Both the position numbers and the translations under genes were made by a program. A DNA stretch of 40,961 nt from Sulfitobacter sp. (lineage in GTDB: Bacteria > Pseudomonadota > Alphaproteobacteria > Rhodobacterales > Rhodobacteraceae): the NCBI GenBank assembly GCA_029252045.1, contig JAQXCD010000043.1:1-40961 (forward strand). Direction: 5' to 3'. Shown piece by piece: positions 1 to 40,961 of the stretch. Numbering within the stretch: position 1 is the first letter of the stretch; every line of letters begins with the position of its first letter. The notes beneath the pieces were generated by a model. It searched no databases, was not told the origin of the DNA, and was given only the letters and a program-made list of their open reading frames with translations.

Positions 1-91
1 TGTCATCAACGCGAGCACGACCTCGGCTCTTAGGAAAGTAAGGCCGCAAACGCTCCATCTGCGCCTCAGTCAGCCAGTATAAGTTGCTCAT
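1..91 (-). CDS. IS5-family transposase, N-terminal fragment (runs off the window)
   Basis: The first 30 codons of a transposase are visible on the minus strand, starting at the ATG at 89-91 and leaving the window at its left edge. The N-terminus reads MSNLYWLTEAQMERLRPYFP and continues with KSRGRARVDD. This is the characteristic start of IS5-type (DDE) transposases that carry a DUF4096-like N-terminal domain. The catalytic DDE residues lie outside the window, so intactness cannot be judged. The gene reads away from tesB, so the IS sits immediately downstream of that gene. Family assignment rests on recognition of the N-terminus only. Confidence 0.85.
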   Translation of the reverse strand, partial: MSNLYWLTEAQMERLRPYFPKSRGRARVDD

Positions 92-162
92 GATATCCCC
101 CCAAACTGGGGACCGTGAAACATGACAACGCGACAAGCTCAATCGATTAATGGGTCCTGACC
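92..162 (-). mobile_element. Presumed terminal region of the IS5-type element
   Basis: The 71 bases between the transposase start and the tesB stop hold no gene. On the minus strand they begin next to the tesB TAG with GGGTCAGGACCC, an imperfect palindrome (arms GGGTC/GACCC) that is a plausible outer tip of the IS terminal repeat. The sequence TA directly outside could be the target dinucleotide typical of several IS5 subgroups. The other IS end is outside the window, so the boundary is an inference. Confidence 0.45.
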
Positions 163-1029
163 CTAGCTCTTCTTTAACGGGCGGACCAATCCTTCTTGGG
201 CGACACTTGCGACCAAGGTACCGTCAGCACTGTAGATTGACCCGCGGTTAAAGCCGCGGGCTTTTCCTGTCCAAGGGGCATCGAGATCATAAAGATGCCA
301 GTCGCTGAACTGGATAGGACCGTGAAACCACATGGCGTGGTCCAAGCTGGCGCTCATCACGTTGCCTTGGAACCATGTCAGGCCATGCGGGCGCAGTGAC
401 GAGCCGAGAAGATTCATATCGGAGGCGTAGGCCAGCAAGCAGTGCTGCATTTGCGGGCCTTGGCCTTTGGCCGTTTCCATCCGAAACCACAGGTGGTTGC
501 GGTCGGATGCTTTTTCCGGTGTGAAAAAGTCACGGGGGGCCACCTCGCGCAGCTCGATCGGTCGCTGGCGTGTGAAATCATCTCGGTATTTTTCGGGGAT
601 TTTTGCGACATGCGCCTCGCGGAGTTCAGCCCTGTTGGGCCAATCTTCGGGAGAGCCTACCTGTGGCATTGCATGCTGGAAATCCCAACCTTCTTCGTCA
701 ATGTGGAAAGAGGCGGAGAGGTTGAAAATCTGTTTGCCGTGCTGGATGGCCACCACCCGGCGGGTGGTAAAACTACCACCGTCACGGGCGCGGTCGACCT
801 GATAGATCACCGGTATTTTAGGATCACCCGGACGGATGAAATAGGCGTGCAGGCTATGGCACAACCGGTCGGGCACTGTGCGGTATGCCGCCATCAGCGC
901 CTGTGCGATGACGTGGCCGCCGAAGATACGCGTGGTTGTCTCTCCGCCCGAGCCTATGCCGCGAAACAGATCTACCTCCAGCTGTTCGATGTCCAAAAGC
1001 TCAATCAGTTGGTCGGCGACGGTCTTCAT
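163..1029 (-). CDS. tesB: Acyl-CoA thioesterase II (TesB-like)
   Basis: 288 aa double-hotdog thioesterase hydrolysing acyl-CoA to free acid and CoA in the cytoplasm. The start at 1029 (MKTVADQL) is chosen because the family begins there and a TGAGGC ribosome site lies just upstream; an open frame continues upstream but would run into the preceding gene. TesB hallmarks are the N-terminal FGGHVIAQAL motif, the ASDMNLL segment that carries the catalytic-type Asp, and the C-terminal SVAQEGLVRP with its Gln. Length matches E. coli TesB (286 aa). It follows acetoacetyl-CoA synthetase by 10 bp as the last gene of the operon and probably releases CoA from dead-end intermediates. The stop codon abuts the putative IS end. 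Confidence 0.93.
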   Translation of the reverse strand: MKTVADQLIELLDIEQLEVDLFRGIGSGGETTTRIFGGHVIAQALMAAYRTVPDRLCHSLHAYFIRPGDPKIPVIYQVDRARDGGSFTTRRVVAIQHGKQIFNLSASFHIDEEGWDFQHAMPQVGSPEDWPNRAELREAHVAKIPEKYRDDFTRQRPIELREVAPRDFFTPEKASDRNHLWFRMETAKGQGPQMQHCLLAYASDMNLLGSSLRPHGLTWFQGNVMSASLDHAMWFHGPIQFSDWHLYDLDAPWTGKARGFNRGSIYSADGTLVASVAQEGLVRPLKKS

Positions 1030-1039
1030 ATCGGTTGCC

Positions 1040-2995
1040 TCAGGCGCTGGCCCGTGCATTCGCATAGGCGATGTAGAAATCAAAGCTTGCGGGGTTGGCC
1101 ATGCTATCACGGTTCACCACGGTTGCGGCATCACCCCCCAACAACAGCTTTTTCACGGGAACCTCAAGCTTTTTACCCGATAGGGTGCGGGGGATTTCCG
1201 CAACCAGCACGATCTCGTTCGGGATAAAGCGGGCAGAGACACCTGTGCGGATGGCCTGATTGATTTTATCTTTCAATGCATCATCGAAGGGTACGCCGAC
1301 AGCGGGGACCACAAACAGCGGCATAAAGCTATCTCTACCGAGAAACTCAAGGTCGACGACAAGGCTATCGAGCACCTCATCAAGGCCTTCAACCGCCTGA
1401 TAAATTTCAGCGGAGCCAAGGCGCAGGCCCTTGCGGTTGATCGTGGCATCCGAGCGGCCATAGATAACGCTGGCGCCGCCGTCATCAATGCTGATCCAGT
1501 CGCCATGGCGCCAGATACCGGGGTATGTGTCGTAATAGCTCTCGAAAAGGCGCGAACCGTCATCGTCGCCCCAGAAAAACAGCGGCATGGAGGGCAGCGG
1601 CTGGGTGCAAACGAGTTCTCCGACTTCGCCGACCAACTCATTCCCGTTTGGGTCATACGCGCGGACAGCATTGCCAAGCGCACGGCATTGCATCTCGCCA
1701 GCGCGAACGGGCATGCCGGGGTGGCCCAGAACAAAAGCACCCGCCAGATCGGTGCCGCCAGAGATCGGAGCAAGCCAGACGTCTTCCTTCACCTCGCGGT
1801 AGATCCAGTCATAGGCGTCCGCGCTGAGCGGCGAACCGGTGGACCCAAGCGAGCGTAGATGGCTGAGATCAACAGCCTCACGTGGAGGGGTGATGCCGGC
1901 CTTGAGACAACCGGAAAAAAAGGCGGCCCCTGCCCCGAAATAGGTAAGCTTCTCCTCTGCTGCAAAACGCCAGAGCGCCAGCATATCGGGGTGGTTCGGT
2001 GCACCATCATAGAGGCAGACCGTTGCCCCCTGCCCCAGAGCCATCCATTGCGCATTCCACATGATCCAGCCCGAAGAAGTGAGCCAGCAGAAGCGGTCAT
2101 TTGCGGTAATATCGTGGTGTAGAGACTGTTTCGCAGCCTCTAGAATAATCCCGCCATGGCCGTGAACAATGGGTTTCGGGTTCCCGGTGGTGCCGGACGA
2201 ATAGACAATCCAGAGGGGCTGATCAAAAGGCACTTGGGTTGCAGCAAACGGCACTTCATCGTTTAACAGACTATCCCAGGACACATGCCCGTCAGGGATT
2301 TCACCTACAACGGGCAGGGTCACAAACTGGGTTACGCTAGGCAACTCGGCGGTGATCTGTGCCAGCACGGCGCGGCGGTCTACTGTCTTGCCCGCATGCA
2401 CATAGCCGTCTTGGGAAATGAACACTTTGGGTGCAATCTGTTTGAAGCGGTCAACAATTGCGACCTGCCCCATATCGGGCGCACACAGGGACCACGCAGC
2501 ACCTATACTGGCGGTGGCAAGCAGAGCAATCAGCGCCGCTTCAGTATTGGGCAGTACGGCCACGACACGGTCGCCTTGCTCAACCCCCATGCGCCGCAAG
2601 TGTGCGGCCACAGACGCCACCTGACGGCGCAACTGACCCCAAGTGAGCTCATGCCTGCCGCTGGTTTCAGAGAAGCTCACGATGGCTGGATGATCCTCGC
2701 GGCCCTCTGCGTGGTGCAGGATGTTATCCGCATAATTCAGCATCGCGTCGGGACACCACTGCGCCCCCGGCATGTCGCGGTTGCCTAGGATGCGGGTGTA
2801 GGGAACACTGGCACGGATACCGAAGAAGTCCCAGATCGCCGCCCAAAACGCATCGAGATCTTTGACGCTCCACTCCCACATCGCGTTATAATCAGGGAAC
2901 GTCAGGCCGCGCGTTTCACCGACAAACCGCTCGAACGCGGCCATGGTTGACGCCTCGGCCCGCTCTGGCGTCGGGGTCCACAAGATGCGGTTCAA
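1040..2995 (-). CDS. aacS: Acetoacetyl-CoA synthetase (acetoacetate-CoA ligase)
   Basis: 651 aa adenylate-forming enzyme: acetoacetate + ATP + CoA to acetoacetyl-CoA + AMP + PPi (EC 6.2.1.16), cytoplasmic. The P-loop-like AMP-binding motif YSSGTTGNPKPIVHG lies near residue 265, and the C-terminal IPRTLSGKKLEVPVKK carries the catalytic lysine region. Length fits AacS (about 650 aa), and the N-terminal LWTPTPERAEAS stretch is typical of AacS. That stretch requires a TTG start at 2993-2995: it is preceded by GGAG 7 nt upstream and overlaps the preceding stop as TTGA, while the next Met (residue 18) would cut into the conserved region. It feeds acetoacetate, for example from ketone bodies or leucine breakdown, to the thiolase encoded at 13269-14465. 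Confidence 0.93.
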   Translation of the reverse strand: MNRILWTPTPERAEASTMAAFERFVGETRGLTFPDYNAMWEWSVKDLDAFWAAIWDFFGIRASVPYTRILGNRDMPGAQWCPDAMLNYADNILHHAEGREDHPAIVSFSETSGRHELTWGQLRRQVASVAAHLRRMGVEQGDRVVAVLPNTEAALIALLATASIGAAWSLCAPDMGQVAIVDRFKQIAPKVFISQDGYVHAGKTVDRRAVLAQITAELPSVTQFVTLPVVGEIPDGHVSWDSLLNDEVPFAATQVPFDQPLWIVYSSGTTGNPKPIVHGHGGIILEAAKQSLHHDITANDRFCWLTSSGWIMWNAQWMALGQGATVCLYDGAPNHPDMLALWRFAAEEKLTYFGAGAAFFSGCLKAGITPPREAVDLSHLRSLGSTGSPLSADAYDWIYREVKEDVWLAPISGGTDLAGAFVLGHPGMPVRAGEMQCRALGNAVRAYDPNGNELVGEVGELVCTQPLPSMPLFFWGDDDGSRLFESYYDTYPGIWRHGDWISIDDGGASVIYGRSDATINRKGLRLGSAEIYQAVEGLDEVLDSLVVDLEFLGRDSFMPLFVVPAVGVPFDDALKDKINQAIRTGVSARFIPNEIVLVAEIPRTLSGKKLEVPVKKLLLGGDAATVVNRDSMANPASFDFYIAYANARASA

Positions 2996-4197
2996 GTCAG
3001 AGCTCCGTGGATCAGGGCTTTGAGTTGCGGGCGGGCGGGATAAGAACTGCTGGGAATCAGCTGGGTGAAAAATATCACAGACAGATCATTCACCGGATCG
3101 ATCCAGAACGCAGTAGAGGCCATGCCACCCCAGCTAAAATCACCGACACTGCCCGGTGCACGCGAACGGCCCGGATCCAGAACGACAGCGCCGCCAAGGC
3201 CAAAGCCCATACCCTCCATCGGTTGCTCGGCAAAGCTGGTGGGGCCCATTGAGGCGATATCAGTGCCCAGATGGTTGCGCATCATAAACGCGAGAGTTTT
3301 GGGGCCGATCAGGCCGGCACCACCTGTGCGCATCATTTCGGTGAACTTGAGGTAGTCGTCGATGGTGCCCACCAATCCGCCACCGCCAGACTGGATTTGC
3401 GTACCCAGAAACGGCGACTTTGCCGAGCCGTCGATCATCCGGAGACTTTCAGCTGATTTTTCTACCTTCCCGACAGAAAAGCCGCCAGCGGCCAGAGGAG
3501 TATAGCAGGCGGCAAAGCGTTCTGTCGCATGGGCTGGTACGGTAAAACGTGTCTCGTCCATGCCCAGCGGATCGAATATCTCATCAATAAAGAACTGCTC
3601 CAGCGTTTTGCCAGAGACCACCTCGACAACCCGGCCAAGGATGTCGATGCCAACAGAATACTCCCACCGCCTTCCGGGGGCAAAGGCAAGAGGCAGTGCC
3701 GCGACACGGTTACACATCTCTCCCAGAGAACCCTTGTTACCGTGGAATTCAATCTTCTGCTCGGCCATGACCTCGCCCAGCACACCGGGGTTGAACCCGT
3801 AGCTGAGGCCGGAGGTATGGGTGAGCAAATGGTGCAGCGTGGGCGTGGCGCAGGGCTGGACCTGATCAATTGCAGTAGCCCCTTGCATCAAGCACTGCAT
3901 GTTTTCGAACGCAGGGATAAAATCCGACACAGGCGCATCAAGGTGGAACAACCCGCGCTCTGCCAGCATCATGATCGCAACCGACGTGATCGGCTTGGTC
4001 ATCGAATAGATGCGCGCAACTGTGTCTCGCTCAAACGGTAAACCCGCTGCTACGTCACGGTGGCCACAAGCGTGGAAATACGCTTCGCGCCCTCCTTGCG
4101 CCACCAGAACAGATGCGCCCGCAAAACGGCGCGTATCCACATACGACTGCATCCAGTCAGCGATCCGGTCCAGCCGGTCCCGATCAAATGAGGGCAT
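2992..4197 (-). CDS. Serine hydrolase, beta-lactamase/EstB class C-like family
   Basis: 401 aa. The fold family is shown by the SxxK motif in IYSMTKPITS (nucleophile Ser and general-base Lys), by WEYSVGIDILG, which supplies the family tyrosine, and by a C-terminal SWGG motif in place of KTG. No signal peptide is visible, so it is probably a cytoplasmic esterase or amidase rather than a periplasmic beta-lactamase. The ATG at 4197 is chosen because it overlaps the livF stop (TAATG); a GTG five codons upstream is less likely. It sits between the Liv transporter and acetoacetyl-CoA synthetase, so it may hydrolyse an ester or lactone brought in by the importer. The substrate cannot be read from sequence. 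Confidence 0.85.
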   Translation of the reverse strand: MPSFDRDRLDRIADWMQSYVDTRRFAGASVLVAQGGREAYFHACGHRDVAAGLPFERDTVARIYSMTKPITSVAIMMLAERGLFHLDAPVSDFIPAFENMQCLMQGATAIDQVQPCATPTLHHLLTHTSGLSYGFNPGVLGEVMAEQKIEFHGNKGSLGEMCNRVAALPLAFAPGRRWEYSVGIDILGRVVEVVSGKTLEQFFIDEIFDPLGMDETRFTVPAHATERFAACYTPLAAGGFSVGKVEKSAESLRMIDGSAKSPFLGTQIQSGGGGLVGTIDDYLKFTEMMRTGGAGLIGPKTLAFMMRNHLGTDIASMGPTSFAEQPMEGMGFGLGGAVVLDPGRSRAPGSVGDFSWGGMASTAFWIDPVNDLSVIFFTQLIPSSSYPARPQLKALIHGALT

Positions 4198-4898
4198 TAA
4201 ACTTCCAACCACTCCTTGCGCACGTCATCGCGGCTTTTCAACTCCGCCGGTGTGCCCTCAAACACAACCTGACCATGACCCATCACATAGACGCGGTCCG
4301 CAATATCCATCGCAATAGACAGCTTTTGCTCAACCAGCAGCGTGGAGATGCCTTTCTCGGCGATGGCTTTCAACACTTCGGCTACTTTCTGAACCATCTG
4401 CGGGGACAGCCCCTCTGTCGGCTCGTCAATCATGACAAAATCAGGGTCACCCATCAGCGTGCGGCACATGGTCAACATCTGTTGCTCACCGCCCGATAGA
4501 ACGGAGGCTTCGACATCGGCGCGGCGATCGAGGTTCTCGAACATCTCGAACATCATCTGCATCGACCAGCGGCCTGCACCGTCCTTCTGACCGGGTTTGA
4601 GGCCCAGCGTCAGGTTCTGCCGTGTCGTCAGACCGGGGAAGATGTCACGGTTTTCGGGCACATAACCGATGCCCATATTGGCGATCTCATAGGCCTTCTT
4701 GCCTGCAATCTCCTGCCCTCTGAACTTGACCGAACCTTTCGGCTCGACCTCGCCCATGATGGCCTTGCAGGTCGTAGAGCGCCCCACGCCGTTGCGGCCC
4801 AAAAGGGCGACAATCTCGCCCTCTTTCACATTAAGGTTCACACCCTGAAGGATGTGGGATTTGCCGTAGTAGGCGTGCATGTCGGTGACTTCAATCAA
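4197..4898 (-). CDS. livF: Branched-chain amino acid-type ABC transporter ATPase (LivF-like)
   Basis: 233 aa ATP-binding subunit of a HAAT-family importer, cytoplasmic and membrane-associated. The signature LSGGEQQML and Walker B with D-loop neighbourhood FVMIDEPTEGLSP are intact. Walker A at residues 34-42 reads GRNGVGRST: the usual phosphate-binding lysine (position 40) is arginine, encoded CGC at about 4779-4781. The rest of the protein is full length and conserved. It overlaps livG by 4 bp (ATGA) and is itself followed by the hydrolase gene with TAATG coupling. The Lys-to-Arg change could be a subfamily trait or reduce ATPase activity, leaving LivG as the main active site. Confidence 0.92.
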   Translation of the reverse strand: MIEVTDMHAYYGKSHILQGVNLNVKEGEIVALLGRNGVGRSTTCKAIMGEVEPKGSVKFRGQEIAGKKAYEIANMGIGYVPENRDIFPGLTTRQNLTLGLKPGQKDGAGRWSMQMMFEMFENLDRRADVEASVLSGGEQQMLTMCRTLMGDPDFVMIDEPTEGLSPQMVQKVAEVLKAIAEKGISTLLVEQKLSIAMDIADRVYVMGHGQVVFEGTPAELKSRDDVRKEWLEV

Positions 4899-5656
4899 TG
4901 TTCTGCCTCCAGTGCAGCGCCCAGATAGGCTTCTTGTACTTTTGCGTCTGCGCGCACATCTGCGGGCGCACCTGTTGCAATAATCTCGCCGTAGACCAGC
5001 ACACTGATCCGGTCGGCAAGGCCGAAGACCACGCTCATGTCGTGCTCAACCATAATCAGGGTTTTGCCTTCGGTAACCTTCAGGATCAGATCGGTAATGT
5101 AATCCGTCTCGGTGTTGGACATACCCGCTGTCGGCTCGTCCAACATGATCACGTTTGCACCACCGGCGATGGTGATCCCGATTTCCAGCGCGCGCTGCTC
5201 GGCATAGCTGAGCGTACCCGCAGGCAGATTGCGCCGCTCGAGCAAGTTGATCTGGTCAAGGATGGCTTCTGCCCCTTCGGTCAGCGCGCGACTGCGGCTC
5301 ACCAAATTCCAGAAGCTGTACTTATAGCCCTGCGACCACAACAACGCGCAACGGATGTTTTCGAACACCGTCATTGCCGGAAAGATGTTGGTGATCTGGA
5401 ACGAGCGGCTGAGGCCCTTGCGGTTGATCTGGAATGGCTCCAGTCCGGCAAGGTTTTCACCGTGCAGTTTGACCGATCCCGCGGTCGGCGCGAAACGCGC
5501 TGTGATCAGGTTGAACAGCGTCGATTTACCGGCGCCGTTGGGTCCGATAATCGCGTGCCGCTCTGCCTTGCCGATCGACAGATCGATGCCGCGGATGATT
5601 TCGGCTTTACCGAAGCTCTTCTTCAGGCCGGTGAGTTCAAGTGCGGGTGTGCTCAT
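4895..5656 (-). CDS. livG: Branched-chain amino acid-type ABC transporter ATPase (LivG-like)
   Basis: 253 aa ATP-binding subunit that pairs with LivF below the LivHM permease. It has a canonical Walker A (GPNGAGKST), a signature variant LSYAEQRALEIG in place of LSGGQ, Walker B VIMLDEPTAGMS and the H-loop VEHDM. The LSYAEQ signature is usual in LivG proteins. Translationally coupled at both ends: start overlaps livM by 4 bp and stop overlaps livF by 4 bp. Confidence 0.94.
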   Translation of the reverse strand: MSTPALELTGLKKSFGKAEIIRGIDLSIGKAERHAIIGPNGAGKSTLFNLITARFAPTAGSVKLHGENLAGLEPFQINRKGLSRSFQITNIFPAMTVFENIRCALLWSQGYKYSFWNLVSRSRALTEGAEAILDQINLLERRNLPAGTLSYAEQRALEIGITIAGGANVIMLDEPTAGMSNTETDYITDLILKVTEGKTLIMVEHDMSVVFGLADRISVLVYGEIIATGAPADVRADAKVQEAYLGAALEAEH

Positions 5657-6948
5657 GATGCGCCTCCTGCTGTGTTGGCTTCATTCCAGGCGTCCCTAAG
5701 AGAAGGTGCCGTTGCTTTTGCAATCCCAAGCCCGATCAATGTAATGGCCACTGCAATAACCCATGGCATCAAGCTGTGACTATCGAAGGTCGTCCAGAAA
5801 ATTGTCATTTCCTCGTCCCCCGGAGGTGCATGACGGAAGTGGAATGTCATCTCGACCAGCGCAGCCAAACCAAATAGGCCAATAGCCCCGGGTAAAAGCG
5901 TTTTGAGATAGGGCAGAATTAGACCACTCGCCTTGCGCAGCTTGAATGCCGGCACATGCATCATGATCAGACCCGCCAAACCGCCCGGGAAGAACATAAC
6001 AGTCGCCACAAACAAGGCACCTGCGTAGAAGGCCCATAGCTCGGTTGAAAGGCTCAGCACGGTTTGCAGAAGGGTGAACGCAACGGCGCCAATGATCGGT
6101 CCGAAGAAGAAGCCAACACCACCAAGGAAGGTCACCAGAAGGATCACACCAGACGAAGCCGTGTTCAGGTTCTCTTCGGTCAGGATCTCGTAGTTGATGG
6201 CAAACAGACCACCCGCAACACCTGCGAAAAAGCCGGAAGCGACAAAGCTGTAATAGCGCACCCAGCGGGAGGAATAACCCAAGAATTCGGCACGTTCGGG
6301 ATTGTCCCGCACCGCGTTGGCCATCCGACCTACAGGTGTACGGCTCCACAGGTACATAAGCGCGGCTGAGATCAGGACCCAAGCAGCCGTCAGGTAGTAC
6401 ACTTCTTCTTGCTGAAGGAATTCGACGCCAAAGAACGGTTGGGCATAGGTACGGTCGCCCGAGATACCCTCTTCGCCGCCGAAGAATGCAACGATAATCA
6501 CGGAGCAAGCGGCAATCAATTCACCAACTCCCAGCGAGATCATCGCAAACACAGTGCCTGCACTTCTGGTCGAGAAGGACCCGACGATCATCGCAAGGCC
6601 CATGCCGAACAAGCCGCCGAAGATTGGCAAAATTACCAACGGGATGCTGGCGAAGAAGTCGGACATGTTCATGATGTGCATGCACGCAAAGCCGCCCACA
6701 CCCGCATATACTGCGTGACCAAAGGACAGCATGCCCCCCTGCCCCAAAAGCATGTTGTAGGCCAGCGCGAAGACGATGGTGATCGACATCTGGTTCATGA
6801 TGGTCAGCGCAGAGTTATTGGTGAAAACCTGCGGCAAGAGAGCCAACACAACGGCGGCAATCAGCCAAGGCGCCAGAGGAAGGATCATAGAGCCGGCGCG
6901 CATACGCTCTGCCGCTTTTGACGGGTCTGTTTTGATTTGATCGTTCAT
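5653..6948 (-). CDS. livM: Branched-chain amino acid-type ABC transporter permease (LivM-like, with C-terminal extension)
   Basis: 431 aa inner-membrane permease. The core (to about residue 330) has the LivM pattern of hydrophobic helices and the loops NMLLGQGGMLSFGHA and GFFAGVAGGLFAI. It is about 90-100 residues longer than common LivM proteins: the tail contains two further hydrophobic stretches (around LLPGAIGLFGLAALVEM and PWVIAVAITLIGLGIA) separated by a polar loop. The start overlaps livH by 4 bp. Partner of LivH in the translocation pore; substrate is set by the binding protein. Confidence 0.92.
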   Translation of the reverse strand: MNDQIKTDPSKAAERMRAGSMILPLAPWLIAAVVLALLPQVFTNNSALTIMNQMSITIVFALAYNMLLGQGGMLSFGHAVYAGVGGFACMHIMNMSDFFASIPLVILPIFGGLFGMGLAMIVGSFSTRSAGTVFAMISLGVGELIAACSVIIVAFFGGEEGISGDRTYAQPFFGVEFLQQEEVYYLTAAWVLISAALMYLWSRTPVGRMANAVRDNPERAEFLGYSSRWVRYYSFVASGFFAGVAGGLFAINYEILTEENLNTASSGVILLVTFLGGVGFFFGPIIGAVAFTLLQTVLSLSTELWAFYAGALFVATVMFFPGGLAGLIMMHVPAFKLRKASGLILPYLKTLLPGAIGLFGLAALVEMTFHFRHAPPGDEEMTIFWTTFDSHSLMPWVIAVAITLIGLGIAKATAPSLRDAWNEANTAGGAS

Positions 6949-7901
6949 GAGCTGCGCTTTCCGAAGAGACCTGCGGGGCGGAAGATAAGGATCAGCACCA
7001 TCAGGATATAGGGGAGGATGTCAGCAATTTGCGGACTGGTAAGGCTCCAGAAATCCCGGAACACACTGTCGCTCAAATTTTCAGGAGTACTGATGCCAAT
7101 AGCGTTCAGGACATTTTCCATCTCGATATTATAGGATTTGGCAAAGGTCGTGATCCAGCCGATCAACAGCGACGCCACAAGTGCGCCCCAAAGGGAGCCG
7201 AGACCGCCGATAACGATGGTCACAAACACAATCGAGCCCAGCACAAAGGCCATACCCGGGAAGGTGCCCAACACCGGCCCCGCAATAACACCGGCAACAC
7301 CGGCGAGCGCCGTACCAACCCCGAAGACACCCATAAAGATCAGCGGCACGTTATGACCCAAGGCCTCGACTGTGCGCGGATAGCTGAGCGCTGCCTGAAT
7401 GATCATGCCAACGCGTGTTTTGGTCAGCACATATAGCAGACCAATGAAGATACCCACCGAGATAAAGATCATGAATATTTTGTAAGCCGGAATAGAGTTA
7501 CCCGAGATTGCAAAAGCGGTGAAGTTGAGAATTTCAGGCACGTTATAAGGCATCTGGTTTTTGCCCCAGACAAACTGAACCAATTCTTCAATCAACAGCG
7601 CAAGACCGAAGGTAAAGATCAGCTCGGGAACGTGGCCATATTGGTGCACACGTCGTAGGCCGTAGCGTTCGACCCCTGCACCGGCAAGGCCGACAATCAA
7701 AGGCGCAACGAGCAGGCCCACCCAGAATCCCAATGCAAGGCTTATCGAATAGGCAAAATACGCACCCAGCATGTAGAAGCTGGCATGGGCGAAATTCAGG
7801 ACCCCCATCATCGAGAAAATAAGGGTCAGGCCGGCGGACAGCATAAACAACAGCAGTCCGGTCACCAGCCCGTCGATCAGATTGACGAGAATGAGGTCCA
7901 T
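6945..7901 (-). CDS. livH: Branched-chain amino acid-type ABC transporter permease (LivH-like)
   Basis: 318 aa integral-membrane permease. The N-terminus (NLIDGLVTGLLLFMLSAGLT) and the following GVLNFAHASFYMLGAYFA segment are the LivH hallmark. Later motifs GLGSLWGALVASLLIGW and RPAGLFG close the protein in the expected place. The ATG at 7899-7901 has a strong GGAGGGG site. The gene lies 76 bp downstream of livJ, beyond an intrinsic terminator, so its transcription depends on read-through or on a promoter not seen here. Confidence 0.94.
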   Translation of the reverse strand: MDLILVNLIDGLVTGLLLFMLSAGLTLIFSMMGVLNFAHASFYMLGAYFAYSISLALGFWVGLLVAPLIVGLAGAGVERYGLRRVHQYGHVPELIFTFGLALLIEELVQFVWGKNQMPYNVPEILNFTAFAISGNSIPAYKIFMIFISVGIFIGLLYVLTKTRVGMIIQAALSYPRTVEALGHNVPLIFMGVFGVGTALAGVAGVIAGPVLGTFPGMAFVLGSIVFVTIVIGGLGSLWGALVASLLIGWITTFAKSYNIEMENVLNAIGISTPENLSDSVFRDFWSLTSPQIADILPYILMVLILIFRPAGLFGKRSS

Positions 7902-7929
7902 TGGGCCCCTCCGGTAGATTTGAAATTAC

Positions 7930-7964
7930 AAAAAAGTGGCCCGTCCGCATGCAGCGGACGGGCC
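7930..7964 (-). terminator. Intrinsic terminator/attenuator between livJ and livH
   Basis: A perfect 11-bp stem (GGCCCGTCCGC / GCGGACGGGCC, 7938-7948 with 7954-7964) closes a 5-nt loop. On the minus strand it is followed within 2 nt by six T residues (7930-7935). It sits 13 bp after the livJ stop and 28 bp before the livH start. Placement inside the operon suggests partial termination, so that the periplasmic binding protein is made in excess over the membrane components. Confidence 0.88.
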
Positions 7965-7977
7965 GACGAAGTGCCGC

Positions 7978-9222
7978 TTATGGGCGCTTCATGTCGCAGG
8001 TTGTCGGAGCATCCATGGATGCCATTTCAACCGTGCTTTCCGTGACAACGCCAAAGCCCGAGTTATCATAGTCAAACTCGACGTTTTCGTCTGTGTGAAC
8101 ACCAACGTTCATATTCTGAATGATCTGGTGATCCTGTGGGCGCATAAACAGTTTGCCACCCCACATGCTGTCATATTCCATGCCTTCCAGCTTGGATGCG
8201 ATCGCAACAACATCCGTTGCTGTACCCGCTTCTTCGATGGCGCGCGAAAGCATGCCGATGGTGTTGAAGATACGGCTTTGGTCGATGTTGCCGTCCGGGT
8301 ACTTCTCTTTGAAGGCTTTGTAGAGCTGACGCGCTTCATCAGAGCCAATCGGGTTGATGTCACCCTGAGAAATCAGACGGATACGGTTCTTACCGCTTTC
8401 GCCGAACGCTGCGGTGATGCCGGAACCTGCTGCGTAGTAGGTATAGATCGGACCTTCAAAACCGTTTTCGATAACCGACTTACCAAGGCCAAGCATGTCT
8501 GCGCCCCAGTTACCCGTGATGATCGCATCCGCGCCGGATGCCACGATTTTGCGGCTGTAGGGTGTAAAGTCTTTCACTTTGCCGATCGGGTGTAGCTCGT
8601 TACCTACGATCTCAACATCGGGGCGCTTTGCACCCAGCATTGAAACAGCAGCATCTGCCACAGCTTTACCAAAGGAATAGTCCTGACCGATGATATAAAC
8701 CTTTTTCAGGCTTTCATCCTTGGCCATAACGTCTGTCAGCGCGTCCATCTTGATGTCGGCGTTTGCGTCAAAGCGGAAGTGCCAGAAGTTGCACTTGTCG
8801 TTGGTCAGCGCAGGATCAACCGCCGCATAGTTCAGGAATAGAACGCGGCTGTCTGGGTTGCGCTTGTTATGCTTGTCGACCGCTTCGGTAAGCGCGTTCG
8901 CAACACCCGAGGAGTTACCCTGCACGATGAAACGTACGCCTTGGTCGATTGCGACCTGCAGCTGAATCAGCGACTCTTTCGGGCTGATCTTGTTGTCGTA
9001 GCCGATGACTTCCATCTGCTGACCGTCAAGCAGACCGCCTTTTGCGTTAACCATGTACTCGGCTGCAAATTCGAACTGGTGCAGACCGTTGGTGCCGGTG
9101 CTGGCGAATGGGCCAGACAGCGGATCGATAAACGCAACTTTGATGTTCTCGGCAAACGCAGCGCTTGCGCCGATGATAAGTGACAGCGCGGAGACCGCAC
9201 CAAGCTTGGTAATGTTCTTCAT
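7978..9222 (-). CDS. livJ: Liv-type ABC transporter periplasmic substrate-binding protein
   Basis: 414 aa. A Sec signal peptide (MKNITKLGAVSALSLIIGAS, predicted cut after AAFA) is followed by the type I periplasmic binding fold start NIKVAFIDPLSGPFASTG. The EAVDKHNKRNPDSRVLFLNY and IIGQDYSFGKAVADA segments resemble amide/branched-chain amino acid binding proteins (peripla_BP_6). The start has a GGGAGGA ribosome site. A cysteine pair (NDKCNFWHF and the C-terminal TTCDMKRP) may form a disulphide, as is common in this group. The ligand is not determined; the neighbouring CoA-dependent catabolic genes make an organic acid or branched substrate as likely as an amino acid. Confidence 0.92.
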   Translation of the reverse strand: MKNITKLGAVSALSLIIGASAAFAENIKVAFIDPLSGPFASTGTNGLHQFEFAAEYMVNAKGGLLDGQQMEVIGYDNKISPKESLIQLQVAIDQGVRFIVQGNSSGVANALTEAVDKHNKRNPDSRVLFLNYAAVDPALTNDKCNFWHFRFDANADIKMDALTDVMAKDESLKKVYIIGQDYSFGKAVADAAVSMLGAKRPDVEIVGNELHPIGKVKDFTPYSRKIVASGADAIITGNWGADMLGLGKSVIENGFEGPIYTYYAAGSGITAAFGESGKNRIRLISQGDINPIGSDEARQLYKAFKEKYPDGNIDQSRIFNTIGMLSRAIEEAGTATDVVAIASKLEGMEYDSMWGGKLFMRPQDHQIIQNMNVGVHTDENVEFDYDNSGFGVVTESTVEMASMDAPTTCDMKRP

Positions 9223-9284
9223 GTTATTCCTCCCTAGGACAGCCCGTCGCTGTTGCGATCTTTGTCAATTGGGCCATGTAGAGA

Positions 9285-9311
9285 GACTTACATACCCCCC
9301 GTGTAAGTCAA
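9285..9311 (-). promoter_or_regulatory. Candidate livJ promoter -35 with overlapping operator-like inverted repeat
   Basis: An 8-bp perfect inverted repeat (GACTTACA at 9285-9292, TGTAAGTC at 9302-9309) flanks a 9-nt centre containing six G/C pairs in a row. On the minus strand the outer arm overlaps a TTGACT hexamer (9306-9311) that could be the -35 of the livJ promoter; no good -10 is present. A repressor bound here would sit on the core promoter, as is typical of TetR- or GntR-type sites. The symmetry is seen directly; the binding protein is unknown. Confidence 0.45.
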
Positions 9312-9333
9312 GCGAAGACATGCGGAGGGACGC

Positions 9334-9369
9334 ACGATTTTGTCTGTCATGACGTTGGGGCAAAATCGT
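9334..9369 (-). promoter_or_regulatory. Long inverted repeat upstream of livJ
   Basis: ACGATTTTG (9334-9342) and CAAAATCGT (9361-9369) form a perfect 9-bp inverted repeat with an 18-nt spacer. The stem could be extended by G-U and C-G pairs in RNA. It lies 112-147 bp upstream of the livJ start. It may be a wide-spaced operator or, if transcription begins further upstream, a leader hairpin. Confidence 0.4.
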
Positions 9370-9378
9370 AAAAAAGCT

Positions 9379-9397
9379 AAAAAAACAGGCGCAGCCT
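9379..9397 (-). terminator. Weak terminator-like hairpin downstream of the IclR gene
   Basis: On the minus strand a short AGGC/GCCT stem with a 3-nt loop is followed, after one nucleotide, by seven T residues (9379-9385). The stem is only 4 bp, so efficiency is doubtful. Its place, about 250 bp past the IclR stop and before livJ, would suit the end of the IclR-operon transcript. Confidence 0.3.
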
Positions 9398-9580
9398 TGC
9401 GTTGACTTTTTGTAATACTCTGTAATTAATGATTAATTAATGAGAATTCCATTTAAACTTAGGTGCGATTTCTCGCGAAATAAAATTAATAATATTGGCA
9501 GCATTTCCTAAGAATCTGCCGCGCGGGGAATGTTTAAACCCAAATTCGTCTTCCGGAACTCACAAGGCAAACTGTATTTT

Positions 9581-9597
9581 GTTCCGCTGTGCGGAAC
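9581..9597. promoter_or_regulatory. IclR-type palindromic operator candidate
   Basis: GTTCCGC (9581-9587), a 3-bp centre TGT, and GCGGAAC (9591-9597) make a perfect 7+3+7 palindrome. No U-run follows on either strand, so it is not a terminator. Length and symmetry resemble operators of IclR-family regulators, and an IclR gene ends 53 bp away. It stands about 360 bp upstream of the livJ start, so regulation of livJ from here would need binding at a distance or an upstream promoter. Confidence 0.45.
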
Positions 9598-9649
9598 ATC
9601 TATCCGTCCAGACCGTTTCATCGGATTCGCAACAGGGCCGCTTGGTTCA

Positions 9650-10441
9650 TTACTGCTGAATACTCAGCGCTTCGGCCACTTTCATCAGCTTTTCAGCATA
9701 AACCGCTTCAAGCTGTTTGATTTTCACCCGGTACGACGGGCCGCCCACATTCAACCCGTACACACGCCCATCGCTGAGCGAGAAGACCGGAACCGCGATG
9801 CCGTTTACATCCGACCGCCAGTTGCCGTAGCCAGTGCAGAAGCCGTTTGCCCTATATTCTTCAAGCGCCAGCTTGTAGGCAGCACGCGCTTCGCGCTCCA
9901 CCTCTACACCTTCCGTACGGGCAAAGCCAAAAATCTGTTCGCAACGCTCCTCTGGCGTCACAGCCAGGATTGCCTTGCCAATGGCCGAATGAAACAGCGG
10001 CAGGCGGGTGCCCACGCGCACCACAAGCGTGACTTCTTCGGTCGAGCATTCGGCGGCCAGATAGATGACATCCGTGCGGTGCTGCTCACCCAAGGCAACG
10101 GTCACAAAGGGATTTGGCCCCTCAACCCGCAGGGCATGCATTTCGTTCTTAGCGCGGTCGCGCATATCCATCGCGGCAAGACGGCTAAAGCCCAAACGCA
10201 ACACGCCCGCACTCAGGCGGTAAGTGCCCACACGGCTGTCCGCCACCAGATAATCCAGCTCACACAGGGTATGGGTCAGCCGGGAAATGGTCGCTTTGGG
10301 CAGGCCCGTGCGCTCGGAGAAATCGCTATTTGTTAGCGTCAGATCACCTTTGCGGAAACACCGCAACAGCTCCAGCCCGCGGGCGAGCGCCGTGACAAAA
10401 TTACGGTCTTTGCCTTCGAGGTCACCATCAAAATCATTCAT
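9650..10441 (-). CDS. IclR-family transcriptional regulator
   Basis: 263 aa. An N-terminal winged helix-turn-helix (FVTALARGLELLRCFRKGD, then FSERTGLPKATISRLTHTL) precedes the IclR effector domain (VRVGTRLPLFHSAIGKAILA, GNWRSDVNGIAVPVFS). The ATG at 10441 is preferred; a TTG two codons upstream (10447) overlaps the preceding stop and is possible. It is co-transcribed with the phosphotransferase gene (stop at 10444). IclR proteins commonly control catabolic genes for aromatic or organic acids, so the adjacent liv and acyl-CoA genes are likely targets; the palindrome at 9581-9597 is a candidate site. Confidence 0.93.
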   Translation of the reverse strand: MNDFDGDLEGKDRNFVTALARGLELLRCFRKGDLTLTNSDFSERTGLPKATISRLTHTLCELDYLVADSRVGTYRLSAGVLRLGFSRLAAMDMRDRAKNEMHALRVEGPNPFVTVALGEQHRTDVIYLAAECSTEEVTLVVRVGTRLPLFHSAIGKAILAVTPEERCEQIFGFARTEGVEVEREARAAYKLALEEYRANGFCTGYGNWRSDVNGIAVPVFSLSDGRVYGLNVGGPSYRVKIKQLEAVYAEKLMKVAEALSIQQ

Positions 10442-10443
10442 AC

Positions 10444-11472
10444 TCAACCCCGCTTTAAAGCATCAAGCCCATGTTGCGCGAATACGGGTACAAATGCACC
10501 CACCTTCATCGCACGCTCTGGATTCGATGCATTGCCATCCAGTGCGCGTTTCAACACGCCTTGAATGATCGCCGCCATCCGGAAGAAGGTAAAACCGAGG
10601 TAATAGCCAAAGTTGTCGATGCCCGTCAGGCCGCGACGCTCGCAATATTGCGCGATAAACTCCTGATCGCTGGGCAGACCCAATGCAGCACGGTCGAGAC
10701 CACCCATGCCGCGCCCCTCACTGCCCGCTGGCAGTTGCCATTGCATGATCACCGCCGCCAGATCGGCGAAGGGATGGCCGATTGTCGACAGCTCCCAATC
10801 CAGCACCGCGCGGCACTGCGTGCCGGTGGCGTCAAAGATCATGTTGTCGATGCGGTAGTCGCCGTGCACCAACGTGCGCTGGCCGTCATCCTCCGGCCGC
10901 TCTCCCACCAGTGCGTCCATCAACTGGTCCATTGCCGGAATGGGGGCTGTCTCGGAGGCGCGGTATTGTTTGGACCAACGGCCCACTTGCCGCTCGAAGT
11001 AGTTTCCTTCGGGTCCATAGTCGCCAAGGCCCACGGCATTGATGTCCACACTATGAAGTGCGGCCAGAACGCGGTTCATCTCGGAGGTAATCCGCCCGCG
11101 ATCCGCGACCGACACATCCGGCATCGCCGGCTCGTTGAAATTGCGGCCCTTCACATGATCCATGATATAGAAAATCGAGCCGATCACGCTGTCGTCTTCG
11201 CACAACAGGTGCATTTTGGAGACGGGTACATCCGACCCTTCCAGCGCCTTTTGAACACGGAATTCGCGGTCAACCGCATGGGCGGATTTTAACAAAACTC
11301 CCGGAGGTTTACGGCGCAGCACATAGGAATGCGTGGGCGTTTCGAGCATAAACGTAGGGTTGGATTGACCACCCTGAAACTTGGTCACCTCCATCGGCCC
11401 CTCAAAACCCGCCAGATGTTCCGACAGATAGGCGTGCACCGCTGCTTCATCGAGTGTTTGTGTATCGGTCAT
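10444..11472 (-). CDS. Phosphotransferase of the ACAD10/ACAD11 N-domain (APH-like) family
   Basis: 342 aa kinase-fold protein. It shows the nucleotide-binding start KFQGGQSNPTFML, the basic YVLRRKPPGVLLKSAHAVDRE segment typical of the kinase domain fused to acyl-CoA dehydrogenase in animal ACAD10/11, the catalytic loop LVHGDYRIDN (H203, D205, N210) and the metal-binding LDWELST (D225). In ACAD10/11 and in the bacterial levulinate enzyme LvaA this domain phosphorylates a 4-hydroxyacyl-CoA. Its position beside a histidine phosphatase and upstream acyl-CoA dehydrogenases fits a similar role here, but the substrate is inference. The start ATG at 11472 has GGGA 8 nt upstream. Confidence 0.9.
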   Translation of the reverse strand: MTDTQTLDEAAVHAYLSEHLAGFEGPMEVTKFQGGQSNPTFMLETPTHSYVLRRKPPGVLLKSAHAVDREFRVQKALEGSDVPVSKMHLLCEDDSVIGSIFYIMDHVKGRNFNEPAMPDVSVADRGRITSEMNRVLAALHSVDINAVGLGDYGPEGNYFERQVGRWSKQYRASETAPIPAMDQLMDALVGERPEDDGQRTLVHGDYRIDNMIFDATGTQCRAVLDWELSTIGHPFADLAAVIMQWQLPAGSEGRGMGGLDRAALGLPSDQEFIAQYCERRGLTGIDNFGYYLGFTFFRMAAIIQGVLKRALDGNASNPERAMKVGAFVPVFAQHGLDALKRG

Positions 11473-11483
11473 CGGAAGGGTCC

Positions 11484-12134
11484 CTAACTATAGCTCATCA
11501 ACTTGGCGTCTTCTGGCGTAGCGTACTGCGGGGTTGCGTTGAATTCATTTAATGAAAACAGGCTACCCGAAAACATAAACCGCGTCATGGCCGCATTTTT
11601 GATCTGGAGATTGAGGTTCATCATATGTTGCACAGGCGCATGAAGGGATGCGGCCGTCATCTGTCCGATCACCCCACCCGAGCTGACGACCAGCACACGT
11701 TTGGCATCCGTTTCCACGGCAAAGGCGCGCGCGGCCTCTACGCGGGTGGCAAAGGCCTCCCACGTCTCATAGGGGTTTGCGATCTCGTCGCGCTGCCATG
11801 CAAAGACTGTCTCGCGCAGGGTCCGAAAGTGAACCTTGCGGTCGGCGTTCACGAGGTCAGGCAGGCCATCCGGAAACCGGGCATCCAGTAGACTGCTAAA
11901 GTCGTATTCATTCAGACCGTCGTGGGTTTCGGGACTTAGGGCAAATCCAATCTCGGAAGCTGTATCAATCTGGCGGTTGAGAGATCCCGTAATCACACGG
12001 TCCGGCGCCCACCCCATGGAGCGCAGCCAATCGCCTGCCGCGCGGGCCTGCGCACGGCCAAGGTCCGACAAAACGTCATAGTTCTGCGCCCCGAAGGAGG
12101 CTTGGCCATGGCGTATGACGAGAAGCTCAGACAC
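11484..12134 (-). CDS. Histidine phosphatase superfamily protein (second catalytic His replaced)
   Basis: 216 aa phosphoglycerate-mutase-like fold. The N-terminal LLVIRHGQASFG gives the RHG motif with the phospho-accepting His. The place of the second catalytic His, normally SHGG, reads VLVVSSGGVIGQ, so Ser152 stands there. A GTG start at 12134 is used (SELLVIRHG follows as in relatives); another GTG at 12152 would add six residues. It ends 11 bp before the phosphotransferase gene, which makes a kinase/phosphatase pair on one transcript. It could be an active phosphatase using another residue or a binding protein. A palindrome lies 39 bp upstream of the start. Confidence 0.87.
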   Translation of the reverse strand: MSELLVIRHGQASFGAQNYDVLSDLGRAQARAAGDWLRSMGWAPDRVITGSLNRQIDTASEIGFALSPETHDGLNEYDFSSLLDARFPDGLPDLVNADRKVHFRTLRETVFAWQRDEIANPYETWEAFATRVEAARAFAVETDAKRVLVVSSGGVIGQMTAASLHAPVQHMMNLNLQIKNAAMTRFMFSGSLFSLNEFNATPQYATPEDAKLMSYS

Positions 12135-12172
12135 CCCGCACCTGTAGTTCACATAGCGCGGACGGGATTGAG

Positions 12173-12189
12173 TTTATTGGCACAATAAA
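12173..12189. promoter_or_regulatory. Perfect palindrome upstream of the histidine phosphatase gene
   Basis: TTTATTG (12173-12179), centre GCA, and CAATAAA (12183-12189) form a 7+3+7 palindrome in the 69-bp gap between the nitronate-monooxygenase-like gene and the phosphatase gene. The hairpin is AT-rich and not followed by a T-run on the minus strand. This favours an operator or promoter element for the phosphatase-phosphotransferase-IclR operon over a terminator. Confidence 0.4.
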
Positions 12190-12203
12190 GAAGCCGGGAC
12201 GCA

Positions 12204-13196
12204 TCAGAGAAACTCCGCTGCCAGTTTTTTGCCTGCCACGAAATATTCGCGCGCCATACGGTCAACAATGGCGCTGGCGGGGCCTACCGACTTGATTGCG
12301 CCGATGCCTTGGCCGGAACCCCAGATGGTTTTCCACGCTTTGGGCTTTTCACGGTCGGTTCCGAAATTCATTGAAGATGCATCAGCCTGGGGCAGGTTGT
12401 CAGGGTCCATTCCGGCCGCCACAACCGACCCTTTAAGGTAGTTGCCCCAAACGCCCGTAAACAGCGAAGAATAGACGATGTCTTCTGCGCCGCTGTCCAC
12501 GATCATATCTTTGTAGGCTTGATCGGCATTTGCCTCATCGGTGGCGATGAACGGTGAGCCTGTGTAGCCCAGATCAGCGCCCATGGCGCGCGCGCCCAGC
12601 AGACTCTCACCCGTGGCGATGGAGCCTGAGAGCGCAATCGGGCCATCGTACCATTCGCGAATTTCGCGCACCAAGGCAAAAGGCGATTGCTGGCCCGCGT
12701 GGCCACCGGCACCGGCAGCCACAGCCACAAGACCATCAGCGCCTTTTTCAACGGCCTTCTTGGCGAATTTATTATTGATGATGTCGTGTAATACGATGCC
12801 ACCGCAGCTGTGCGCAGCCTCGTTCACTTCTACACGCGCACCCAATGACGTGATCCAGACCGGCACTTCATGCTTGACGCAAATCTCCAGATCACGCTCC
12901 AGCCGCGTGTTGGAACGGTGCACAATCTGGTTTACCGCATAGGGCGCGGCTGGGGTATCAGGGTTGGCTTGGTTGTAGCGGTCCAGCTCGTCGCGGATTT
13001 CGGTCAGCCATGTGTCCAGCAGCGGATGCTCGCCTTCGCCTTCACGCGCGTTCAGCGCCGGAAACGAGCCGATTATGCCGGCCTTACATTGCGCAATGAC
13101 CAGTTTCGGAACCGAGATGATGAACAGCGGCGAGGCAATGAGCGGGATGCGCAGGCCGCGCAAAGCTTTTGGCAGGTGGGAATCGTCGCGGGGCAT
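12204..13196 (-). CDS. Nitronate monooxygenase-like FMN flavoprotein (2-nitropropane dioxygenase family)
   Basis: 330 aa TIM-barrel flavoprotein. Family features are the N-terminal PLIASPLFIISVPKL, the flavin-binding AAGAGGHAGQQSPFALV with the conserved His, and GSIATGESLLGARAMGADLGYTGS near the phosphate-binding end. The ATG at 13196 is chosen for its AGGA site 6 nt upstream; in-frame ATGs upstream lack one. Members oxidise alkyl nitronates, but many of those found in fatty-acid operons have no proven substrate and may act as enoyl-CoA or other oxidoreductases. It lies downstream of the thiolase gene in the same orientation, after a 72-bp gap with a palindrome. Confidence 0.9.
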   Translation of the reverse strand: MPRDDSHLPKALRGLRIPLIASPLFIISVPKLVIAQCKAGIIGSFPALNAREGEGEHPLLDTWLTEIRDELDRYNQANPDTPAAPYAVNQIVHRSNTRLERDLEICVKHEVPVWITSLGARVEVNEAAHSCGGIVLHDIINNKFAKKAVEKGADGLVAVAAGAGGHAGQQSPFALVREIREWYDGPIALSGSIATGESLLGARAMGADLGYTGSPFIATDEANADQAYKDMIVDSGAEDIVYSSLFTGVWGNYLKGSVVAAGMDPDNLPQADASSMNFGTDREKPKAWKTIWGSGQGIGAIKSVGPASAIVDRMAREYFVAGKKLAAEFL

Positions 13197-13226
13197 GGCA
13201 TGTCCTGTCTTCATATTGACGGTGAG

Positions 13227-13268
13227 GGGGCGACCAAAACCGCCCCGCTTGTTTGCAAATTGCAATTT
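13227..13268. promoter_or_regulatory. Hairpin and TTGCAA palindrome between thiolase and nitronate-monooxygenase-like genes
   Basis: AAATTGCAATTT (13257-13268) is a perfect 12-bp palindrome directly after the thiolase stop, next to a second TTGCAA. Nearer the downstream gene, GGGGCG/CGCCCC arms can form a 6-bp stem with an 8-nt loop, without a T-run. TTGCAA-rich palindromes recall sites of PhaR- or ScfR/RamB-type regulators of acyl-CoA metabolism; that link is only a resemblance. Confidence 0.35.
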
Positions 13269-14465
13269 TTACAGAACCTCGAAGAGGCCAGCAGCGCCCA
13301 TACCACCGCCCACACACATGGTGCAGACAACGTATTTCGCACCGCGGCGTTTGCCTTCGATCAGGGCATGACCAACCATGCGCGCGCCTGACATGCCGTA
13401 GGGGTGACCGATAGAGATGGCACCACCGTTCACGTTCAGCAGCTCGTCCGGAATACCCAGAACATCGCGCGACTGGATCACCTGCACGGCAAAGGCCTCG
13501 TTCAACTCCCACAGGCCGATGTCTTCGATTTTCAGGCCATGCGCCTTGAGCAGTGGCGGCACGGCATAGATCGGGCCAATACCCATTTCGTCCGGCTCGC
13601 AGCCGGCGGCCATCACACCCATGTAGCGGCCCAGCGGGGCGAGGCCCATTTGCTCGGCCTTCTTGGCTTCCATGATCACCGTGGCAGAGGCGCCATCGGA
13701 AAGCTGGGACGCATTGCCCGCTGTGATGAACTTGCCTTCCTTGATGGTCATGCCGTCCTTGAACACCGGCTGAAGGCCAGAGAGCATTTCAGCAGAGGTG
13801 CCCGGACGGTTGCCCTCGTCCTTGGACAAAGTCACCTCATGCTCGGTGATCTCTTTGGTCTCTTTGTTCTGCACCATCATCATTGTGGTCATCGGCACTA
13901 TCTCTTCGTCGAACTTGCCAGCTTCCTGTGCCTGATGCGTGTTTTCCTGAGAGCGTGCAGCGTATTCATCCTGACGCTCGCGCGACACGTTATAACGCGC
14001 GGCAACGGTCTCGGCTGTTTCCAGCATCGACATGTAGATGTCAGGCTTGTTGGCTTTCAACCAGCCATCTGCCTTCACGCGCATCTCCGGCGTCTGCACC
14101 ATCGAGATGCTCTCGACGCCACCACCGATGACCACATCCATGCCGTCTGTGATCACCTGCTTGGCCGCAGTCGCAATCGCCATCATGCCGGAGGCGCACT
14201 GACGGTCCAACGACATACCGGACACTGTCACAGGCAGACCCGCACGGATCGCCGCCTGACGGGCAATGTTGCCACCGGAGTGACCCTGCTGGAGGGCTGC
14301 GCCCATGATGCAGTCCTGAATGCTGGCCGGATCAACACCGGCACGCTTCACTGCGTTTTCAATCGCATGGGCGGCCAGCGCCTGCGGTGTCGTGTTGTTG
14401 AATGCACCGCGATAGGCTTTGCCAATCGGGGTACGGGCGGTGGATACGATTACTGCGTCACGCAT
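13269..14465 (-). CDS. Thiolase (acetyl-CoA C-acyltransferase)
   Basis: 398 aa, the normal thiolase length. The nucleophile is Cys90 in [11 protein letters not shown]; the histidine motif [10 protein letters not shown] and the C-terminal [13 protein letters not shown] with the second cysteine are present. It cleaves 3-ketoacyl-CoA with CoA to acetyl-CoA plus shortened acyl-CoA, the last step of a beta-oxidation round. The start at 14465 ([15 protein letters not shown]) has an AAGGAGA site; the longer open frame upstream runs into the preceding gene. It is the fifth gene after the two acyl-CoA dehydrogenases and two SDRs, and sequence alone does not separate FadA-like from PhaA-like specificity. 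Confidence 0.95.
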
Positions 14466-14481
14466 GGGTATTCTCCTTGAT

Positions 14482-15405
14482 TTACCAGTCCAGCTTGAGG
14501 CCTTGGGCCTTGGCTGCGTTGAGGGCGTATTTCTTGGTCTGGCCGAATGCATCGCCCAGTTGTTGTTGGTCTTTCGGGTCGCGGATTTGGTCGAACTGCG
14601 CTGCCACCGCTTCGGGAGTGTTGGCGTCGCCTGTCAGCGTGATGCCTTGCGTTTCGTACACCCGCGTTTCCGCATAGCTGCCTGCACCAGCGCCAAGGAT
14701 CACCTGAGACGGCGCATCCTCACTCACCAGATACAGCAGACCGGGGGTAATGGTTTCAGGGGCCAGCAATGCCTGCGCTTCGGCGGGTAGCAGATCAGCG
14801 GTCATGCGGGTGGCCGCAGTCGGGGCCAGCGTATTGACGCGGATATTGTCGCGCGCGCCTTCCATGTGCAGGACATTCATCAGCCCCAGCATCGCCGCTT
14901 TGGCAGCGCCATAGTTGGATTGACCGAAGTTACCATAAAGGCCGGAGGCGGAGGAGGTCAGCACAACGCGCCCGTATTTCTGCGCGCGCATAATGGGCCA
15001 GCAGGCATGTGCCACGTTGGCGGACCCGATCAGATGCACATCAACCACCTTGCGGAACGCGGCCATGTCCATCTTGGCGAAAGTCTTGTCCATCAGAATG
15101 CCCGCGTTGTTAACGCAGATATCAATGCGCCCCCATGCATCCATCGCTTGGGCTATCATGTCCTTCACAGCATCTTCGTCCGAGACATCGGCACCATGCG
15201 CCATCGCCTCGCCGCCCATGGCCTTGATTTCGGCCACGACGCTCAGCGCGGCCTCGGATGAGGTGCCTGTGCCGTCACGCGACACGCCCAGATCGTTGAC
15301 CACAACGCGTGCACCGCGCGCGGCCAAGCCCAAAGCGTGCGACCGGCCAAGGCCCACCCCTGCGCCGGTGACGATGGCAACGCGGTTATCGAAACGAATA
15401 TCCAT
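14482..15405 (-). CDS. SDR-family dehydrogenase, MFE-2-like (3-hydroxyacyl-CoA dehydrogenase candidate)
   Basis: 307 aa. The NAD(P)-binding motif TGAGVGLGR, the [14 protein letters not shown] segment, NNAG and the catalytic YGAAK (with upstream Ser in SSASG) are intact. The VVNDLG region and the length with a C-terminal extension resemble the N-terminal dehydrogenase domain of peroxisomal multifunctional enzyme 2 (HSD17B4), which oxidises (3R)-hydroxyacyl-CoA. A MaoC hydratase encoded at 21402-21872 would supply (3R)-hydroxyacyl-CoA. The start overlaps the preceding stop by one base (TGATG). Confidence 0.9.
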
Positions 15406-16226
15406 CAGTGCAACGCCTGTTCAAAGATGTTGGGACCGGACATAACGTTGATACCGCCAGAGACAGGAATAATCGCACCCGTAACATAGGCACCGCCGCG
15501 CCCGCAGAGGAACAGCATACAGCCGCCGATATCCTCGTCACGGCCCACGCGCTTAAGCGGCACATCCTTGCCCACCTTGCTCCGCGTGTCCTCGTCATGT
15601 GTGGCAAAGGCGGTCATGCGCGAGACAAACGGCCCCGGCGCCAACGCATTGACGGTGATCGCCTCACCCGCCAGTTCCTTGCCCAGAATCCTTGTCATAT
15701 GGTGCACAGCTGCCTTGGACATGGAATAGGAGTAAGCACCATCGCCCATCTCCCGCTCGCCCATGACCGAGCCTACGTTAATCACCCGCGCCGGATCATC
15801 GACAGAACCGCTTGCGCGCAGCATCGGCAACAGCTTTTGCGTGAGGTCGAACATGCCCGCCACGTTGACGTTCATCACCTTTTCCCAAGCCTTGAACGGG
15901 AAATCGCCCAAGGGTGCGCCCCACGTAATGCCTGCATTGTTCATCAGGATATCGAGGCGGTCCGTATGCGCATGCACCGCGGCCACCAGCGCATCAACAC
16001 CCGCTTCGGTGCCCACATCACCCGCAAATCCTATGGCCTTGCCGCTGGCCCCCAATGCGTTCAGCTCTTTCGCTACGGCCTCACAGGCGTCACCCTTGCG
16101 GCTGGCGATCAGCACAGTCGCGCCTGCGCGCATCAGTGCCTCGGCTGCCATCCGGCCAATGCCCGTGGCACCACCAGTGACCAACGCCACCTTACCGTCC
16201 AGTCCAAACAGTGTTTGAATATCCAT
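15405..16226 (-). CDS. SDR-family oxidoreductase
   Basis: 273 aa. Classical SDR motifs: TGGATGIGR cofactor loop, NNAG, VINVGSVMG with the catalytic Ser, YSMSK with Tyr and Lys, and a C-terminal PVSGG. The ATG at 16226 is preferred over the TTG at 16232 because AGGA lies 8 nt upstream. The protein resembles the 3-oxoacyl-ACP reductase/gluconate 5-dehydrogenase branch, a broad group. In this operon it probably oxidises a second hydroxyl of the substrate or its CoA ester. Confidence 0.9.
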   Translation of the reverse strand: MDIQTLFGLDGKVALVTGGATGIGRMAAEALMRAGATVLIASRKGDACEAVAKELNALGASGKAIGFAGDVGTEAGVDALVAAVHAHTDRLDILMNNAGITWGAPLGDFPFKAWEKVMNVNVAGMFDLTQKLLPMLRASGSVDDPARVINVGSVMGEREMGDGAYSYSMSKAAVHHMTRILGKELAGEAITVNALAPGPFVSRMTAFATHDEDTRSKVGKDVPLKRVGRDEDIGGCMLFLCGRGGAYVTGAIIPVSGGINVMSGPNIFEQALH

Positions 16227-16228
16227 GT

Positions 16229-17344
16229 TCAAAATCCTCTCAATGCCGCGACGCGTTCGGCGTGATAGCTGTAATCACCCAGCCATTCCGCCCCAACACG
16301 CGCGCGTTTCATATAAAAACCCATGTCATAGGCATCGGTCATGCCGATCCCGCCATGCATCTGCACACCTTCCTGCACCGCCAGTGTCGCCGTTGCCGTG
16401 GCTTTGGCTTTGGCCAGAGATACTGCCAGTTCTGCATTCTCGGGATCACTGTCCAACATACGGCCCGCGTTGAGAATGGCTGACGCCGTCACTTCCGTCT
16501 CGCACCACAGATGGGCAGCGCGGTGTTGCAGCGCCTGGAAACGCCCGATTTCCGTGCCGAACTGCTTGCGCTCTTTCAGGTAGCCCACGGTCATCCCGAA
16601 AGCACCCGCCGCAAGGCCTGCCATCTCGGCGGCAAGGGCGGCCTGCCCCGCGTTCAGCGCAGGCTTGAGAATTGCCATCGCGCTGTCGACCTGACCCAGA
16701 ACATCCTCGCCCGTGGCTTCGACATCGGCAAAGTCGATCTTGGCCGCGTCACGCGCGTCGATCATGTTGGATTTCGTGCGTGTGATGCCTGCACGGTCAG
16801 CAGGGATATCAAACAGGGTCAACCCCTCGGCAGTGCGCGCCAGCAGCAGCAAACGGTCGGCCATGGCACCATCTACCACAAACGTCTTGTTGCCGGTCAG
16901 CCGGAAGCCGTTGCCATCGGCGCGTGCCTCCATCGCGACAGCATCAGGGTTGTGTTTGATCCCCTCATCCACGGCCAGTGCATAGGTCACATCGCCGCTG
17001 GCAATCCGTGCCAATGCCTCCTGGGCGCGCGCATCACTCACCTGCCGCAGGGCAGTTGCGGCAATCACCGCCGTGCTCAGGAACGGCGACATCACAAGTG
17101 TTTTGCCCATTTCCTGCGCGATCACATTGGCTGCGGCAAAACCCATATCCGAGCCGCCGGCCTCCTCAGGCACCAGCACACCAGCCCAGCCCATATCGGC
17201 CATTTCTTTCCACAGCTTTGCGTCATGGGTTTCCCCCGCATCCCGCATCTTGCGGAACGCACTGACAGGCGCTGCGCCATCCAGAAAACCACGCGCCATA
17301 TCGGCCAGCATCGTCTCTTCTTCGGTCAATACAAGTTTGCTCAT
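16229..17344 (-). CDS. Acyl-CoA dehydrogenase-like subunit lacking the usual catalytic Glu
   Basis: 371 aa FAD-dependent acyl-CoA dehydrogenase fold. It has the N-terminal helical domain (LADMARGFLDGAAP), GWAGVLVPEEAGGSDMG, and the C-terminal VQEGVQMHGGIGMTDAYDMGFYMKRA. The C-terminus then reads GAEWLGDYSYHAERVA, without the YEGT/IEGGT motif that carries the catalytic base. The start ATG at 17344 overlaps the previous stop (ATGA). Pairing with the next-door dehydrogenase, which keeps the Glu, suggests a heteromeric alpha2beta2 enzyme as in the steroid side-chain FadE/ChsE pairs. It desaturates acyl-CoA and passes electrons to ETF. Confidence 0.92.
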   Translation of the reverse strand: MSKLVLTEEETMLADMARGFLDGAAPVSAFRKMRDAGETHDAKLWKEMADMGWAGVLVPEEAGGSDMGFAAANVIAQEMGKTLVMSPFLSTAVIAATALRQVSDARAQEALARIASGDVTYALAVDEGIKHNPDAVAMEARADGNGFRLTGNKTFVVDGAMADRLLLLARTAEGLTLFDIPADRAGITRTKSNMIDARDAAKIDFADVEATGEDVLGQVDSAMAILKPALNAGQAALAAEMAGLAAGAFGMTVGYLKERKQFGTEIGRFQALQHRAAHLWCETEVTASAILNAGRMLDSDPENAELAVSLAKAKATATATLAVQEGVQMHGGIGMTDAYDMGFYMKRARVGAEWLGDYSYHAERVAALRGF

Positions 17345-18510
17345 GCCGGAAGACCCAATACGCGCCGTGATACAATCGACAACATCACTTCGGATGTGCC
17401 ACCTTCGATTGAGTTGGCCTTGGTGCGCAGCCAGTCGCCCGCGCGGTTGCCCACATCCCCGTCCCATTCCAGCGCAGCAGACCCGCCCGCTGTCATCATC
17501 AGCTCATGGCGCTGTTTGTTCAGCTCGGTGCCCATGTATTTCAACATCGCCGAGGCATCGCCCGCGCCCTGCCCCGCTTCGGCTTGGTCTTTGTACCGCT
17601 CCAGCGTCAGACCAATGGCCAGCGCGTCAATTTCACAGCGCATAGCATCAGCGCGCAGGGTTGCATCCAGCGTTTCCATCGTATCGGCCAGAACCGCGCC
17701 CAAGGCACGGCCCCCCCCCGACAGGCCTGCGCCACCGCCCGAGATCATCTCGCGCTCATGCGTCAGCAGATATTTCGCCACGTCCCAGCCGCGGTTTTCG
17801 GTGCCAACAATGCGGAGCTTGGGCACTTTGACATCTGTAAAAAACGTCTCGCAGAAGGGTGAAATGCCGCTGATCATCTTGATCGGCCGCGTCTCCACGC
17901 CTGCGTCTTCCATATCAATCAACAGGAAAGAGATACCAAGATGCTTGGAGGCCTCGCGGTCTGTGCGCACCAGTGCAAAAATCTGATCGGCCTTGTCGGC
18001 ATAAGAGGTCCAGATCTTCTGCCCGTTCACCAGCCAGTGATCGCCTTTGTCCTCCCCGTAGGTCTGGACGTTGGCCAAATCCGATCCCGCACCCGGCTCG
18101 GAGTAGCCCTGACACCAGCGGACTTCACCGCGCGCGATGGGCGGCAAATACTCCAGCTTCTGATCGTGGCTCCCAAAGTGCAACAATGCGGGCCCCAACA
18201 TCCAGATGCCAAAACTCTGCAAGGGCGAGCGGGCGTTGATCCGGCCCATCTCCTCGTGAAAAATCTTTTCCTGATCGCGGGTCAGACCGGCCCCGCCATA
18301 GTCTACAGGCCATGTCGGAACGGTATAGCCTTTGGCTGCGCAGCGCTCCAACCAGTCCTTCTGGGCATCGCTGGTAAAAACCCAATCCTTGCCGCCCCAA
18401 CAAATGCCGTCTTCGGTCATGCCGCCATCACGCATCTCGGCGGGGCAATTTGCCTCCAGCCAGTTGCGCAATTCTGTGCGGAAACCTTCCGCCGATGATG
18501 CTTCAGCCAT
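17341..18510 (-). CDS. Acyl-CoA dehydrogenase, catalytic subunit
   Basis: 389 aa. FAD/substrate motifs CQGYSEPGAGSDLANVQT and WTSYADKADQIFALVRT are clear, and the C-terminal SIEGGTSEVMLSIVSRRVLG carries the catalytic-type Glu369. The start ATG at 18510 has a strong GGGAGGA site; the longer open frame crosses the promoter. It is the first gene of the minus-strand beta-oxidation operon. The opposite-strand MDR gene starts 138 bp away, and a palindrome overlaps both candidate promoters. Confidence 0.94.
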   Translation of the reverse strand: MAEASSAEGFRTELRNWLEANCPAEMRDGGMTEDGICWGGKDWVFTSDAQKDWLERCAAKGYTVPTWPVDYGGAGLTRDQEKIFHEEMGRINARSPLQSFGIWMLGPALLHFGSHDQKLEYLPPIARGEVRWCQGYSEPGAGSDLANVQTYGEDKGDHWLVNGQKIWTSYADKADQIFALVRTDREASKHLGISFLLIDMEDAGVETRPIKMISGISPFCETFFTDVKVPKLRIVGTENRGWDVAKYLLTHEREMISGGGAGLSGGGRALGAVLADTMETLDATLRADAMRCEIDALAIGLTLERYKDQAEAGQGAGDASAMLKYMGTELNKQRHELMMTAGGSAALEWDGDVGNRAGDWLRTKANSIEGGTSEVMLSIVSRRVLGLPA

Positions 18511-18566
18511 CCCGTGTCCTCCCGTTAAACGCGTGGTGCCTCTTGCGGGCGACCATTCCGCACAGC

Positions 18567-18619
18567 AGAATTGCATTTCGAAATTCGATTGACAAGACTG
18601 AGTTGCACTGGCCCATTAA
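18567..18619. promoter_or_regulatory. Divergent promoter with embedded palindromic operator
   Basis: On the minus strand TTGTCA (18590-18595) and AATTCT (18567-18572) are spaced by 17 bp, giving a promoter about 50 nt before the first acyl-CoA dehydrogenase gene. On the plus strand TTGACA (18589-18594) with a poor -10 near 18613-18619 could serve the MDR gene. An imperfect 22-bp palindrome (18569-18590, core ATTTCGAAAT at 18575-18584, 18 of 22 positions symmetric) fills the minus-strand spacer and touches both -35 hexamers. One regulator bound here could control both directions. Confidence 0.5.
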
Positions 18620-18648
18620 AGCGAAATCGAGATGGAGGAGACCCCGAA

Positions 18649-19647
18649 ATGAAAGCGATGCTAAGCCATGAGCCCGGCGGGCCGGAAACACTAAAGCTGA
18701 CCGAGATGGAGGCCCCCGCGCCTTCCAAAAAACAGGTGCGCATCCGCATTCGTGCAGCGGGGCTGAACTTCCCCGATACGCTGATTATCAAGGACATGTA
18801 CCAGATGAAACCGCCGCGCCCCTTTGCGCCCGGTGGTGAAGTTGCAGGCGAAATCGAGGCCCTCGGAGAGGGTGTCGAGGGTCTCGAAATCGGCGACCGT
18901 GTGCTGGCGATGGCAGGCTTTGGCGGCTTTGCGACTCATCTGTGTATTGACGCGGCGCGGGTCATGAAAATCCCCGACGCGATGCCATATGACGAAGCGT
19001 CATGTTTGGTACTGACCTACGGAACATCCCATCACGCCCTCAAAAACCGTGCTGAAATCAAGGCCGGCGAATCGCTTCTTATCCTTGGCGCGGCGGGTGG
19101 CGTAGGTGCTGCCGCGATTGAGTTGGGCAAAGCCGCAGGCGCGCGGGTAATTGCCGCTGTGTCCTCCGAGGAAAAGGCGCAGTTCTGCCGTGATCTCGGT
19201 GCGGATGAGACCATCATCTATGCCCGTGATATGGATGACCGCGACGCGCAAAAAGCGTTCAGCGCGCAGATCAAGGAAGCCGCAGGCGGTGACGGTGTTG
19301 ATGTTGTCTATGACGCCGTTGGCGGTGCCTACGCCGAGCCTGCAGTGCGCGCGCTTGCGTGGAAAGGTCGCTTCCTCGTGGTGGGTTTCCCTGCTGGTAT
19401 TCCAAAAATCCCGCTGAACCTGACGCTGCTCAAAGGCTGCCAGATTGTCGGCGTTTTTTGGGGCGCGCATACTCTGCGCGAACCGGCCATGCACGCCGAG
19501 AACATGGCAGACCTGTTCCGCATGTACAAAGACGGCCAGATCAAGCCGCGCATCTCCGCCCGTTTCCCGCTTGAGAAGGCCGCCGATGCGCTGAACCTGA
19601 TGATGGACCGCAAGGTGCTGGGCAAAGTTGTTCTGGACGTTGATTAG
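18649..19647 (+). CDS. NADPH:quinone oxidoreductase-like MDR enzyme
   Basis: 332 aa zinc-independent medium-chain dehydrogenase/reductase. Visible are the N-terminal catalytic fold (RAAGLNFPDTLIIKDMYQ), GGEVAGEIEALGEGV, the cofactor-binding LLILGAAGGVGAAAIELGKA, and a C-terminal VLGKVVLD. The ATG at 18649 has a GGAGGAG site and is preceded by the divergent promoter. Enzymes of this branch reduce quinones, enones or enoyl-CoA with NADPH. Divergence from the acyl-CoA dehydrogenase operon suggests co-regulation and a role on an alpha,beta-unsaturated intermediate. Confidence 0.92.
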   Translation: MKAMLSHEPGGPETLKLTEMEAPAPSKKQVRIRIRAAGLNFPDTLIIKDMYQMKPPRPFAPGGEVAGEIEALGEGVEGLEIGDRVLAMAGFGGFATHLCIDAARVMKIPDAMPYDEASCLVLTYGTSHHALKNRAEIKAGESLLILGAAGGVGAAAIELGKAAGARVIAAVSSEEKAQFCRDLGADETIIYARDMDDRDAQKAFSAQIKEAAGGDGVDVVYDAVGGAYAEPAVRALAWKGRFLVVGFPAGIPKIPLNLTLLKGCQIVGVFWGAHTLREPAMHAENMADLFRMYKDGQIKPRISARFPLEKAADALNLMMDRKVLGKVVLDVD

Positions 19648-19678
19648 AGCCTATGTGCGTCTCTAACACAGGCCATTC

Positions 19679-19703
19679 GTGGCGCACCCTAAAGGTGCGC
19701 CAC
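19679..19703. terminator. Hairpin between convergent genes
   Basis: A perfect 10-bp stem (GTGGCGCACC / GGTGCGCCAC) with a 5-nt loop lies where the MDR gene and the histidine phosphatase gene converge. The phosphatase stop codon is in the loop. Neither strand has a clear T-run after it, so it may pause or shield 3' ends rather than act as a canonical intrinsic terminator. Confidence 0.45.
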
Positions 19704-20342
19704 GTCGTTGAACCCGCGCAGGGTCATCTGTGTGCCATCGATCACCACGCGGCTGATGGAGCCGTTATCGGCACCATTAAAGCCAAAATTACGCGCGCCG
19801 GTGGCGTAAGACAGCGCCGCGCCCACAACACCACCATGCACCACAACCGCAACCAACTGATCAGGGTGCTCCGCCGCAATCCGGTGCAACCCGCGCACAA
19901 CACGCGTTTGCAGCGCGGCAAATGTCTCAGCCCCCGGCAACTCACCCCAGCATTCCACTTCACGCGCCCGCACGATTGCCGGATCATTCTCGGCGGCGCG
20001 AAAGCGGAACTCACCCCCGTCCCACTCGCCCAAGAACACTTCGCGCAGGTCAGGTTCTACATTGGGTGTGATGCCCAAAGCAGCCGCCAGCGGGGCCGCC
20101 GTCTGGTGCGTGCGCTGCATCGTGGTGACGTAAATCGCGTCAATCGGATGGGTCTTCAACCGCTCTCCCACCGCGCGGGCCTGTGCCTCGCCTTCAGGCC
20201 GCAACGCCGGATCACCCTGCCCGTCGACCATCGGGAAGTTTTCGCCGCGCACAGCGGCTTGCGTCTCGCCGTGGCGGATCAGCAGAATATCACAGGCCCC
20301 TTTTGCGGGGGCAAACCGGTGCTGCCGCGCTTCGTTATTCAT
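19689..20342 (-). CDS. Histidine phosphatase superfamily protein
   Basis: 217 aa. RHG motif in ILLIRHGETQAAV near residue 22, EVFLGEWDGGEF with the acid residue region, and VVVHGGVVGAAL with the second catalytic His, so the active site is complete, unlike the paralogue at 11484-12134. It probably hydrolyses a phosphate ester in the cytoplasm; the substrate is not evident. It is transcribed on its own strand, divergent from the next MDR gene with only 43 bp between starts. Confidence 0.9.
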   Translation of the reverse strand: MNNEARQHRFAPAKGACDILLIRHGETQAAVRGENFPMVDGQGDPALRPEGEAQARAVGERLKTHPIDAIYVTTMQRTHQTAAPLAAALGITPNVEPDLREVFLGEWDGGEFRFRAAENDPAIVRAREVECWGELPGAETFAALQTRVVRGLHRIAAEHPDQLVAVVVHGGVVGAALSYATGARNFGFNGADNGSISRVVIDGTQMTLRGFNDVAHL

Positions 20343-20385
20343 GTCTCACCCTCTCAATTCCATTTCCCCAAGTAAGGACCAAAAA

Positions 20386-21390
20386 ATGACAAACCGCCAG
20401 ATCGTCGTTGCCGAATTGCCCAAAGGCGCGCTGACGCCAGCCAACTTTGCCCTCTCCGAAGCGCCGATGCCTGTCCCCGCCGAGGGCGAAGTCTTGCTGC
20501 GCGTAATCCTGATGTCCATTGACGCTGCCAATCGCAGCTGGATGCAGGGCGCCACCTACCGCGCCGCTGTGAACGCGGGCGACGCGATGCCCACCTATGC
20601 GATTTGCGAAGTCATGCAGAGCAACTCGCCCCGCCTTGCCGTAGGCGATGTGGTTGCAGCCGAGGCAACGTGGTCCGACTTCATCACCCTCTCGGCACAC
20701 AAAGCCCAAAAGCTGCCGAAGGTCCCCCAGCTGTCAAACCTGATGAGCGTCTTCGGCATTGCCGGCAAGACCGCCTATCACGGGCTGATGTCTGTGGGTC
20801 AACCCCAACCGGGCGAGACGGTGCTGGTGTCTGCAGCCGCTGGTTCGGTCGGAGGTTATGTGGGGCAAATTGCCAAAAGCCTCGGCTGTCGCGTGGTCGG
20901 CATCGCTGGCGGGCAAGAAAAATGCGACTGGGTGATGGAGCAGTTCGGCTTTGACGCCTGCATTGATTACCGCGCCGACGGTCTGTTCAAATCCCTGCGT
21001 GCAGCCTGCCCCGAAGGGGTCGACGTGTATTTTGACAACGTCGGCGGGGTGATCCTTGAGACCGCGTTGAACCTGATGAACGAACGGGGTCGTGTTGTCT
21101 GCTGTGGTGCCATCAGCCAGTATGAGAGCACCGCGCCAACGGGCCCGCGCAATCTGCCGGGTGCGATTGTGGTGAAACGCCTGCGCATGGAAGGCTTTAT
21201 CGTGATGGACTGGGCGCATAACGACGCCAAAGCGATCCGCGCCATGCAGGGCATGATGGCACGCGGCCAGTTGAAAGTGACTGAAGATATCGTTGAGGGC
21301 CTTGAAAATGCGCCAAGCGCGCTGATCGGTCTGCTGAACGGCGACAACAAGGGCAAGCGTATGGTGCGCGTGTCCGCTGATCCATCCTGA
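20386..21390 (+). CDS. NADP-dependent MDR oxidoreductase (CurA/leukotriene-reductase-like)
   Basis: 334 aa. It has the family start RQIVVAELPKGALTPANF, the nucleotide-binding VLVSAAAGSVGGYVGQIAKSLG, VDVYFDNVGGVILE and MEGFIVMDW, all typical of the prostaglandin/leukotriene reductase branch that reduces the double bond of enones. The ATG at 20386 with AAGGA upstream is chosen over the in-frame ATG at 20341. It is followed after 11 bp by the MaoC gene, so the two products may act on the same unsaturated acyl intermediate. Confidence 0.92.
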   Translation: MTNRQIVVAELPKGALTPANFALSEAPMPVPAEGEVLLRVILMSIDAANRSWMQGATYRAAVNAGDAMPTYAICEVMQSNSPRLAVGDVVAAEATWSDFITLSAHKAQKLPKVPQLSNLMSVFGIAGKTAYHGLMSVGQPQPGETVLVSAAAGSVGGYVGQIAKSLGCRVVGIAGGQEKCDWVMEQFGFDACIDYRADGLFKSLRAACPEGVDVYFDNVGGVILETALNLMNERGRVVCCGAISQYESTAPTGPRNLPGAIVVKRLRMEGFIVMDWAHNDAKAIRAMQGMMARGQLKVTEDIVEGLENAPSALIGLLNGDNKGKRMVRVSADPS

Positions 21391-21401
21391 GGAGAAAACC
21401 C

Positions 21402-21872
21402 ATGTCTTCACGCGATACCGCCCTTGCGGCGGCTGAAAAACTGATTGGCACCGAAGTTGGTGTGTCTAACTGGATTACCGTTGATCAAAAGATGATCGAC
21501 GATTTTGCCAAAACCACCCATGACGAGCAGTGGATTCACGTTGATCCCGAACGCGCCGCCGCCGAGACACCTTTTGGCGGAGCGATTGCACACGGGTTCC
21601 TGACGCTGTCGCTGGCCAGCCGCTTTGCCTATGATTGCTTCAACATGCTGCCCGGTCAGGCGATGGGCATCAACTATGGCATGAACAAGCTGCGGTTTTT
21701 GAAACCCGTTGTCGCAGGCAGCCGTCTGCGCGGCCGCTTTACCCTGCAAAAGGTCTACGCCAAAGGCGAGGTGAACATGCTGCGGGAAAACCTGCTGACC
21801 ATCGAGATCGAGGGCGAGAAGACACCCGCCCTGATCGCCGAATGGCTGGGGCTTGCGGTGTTCAAGGACTAA
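21402..21872 (+). CDS. MaoC-family (R)-specific enoyl-CoA hydratase-like protein
   Basis: 156 aa single hotdog domain. The hydratase motif is seen in DFAKTTHDEQWIHVDPERA and PFGGAIAHGFLTLSL, where the Asp and His of the MaoC/PhaJ active site fall. The GAGGAGAA site precedes the ATG. It is close to the NodN/PhaJ-like group that adds water to trans-2-enoyl-CoA to give (3R)-hydroxyacyl-CoA. Its product would fit the MFE-2-like SDR encoded at 14482-15405. It ends 3 bp before the convergent CobW-like gene. Confidence 0.92.
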   Translation: MSSRDTALAAAEKLIGTEVGVSNWITVDQKMIDDFAKTTHDEQWIHVDPERAAAETPFGGAIAHGFLTLSLASRFAYDCFNMLPGQAMGINYGMNKLRFLKPVVAGSRLRGRFTLQKVYAKGEVNMLRENLLTIEIEGEKTPALIAEWLGLAVFKD

Positions 21873-21875
21873 ACG

Positions 21876-22760
21876 CTATGCCCCTTCCGGCTGCAATTGT
21901 CGGGCGGGGTTTTCCGTATCAGTGAGACTGATCACAACCACGCCAACAGGGGCGAGATGCGGCGCCTTGCGAAGTTCCCATTGCCGTCCGACAACCTGAA
22001 CAATGTGCAAGCCGTCAACAGTTTGCACATGGCCTTTAGCACGGATCACATCCGGCCGCTCGGCCAGCGCGCGGGCATATTCAGCCGCATCAATCCGGCC
22101 AGTCGGGGTGTCGACCTGCGTCACAAGACCTCTGGCGTTGCCGTGCGGGCTGCCGACCTCCAGCACTGCAACACGCGCAGGGAAGAGCACCAAATCCAAC
22201 GGCAGCTTGCCCTGCACCGCTTCGACAATCGCTGCATCGCCGCTATGTGCCGCAACAGCCGCCTGCGCTGCCGCAGCTTTGCCCTGCCCTGCGATGTCTC
22301 CTTTGGTCATCACCACAACATCCGCCGCCTTCAGCTGCCGCACAACCGTATCGCCGATGTAGTCATTGGCCAGCTGCCCTTCGATCTGGCCCACATCGGC
22401 CAGCACCACAATGCCCGCCACTTCAATGTCCGGCATCAGGCCAAGGCTGGATGCAATGGCGGCCGGTAGGGCCACGCCGCTGGCCTCCAGAATGATGTGA
22501 TCCGGCGGGGGCACCATCGCGGCCATCTGGCCAAGAGCGGCAATCAGATCATCGCCATAGCTGCAACAGACACAGCCACCCGCGAGTGCAATCAGGTCAT
22601 CCCCTTCAGCCTCAATCAGGTCGGCATCAATCGGCAGGTCACCAAATTCATTGACCATAATCGCCAACCGCTTGCCATTTGCCTGCCGCAGCATCGCATT
22701 CACCAGCGTTGTCTTACCCGCCCCCAGATACCCGCTGAGGATGGTGACCGGCAGCGTCAT
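21876..22760 (-). CDS. COG0523 (CobW/YjiA-like) GTPase, putative metallochaperone
   Basis: 294 aa P-loop GTPase. Walker A is LSGYLGAGKTT; the metal-binding signature GGCVCCS (CxCC) follows at about residue 62; the guanine-specificity motif reads TKGD instead of NKxD. The protein lacks a long His-rich tail. COG0523 proteins load or allocate metal ions (Zn, Co and others) to client enzymes. The start overlaps the stop of the amidohydrolase gene by 4 bp (22757-22760), so the two are made together and the amidohydrolase is the obvious candidate client. Confidence 0.92.
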   Translation of the reverse strand: MTLPVTILSGYLGAGKTTLVNAMLRQANGKRLAIMVNEFGDLPIDADLIEAEGDDLIALAGGCVCCSYGDDLIAALGQMAAMVPPPDHIILEASGVALPAAIASSLGLMPDIEVAGIVVLADVGQIEGQLANDYIGDTVVRQLKAADVVVMTKGDIAGQGKAAAAQAAVAAHSGDAAIVEAVQGKLPLDLVLFPARVAVLEVGSPHGNARGLVTQVDTPTGRIDAAEYARALAERPDVIRAKGHVQTVDGLHIVQVVGRQWELRKAPHLAPVGVVVISLTDTENPARQLQPEGA

Positions 22761-24394
22761 AGATCAGCCACAGGGAAGATGCGTCCGCCCTGCACTGTTC
22801 CCCAGACGCGGACGTCCTTCAGGCCGTCGCCGCCGATCTCTTCGGGGTCATCCTCAAGCACCGCAAAATCCGCGCGCTTGCCCGCTTCAATACTGCCGAT
22901 CTCCTGATCCAGATGCAGGGTATAGGCCGCACCCAAGGTGATTGCGTGGAGCGCTTGCGCCACGGTGATCTTGTCCGCTTCGCCCAATGTCCGGCCGGAT
23001 GCAGTCAGACGGTTCACCGCACACCATCCGGTGAACAGCGGCCCCAGCGGGGTGATCGGCGCGTCCGAGTGGATCGCCATCGGCACACCCTCGCGCAGCG
23101 CTGTTCCGCAGGCGTTCATCCGCTCTGCCCGCTCTGGTCCGACGGTCAGTTTGTAATGCTCGTCACCCCAATAGAAGTGGTGGTTGGCAAACAGGTTCAC
23201 ACACAGACCCAGCTTGGCGATTTTGCGGAACTGCGCGGCATCCGCCAGCTGACAGTGCTGCAGCACAAAGCGGTGATCAGGGCTGGGATGTTTTTGCAGG
23301 GCAGCCGTCATCGTCTCGATCACCAGTTGCGTCGCCTGATCGCCATTGGTGTGGGTGTTGATATGAATGCCCTTGGCCAGCGCGTTTTCCAGAATATAGG
23401 CCAGATGCTCGGGCGAGATATACCACAGCCCGTTGGGTGCGCCGTTAAAATACCCCGGATCGCGCAGCCGCGCAGAAAAGCCCTGAATAGAGCCGTCTAC
23501 AACCACTTTGATCTTGCCCAGACGCAGCATTTCCGTGCTCTGCGGCTTCAGCGCTTCGGCGTGTGCAATCAGCTCTTCAGGGCTGATTCCGTGATGATAG
23601 CGCAGCGAGACGATCCGCGTCGGATATTTGGGCCGCGCGGTGACATCGCGGAACAGATCAACCACTTCTTCGGGCAGTTTATTTGCCAGATCGGTAGCCG
23701 TTGTCACGCCTGCGCGCACGCACAGCTTGCCAAAGCGCAGCATGCCTGTCTCGTCGCAGGCCAGCATATCACGGTCAAAGCCTACATGGGGGCTGACGGG
23801 CGTCATCACGTCCGGCCCTTTCAATTCGCCCAGAGGCATTCCGTCCTTGCCCAGCGGCACGCCCTCATGGTTCACGCCCGTGCGTAACAACCCCGCCAAC
23901 TCCAGTGCCTTCGTGTTTACATTCAAGATATGACCGGAGGCATGCATGATCCCGATCGGGCGCGTGGTTGAAACCTGATCCAGGTCTTGTCGCGTCACAC
24001 GCACGTTGTCGAAATAGATCGGGTCCAGCGACCATGCGGGCATCGGCGCATCCGGATCAGTGATCTTCGCCTCCGCTTCTTTCAGCTTGGCGATGACTTC
24101 CCCAAGGGTCTTGCAGCCCTTCTGCATCTCGCCCTCTGGCGACATTCGGTCAAAGAATCCAACGTAAGTATAAGCCCAGAGCGACCCTTCCATCAGATGA
24201 CTGTGAGCTTCGATCAGGCCAGGCATCAGAACCTTATCGGCAAAGCGCGTGTCTAGCGTATACGCGCCCCACCCCGCCAGATCCTCCAGCGGGCCAGTGC
24301 CCAGAATTTTACCGTCCCGTACTGCCACATGGGTGGTATGCGCATGTGCGGGATTCATCGTAATGATCTTGCGGGCGTTGTAAATCGTGATCAT
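22757..24394 (-). CDS. YtcJ-type metal-dependent amidohydrolase
   Basis: 545 aa amidohydrolase-superfamily enzyme. Metal ligands appear in GLIEAHSHLMEGSLW (HxH), in VVVDGSIQGF, HINTHTNGD and VLQHCQLAD, and IHSDAPITP carries the late Asp. The C-terminal SIEAGKRADFAVLEDDPEE closes the composite beta-sandwich domain. No signal peptide, so cytoplasmic. YtcJ-like enzymes hydrolyse C-N bonds of N-acyl or formamide substrates, but few are characterised. Neighbours are a coupled CobW-like GTPase, a divergent LysR regulator and a peptide-type importer, consistent with use of an imported amide or peptide. Confidence 0.92.
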   Translation of the reverse strand: MITIYNARKIITMNPAHAHTTHVAVRDGKILGTGPLEDLAGWGAYTLDTRFADKVLMPGLIEAHSHLMEGSLWAYTYVGFFDRMSPEGEMQKGCKTLGEVIAKLKEAEAKITDPDAPMPAWSLDPIYFDNVRVTRQDLDQVSTTRPIGIMHASGHILNVNTKALELAGLLRTGVNHEGVPLGKDGMPLGELKGPDVMTPVSPHVGFDRDMLACDETGMLRFGKLCVRAGVTTATDLANKLPEEVVDLFRDVTARPKYPTRIVSLRYHHGISPEELIAHAEALKPQSTEMLRLGKIKVVVDGSIQGFSARLRDPGYFNGAPNGLWYISPEHLAYILENALAKGIHINTHTNGDQATQLVIETMTAALQKHPSPDHRFVLQHCQLADAAQFRKIAKLGLCVNLFANHHFYWGDEHYKLTVGPERAERMNACGTALREGVPMAIHSDAPITPLGPLFTGWCAVNRLTASGRTLGEADKITVAQALHAITLGAAYTLHLDQEIGSIEAGKRADFAVLEDDPEEIGGDGLKDVRVWGTVQGGRIFPVADL

Positions 24395-24496
24395 CTGCGG
24401 CTCCTGACAATGCGTTTATCCTAACGCTATTGAATTTGCTTCCCCTCTCAAACTGGTTTTAAGTACCCTAGTAACCACATTTTCTAGGGGAAACGC
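24395..24496. promoter_or_regulatory. Divergent promoter region of the amidohydrolase and LysR genes
   Basis: Two symmetric elements are visible: TTGA-N14-TCAA (24430-24451), of the kind bound by LysR proteins, and CCCTAG/CTAGGG (24466-24471 and 24484-24489, 12-nt spacer) ending next to the LysR ribosome site. On the minus strand TTGAGA with a weak TAGCGT 16 bp downstream may be the amidohydrolase promoter. A LysR protein encoded at one end commonly acts on such a region. Confidence 0.45.
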
Positions 24497-25426
24497 ATGA
24501 GCAGTCTAACCATCAAACAGCTGCGCTATGTAGAGGCCGCGGGGCGGACCGGCTCAATCGCGGCGGCAGCCACCGACATGAATATCTCGCAAAGTTCGAT
24601 CACCGCAGCTATCGACGCATTAGAGGCCGAGACGGGGTATGACCTGTTCACGCGCGTTCCCGCCAAAGGGTTGATGATCACCTCCGCCGGCCAGCAATGT
24701 ATAGCCTTGATCACCGACTTTCTGGGCGATTTCCGCGAATTCGAATCCGAACTTGGTGCCATTGGCGGCACCTCAAGCGGGGTCATCCGGCTTGCGTGTT
24801 TTGCCGCCGCTGCCGCTGCCTTTTTGCCAGCCGCCATTGCCAGCTTTCAACGCAACTACCCCGGAATCCGGTTCGAAATGGTAGAAGGCAACATGGATAC
24901 AGTCACCGGATGTCTGGAGGAGGGTCGCGCCGACATGGCGTTTACCTACCGCGAGGTGGTCCGAGAGGGGCAGCTGTTCCATCCCTTGATCGATCTACCC
25001 CATTTTGCATTGCTCTGCGCCGATGACCCTTTGGCACAGCACTCCAGCGTCAGCTTGTCCGAGCTGTGCCACATGCCGATGATCGAGCTGAACCTGCCCC
25101 GCACACGCACCTACTATTCCGGTCTGTTCAAACAGGCTGGGCTGGACGTGAAGGTGGTCCATAGCTCTTCCTCGGTGGCGATGATCCGCACAATGGTTGC
25201 TGCCAATCTGGGCTTTACCCTATTGAATGCCAAACCCGTGGCCGTGCTGGACGGGCGCGGCGGGTTTCGTGCGGTACCTCTGCGAGATCAGATCGCGGCG
25301 CGCGATTTTGGTCTGGTTCTTCAGGCACGGGTGCGCCAGCCGCGCGCCATCTCCGACTTTCACAACCACTGCGAAATGCTCAGGCGGGCGGGCGGGTTTG
25401 AACAGATGGCAGTACGCCTCAAATAA
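24497..25426 (+). CDS. LysR-family transcriptional regulator
   Basis: 309 aa. N-terminal HTH (LTIKQLRYVEAAGRTGSIAA, then MNISQSSITAAIDALEAETG), linker helix, and type 2 periplasmic-binding-like effector domain (GVIRLACFAAAAAAFLPAAI, FTLLNAKP). The ATG has GGGGA upstream. It is placed between the divergent amidohydrolase-CobW pair and the downstream peptide-type ABC operon and could control either or both. The effector is unknown. Confidence 0.94.
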   Translation: MSSLTIKQLRYVEAAGRTGSIAAAATDMNISQSSITAAIDALEAETGYDLFTRVPAKGLMITSAGQQCIALITDFLGDFREFESELGAIGGTSSGVIRLACFAAAAAAFLPAAIASFQRNYPGIRFEMVEGNMDTVTGCLEEGRADMAFTYREVVREGQLFHPLIDLPHFALLCADDPLAQHSSVSLSELCHMPMIELNLPRTRTYYSGLFKQAGLDVKVVHSSSSVAMIRTMVAANLGFTLLNAKPVAVLDGRGGFRAVPLRDQIAARDFGLVLQARVRQPRAISDFHNHCEMLRRAGGFEQMAVRLK

Positions 25427-25570
25427 ATGCAGCCCTGCACAACAAACAGACAACTGACAACTGACAAGTAACTTTATAAAATGCACTAATTGGATTTAGA
25501 AAAACTGTTTTGTGAGGGTATGACCCCGCGTTAGCCTTTCCATAATTAACCATAATGGGGAGTCTAAATC
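25427..25570 (+). promoter_or_regulatory. Upstream region of the peptide-type ABC operon with two sets of direct repeats
   Basis: This 144-bp gap is AT-rich. ACAACTG is repeated in tandem (25450-25456 and 25457-25463) and continues as ACAAGTA. CCATAAT occurs twice with a 10-bp period (25540-25546 and 25550-25556), one helical turn apart, and the first copy contains CATAAT, which could act as a -10. No strong -35 is apparent. A GGGGAG ribosome site (25557-25562) precedes the GTG start. Confidence 0.4.
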
Positions 25571-27148
25571 GTGACAAAACAGTTTAAATCACTGCTGGCT
25601 GCAACAGCGCTCGGCAGTATGATCGCCTTTGGCGCGCAAGCCGAAGAGCCAGTGCGCGGCGGTACGTTGATCCACGCGATGGGGCAAACGCCACGCCACC
25701 TGAACCCTGCTGTACAATCAGGCATCGCCACCGGCGCGCCGGGCACACAGCTGTTTGCGGCCCCTCTGCGCTATGATACAGACTGGACACCGCAACCCTA
25801 TCTGGCCGAAAGCTGGGAGTGGGGCAACGACGGGCTGACCATGACCCTCAAGCTGGTCAAAGGTGCCACATTCCACGATGGCGCGCCGATCACCTCCGAG
25901 GATGTCGCGTTTTCTGTCAAAACCGTTCAGGAAAACCACCCGTTTAAATCCATGTTTGACGTGGTCACATCGGTGGATACACCTGACGCGCACACGGCCG
26001 TTCTGAACCTGAGCCAACCGCACCCCGCGCTGCTGTTGGCCATGTCCAGCCAGCTGCTGCCGATCATTCCAAAGCATGTTTATGGCGACGGGCAAGATGT
26101 CGCCTCACACCCGCAAAACAGTGAAAACGTCGTTGGGTCCGGCCCTTTCAAGCTGGTCGAGTTCAACCGCGACCAGAACATCGTACTTGAGCGGTTTGAT
26201 GATTTCTTCATCGAAGGCCGCCCCTATCTGGACCGCATCGTCTACCGCATCATCAAAGACGCCTCCTCGCGGGCGATCGGTCTGGAAAACGGCGAGCTGC
26301 ACATGTCCACGTTTGAAAACACCGTGCGCAACATCGAGCGGATGAAGGAAAACGCGGATCTGGTTGTCACAGATCAGGGCTATGCCGCTGTGGGTCCGCT
26401 CAACTGGCTGGCGTTTAATGTAGGCTCCGAAGGTCCGACATCGGACAAACGTGTGCGTCAGGCAATCGCCTATGCCATCGACAAAAAGTTCATCCTGAAT
26501 GCGATCATGCAAGGGATCAGCCTTGAGGCCAAAACCGGCATTCACCCCGGATCACCGCTCTATGATGGTAACGTAAACGGCTATGACATCGACCTCGACA
26601 AAGCCAACGCGCTGCTGGACGAGGCGGGCTTCCCCCGCGATGTCAACGGCACACGTTTTGCCCTGACCATCGACTACGGCAACCCCACCACCAAGCCGCA
26701 GGCGGAATTCACCAAAGCATCGCTGTCCAAGGTCGGTATTGATGTGACTGTGAACAGCTTTGTCGATTTCCCGACATGGGCGCAGAAAATCTCCAACCAC
26801 AACTTTGATATGACGTGGGATACGGTTTTCAACTGGGGTGATCCGGTGATTGGTGTTCACCGCACCTATTCATCCGACAACATCAAACCGGGTGTGATCT
26901 GGTCAAACACCCAGCAGTACAGCAACCCCAAGATCGACGAGCTGATGGCGCAGGGCGCCAAGGAAATCGATCCAGACAAGCGCAAGGCGATCTATAGCGA
27001 GTTCCAGCAGATTCTGGCCGAAGACCTGCCCGTCTACTGGACGAACACGCTGCCGTATCACACGATCTACTCGACCAAAGTTGGCAACCCGCCTATGGGC
27101 ATCTGGGCCTCCGGCTCGCCCTATGACCTCGTGTACCTGAAGGAATAA
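25571..27148 (+). CDS. Peptide/oligopeptide-type ABC transporter substrate-binding protein (SBP_bac_5)
   Basis: 525 aa. A Sec signal peptide (MTKQFKSLLAATALGSMIAF, cut after AQA) is followed by the family-5 pattern GGTLIHAMGQTPRHLNPA, LAESWEWGNDGLTMTLKL and GATFHDGAPITSEDVAFS; DLVYLKE ends the protein. A GTG start at 25571 is used because GGGGAG lies 8 nt upstream and the preceding ATG at 25554 is out of frame. Family-5 proteins bind dipeptides, oligopeptides, opines, nickel chelates or glycosides, so the ligand is open. First gene of a complete five-gene importer. Confidence 0.93.
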   Translation: MTKQFKSLLAATALGSMIAFGAQAEEPVRGGTLIHAMGQTPRHLNPAVQSGIATGAPGTQLFAAPLRYDTDWTPQPYLAESWEWGNDGLTMTLKLVKGATFHDGAPITSEDVAFSVKTVQENHPFKSMFDVVTSVDTPDAHTAVLNLSQPHPALLLAMSSQLLPIIPKHVYGDGQDVASHPQNSENVVGSGPFKLVEFNRDQNIVLERFDDFFIEGRPYLDRIVYRIIKDASSRAIGLENGELHMSTFENTVRNIERMKENADLVVTDQGYAAVGPLNWLAFNVGSEGPTSDKRVRQAIAYAIDKKFILNAIMQGISLEAKTGIHPGSPLYDGNVNGYDIDLDKANALLDEAGFPRDVNGTRFALTIDYGNPTTKPQAEFTKASLSKVGIDVTVNSFVDFPTWAQKISNHNFDMTWDTVFNWGDPVIGVHRTYSSDNIKPGVIWSNTQQYSNPKIDELMAQGAKEIDPDKRKAIYSEFQQILAEDLPVYWTNTLPYHTIYSTKVGNPPMGIWASGSPYDLVYLKE

Positions 27149-27159
27149 ATACTGCTCCC

Positions 27160-27193
27160 GCCTGTCCCGATTACCCGGGGCAGGCATTTTCTT
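27160..27193 (+). terminator. Intrinsic terminator/attenuator between binding-protein and permease genes
   Basis: A 10-bp stem with one G-U pair (GCCTGTCCCG at 27160-27169 with CGGGGCAGGC at 27176-27185) closes a 6-nt loop and is followed by ATTTTCTT. It begins 11 bp after the binding-protein stop and ends 23 bp before the permease start. Like the livJ-livH hairpin it should lower permease and ATPase expression relative to the binding protein. Confidence 0.82.
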
Positions 27194-27215
27194 CCCAGCG
27201 TGTTGCAAGGTTCCT

Positions 27216-28193
27216 ATGGCCATTTTCATGACGATACTTCAGCGGCTCACCTATGCCGCTTTGCTACTGATTGCAGTTCTGGTGCTGAATTTCACCATGA
27301 TGAACCTCGCACCGGGGGATGTCGCTGACACGATTGCCGCCTCCATGGGCGGCGCCGACGCAGAGCTGATGGACAAAATCCGGGCAGAATACGGACTGGA
27401 CCAGCCGTTCATTGTGCAACTGGGCGCCTATATTGGCCGCGTGCTGAGCTTTGATCTGGGGTATTCCTATTTCTACAACGCCCCCGTTACCGAACTGATA
27501 TTTGAACGACTCCCCGCCACGCTGTTGCTGGTGATCGCCGCACAAGTCCTTGCTCTTGTGATTGGCGTGTTGCTGGGCGTCTTTTCAGCCCGCCATCCCA
27601 ACGGGGTCGCCAATTACTTTGTGACGCTGTTTGCCCTATTCGGGTATGCAGCTCCGGTATTCTGGACCGGTATCCTGCTGCTGATCGGCTTTTCGCTGAA
27701 AATCCCGTTGTTCCCTGTCGCAGGGATGAGTGATGTGACAATCGAAGGCGGCTTTTTTGTAAAAGCACTGGATATTGCACATCACATGGTGCTGCCTGTT
27801 ATCACGCTAGGCTCTATTTTTCTGGCGCTCTATTCCCGCCTGTCACGGGCGTCCATGCTGGAGGTCCTCGGCTCGGACTATGTGCGCACCGCCAAGGCCA
27901 AGGGGCTTTCCCCGCGCGAAGTTACCCTGAAACATGCGCTGAAAAACGCGCTGCCGCCGGTGGTCACACTGGCTGGTTTGCAGTTCTCGGCAGTGATTTC
28001 GGGGGCGGTTCTGGTCGAGACGGTATTCTCCTGGCCCGGACTGGGACAGCTTGCGCTGACGTCGATCCTTGCTCGCGACACGCCAACTATTCTGGGAATC
28101 CTGTTCTTTTCCGCGCTGGTGGTCATCATCGGCAACTTGCTGACTGATCTGGTGATGCGGATGATTGACCCCCGTGTAAGAGGGCGCGCGTGA
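27216..28193 (+). CDS. Dipeptide-type ABC transporter permease (DppB-like)
   Basis: 325 aa inner-membrane permease with about six hydrophobic helices. DppB hallmarks are FTMMNLAPGDVAD after the first helix, YGLDQPFIVQLGAYIGRVLSFDLG, the cytoplasmic coupling motif DYVRTAKAKGLSPREV (EAA loop) and VLVETVFSWPGLGQL. It has an AAGG site 6 nt upstream of the ATG. Its stop overlaps the next start by one base (TGATG). Confidence 0.94.
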   Translation: MAIFMTILQRLTYAALLLIAVLVLNFTMMNLAPGDVADTIAASMGGADAELMDKIRAEYGLDQPFIVQLGAYIGRVLSFDLGYSYFYNAPVTELIFERLPATLLLVIAAQVLALVIGVLLGVFSARHPNGVANYFVTLFALFGYAAPVFWTGILLLIGFSLKIPLFPVAGMSDVTIEGGFFVKALDIAHHMVLPVITLGSIFLALYSRLSRASMLEVLGSDYVRTAKAKGLSPREVTLKHALKNALPPVVTLAGLQFSAVISGAVLVETVFSWPGLGQLALTSILARDTPTILGILFFSALVVIIGNLLTDLVMRMIDPRVRGRA

Positions 28194-29065
28194 TGAAAAT
28201 GATCGAAGACATCCCACCAAAGGCACGCTCGCCCTTCTCCGAAGCCTTCGAGATGTTCCGCCGCAACCATGCCGCCGTGATCGGGCTGGTCATTCTGCTT
28301 TCCATCATTGCCATCGCGGTCATTGGCCCCATGGTCTATCCCGGTGATCCGTTTGATATGGTCTGGATTCCTTTCACCCCCCCCGGTGAACAGGGCTATC
28401 TGATGGGCACCGACTATCTGGGTCGTGACCTACTGTCGTTGCTGATCCACGGGGCCAAGGTTTCGCTGACCATCGGGATATCTGCGGCGGTGGTCACTGT
28501 TACCATCGGCATCACCGTGGGAGCGCTGGCCGGCTTCTACCGCGGTTGGGTCGAAGAAGTCCTGATGCGTCTGACAGAATTCTTTCAGGTTCTGCCAACG
28601 TTGCTGTTCTCGATGGTCATCGTCTCGCTGTTTGGTGCATCGTTGATGATGATCACATTGGCCATCGGGCTGGTCAGCTGGCCCGCCGTCGCCCGCATCA
28701 CACGCGCCGAATTCATGCGCATCCGCGAGCTGGAATATGTAACGGCCGCGCGTGCAGGTGGCGTCAAAAATGGTCGACTGATCTTTAGCGTAATCCTGCC
28801 AAACGCCCTGCCCCCGATCATTGTGCAAGCCGCCCTCATGGTAGGTTCTGCCATTCTGTTCGAGGCCGGCCTGTCTTTTCTCGGTCTGACCGACCCCAAT
28901 GTCGCCAGTTGGGGCCAGATCATCGGCAGCAACCGCGAATACATCCTCGATGCCAGTTATACCGTGACCGTCCCGGGTGTGGCGATTTTTATCACTGTGC
29001 TGGCAATTTCACTGGTTGGTGACGGCCTGAATGACGCGCTTAACCCGAAACTGAGGCAGCGATGA
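28193..29065 (+). CDS. Dipeptide-type ABC transporter permease (DppC-like)
   Basis: 290 aa. An N-terminal hydrophobic helix (HAAVIGLVILLSIIAIAVIG) is followed by GTDYLGRDLLSLLIHGAKVS, typical of DppC, and the EAA loop ELEYVTAARAGGVKN; LFEAGLSFLGLTDP comes near the end. The ATG at 28193 (TGATG overlap) is preferred to the GTG one codon upstream. Heterodimer partner of the DppB-like protein. Confidence 0.94.
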   Translation: MKMIEDIPPKARSPFSEAFEMFRRNHAAVIGLVILLSIIAIAVIGPMVYPGDPFDMVWIPFTPPGEQGYLMGTDYLGRDLLSLLIHGAKVSLTIGISAAVVTVTIGITVGALAGFYRGWVEEVLMRLTEFFQVLPTLLFSMVIVSLFGASLMMITLAIGLVSWPAVARITRAEFMRIRELEYVTAARAGGVKNGRLIFSVILPNALPPIIVQAALMVGSAILFEAGLSFLGLTDPNVASWGQIIGSNREYILDASYTVTVPGVAIFITVLAISLVGDGLNDALNPKLRQR

Positions 29066-30048
29066 CCGAACCCCTGTTAAAGATAGAAAACCTGCGGATC
29101 GAACTCGCGCTGCGCAGCGGCCAAGCGCCGGTGATCGACGATCTTTCACTGGAACTGCGGCCGGGCGAAACGCTCAGCTTTGTGGGGGAGTCCGGTTGCG
29201 GCAAATCCATGACGGCGCTGGCCATCATGGGGCTGTTGCCTGAAAAGGTAGGATCGATTGCCGGCGGGCGTATCCTGTTTGACGGGCGCGACATGGCACA
29301 AATGAACGATGCCCAATTGCGCAGTATCCGTGGCAATGAAATCTCGATGATTTTTCAAGAGCCGATGACCTCGCTCAACCCCGTCTATACGGTGGGCGAA
29401 CAGATTGCCGAAGTGCTGCGCCGCCACAAAGGCATGAGCAAACAGGCCGCTTGGGCGCGCGCGATCGAGTTGTTGGACGCCGTTCGGATCCCTAACGCCA
29501 AATCCCGCGTCAGTGACTATCCGCACCAGATGTCAGGCGGTCAGCGCCAGCGGGTAATGATTGCCATCGCCTTGGCCTGTGCCCCTAAAATCCTTATCGC
29601 GGATGAGCCGACCACGGCACTCGACGTCACGGTACAAGCGCAGATTTTTGATCTGCTGCGCGATCTGGGGCGTGAGACAGGAACGGCGATCATCCTGATC
29701 ACCCACGACATGGGCGCTGTATCTGAGATGGCAGACCGCATGGTGGTGATGTACGCCGGCCGCAAGGCCGAGGATGGGCCGGTGGCCCCTGTCATCAGTC
29801 ACCCGCGCCACCCCTATACCAAGGGCCTCATCTCCTGCGTGCCGCACCTGCTGGCCAAGTTGACAGAACAACGGCCCGACCTGACCGAAGTGCCCGGCAT
29901 TGTGCCCGCCCTTGCCAGCTTTGGCGCCGATGCCTGCCTCTTTGCATCGCGCTGCGACATGGCCGATGACAAGTGCCGCAGCAGCCGCCCCCCCGAAGTC
30001 GCCTTTGGCGAACAACATTCCGCCTGCTGGAAGGCTGACCAGTTATGA
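29062..30048 (+). CDS. Dipeptide-type ABC transporter ATPase (DppD-like)
   Basis: 328 aa. Walker A GESGCGKSM, Q-loop ISMIFQEPMTSLNPV, signature MSGGQRQRVMIA, Walker B ILIADEPTTALDV, H-loop ITHDM. The C-terminal oligopeptide-transporter extension has the cysteine-bearing FASRCDMADDKC motif, which in relatives can hold an iron-sulphur cluster. Starts with a 4-bp overlap on the permease gene and overlaps the next ATPase gene by 4 bp. Confidence 0.94.
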   Translation: MTEPLLKIENLRIELALRSGQAPVIDDLSLELRPGETLSFVGESGCGKSMTALAIMGLLPEKVGSIAGGRILFDGRDMAQMNDAQLRSIRGNEISMIFQEPMTSLNPVYTVGEQIAEVLRRHKGMSKQAAWARAIELLDAVRIPNAKSRVSDYPHQMSGGQRQRVMIAIALACAPKILIADEPTTALDVTVQAQIFDLLRDLGRETGTAIILITHDMGAVSEMADRMVVMYAGRKAEDGPVAPVISHPRHPYTKGLISCVPHLLAKLTEQRPDLTEVPGIVPALASFGADACLFASRCDMADDKCRSSRPPEVAFGEQHSACWKADQL

Positions 30049-31001
30049 CCGCACTTTTGACCGTCGAAAACCTCTCTGTCCGGTTCCCGATCAAACGGGG
30101 CTGGGGCAAGACCAGCTGGCTTTATGCCGTGGACGATGTGTCCTTTGAGGTCCAGCGCGGCGAGACATTGGCGATTGTAGGCGAAAGCGGATCCGGCAAA
30201 ACCACTGCCGCCCTTGGCGTGGCGCGTCTGGTCGGTAACTCAGGGGGCAAGGTTGACCTGGCTGGCGAGGATTTTCTGGCGCTGGAGCCGGAAGCGCTGC
30301 GCCGTGCCCGCGCCAAAGTACAGGTGATTTTCCAAGACCCCTATTCATCGCTCAACCCGCGCCTGCGCGCCGAAGCGATTGTGCGCGAGCCGATGGACAG
30401 CATCGGCACCCTACCTGTAGACCAGCGCGCCGCGCGTGTGGCCGAGCTGTTTGAGCAGGTCGGCCTGCGCCCCGAACAGATGAAACTGTTTCCGCACCAG
30501 TTCTCCGGCGGTCAGCGCCAACGCATCGGCATCGCCCGCGCACTGGCAACCAATCCGGAACTGATTATTTGTGACGAAGCGGTCAGTGCGCTTGATGTTG
30601 CCGTGCAGGCGCAAATCCTCAATCTGCTGCGCCGCTTGCAGCGCGACCTTGGCCTGACTTACCTGTTCATCAGCCATGATCTGGGCGTTGTCCAACACAT
30701 GAGCGATCACATCGCGGTCATGTATATGGGCAAGATCGTCGAATACGCGGACCGTCTGTCGCTGTTCAACTCCCCGCGCCATCCCTACACCAAAGCTCTG
30801 CTCTCTGCGGTCCCGTCGGTGGACCAGAAACGCAAGGTTGAGCGCTTGTTGATCCCCGGTGATCCGCCTGATCCGTTGAACCCGCCCAGAGGCTGCCGCT
30901 TTGCTTCACGCTGCCACTTTGTCGAAGACGCCTGCCGCAGCGAACAACCACCCCTCACCGAGGTGGCTGCACATCACAAAGTGGCCTGCATCAAAGCCTA
31001 G
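30045..31001 (+). CDS. Dipeptide-type ABC transporter ATPase (DppF-like)
   Basis: 318 aa. Walker A GESGSGKTT, Q-loop VQVIFQDPYSSLNP, signature FSGGQRQRIGIA, Walker B LIICDEAVSALDV (Ala replaces the usual Pro after DE), H-loop ISHDL. The C-terminal FASRCHFVEDAC cysteine motif matches its partner ATPase. The last gene of the importer operon; its TAG stop overlaps the convergent tupA stop within one CTAG. Confidence 0.94.
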   Translation: MTALLTVENLSVRFPIKRGWGKTSWLYAVDDVSFEVQRGETLAIVGESGSGKTTAALGVARLVGNSGGKVDLAGEDFLALEPEALRRARAKVQVIFQDPYSSLNPRLRAEAIVREPMDSIGTLPVDQRAARVAELFEQVGLRPEQMKLFPHQFSGGQRQRIGIARALATNPELIICDEAVSALDVAVQAQILNLLRRLQRDLGLTYLFISHDLGVVQHMSDHIAVMYMGKIVEYADRLSLFNSPRHPYTKALLSAVPSVDQKRKVERLLIPGDPPDPLNPPRGCRFASRCHFVEDACRSEQPPLTEVAAHHKVACIKA

Positions 31002-31801
31002 TTTGTGGCGTTGAAGGTAAACAGCGTCTCACCGTTGATGGTATAGCCATTGATCAGCTCCGCCGCGCGCGGGCTGGTCAGCCATTCTTCCAGCTTTGCC
31101 GCCAGTTCGCCTTTGACATGGGCGTGCTTCTCAACACTCACCGGAAGGTATGCGTATTGGTTAAAGAGCACCGGATCACCCGCGAACAGCAGTGCCAGCG
31201 TGCCCTTGTTGCCAAAATTCAGCCAGCTGGCGCGGTCCGACAGGATATAGGCATCCATTCCCGCAGCCGTGTTCAGCGCGGCGCCCATGCCAGATCCGGT
31301 GGCATTGTACCAAGTACCAAACTGCTCTGGTTCAAGCGTCGTCGCACGCCACAAGCTCAGTTCTTTCTTGTGGGTGCCGCTGTCATCGCCCCGGCTGACA
31401 AAAGTCGCCTCGGCAGTGGCAATCGCCTGCAAAGCCTCGGCTGCGGTTTTGGCAGCGCCCACTTGGGCTGCGTCCGCCGCTGGGCCGATCACAACAAAAT
31501 CGTTGTACATAATCTCTCGGCGGTGCGGGCCGAAACCGCCCTCCACAAACGCCTCTTCCGCTTTGCGGCTGTGCACAAGGATCGCATCCACGTCACCCGC
31601 TTCGCCCAGCTTCAGCGCCTGACCGGTACCAACCACGATCAACTGCACCTCAAGGCCCAAATCCTCGGCAGCGGCCGGCAGCAGAATTTCCGCCAACCCC
31701 GAGTTGTGGAAGGAGGTTGTAACTGCCATGCGCATGACATCCTGCGCGCTGGCAACACTGGCCCAAACCATCAGGGCCGATGACAATAATATCCGCTTCA
31801 T
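30998..31801 (-). CDS. tupA: Tungstate-type ABC transporter substrate-binding protein (TupA-like)
   Basis: 267 aa periplasmic oxyanion-binding protein. A signal peptide (MKRILLSSALMVWASVASA) precedes the mature start QDVMRMAVTTSFHNSGLAEI; the TTS..SGL motif and RGDDSGTHKKELSLW are the TupA oxyanion-pocket signatures, as distinct from ModA. The start overlaps the tupC stop (ATGA), and GAGGAG lies 10 nt upstream. The gene order here is tupB-tupC-tupA, with the binding protein last. It would supply tungstate (or molybdate) for tungsto/molybdoenzymes; none is encoded in the window. Confidence 0.88.
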   Translation of the reverse strand: MKRILLSSALMVWASVASAQDVMRMAVTTSFHNSGLAEILLPAAAEDLGLEVQLIVVGTGQALKLGEAGDVDAILVHSRKAEEAFVEGGFGPHRREIMYNDFVVIGPAADAAQVGAAKTAAEALQAIATAEATFVSRGDDSGTHKKELSLWRATTLEPEQFGTWYNATGSGMGAALNTAAGMDAYILSDRASWLNFGNKGTLALLFAGDPVLFNQYAYLPVSVEKHAHVKGELAAKLEEWLTSPRAAELINGYTINGETLFTFNATN

Positions 31802-32508
31802 TCCACGATATCTCCTCTTAGGAATGCACGCGCCTGCAAGGTTGCAGGAGCTTCGAAAAACTTGCGCGCGGCGCTGTGCTCCAGCACTTGACCGTGCAGC
31901 AAAAATAGCACCTCATCTGCCAGACGCCGTGCCTGACCCAGATCATGCGTCGACAAGATGAGGCGGGTACCGGACGCAAGTGCGGCCCGCAAAACGGCCT
32001 CTACCTCACGCGTGGCGCGGCCATCGAGTGCCGCCGTCGGCTCATCCAGAAACAACAACTGCGGCTCAATGATCATCGCGCGGGCCAGCGCCAGCTTTTG
32101 CTGCTCGCCGCCCGACAGCACTGTGGCGGGACGGTCCAACATAGCGTCCAGCCCGACACGAGCCGCCCAATCCTCGGCCATGAATTGCGCCACCGACCTT
32201 GAAGTGCCGCGCAGACGCAGGGGATAGGTCAGATTTTCCAGCACCGAGCGGCGCAGCATCACGGGCCGCTGGAACACAAACGCCTGCGCACTGCAGGCTT
32301 CGGCCTGCGTGCAGGCCCAATCGATCCGGCCATGGGTCAGCCGCGCCGCCCCATGCAACAGCCGCAGCAGCGTTGTCTTGCCAGAGCCGTTTGGCCCCAT
32401 CACCACAGTGGCCCCCACCCCCGCCAGATCCAGATCAACCGGACCGACAAGCACTTTACCGCGCCGCGTCGTCTGCGCCCCGCGCACTGTGAGAGGAAAC
32501 AGGATCAC
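31798..32508 (-). CDS. tupC: Tungstate-type ABC transporter ATPase (TupC-like)
   Basis: 236 aa. Walker A MGPNGSGKTT, signature LSGGEQQKLALARA, Walker B LLFLDEPTAALDG, H-loop STHDL. The GTG start at 32508 is chosen because it overlaps the tupB stop (GTGA) and an AGGAGG site lies about 7 nt upstream; the GTG at 32550 lies inside tupB. Drives the TupB permease. Confidence 0.9.
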   Translation of the reverse strand: MILFPLTVRGAQTTRRGKVLVGPVDLDLAGVGATVVMGPNGSGKTTLLRLLHGAARLTHGRIDWACTQAEACSAQAFVFQRPVMLRRSVLENLTYPLRLRGTSRSVAQFMAEDWAARVGLDAMLDRPATVLSGGEQQKLALARAMIIEPQLLFLDEPTAALDGRATREVEAVLRAALASGTRLILSTHDLGQARRLADEVLFLLHGQVLEHSAARKFFEAPATLQARAFLRGDIVE

Positions 32509-33209
32509 CAGCGGCCCTCCTGCTCGGTGCGGCCCAGCCAGTGGATGCACAGGTTCACGGTAATCGCCAACCCGATCAGGACAAAGCCCAGCCCAAGCGC
32601 CAGCGCAAAATCCCCCCTGCCCGTCTCCAGCGCAATGGCCGTTGTCAGCACGCGGGTGGCATGTTCAATATTCCCGCCCACGATCATGATCGCGCCAACC
32701 TCTCCAATTGCACGGCCAAATCCGGCCAAAGATGCCGTCAGCAGGGCGCGCCGCGCATCCCACAGCAGCGTCCGAATTTTCTGGCTCTGGGTGACGTTCA
32801 TGGAAATCAGCAGATCGTGATATTCACTCCACAAATCGCGGAGCGACTGATGCGCCACGCTGGCAATCAGCGGCACGATGATAATGACCTGTGCGATGAT
32901 CATGGCAGAAGGCGTGAACAACAGCCCCAGCACACCAAACGGCCCCGACCGCGACAGCAGCACATAAACCGCCAGACCCACCACAACCGGCGGCAAGCCC
33001 ATCAAGGCATTCAGCACCGCAATCACACTGCGTCGCCAGCGAAACCGCCGCACCGCCAGAAAGGCCGCCAGCGGCAGCGCAATAGCAGAACCGATTGCAA
33101 GTGCCGTCAGAGTGACCTGCAAGGAGCGCAGCGTGATTTCCACAAGGTCACTGTCCAGCGTGACAAGCAGCCGGAACGCCTCTGATAATCCTGCCCAAAG
33201 ATCGCCCAT
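32505..33209 (-). CDS. tupB: Tungstate-type ABC transporter permease (TupB-like)
   Basis: 234 aa inner-membrane permease. The start SEAFRLLVTLDSDLVEITLRSL, the helix AVLNALMGLPPVVVGLAVYV and the EAA-type loop AGFGRAIGEVGAIMIVGGNI are typical of TupB. The ATG at 33209 is chosen although its ribosome site is weak; the open frame extends upstream without family similarity. First gene of tupBCA and 133 bp downstream of the GntR gene on the same strand. Confidence 0.88.
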   Translation of the reverse strand: MGDLWAGLSEAFRLLVTLDSDLVEITLRSLQVTLTALAIGSAIALPLAAFLAVRRFRWRRSVIAVLNALMGLPPVVVGLAVYVLLSRSGPFGVLGLLFTPSAMIIAQVIIIVPLIASVAHQSLRDLWSEYHDLLISMNVTQSQKIRTLLWDARRALLTASLAGFGRAIGEVGAIMIVGGNIEHATRVLTTAIALETGRGDFALALGLGFVLIGLAITVNLCIHWLGRTEQEGRW

Positions 33210-33342
33210 GCGCCCGCTGTCATCCCGATATCGCCCAACTGCCCGCACCCTAGACCGACTGCCATGACTACAGGAACCGGAAAAGCGCCAATTCCCACAC
33301 AAAAAAGCGCCCTAGTGGCATGGGGTTACGGTTAGTCTCGGG
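33210..33342 (-). promoter_or_regulatory. Gap between the GntR gene and tupB
   Basis: The 133-bp gap should hold the tupBCA promoter. AAAAGCGCC occurs twice in direct orientation (33281-33289 and 33303-33311), 22 bp or about two helical turns apart. On the minus strand the second copy gives GGCGCTTTTTT, a T-run without a convincing stem. No clear ModE-type palindrome was seen. Confidence 0.3.
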
Positions 33343-33993
33343 TTAATCGAAAGAGGCAAGCAAATCCATTGCCGTTACATGGTCAAATTGGACATGCCTC
33401 ATCATCAGCTCTTCGGCCACATCACTTTTGCGGTCCAGAATGGCCTCCAGAATGGTCGCATGCTCCAGCGCCGAGGCCTGAACGGCGCCGACAGTGCGAT
33501 ACCGCGCGCGGTAATAGGCCATCAGCTTGCGTGCGTTCGCCTTGATCATCTCTAACAGAAACGGATTGCCAGAGGCCTCACCCACCAGCCGGTGGAAATC
33601 AAGGTTGAGTTGGTAATAGGCCGCCGGTTCGGTATCGCCGAATTGCGCATGATGGTGGGCACAGGCCTCGACAACCTCGCGCAGGGCCTTGCCGCGCGCG
33701 GGGGACAATCTCCGTGCCGCAAGGCCCGCCGCCTGCCCTTCCAGCTTGGCGTGGACCTCCAGAATGGCCAGAAATTCCTCCAGCGTCGGTTTGAACACAA
33801 CCACACCCTTGCGCGGCTGACGCGTTACCAACCCCACGGCCTCCAGCTGTAACAAGGCTTCGCGCAACGGCGTACGCGACAAGCCCATCTCGGCCAGAAG
33901 CGCATCTTCTGCGATCACATCACCGGGGTGTAGTTTGCCCGCGTCGATCATGCCCAGAATGGTGTCGATTACGGTTCGGGTCTGCGATGCCAC
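33343..33993 (-). CDS. GntR-family regulator, FCD subfamily (PipR-like position)
   Basis: 216 aa. N-terminal winged helix (GDVIAEDALLAEMGLSRTPLREALLQLE) with the GntR signature, then an all-helical FCD effector domain whose metal/ligand residues include LNLDFHRLV and the later His in HATILEAILDRK. A GTG start at 33993, 3 bp after the ferredoxin stop, is used. As last gene of the P450-GS-ferredoxin operon it probably senses the substrate or a product and acts at the divergent promoter 36881-36965. Mycobacterial pipR, also GntR-type, controls a P450 operon of the same make-up. Confidence 0.93.
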   Translation of the reverse strand: MASQTRTVIDTILGMIDAGKLHPGDVIAEDALLAEMGLSRTPLREALLQLEAVGLVTRQPRKGVVVFKPTLEEFLAILEVHAKLEGQAAGLAARRLSPARGKALREVVEACAHHHAQFGDTEPAAYYQLNLDFHRLVGEASGNPFLLEMIKANARKLMAYYRARYRTVGAVQASALEHATILEAILDRKSDVAEELMMRHVQFDHVTAMDLLASFD

Positions 33994-33996
33994 GCG

Positions 33997-34311
33997 TCAA
34001 TCCGCCGGAACGGTCAGGGTAATTCCGTCCAAATCCGCACTCATCGTGATCTGGCAGGACAGGCGGCTGGCATCTGTCCGCTCGACCTCGGTGGCGTCCA
34101 GCATCGCGTCTTCGAAATCACCCACAGCAGCGACTTTGCCCAACCATTCGGGATCGACAAAAACATGACAGGTCGCACAAGACAGACAGCCGCCACATGC
34201 ACCCTCGATGTTGGGGATATCGTTAGCGACAGCCGCTTCCATCAGGTTGGTGCCAATTGCGACATCGGCGGTTTTGGTGCTGCCGTCCGGCAGTGTCCAC
34301 GTAGCTTTCAT
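33997..34311 (-). CDS. [2Fe-2S] ferredoxin, putidaredoxin/adrenodoxin type
   Basis: 104 aa electron carrier. Cluster ligands are Cys39, Cys45, Cys48 and Cys86 (ACGGCLSCATCHVF and RLSCQI), the same numbering as in putidaredoxin; an extra Cys42 lies in the loop. The ATG at 34311 is chosen by family length; the upstream open frame only reflects the overlapping region of the ligase gene. It should donate electrons to the P450 encoded by the first gene of the operon. No ferredoxin reductase is encoded nearby, so a housekeeping reductase must serve. Confidence 0.95.
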   Translation of the reverse strand: MKATWTLPDGSTKTADVAIGTNLMEAAVANDIPNIEGACGGCLSCATCHVFVDPEWLGKVAAVGDFEDAMLDATEVERTDASRLSCQITMSADLDGITLTVPAD

Positions 34312-34321
34312 TGGGGGTTCC

Positions 34322-35611
34322 TCACAAAAACGGGATGTAGAAATCGCGCAGGGCGGTGTGATCCATGTCGGCAGTTTTATCCACCTCCGCTTCGCGCATG
34401 AACAGCTGGTTGTCCACCAGCATCCGGCCCACGGCATCCGCCAGAACGGAATCGGCACGCAGATCGTCGATAGCGCCGGCAAGGTCGGCGGCCACCCCTT
34501 CAGTCGCATCGGTCAGCTCGAAACCGTCTCCGGTTTCACGGTCGGGCAATGCATAACCTTCCTGCACGCCCAGCAATGCCGCCTGCAAAACGGCAGCAAC
34601 CGCAATATAGGGGTTGGCCGACCCGTCCGCCATCCGGTGCTCCAGCCGCGACTTGGCGCCGCCTTCGGCACTGACGCGAGTGGTCACATTGCGGTGGTCC
34701 CCGCCCCAGTTACGCCAATAACCCGACAGGCTGGCCGGTTGCAGCCGCTTATAGCTCATCGCGGTTGGCGCAATCAGCCCTGCCAACCCGCGGTGATGCT
34801 CGACCAGTCCGGCCACACAGCCCCGGGCCAGATCGTTCATATGGTCCGGCCCGCTTTTGCCATTCAGGCTCAGCGCGTTATTGCCGCTAGCATCGGTGAA
34901 GGAAAAGTTGATGTGCATGCCCGAGCCGCCCGCACCCTCGATCGGTTTGGGCAGGAAGCTGAGGACAATGCCATGCTCCAACGCGACTTCCCGCGCCAGC
35001 AGGCGGAACAGGATAATGTCATCGACAGCACGCAATGCGTCATCAAACGTCAGCGTATATTCGAACTGCGGCGCGTCATACTCCGCCGTGATCATGTCCA
35101 GCTTGAACCCCAGCGCCGTGGCCCGCGCCCAGATCGCATCGTTGAACCCGCGTGGGTCGGTTGTGGGACCGGTCCCATAGACAACCGCGCCCGGTGCGTC
35201 ATAGGGCACCAGCCTGCCGTCCGCTTCACGTTGAAAGGCAAAGGCCTCCAGCTCGATCCCGATTTTCGGCGTCAGCCCGCGCACTTCCCATGCGGCAATC
35301 GCGCGTTTGAGCGCCCCACGCGGGCAGAGCTCAAGCGGCACGCCACTGGTGTCATAGAGATCCCCCAGCACAATCTTGGTGCCCGCATGCCAACTGTCGC
35401 GAATGTCTGCCGCACGCCAGCGCAACTCCATGTCCGGCAGGCCCTCCAGCATCATGGAGCCGGGGGAAGGCAACAGATCACGGTCAAAATGCACCCCGAA
35501 GGTAGAGCGGCAGAACCGCGTCTCGTTATCCCCGATTTTGGACGCAGGCAGGTACTTGCCCCGCATCAGGCTCAGGTGGTCGCAAAACAGCGCGCGCAGA
35601 CGGTCGGACAT
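34322..35611 (-). CDS. Glutamine-synthetase-like ligase (putative gamma-glutamyl-amine synthetase, PipC-like)
   Basis: 429 aa GS-fold protein. Recognisable are PKIGIELEAFAF (first metal-site Glu), AEYDAPQFEYTL, the ATP-site GGSGMHINFSF, and the glutamate-binding RLEHRMADGSANPYIAVAAV. The length and variant motifs set it apart from GlnA and place it with GS-like enzymes that ligate glutamate to amines (PuuA, IpuC, GMA synthetase, AtdA1 types). Between P450 and ferredoxin genes with 10-12 bp gaps, it most likely makes a gamma-glutamyl conjugate of the amine substrate or product. The exact amine is unknown. Confidence 0.9.
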   Translation of the reverse strand: MSDRLRALFCDHLSLMRGKYLPASKIGDNETRFCRSTFGVHFDRDLLPSPGSMMLEGLPDMELRWRAADIRDSWHAGTKIVLGDLYDTSGVPLELCPRGALKRAIAAWEVRGLTPKIGIELEAFAFQREADGRLVPYDAPGAVVYGTGPTTDPRGFNDAIWARATALGFKLDMITAEYDAPQFEYTLTFDDALRAVDDIILFRLLAREVALEHGIVLSFLPKPIEGAGGSGMHINFSFTDASGNNALSLNGKSGPDHMNDLARGCVAGLVEHHRGLAGLIAPTAMSYKRLQPASLSGYWRNWGGDHRNVTTRVSAEGGAKSRLEHRMADGSANPYIAVAAVLQAALLGVQEGYALPDRETGDGFELTDATEGVAADLAGAIDDLRADSVLADAVGRMLVDNQLFMREAEVDKTADMDHTALRDFYIPFL

Positions 35612-35623
35612 TTGGAAACTCCC

Positions 35624-36880
35624 TCAGGACAAATGGACAGTGACGGGCAGGGATTTGATCCCCCCCACAAAATTGGAACGCAAGAACTGGTGCGGGCCTG
35701 CGGCCTCGATCCTGCTGATGCGTTTGGACAATTCTTCGAACAACACACGCACCTCAAGGCGCGCCAGCCACATGCCCAGACAGACATGCGGGCCACCCTG
35801 ACCAAAGGACAGATGTTTGTTTGCAGGGCGTGACAGGTCAACGCGGTACGGATCATCCAACGCGGCCTCGTCCCTGTTGCCGGAGGCAAACCAGTACACA
35901 ACCTTGTCGCCCGCCTTGATGGTTTTGCCGTGCAGCTCCACATCGGCCATCGCAGTCCGGCGGAAGTAAAGCGCGGGCGTCGCCCAGCGGATAATCTCGT
36001 CCGGCGCTGTGTCCCAGACCGCGCCGCTTTTCATCCGCCCCAGCAGTTCGGGCTGATGGCACATGGCCTGCAACCCTGCCGCGATGGAATACCGCGTCGT
36101 GTCATTACCCGCCGCCACCAGCAGACAAAAGAAATTGCGGAACTCGGTGTCGGAAATCACGCTGCCATCCGGACCGGGCTGCATGATCAGGTGCAAAACG
36201 CCGTTGGTGTCACCAGCCGCATTTTTCCGCGCCATCAGATCTTTGGCGTAGGCATACAGCTCGGCCCCCGCAGGGGAGTTGAACGGCATCATGCGGAATT
36301 CATCGGTTGTCATTTTGTCCAGCACATGATCGGTAAAATCGGGATCGGTATTGGCAATCAGCGCATCGCCTTTCTCGACCAACCACGGCAAATCCTCATC
36401 AGGCGTGCCAAGGATGCGGCCCAGCATTTGCATCGGCAACTCGCGGGCAATCAGCTTGGTTGCGTCAAAAGTGCCCTGCGCCAGTGCCTTGTCCAGAATG
36501 GTGACACACAGATCCCTGATCTGCTCTTCAAAGCCCGCGATCACCGTTTTTGAAAACGCTTTGGCCACCTTGATGCGCGCCATCATATGTTCGCGCCCGT
36601 CCGTCTCCTGAAAGGTCCGGCGGGCGATGACTTCTTCGGGGGTCTGATCCTCGATGCGGATGCCATGGGCAGAGGAGAACAGCTCGCTCTGCTTGTTCAA
36701 CGCCAAAATATCCGCGTGCCGCGTGACCGACCAAAAGCCCTGCCCCTGCGCGTATGGCGTCCAGCACACGGGATCATCGCGGCGCATTCGGGCAAATGTA
36801 TTATGCGGCGCGCCACCGGCGAAACTGTCATGTGAGCTCAGATCGGCATAGCCGTCATCCTGTGGTTTCCAAACGGTCAT
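35624..36880 (-). CDS. Cytochrome P450 (class I, PipA-like position)
   Basis: 418 aa soluble bacterial P450. I-helix AAGNDTTRYSIA (acid-Thr pair), K-helix ExxR in DEIIRWATP, and the haem-binding loop FGQGGPHVCLG with Cys367 as thiolate ligand. Length and lack of a membrane anchor fit class I enzymes fed by a [2Fe-2S] ferredoxin, which is encoded two genes downstream. First gene of the operon, with a TATAAT -10-like hexamer on its strand at 36905-36910. It could hydroxylate the carbon next to nitrogen in a cyclic or secondary amine, by analogy with PipA; that substrate is inference. Confidence 0.95.
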   Translation of the reverse strand: MTVWKPQDDGYADLSSHDSFAGGAPHNTFARMRRDDPVCWTPYAQGQGFWSVTRHADILALNKQSELFSSAHGIRIEDQTPEEVIARRTFQETDGREHMMARIKVAKAFSKTVIAGFEEQIRDLCVTILDKALAQGTFDATKLIARELPMQMLGRILGTPDEDLPWLVEKGDALIANTDPDFTDHVLDKMTTDEFRMMPFNSPAGAELYAYAKDLMARKNAAGDTNGVLHLIMQPGPDGSVISDTEFRNFFCLLVAAGNDTTRYSIAAGLQAMCHQPELLGRMKSGAVWDTAPDEIIRWATPALYFRRTAMADVELHGKTIKAGDKVVYWFASGNRDEAALDDPYRVDLSRPANKHLSFGQGGPHVCLGMWLARLEVRVLFEELSKRISRIEAAGPHQFLRSNFVGGIKSLPVTVHLS

Positions 36881-36965
36881 CTCACCCTCGCTTCGCCTAT
36901 ATCAATTATATTTAAGCTGTGTAAAAATATACTAAGGAGCCTGCCTCACATGTAAAGGAAAATTT
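36881..36965. promoter_or_regulatory. Divergent promoter of the P450 operon and the amidotransferase gene
   Basis: This 85-bp gap is AT-rich within a GC-rich region. A 7-bp perfect inverted repeat (TATATTT at 36907-36913, AAATATA at 36925-36931, 11-nt spacer) lies at its centre. TATAAT is on the minus strand at 36905-36910 and TATACT on the plus strand at 36928-36933, so the repeat overlaps -10 elements in both directions. It is a likely target of the GntR protein of the operon. AAAGGA is the amidotransferase ribosome site. Confidence 0.5.
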
Positions 36966-37679
36966 ATGCACCTCGCGATCCTGATGGCAAACACCGATGA
37001 CAGCCCCTTCGGGCGAGCACAGCCTGATGACGGGCAGAAGTTCTCCGCCCTGCTCCACCGCGTGCGCCCCGACTGGACGTTTGAGGTGTTTTTCGTCAAA
37101 GACGGCATCTTTCCCGCCTCTTTGAATTTTGACGGGCTGCTGATCACCGGCAGCCCTGCGTCTGTCCACGATGGCGCCGACTGGATCGCGCAGCTGGAGG
37201 CATTGGTGCGCCGCGCGGCGGCTGCCAAGGTACCCATGTTCGGTGCCTGCTTTGGTCATCAAATAATCGCACGGGCCTTGGGCGCGCAGGTGGGGCCAAA
37301 CCCGAATGGCTGGGTTCTGGGCCGAATAGAGACACAATTCGAGCCGGATGCAGAAACCGTCCCCTTCTATGCAGCACATAAAGAGCAGGTGCTGGACCTG
37401 CCCGCAGATGCCCGCATCGTCGCGCGCACCGCAGATTGCGAGATTGCCGGCTTTGCGATCGGCTCACACATCCTGACAACGCAGTATCATCCTGAAATGA
37501 CACATGATTTTGTCGCGGCTTTACTCGTCGCATTTGCGGAAGAGATTGGGGAAGATATCACAGCTTCAGCCGCCCAAACGCTGGACCGCGCCACAGACAT
37601 CACCGCATTGGCCGAATGGATGGCAACATTCTACGAGACCGCCAAACCTCAGGCGCAGACCAGCTCGCCCAGCACCTGA
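36966..37679 (+). CDS. Class I glutamine amidotransferase-like hydrolase
   Basis: 237 aa GATase1-fold protein. The triad is complete: Cys95 in FGACFGHQ, His176 and Glu178 in QYHPEM. It has no synthetase domain, so it is a stand-alone GuaA-like/YfeJ-like GATase. Its divergent neighbour is a GS-like ligase in a P450 operon. In aniline degradation a GATase-like protein (AtdA2/TdnT type) accompanies the GS-like AtdA1/TdnQ and hydrolyses the gamma-glutamyl conjugate, so a gamma-glutamyl-amide hydrolase is the preferred inference. Its 3' end overlaps the convergent thioesterase gene by 31 bp. Confidence 0.88.
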   Translation: MHLAILMANTDDSPFGRAQPDDGQKFSALLHRVRPDWTFEVFFVKDGIFPASLNFDGLLITGSPASVHDGADWIAQLEALVRRAAAAKVPMFGACFGHQIIARALGAQVGPNPNGWVLGRIETQFEPDAETVPFYAAHKEQVLDLPADARIVARTADCEIAGFAIGSHILTTQYHPEMTHDFVAALLVAFAEEIGEDITASAAQTLDRATDITALAEWMATFYETAKPQAQTSSPST

Positions 37680-38086
37680 CGTGCACGCGCGTCCATGGGA
37701 CGGGGCTTGCGCGTGGCACGGTCCACATGAACATGGATGAAATGCCCCGCCGCTGCCGCCACGTCGCTGTCGCCCCGAAACAGCGCAACATTATACGTCA
37801 CCGAAGAAGACCCCAGCTTGGCCACGCGCAGCCCTGCTGTGATCACATCGGGGAAACCTATTTCTGAGAAATAGCTGCAACCGGATTCAACCACCAGAAA
37901 GGCGGTTTCGCTGTTGTGGAGCTCCAGCAGCCCCTCTTCCAGCAGATGCCCGTTCACCACTGTATCGAACAGCTGGTAATGCACCGCGTTGTTCATATGC
38001 CCATAGAGGTCATTGTCAAACCAGCGGGTTGTCAGGGTCTTGAACACCGGAAATTCCGCGCGGGTCGGGGCGGTGGCGCGGCTCAC
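37649..38086 (-). CDS. Hotdog acyl-CoA thioesterase (YbgC/4-hydroxybenzoyl-CoA thioesterase-like)
   Basis: 145 aa single hotdog domain. TTRWFDNDLYGHMNNAVHYQ carries the catalytic-type Asp and the HMNNA motif of the family. The GTG at 38086 overlaps the alcohol dehydrogenase stop (GTGA) and has GAGGA 6 nt upstream; another GTG lies one codon further up. Probably hydrolyses a short-chain or aromatic acyl-CoA in the cytoplasm. The last gene of the minus-strand group that also encodes the dehydrogenase and a membrane transporter. Confidence 0.9.
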   Translation of the reverse strand: MSRATAPTRAEFPVFKTLTTRWFDNDLYGHMNNAVHYQLFDTVVNGHLLEEGLLELHNSETAFLVVESGCSYFSEIGFPDVITAGLRVAKLGSSSVTYNVALFRGDSDVAAAAGHFIHVHVDRATRKPRPMDARARQVLGELVCA

Positions 38087-39252
38087 CACGCATCCTCGTA
38101 GATTTGCAGTATGTCCGCCTCGGTCAGCGGGCGGGGATTATTGACCAGCAGGCGGGTCTGTTTGATCGCATCGCGCGCCAGCAGCGCCAGACTGTCCTGC
38201 CCGATATCCACATCGCGCAGACGTGGCGGCAGGCCGCATTTCAGCGCCAGATCGGCCAACGCATCGCAAAAGGCCAACGCGCGCTCAGATTTAGACAAAA
38301 CGGCCAAATCCGGAAAGGCCGCAATAGCAGTGTCGGCATAGGCATCGGCCGAAGTGACCGCGTTGAAGCGCAGTACATAGGGCAGAACCAGCGCGTTAGA
38401 CAAACCATGTGGTATCTTGAAATGCCCGCCAATCGGATAGGCCAGCGCATGTACTGCCGCCACCGGAGAATTTGCAAACGCCTGCCCCGCCAGCATTGAT
38501 CCCAGCATCAGGTCCGACCGCGCCGCGATATTGCTGCCATCCTTCACCCCGGCCAACAAGGACGCCCCCAGCAGCCGCAAGGCCTCCAGCGCCAGCGTTC
38601 TGGACATCGGGTTATTATTGGCACTGGCCGAGGCATAAGCCTCGATCGCGTGAACCATAGCGTCAATGCCCGTCGCCGCCGTGATGGGTGCCGACAGCCC
38701 GACCGTCAGGTCAGGGTCCAGCAACGCCAGATCGGGCAGCAAGACAGGGGCCACCACGCCCATCTTCTCGTGGCTGGCCGTGGTGACAATCGCAATCGGT
38801 GTCACCTCTGACCCCGTACCGGAGGTGGTGGGGATCAGAATCAGCGGCAGCCGCACGCCTGTCGCTTGCCCGACCCCGTAAATATCCTCGATCTTCTCGT
38901 CGCCAATAGAAAGATAGGCCACCAGCTTGGCCACATCCAGCGATGATCCCCCGCCCAGCCCGATAATGGACGCAGCGCCCATCGCTTGGGCCTGTGCCAC
39001 AGCGGCAAGTACGGTTGCCACGGAGGGGTCCGCCTCAACATCGCTGAACAGTGCAACTTCGACGCCACCGCTGCGCAACGCCTCTTCCGCTTGCGCCACG
39101 ATGCCCGTGGCGATCAGCCCCTTATCGGTGACAATCAGGCATTTACCGCCCACCAAGCCGCCGGCGACATCCACCAGACTGCCCAAAACACCACACCCAA
39201 ACTGAATGCGGGGTGCTGTCGCAAATGAAAACTGGGAGAGCGTCTGGGTCAT
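38083..39252 (-). CDS. Iron-containing (group III) alcohol dehydrogenase
   Basis: 389 aa. NAD-binding GLGGGSSLDVAKLVAYL, PTTSGTGSEVTPIAIV, and the metal-site residues in GIDAMVHAIEAYAS and HALAYPIGGHFKIPHG are intact. The ATG at 39252 (MTQTLSQFSFATAPRIQFG) is the family start; the open frame continues upstream without similarity. Such enzymes interconvert alcohols and aldehydes or hydroxy acids and semialdehydes with NAD. Near the P450/gamma-glutamyl cluster it could oxidise the hydroxylated carbon skeleton, but it may be unrelated. Confidence 0.93.
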   Translation of the reverse strand: MTQTLSQFSFATAPRIQFGCGVLGSLVDVAGGLVGGKCLIVTDKGLIATGIVAQAEEALRSGGVEVALFSDVEADPSVATVLAAVAQAQAMGAASIIGLGGGSSLDVAKLVAYLSIGDEKIEDIYGVGQATGVRLPLILIPTTSGTGSEVTPIAIVTTASHEKMGVVAPVLLPDLALLDPDLTVGLSAPITAATGIDAMVHAIEAYASASANNNPMSRTLALEALRLLGASLLAGVKDGSNIAARSDLMLGSMLAGQAFANSPVAAVHALAYPIGGHFKIPHGLSNALVLPYVLRFNAVTSADAYADTAIAAFPDLAVLSKSERALAFCDALADLALKCGLPPRLRDVDIGQDSLALLARDAIKQTRLLVNNPRPLTEADILQIYEDAW

Positions 39253-39325
39253 GGGGTTTCCGTTCAAATATACATCAATGACCAAGGGAAACACAGGCAG
39301 GCGCATGGCGTCAATCCATCGCGCC

Positions 39326-40720
39326 CTAGATCACGAAGGCAAACACCAGAACCCACGCGCTGAGCACCAAGCCACAAACCAGCGTATACACTCCGTTCCA
39401 CACCAGCCCGACATGCTGCGCACTGACACCTCCGAACGATCCGATCAGCAGCGTTGTCGCCGTAAAGGGCGAACTTGCCCCCGTCAGTGCCCAGCCGGAA
39501 GTGACCGCAACCACCAAGGCCTCTGGCCGCACGCCCAGACTGGCGGCACCCGGAATAAGCGGTGCCAGCAACGTCACCGCCAGAATGGGGTTCATCCCGA
39601 TTTGGCCCGCAACAGGCAAAATCCAGACAAAAGACACAAGGATCACCCACGGCGGCACAGCCGACAGGTCCAGACCCGCGTTGACCAGCAATGGCCCCAG
39701 CAGCTGTGAGCCTACCGTGCCGATATATCCGGCCATCATCAGCAGCACCAATTCTCCCCGGTAGCCGGGCAATTCCTCCAGAACATAGGTACGGATACGC
39801 CGCGCGGGGCCTGCAACCGGTGCATCCGCCAAATTCTGAATCCCCAACCACACCAGCGCAATTGCCGGTACCAGCACCGAGATAATCCCGACGATGCGCA
39901 CATCCGACAATTGGTTCAGCACACCAACCCCGATAATGAAAACAACCAGCAACCCAACCAACGGCAGCATCGCAGCCCATGTACCCTGCGGGGCCGCGCG
40001 TAGAGGACGCGCCGTCAACTTCGGCTTGATCGCTGTATCCAGCGCCCAGCCAACCCCCGCCAGAATAAAGGCCGTGACCAAACCGGGCAGCACAATCTGC
40101 AACCAACTGGTATCGGGAATAACACTGGTCGACACCACGACCGCAAAAGACAGCGGCGACCACGGCAGCGAGGACACAAACGCCCGCTGGATCGCCAGCA
40201 ACATCCGCCTGATCCGGTGTCGGCGCACCTCTGCATCCGGCTCTGCATTGGCGTTTGCCACAGCCAGCGTGCCCAGCAATTGTAATGAGCCATAACTGAG
40301 CAACAACGAAAACGCCTGCCCGCCCACCGTCAGCGCCCCATAGCGCCGACCGGGCGGCTGGCTGGCCAGAAACGCCCCCGCGCGCTGGATCGCAGGCGAG
40401 GTTTGCGCGACATTCCGCAGGGTAGACAAAGCCGTGAAAAACGCGCCGATGAAGGCCGCGGCGGCCAAGGCCCGCTCAACGGTTTCACGCCAGTCTGGAT
40501 TGGTCAGCGCCAGAGCAATGCTCAGCGCAACCGCGACCAGCACAAAAGCAATCCGCGACGCTTTGATCCTTGTGGTTAAAACAGCCAGCAGGACAATAAC
40601 CAGCGCAGGTTTATAGGGTGTCGCCCATTGCGCGATCCCCCATTCGTTGCAGATTACCAACAGCGCCGTCGCCAGCAGCAAAAGCCCGATTGCCCTGTCT
40701 GCCAAAATTTCAAATTTCAT
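39326..40720 (-). CDS. Polytopic membrane transporter, ion-transporter-superfamily-like
   Basis: 464 aa, almost entirely hydrophobic with about 11-12 predicted membrane helices. I do not recognise a named family with certainty. The paired segments GRRYGALTVGGQAFSLLLSYG and GQIGMNPILAVTLLAPLIPG, with later GWALTGASSPFTATTLLIG, are reminiscent of inverted-repeat carriers of the IT superfamily (CitM, ArsB, NhaD, TRAP-DctM types), where short re-entrant loops bind substrate. It stands 73 bp upstream of the alcohol dehydrogenase gene on the same strand and may import or export the substrate of that enzyme. Confidence 0.75.
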   Translation of the reverse strand: MKFEILADRAIGLLLLATALLVICNEWGIAQWATPYKPALVIVLLAVLTTRIKASRIAFVLVAVALSIALALTNPDWRETVERALAAAAFIGAFFTALSTLRNVAQTSPAIQRAGAFLASQPPGRRYGALTVGGQAFSLLLSYGSLQLLGTLAVANANAEPDAEVRRHRIRRMLLAIQRAFVSSLPWSPLSFAVVVSTSVIPDTSWLQIVLPGLVTAFILAGVGWALDTAIKPKLTARPLRAAPQGTWAAMLPLVGLLVVFIIGVGVLNQLSDVRIVGIISVLVPAIALVWLGIQNLADAPVAGPARRIRTYVLEELPGYRGELVLLMMAGYIGTVGSQLLGPLLVNAGLDLSAVPPWVILVSFVWILPVAGQIGMNPILAVTLLAPLIPGAASLGVRPEALVVAVTSGWALTGASSPFTATTLLIGSFGGVSAQHVGLVWNGVYTLVCGLVLSAWVLVFAFVI

Positions 40721-40799
40721 GGGCTGTCTTCTTGTGGGGCCATTTCCCGTCTATGCCTGTCGCGCGGCGTGGTCAATCAACGCCGCAGACCGCCCTCCC

Positions 40800-40961
40800 C
40801 TAGCGCGCAAAAACCGTCTGCCCCTTCCAGATGGTTTCCTGCACTTCAATCGCGCCAATCTGCGCGGGCGTCATCGTACGAATATCATCCGCCAGAATAA
40901 TGAAATCAGCCCAAGCGCCGGCAGACAGAACAGACGTCTGCCCCGCCATCCCCATTGCCCG
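40800..40961 (-). CDS. Amidohydrolase (YtcJ-like), C-terminal fragment (runs off the window)
   Basis: The final 53 codons are visible before the TAG at 40800-40802. The sequence reads SAGAWADFIILADDIRTM, then IGAIEVQETIWKGQTVFAR, the standard C-terminal beta-sandwich end of YtcJ/imidazolonepropionase-like amidohydrolases (compare SIEAGKRADFAVLEDDPEE in the complete gene at 22757-24394). The metal-binding part is outside the window. It lies 79 bp upstream of the transporter gene in the same direction, so the two may form an operon. Confidence 0.82.
   Translation of the reverse strand, partial: RAMGMAGQTSVLSAGAWADFIILADDIRTMTPAQIGAIEVQETIWKGQTVFAR

Follow-up and report, generated by a model that had tools for sequence, protein, structure and literature searches.

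The window, by which we mean the whole analysed stretch of 40,961 nucleotides, carries a four-gene operon on the minus strand, in the order cytochrome P450, glutamine-synthetase-like (GS) protein, ferredoxin and GntR regulator, with gaps of 12, 10 and 3 bp. Genes, residues and spacing are all as described in the initial annotation. It was one gene short in its account of the unit, having overlooked a recurring gene for an amidotransferase-fold protein (GAT) that lies divergently, 85 bp upstream of the P450 gene. The features are as follows:

33343-33993, minus strand: GntR/FCD-family regulator (216 aa, GTG start; Pfam GntR and FCD domains)
33997-34311, minus strand: 2Fe-2S ferredoxin of putidaredoxin/adrenodoxin type (104 aa; Pfam Fer2; Cys39, 45, 48 and 86)
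34322-35611, minus strand: GS protein, proposed gamma-glutamyl-amine ligase (429 aa; Pfam Gln-synt_C)
35624-36880, minus strand: class I cytochrome P450 (418 aa; Pfam p450; FGQGGPHVCLG with Cys367, AAGNDTT, ExxR)
36881-36965, no strand: intergenic stretch separating the GAT gene from the divergent P450 operon (AT-rich words recur here in relatives)
36966-37679, plus strand: class-I amidotransferase-fold protein (GAT), proposed gamma-glutamyl-amide hydrolase (GATase domain; GACFGHQ and QYHPE motifs)

The P450 contains the haem motif, the I-helix sequence AAGNDTT and ExxR, and its proposed haem ligand, Cys367, sits in FGQGGPHVCLG. Cysteines occur at positions 39, 42, 45, 48 and 86 of the ferredoxin, so the 39/45/48/86 set attributed to it is present. 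No ferredoxin reductase gene was seen within the operon. The nearest solved structure to the GAT protein is gamma-glutamyl peptidase 1 (9k7i, E 6e-16). Upstream of the P450 gene, the word CATATTTA is found in 87 of 139 relatives' sequences; the exact word is absent from the window. Scanning yielded 4 promoter-like sites against 1.6 expected and 5 terminator-like sites against 5.2 expected. The window also contains an Fe-alcohol dehydrogenase (Fe-ADH) gene at 38083-39306.

Judged by sequence, the GS protein does not appear to be a typical glutamine synthetase, and GlnA identity is disfavoured. It keeps the Glu/His/Arg motifs of the GS fold (GIELEAF, E177/E184, GSGMH, R289, R307/R312, RLEHR), which we take to be the metal- and glutamate-binding sites. 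Alignment with the GlnA-like paralogue of the same genome (29% identity over 212 residues) shows that the GlnA ammonium-site residues are absent: the paralogue's FDGSS aligns with FCRST and its GFEAPV with ASLSGY, presumably the sites of ammonium-site Asp50 and flap Glu327 of GlnA (Salmonella numbering). Scores are below cut-off for the NCBIfam GlnA model (152 vs 429 bits), for the PuuA model GGputSyn (177 vs 650 bits) and for the best NCBIfam model, type III GS (180 vs 470 bits). The GS tree suggested as a check gave a divided answer. In its 18 rows the protein is not placed firmly with GlnA and forms its own five-row clade (support 100/100), yet this clade shares the GlnA-like row's side of one 97/95 split, with IpuC opposite, so the tree alone is compatible with GlnA kinship. 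Its deep forks are weak (77/71) and the GlnA-like row is a long branch. IpuC, 29% identical to the GS protein, belongs to a separate 97/95 set of ten rows that leaves the GS protein outside. The proposal that the ligase gamma-glutamylates an amine is upheld as a predicted function: the gene set fits, the clade is distinct and the GlnA ammonium-site residues are lacking.

By sequence, the nearest solved relatives of the P450 are CYP125, CYP268, CYP124 and CYP126. It is 57.4% and 42.7% identical to its Novosphingobium and Streptomyces counterparts, and 26.7% (TC1), 26.2% (Microbacterium) and 28.3% (Aminobacter) identical to Ipu-type P450s. An AlphaFold model built from 7 sequences is poor (mean pLDDT 59.5). 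The suggestion that the enzyme attacks the carbon next to nitrogen is not borne out by these nearest relatives or by the aromatic neighbourhood of related loci; this P450 grouping is part of what the initial annotation itself counted against its reading. The ferredoxin is a 2Fe-2S protein of the Fer2 family; a different, short ferredoxin is found in the actinobacterial P450-GS sets examined.

The unit recurs in relatives. Of 394 family genomes, 72 encode the GS protein, mostly together with the P450 and the amidotransferase. Two sets were compared, one of 74 relatives' loci and one of 80 named loci, with some genomes common to both. As 70/74 and 78/80 loci, respectively, carry a P450 match in the stretch that holds GS, the pairing is not due to chance. 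Matches near GS were likewise found for GAT (66/74 and 78/80), GntR (39/74 and 66/80) and ferredoxin (35/74 and 52/80). In relatives, frequent neighbours of the unit are an aminotransferase, a PuuC-like aldehyde dehydrogenase (ALDH) and a tripartite carboxylate transporter. For example, three loci (L101, L098, L096) have a contiguous same-strand run ALDH-c14-TctA-TctC-GAT-P450-GS, with an ALDH 61-63% identical to that of Ruegeria sp. TM1040, and L092 has the run aminotransferase-c14-TctA-TctC-GAT-P450-GS; c14, which lacks a Pfam match, was read as TctB from its position and look. At L097 and L099, GS adjoins the transporter, and P450 and GAT are absent from the stretch shown. The window's genome has matches to the aminotransferase (73%) and TctC (70%).

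Genes for homoprotocatechuate (hpa) catabolism accompany the unit in part of these loci. Either hpa or aromatic amino-acid decarboxylase-like genes occur in the fetched stretch at 15/74 and 21/80 loci, in varied arrangements, with no hpa gene in the stretch at 59/74 and 59/80. Most or all hpa genes lie together with the unit at L123 and L165, and HpaD is near GS at 6 loci, against 0.28 expected under a rough uniform model. In counts that ignore phylogeny and genome size, HpaD is found in 62/72 genomes with GS and 61/322 without, and the aminotransferase in 70/72 and 85/322. Aminotransferase and HpaD occur without GS in 47 genomes; among the ten genomes with GS and without HpaD, HpaE is present in seven and absent from three. 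Beyond hpa, a Sagittula GS-GAT-P450 set is surrounded by genes for salicylyl-CoA hydroxylase and aromatic dioxygenases, and paaA matches occur in the stretch at 4/74 and 14/80 loci. In Streptomyces canus, a related P450 (43%) and GS lie beside an annotated 3,4-dihydroxyphenylacetate 2,3-dioxygenase; in Novosphingobium, P450 and GS lie beside matches to this dioxygenase and three of its neighbours. The Novosphingobium dioxygenase match is annotated as catechol 1,2-dioxygenase.

In the window itself, no aromatic gene is adjacent to the unit; such genes are on other contigs of the genome. HpaD (398.8 bits, cut-off 321.4) and HpaE (800.2 bits, cut-off 638.35) exceed their thresholds, and HpaF (53.6/215), HpaG (144.5/276.4) and HpaH (350.0/351.5) are best or near-best, sub-threshold matches. 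No HpaB was detected in this 90% complete genome with PF03241 (0 matches) or TIGR02309 (none at E <= 1e-60). A decarboxylase has DOPA decarboxylase (7xin) as its nearest solved structure, and L-2,4-diaminobutyrate decarboxylase as its best NCBIfam model (136 of 900 bits, far below cut-off). The idea that the P450 replaces HpaBC, argued from anticorrelation, is unsupported: HpaB-like genes occur in 10/62 HpaD-positive genomes with GS and 12/61 without (p 0.64, uncorrected for phylogeny or genome size). The P450 is thus no simple substitute for HpaBC.

This genome context points to aromatic amines rather than N-heterocycles. Of the earlier proposal of amine or N-heterocycle catabolism, the proposed amine-glutamylating P450 gene set in a roseobacter-type genome is retained, and the N-heterocycle part, including piperidine or pyrrolidine as substrate, gives way to the aromatic neighbourhood (hpa and decarboxylase-like genes) of relatives. 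The system had been called little described, and open-access literature searches returned no description of it, nor of a gamma-glutamyl P450 route for aromatic amines. Homarine was an early idea for which an open-access literature search gave nothing.

Among known systems, the gene set resembles the isopropylamine (Ipu) set more closely than pipRABC, but the P450 and ligase are not Ipu orthologues. In the Ipu pathway, known from Pseudomonas KIE171 and Paenarthrobacter aurescens TC1, the substrate is glutamylated, hydroxylated by a P450 and deglutamylated; the GS-like ligase, P450, ferredoxin and amidotransferase are shared (PMC6776027). Here, the P450 (26-28% identical), GS clade, ferredoxin type and associated genes differ, and no ferredoxin reductase is linked; Ipu orthology is ruled out by the GS tree and P450 identity. 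Mycobacterium pipRABC, which Poupin reportedly described in 1999, comprises GntR, P450, ferredoxin and GS-like genes. The pip/mor systems act on piperidine, pyrrolidine and morpholine and have P450s of the CYP151 family, and mor has a small 3Fe-4S ferredoxin. Compared by gene content, the unit shares these four gene kinds with them and differs in gene order, the amidotransferase and the aromatic-catabolism linkage; its ferredoxin, of the Fer2 2Fe-2S type, may differ as well. The likeness to pipRABC drawn initially holds for the cluster of four, and the set as a whole, with its amidotransferase, is closer to Ipu.

Other likenesses are partial. The hpa meta-cleavage pathway is represented by HpaD and HpaE, and certain relatives have its genes in physical linkage with the unit; it differs here in the missing HpaB match and in a proposed entry via gamma-glutamylated intermediates and a P450. 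The Puu putrescine pathway (PuuA, PuuC, PuuD) shares the logic of gamma-glutamyl ligase, ALDH and amidotransferase-type hydrolase, but the low GGputSyn score sets the ligase apart, and a P450 and aromatic pathway would replace the amine oxidase. In aniline degradation, the GS-like and amidotransferase-like pair AtdA1/AtdA2 precedes ring oxidation; a pair of this kind is shared, with a Rieske dioxygenase there and a P450 here.

We consider it probable that an aromatic amine is glutamylated, oxidized by the P450 and deglutamylated. There is an even chance that the unit serves to break down a phenethyl-type aromatic amine or the corresponding amino acid, with tyramine or L-tyrosine the likeliest candidates; ring hydroxylation of tyramine or tyrosine is plausible at somewhat short of even. 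The genes, their conservation, linkage and co-occurrence are what was established, and tyramine or tyrosine is the inferred substrate, a best guess. From its catalytic motifs, the GS-like ligase would couple the glutamate gamma-carboxyl to the amine. The P450, supplied with electrons via the ferredoxin and an unlinked reductase, would add a hydroxyl group to the ring of this gamma-glutamylated product and so form a catechol. Going by its nearest structure and motifs, GAT would hydrolyse the gamma-glutamyl amide to dopamine, or to L-DOPA that the decarboxylase may convert to dopamine. The linked class III aminotransferase, by the chemistry of its class, would yield 3,4-dihydroxyphenylacetaldehyde, the PuuC-like ALDH homoprotocatechuate, and HpaD and subsequent enzymes would cleave this; GntR presumably represses both divergent promoters. 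As a complete Rhodobacterales tyrosine/tyramine route, with glutamate as a disposable handle, a P450 that meta-hydroxylates the tethered phenol, a GAT-fold hydrolase that frees dopamine, and transamination and oxidation to homoprotocatechuate, the scheme is tentative. As a bacterial catabolic system, it would parallel certain plant P450s, which accept phenolics for hydroxylation only when these are tethered. Two points count against the reading: the carboxylate-type transporter is no obvious tyramine importer, and a DOPA-specific decarboxylase would yield dopamine without any P450.

It is rather unlikely that phenethylamine, octopamine, N-methylated tyramine, an aminobenzoate or a dopamine derivative is the aromatic amine concerned and that the P450 carries out a reaction other than phenol ring hydroxylation. 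Such a substrate would suit a linkage to ring cleavage generally, as seen in the paaA loci and the Sagittula set, but the specific, repeated neighbours are HpaD/HpaE and the aromatic amino-acid decarboxylase-like gene. Because the relatives' context is aromatic, we demoted to a rival, and an improbable one, the N-heterocycle reading in which the P450 oxidizes the carbon next to nitrogen of a cyclic secondary amine (pyrrolidine, piperidine, morpholine) and the opened amino-aldehyde is gamma-glutamylated, oxidized by the PuuC-like ALDH and deglutamylated. Gene kinds match those of pipRABC and a PuuC/KauB-like ALDH in the linked run would fit gamma-glutamyl-aminobutanal; this would leave the HpaD and decarboxylase linkage unexplained, and the 2Fe-2S ferredoxin is unlike the short one of actinobacterial P450-GS sets.

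It is quite improbable that, as in Ipu, a small branched alkylamine is gamma-glutamylated, methyl-hydroxylated by the P450 and freed as an amino alcohol on which Fe-ADH might act next. The gene kinds GS, P450, ferredoxin and amidotransferase occur together in the ipu set of Paenarthrobacter TC1, CYP124, a methyl-branched lipid hydroxylase, is among the nearest named P450s, and the window has the Fe-ADH gene; against this, P450 identity is low, the GS protein is outside IpuC's set, and a look at the loci of eight near relatives, of which some are short, revealed no Fe-ADH. Least credible is an ordinary glutamine synthetase with a coincidental P450, or a detoxification P450. The PF00120 domain with intact catalytic motifs and the clade's side of the supported split would agree with it, but the genome encodes five further PF00120 proteins, one GlnA-like, the GlnA ammonium-site residues are absent and the P450 is a near-constant neighbour.

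If the preferred aromatic-amine reading is true, a function could be named for an uncharacterized GS-like clade and its P450, and there would be an account of how aromatic amines could lead to homoprotocatechuate in a genome without detectable HpaB. In addition, gamma-glutamylation would be a handle for P450 aromatic hydroxylation. The GS protein of the unit occurs in those 72 family genomes, yet the names carried by GS and P450 relatives are generic ('glutamine synthetase family protein', 'cytochrome P450'). A Mesorhizobium loti plasmid has a GS cluster with a related P450 and a gamma-glutamyl hydrolase-family gene, with no hpa annotated, and a Rhodococcus opacus plasmid carries another GS cluster.

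The five genes that recur together are listed below. They lie on a window that constitutes an entire 40961-base contig, part of a draft genome of 3.08 Mb that is 90% complete.

36880-35624, minus strand: cytochrome P450 (ORF, Pfam)
35611-34322, minus strand: glutamine-synthetase-like (GS-like) protein (ORF, Pfam)
34311-33997, minus strand: ferredoxin, 2Fe-2S-type (ORF, Pfam)
33993-33343, minus strand: GntR/FCD regulator (ORF, Pfam)
36966-37679, plus strand: class-I amidotransferase-fold gene, GAT (Pfam)

The initial annotation had described the first four as a pipRABC-like operon. Its gene layout was borne out, with gaps of 12, 10, and 3 bp, and the cysteines it named are present in the window proteins. 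The GAT gene is divergent from the P450 gene, 85 bp apart. Its product keeps the motifs GACFGHQ and QYHPE, and gamma-glutamyl peptidase 1 is the closest solved structure.

The GS-like protein scored 180 bits against the NCBIfam model for type III GS (cut-off 470), 177 against PuuA (cut-off 650), and 152 against GlnA (cut-off 429). When aligned, it retains the GS catalytic motifs and is without the residues held at the ammonium site by the GlnA-like paralogue of the same genome. A phylogeny covering 18 GS proteins gives its clade full support (100/100); the deep forks are weak (77/71). A 97/95 split groups this clade with the Streptomyces canus GS and two paralogues from the window's genome, one being the GlnA-like protein on a long branch. 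The best solved matches of the P450 are CYP125MRCA, CYP268A2, CYP124, and CYP126. It is 57% identical to a P450 of Novosphingobium EMRT-2, 43% to one of Streptomyces canus, 38% to one of Sagittula, and 37% to one of Mesorhizobium, all from clusters containing GS genes. One of these related P450s lies in a GS-GAT-P450 cluster with a different GS lineage on a Sagittula stellata plasmid (L116, 6920-10227); this adjoins salicylyl-CoA 5-hydroxylase-like and aromatic dioxygenase genes and may represent another case in which glutamylation-P450 logic is applied to an aromatic amine.

A GS match (E <= 1e-80) was found in 72 of 394 family genomes, including the window's own. Two locus sets, which overlap in some genomes and include some short contigs, were compared: 72 places from family genomes, window excluded, plus two plasmids, and 80 named loci; both were searched by tblastn with set identity thresholds.

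Loci with a match to each gene, in the 74-locus set and in the named loci (best 80 of at least 543 relatives); from the aminotransferase down, matches are within the fetched stretch
P450: 70/74; 78/80
GAT: 66/74; 78/80
GntR: 39/74; 66/80
Ferredoxin: 35/74; 52/80
Aminotransferase: 35/74; 46/80
TctC: 38/74; 46/80
Aldehyde dehydrogenase (ALDH): 29/74; 37/80
IclR: 30/74; 45/80
At least one Hpa or decarboxylase-like gene: 15/74; 21/80

The nearest named GS relative is from an uncultured Sulfitobacter (89%), and the matches listed extend outside Rhodobacterales to Oricola, Nitratireductor, and Ahrensia. All five genes occur together in three relatives (L117, L118, L033), and two (L119, L120) have four, with no ferredoxin match. 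Two family genomes (L097, L099) carry a same-clade GS immediately after TctC, with neither GAT nor P450 within the stretch shown.

Often linked to this unit in relatives is a catabolic and transport cluster. In TM1040, the P450 and GS genes are followed by genes for an FkbM methyltransferase, a class III aminotransferase, IclR, a tripartite tricarboxylate transporter, and a PuuC/KauB-like ALDH. Among more distant relatives, ALDH-c14-TctA-TctC-GAT-P450-GS forms a contiguous one-strand run in L101, L098, and L096, and L092 has the same run with the aminotransferase in place of ALDH. The c14 protein has no Pfam match and is taken as TctB, judged by its place and look. A UPF0261/Tm-1-like protein follows the ALDH of this transporter cluster in L111 (5139-6506, minus strand) and L031 (21394-22626).

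Genes of the homoprotocatechuate (Hpa) meta-cleavage pathway also neighbour the unit in some relatives, on either side and in more than one order. L098 encodes a decarboxylase-like protein together with HpaE and HpaD that pass the curated cut-offs and HpaF-, HpaG-, and HpaH-like proteins that fall short of theirs; L043 encodes a below-cut-off HpaI-like protein and a decarboxylase-like protein. In Shimia aestuarii (L123), matches to HpaF, D, G, H, and I, the unit, the aminotransferase, the transporter, and ALDH all lie within 19 kb, and in L165 an HpaF-E-D-decarboxylase-G-H-I run adjoins GAT, P450, and GS. HpaD was near GS at six loci against 0.28 expected under a rough uniform model, the loci not being independent.

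The window's genome holds these parts on other contigs. Contig C1 carries aminotransferase (73%) and TctC (70%) matches alongside TctA, TctB, ALDH, and IclR, and contig C53 carries HpaF-like, HpaE, HpaD, decarboxylase, HpaG-like, and HpaH-like genes. The C53 decarboxylase has a DOPA decarboxylase (7xin) as its best solved match; among NCBIfam models it scores highest on L-2,4-diaminobutyrate decarboxylase, with 136 bits where 900 are required. The HpaF-like gene is adjoined by a sulfatase/phosphoric-sulfuric ester hydrolase-like gene (L231, 13627-15336), below curated cut-offs, which perhaps serves sulfated phenolics.

Across the 394 genomes, the aminotransferase (E <= 1e-170) was present in 70/72 GS-positive versus 85/322 GS-negative genomes (Fisher p 3e-31) and HpaD (E <= 1e-80) in 62/72 versus 61/322 (p 3e-27), with p-values uncorrected for phylogeny or genome size. 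HpaE, counted in GS-positive genomes, exceeded its cut-off in seven of the ten without HpaD. The control, an HpaB-like family (E <= 1e-60), was present in 10/72 versus 27/322 (p 0.18). Aminotransferase and HpaD occur without GS in 47 genomes. We interpret the aminotransferase, ALDH, and hpa genes as a core that handles dopamine or DOPA, to which the GS-P450-GAT-ferredoxin unit adds an upstream extension.

The closest described logic, by analogy, is the isopropylamine (Ipu) pathway, the gene set of which is carried by the TC1 locus. According to PMC6776027, isopropylamine is glutamylated, the amide is hydroxylated by a P450, and an amidotransferase releases the product. The window system differs in that its P450 is just 26-28% identical to Ipu-type P450s and IpuC sits across the 97/95 split from its GS clade. 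By Ipu-like logic, an aromatic amine would be gamma-glutamylated, the P450 would hydroxylate the ring before glutamate release, and the released product would feed homoprotocatechuate. The acceptor may be tyramine or tyrosine; with a hydrolase that resembles a gamma-glutamyl peptidase, and with a decarboxylase also encoded, the steps would work in either order. A phenethylamine-type substrate is retained as a rival. If the P450 simply replaced HpaBC, the known entry hydroxylase, HpaB would be expected to be rarer with the unit. The HpaB family has no match in the window's 90% complete draft genome. Among HpaD-positive genomes, HpaB-like matches occurred in 10/62 with GS and 12/61 without. The HpaB-1 cut-off was exceeded in five of 394 genomes, with HpaD in all five and GS in three; HpaB-1 is rare in the family with or without the unit. 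Replacement is not borne out by these counts. Returning to glutamylation of tyramine or tyrosine, no bacterial P450 catabolic route through gamma-glutamyl-tyramine or gamma-glutamyl-dopamine was found in titles and abstract openings of the open-access papers that the searches listed. The proposed route would be a form of gamma-glutamylation-dependent amine catabolism.

Upstream of the P450 in relatives, AT-rich words are repeated: CATATTTA on either strand in 87/139 sequences and the palindrome CATANNTATG in 38/139. They are candidates for a GntR operator. The window, where the P450 upstream region is the intergenic stretch 36881-36965, lacks CATATTTA as an exact word.

Directly downstream of the GntR gene is a TupA/TupB-like tungstate-type ABC transporter (30998-33302, minus strand). 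This and nearby peptide-type transporter genes are shared with L118 and were not found in L117, L033, L119, or L120, and are therefore not counted as unit members. Beside GAT, an iron-containing alcohol dehydrogenase (38083-39306) and a 4HBT thioesterase (37649-38089), both on the minus strand, were not found in the loci of eight near relatives, some of which are short. At 1040-18576, genes for acetoacetate-CoA ligase, a Liv/Urt-type ABC transporter, IclR, thiolase, SDRs, and two pimeloyl-CoA-dehydrogenase-like acyl-CoA dehydrogenases are grouped, which suggests a separate acyl-CoA catabolic cluster.
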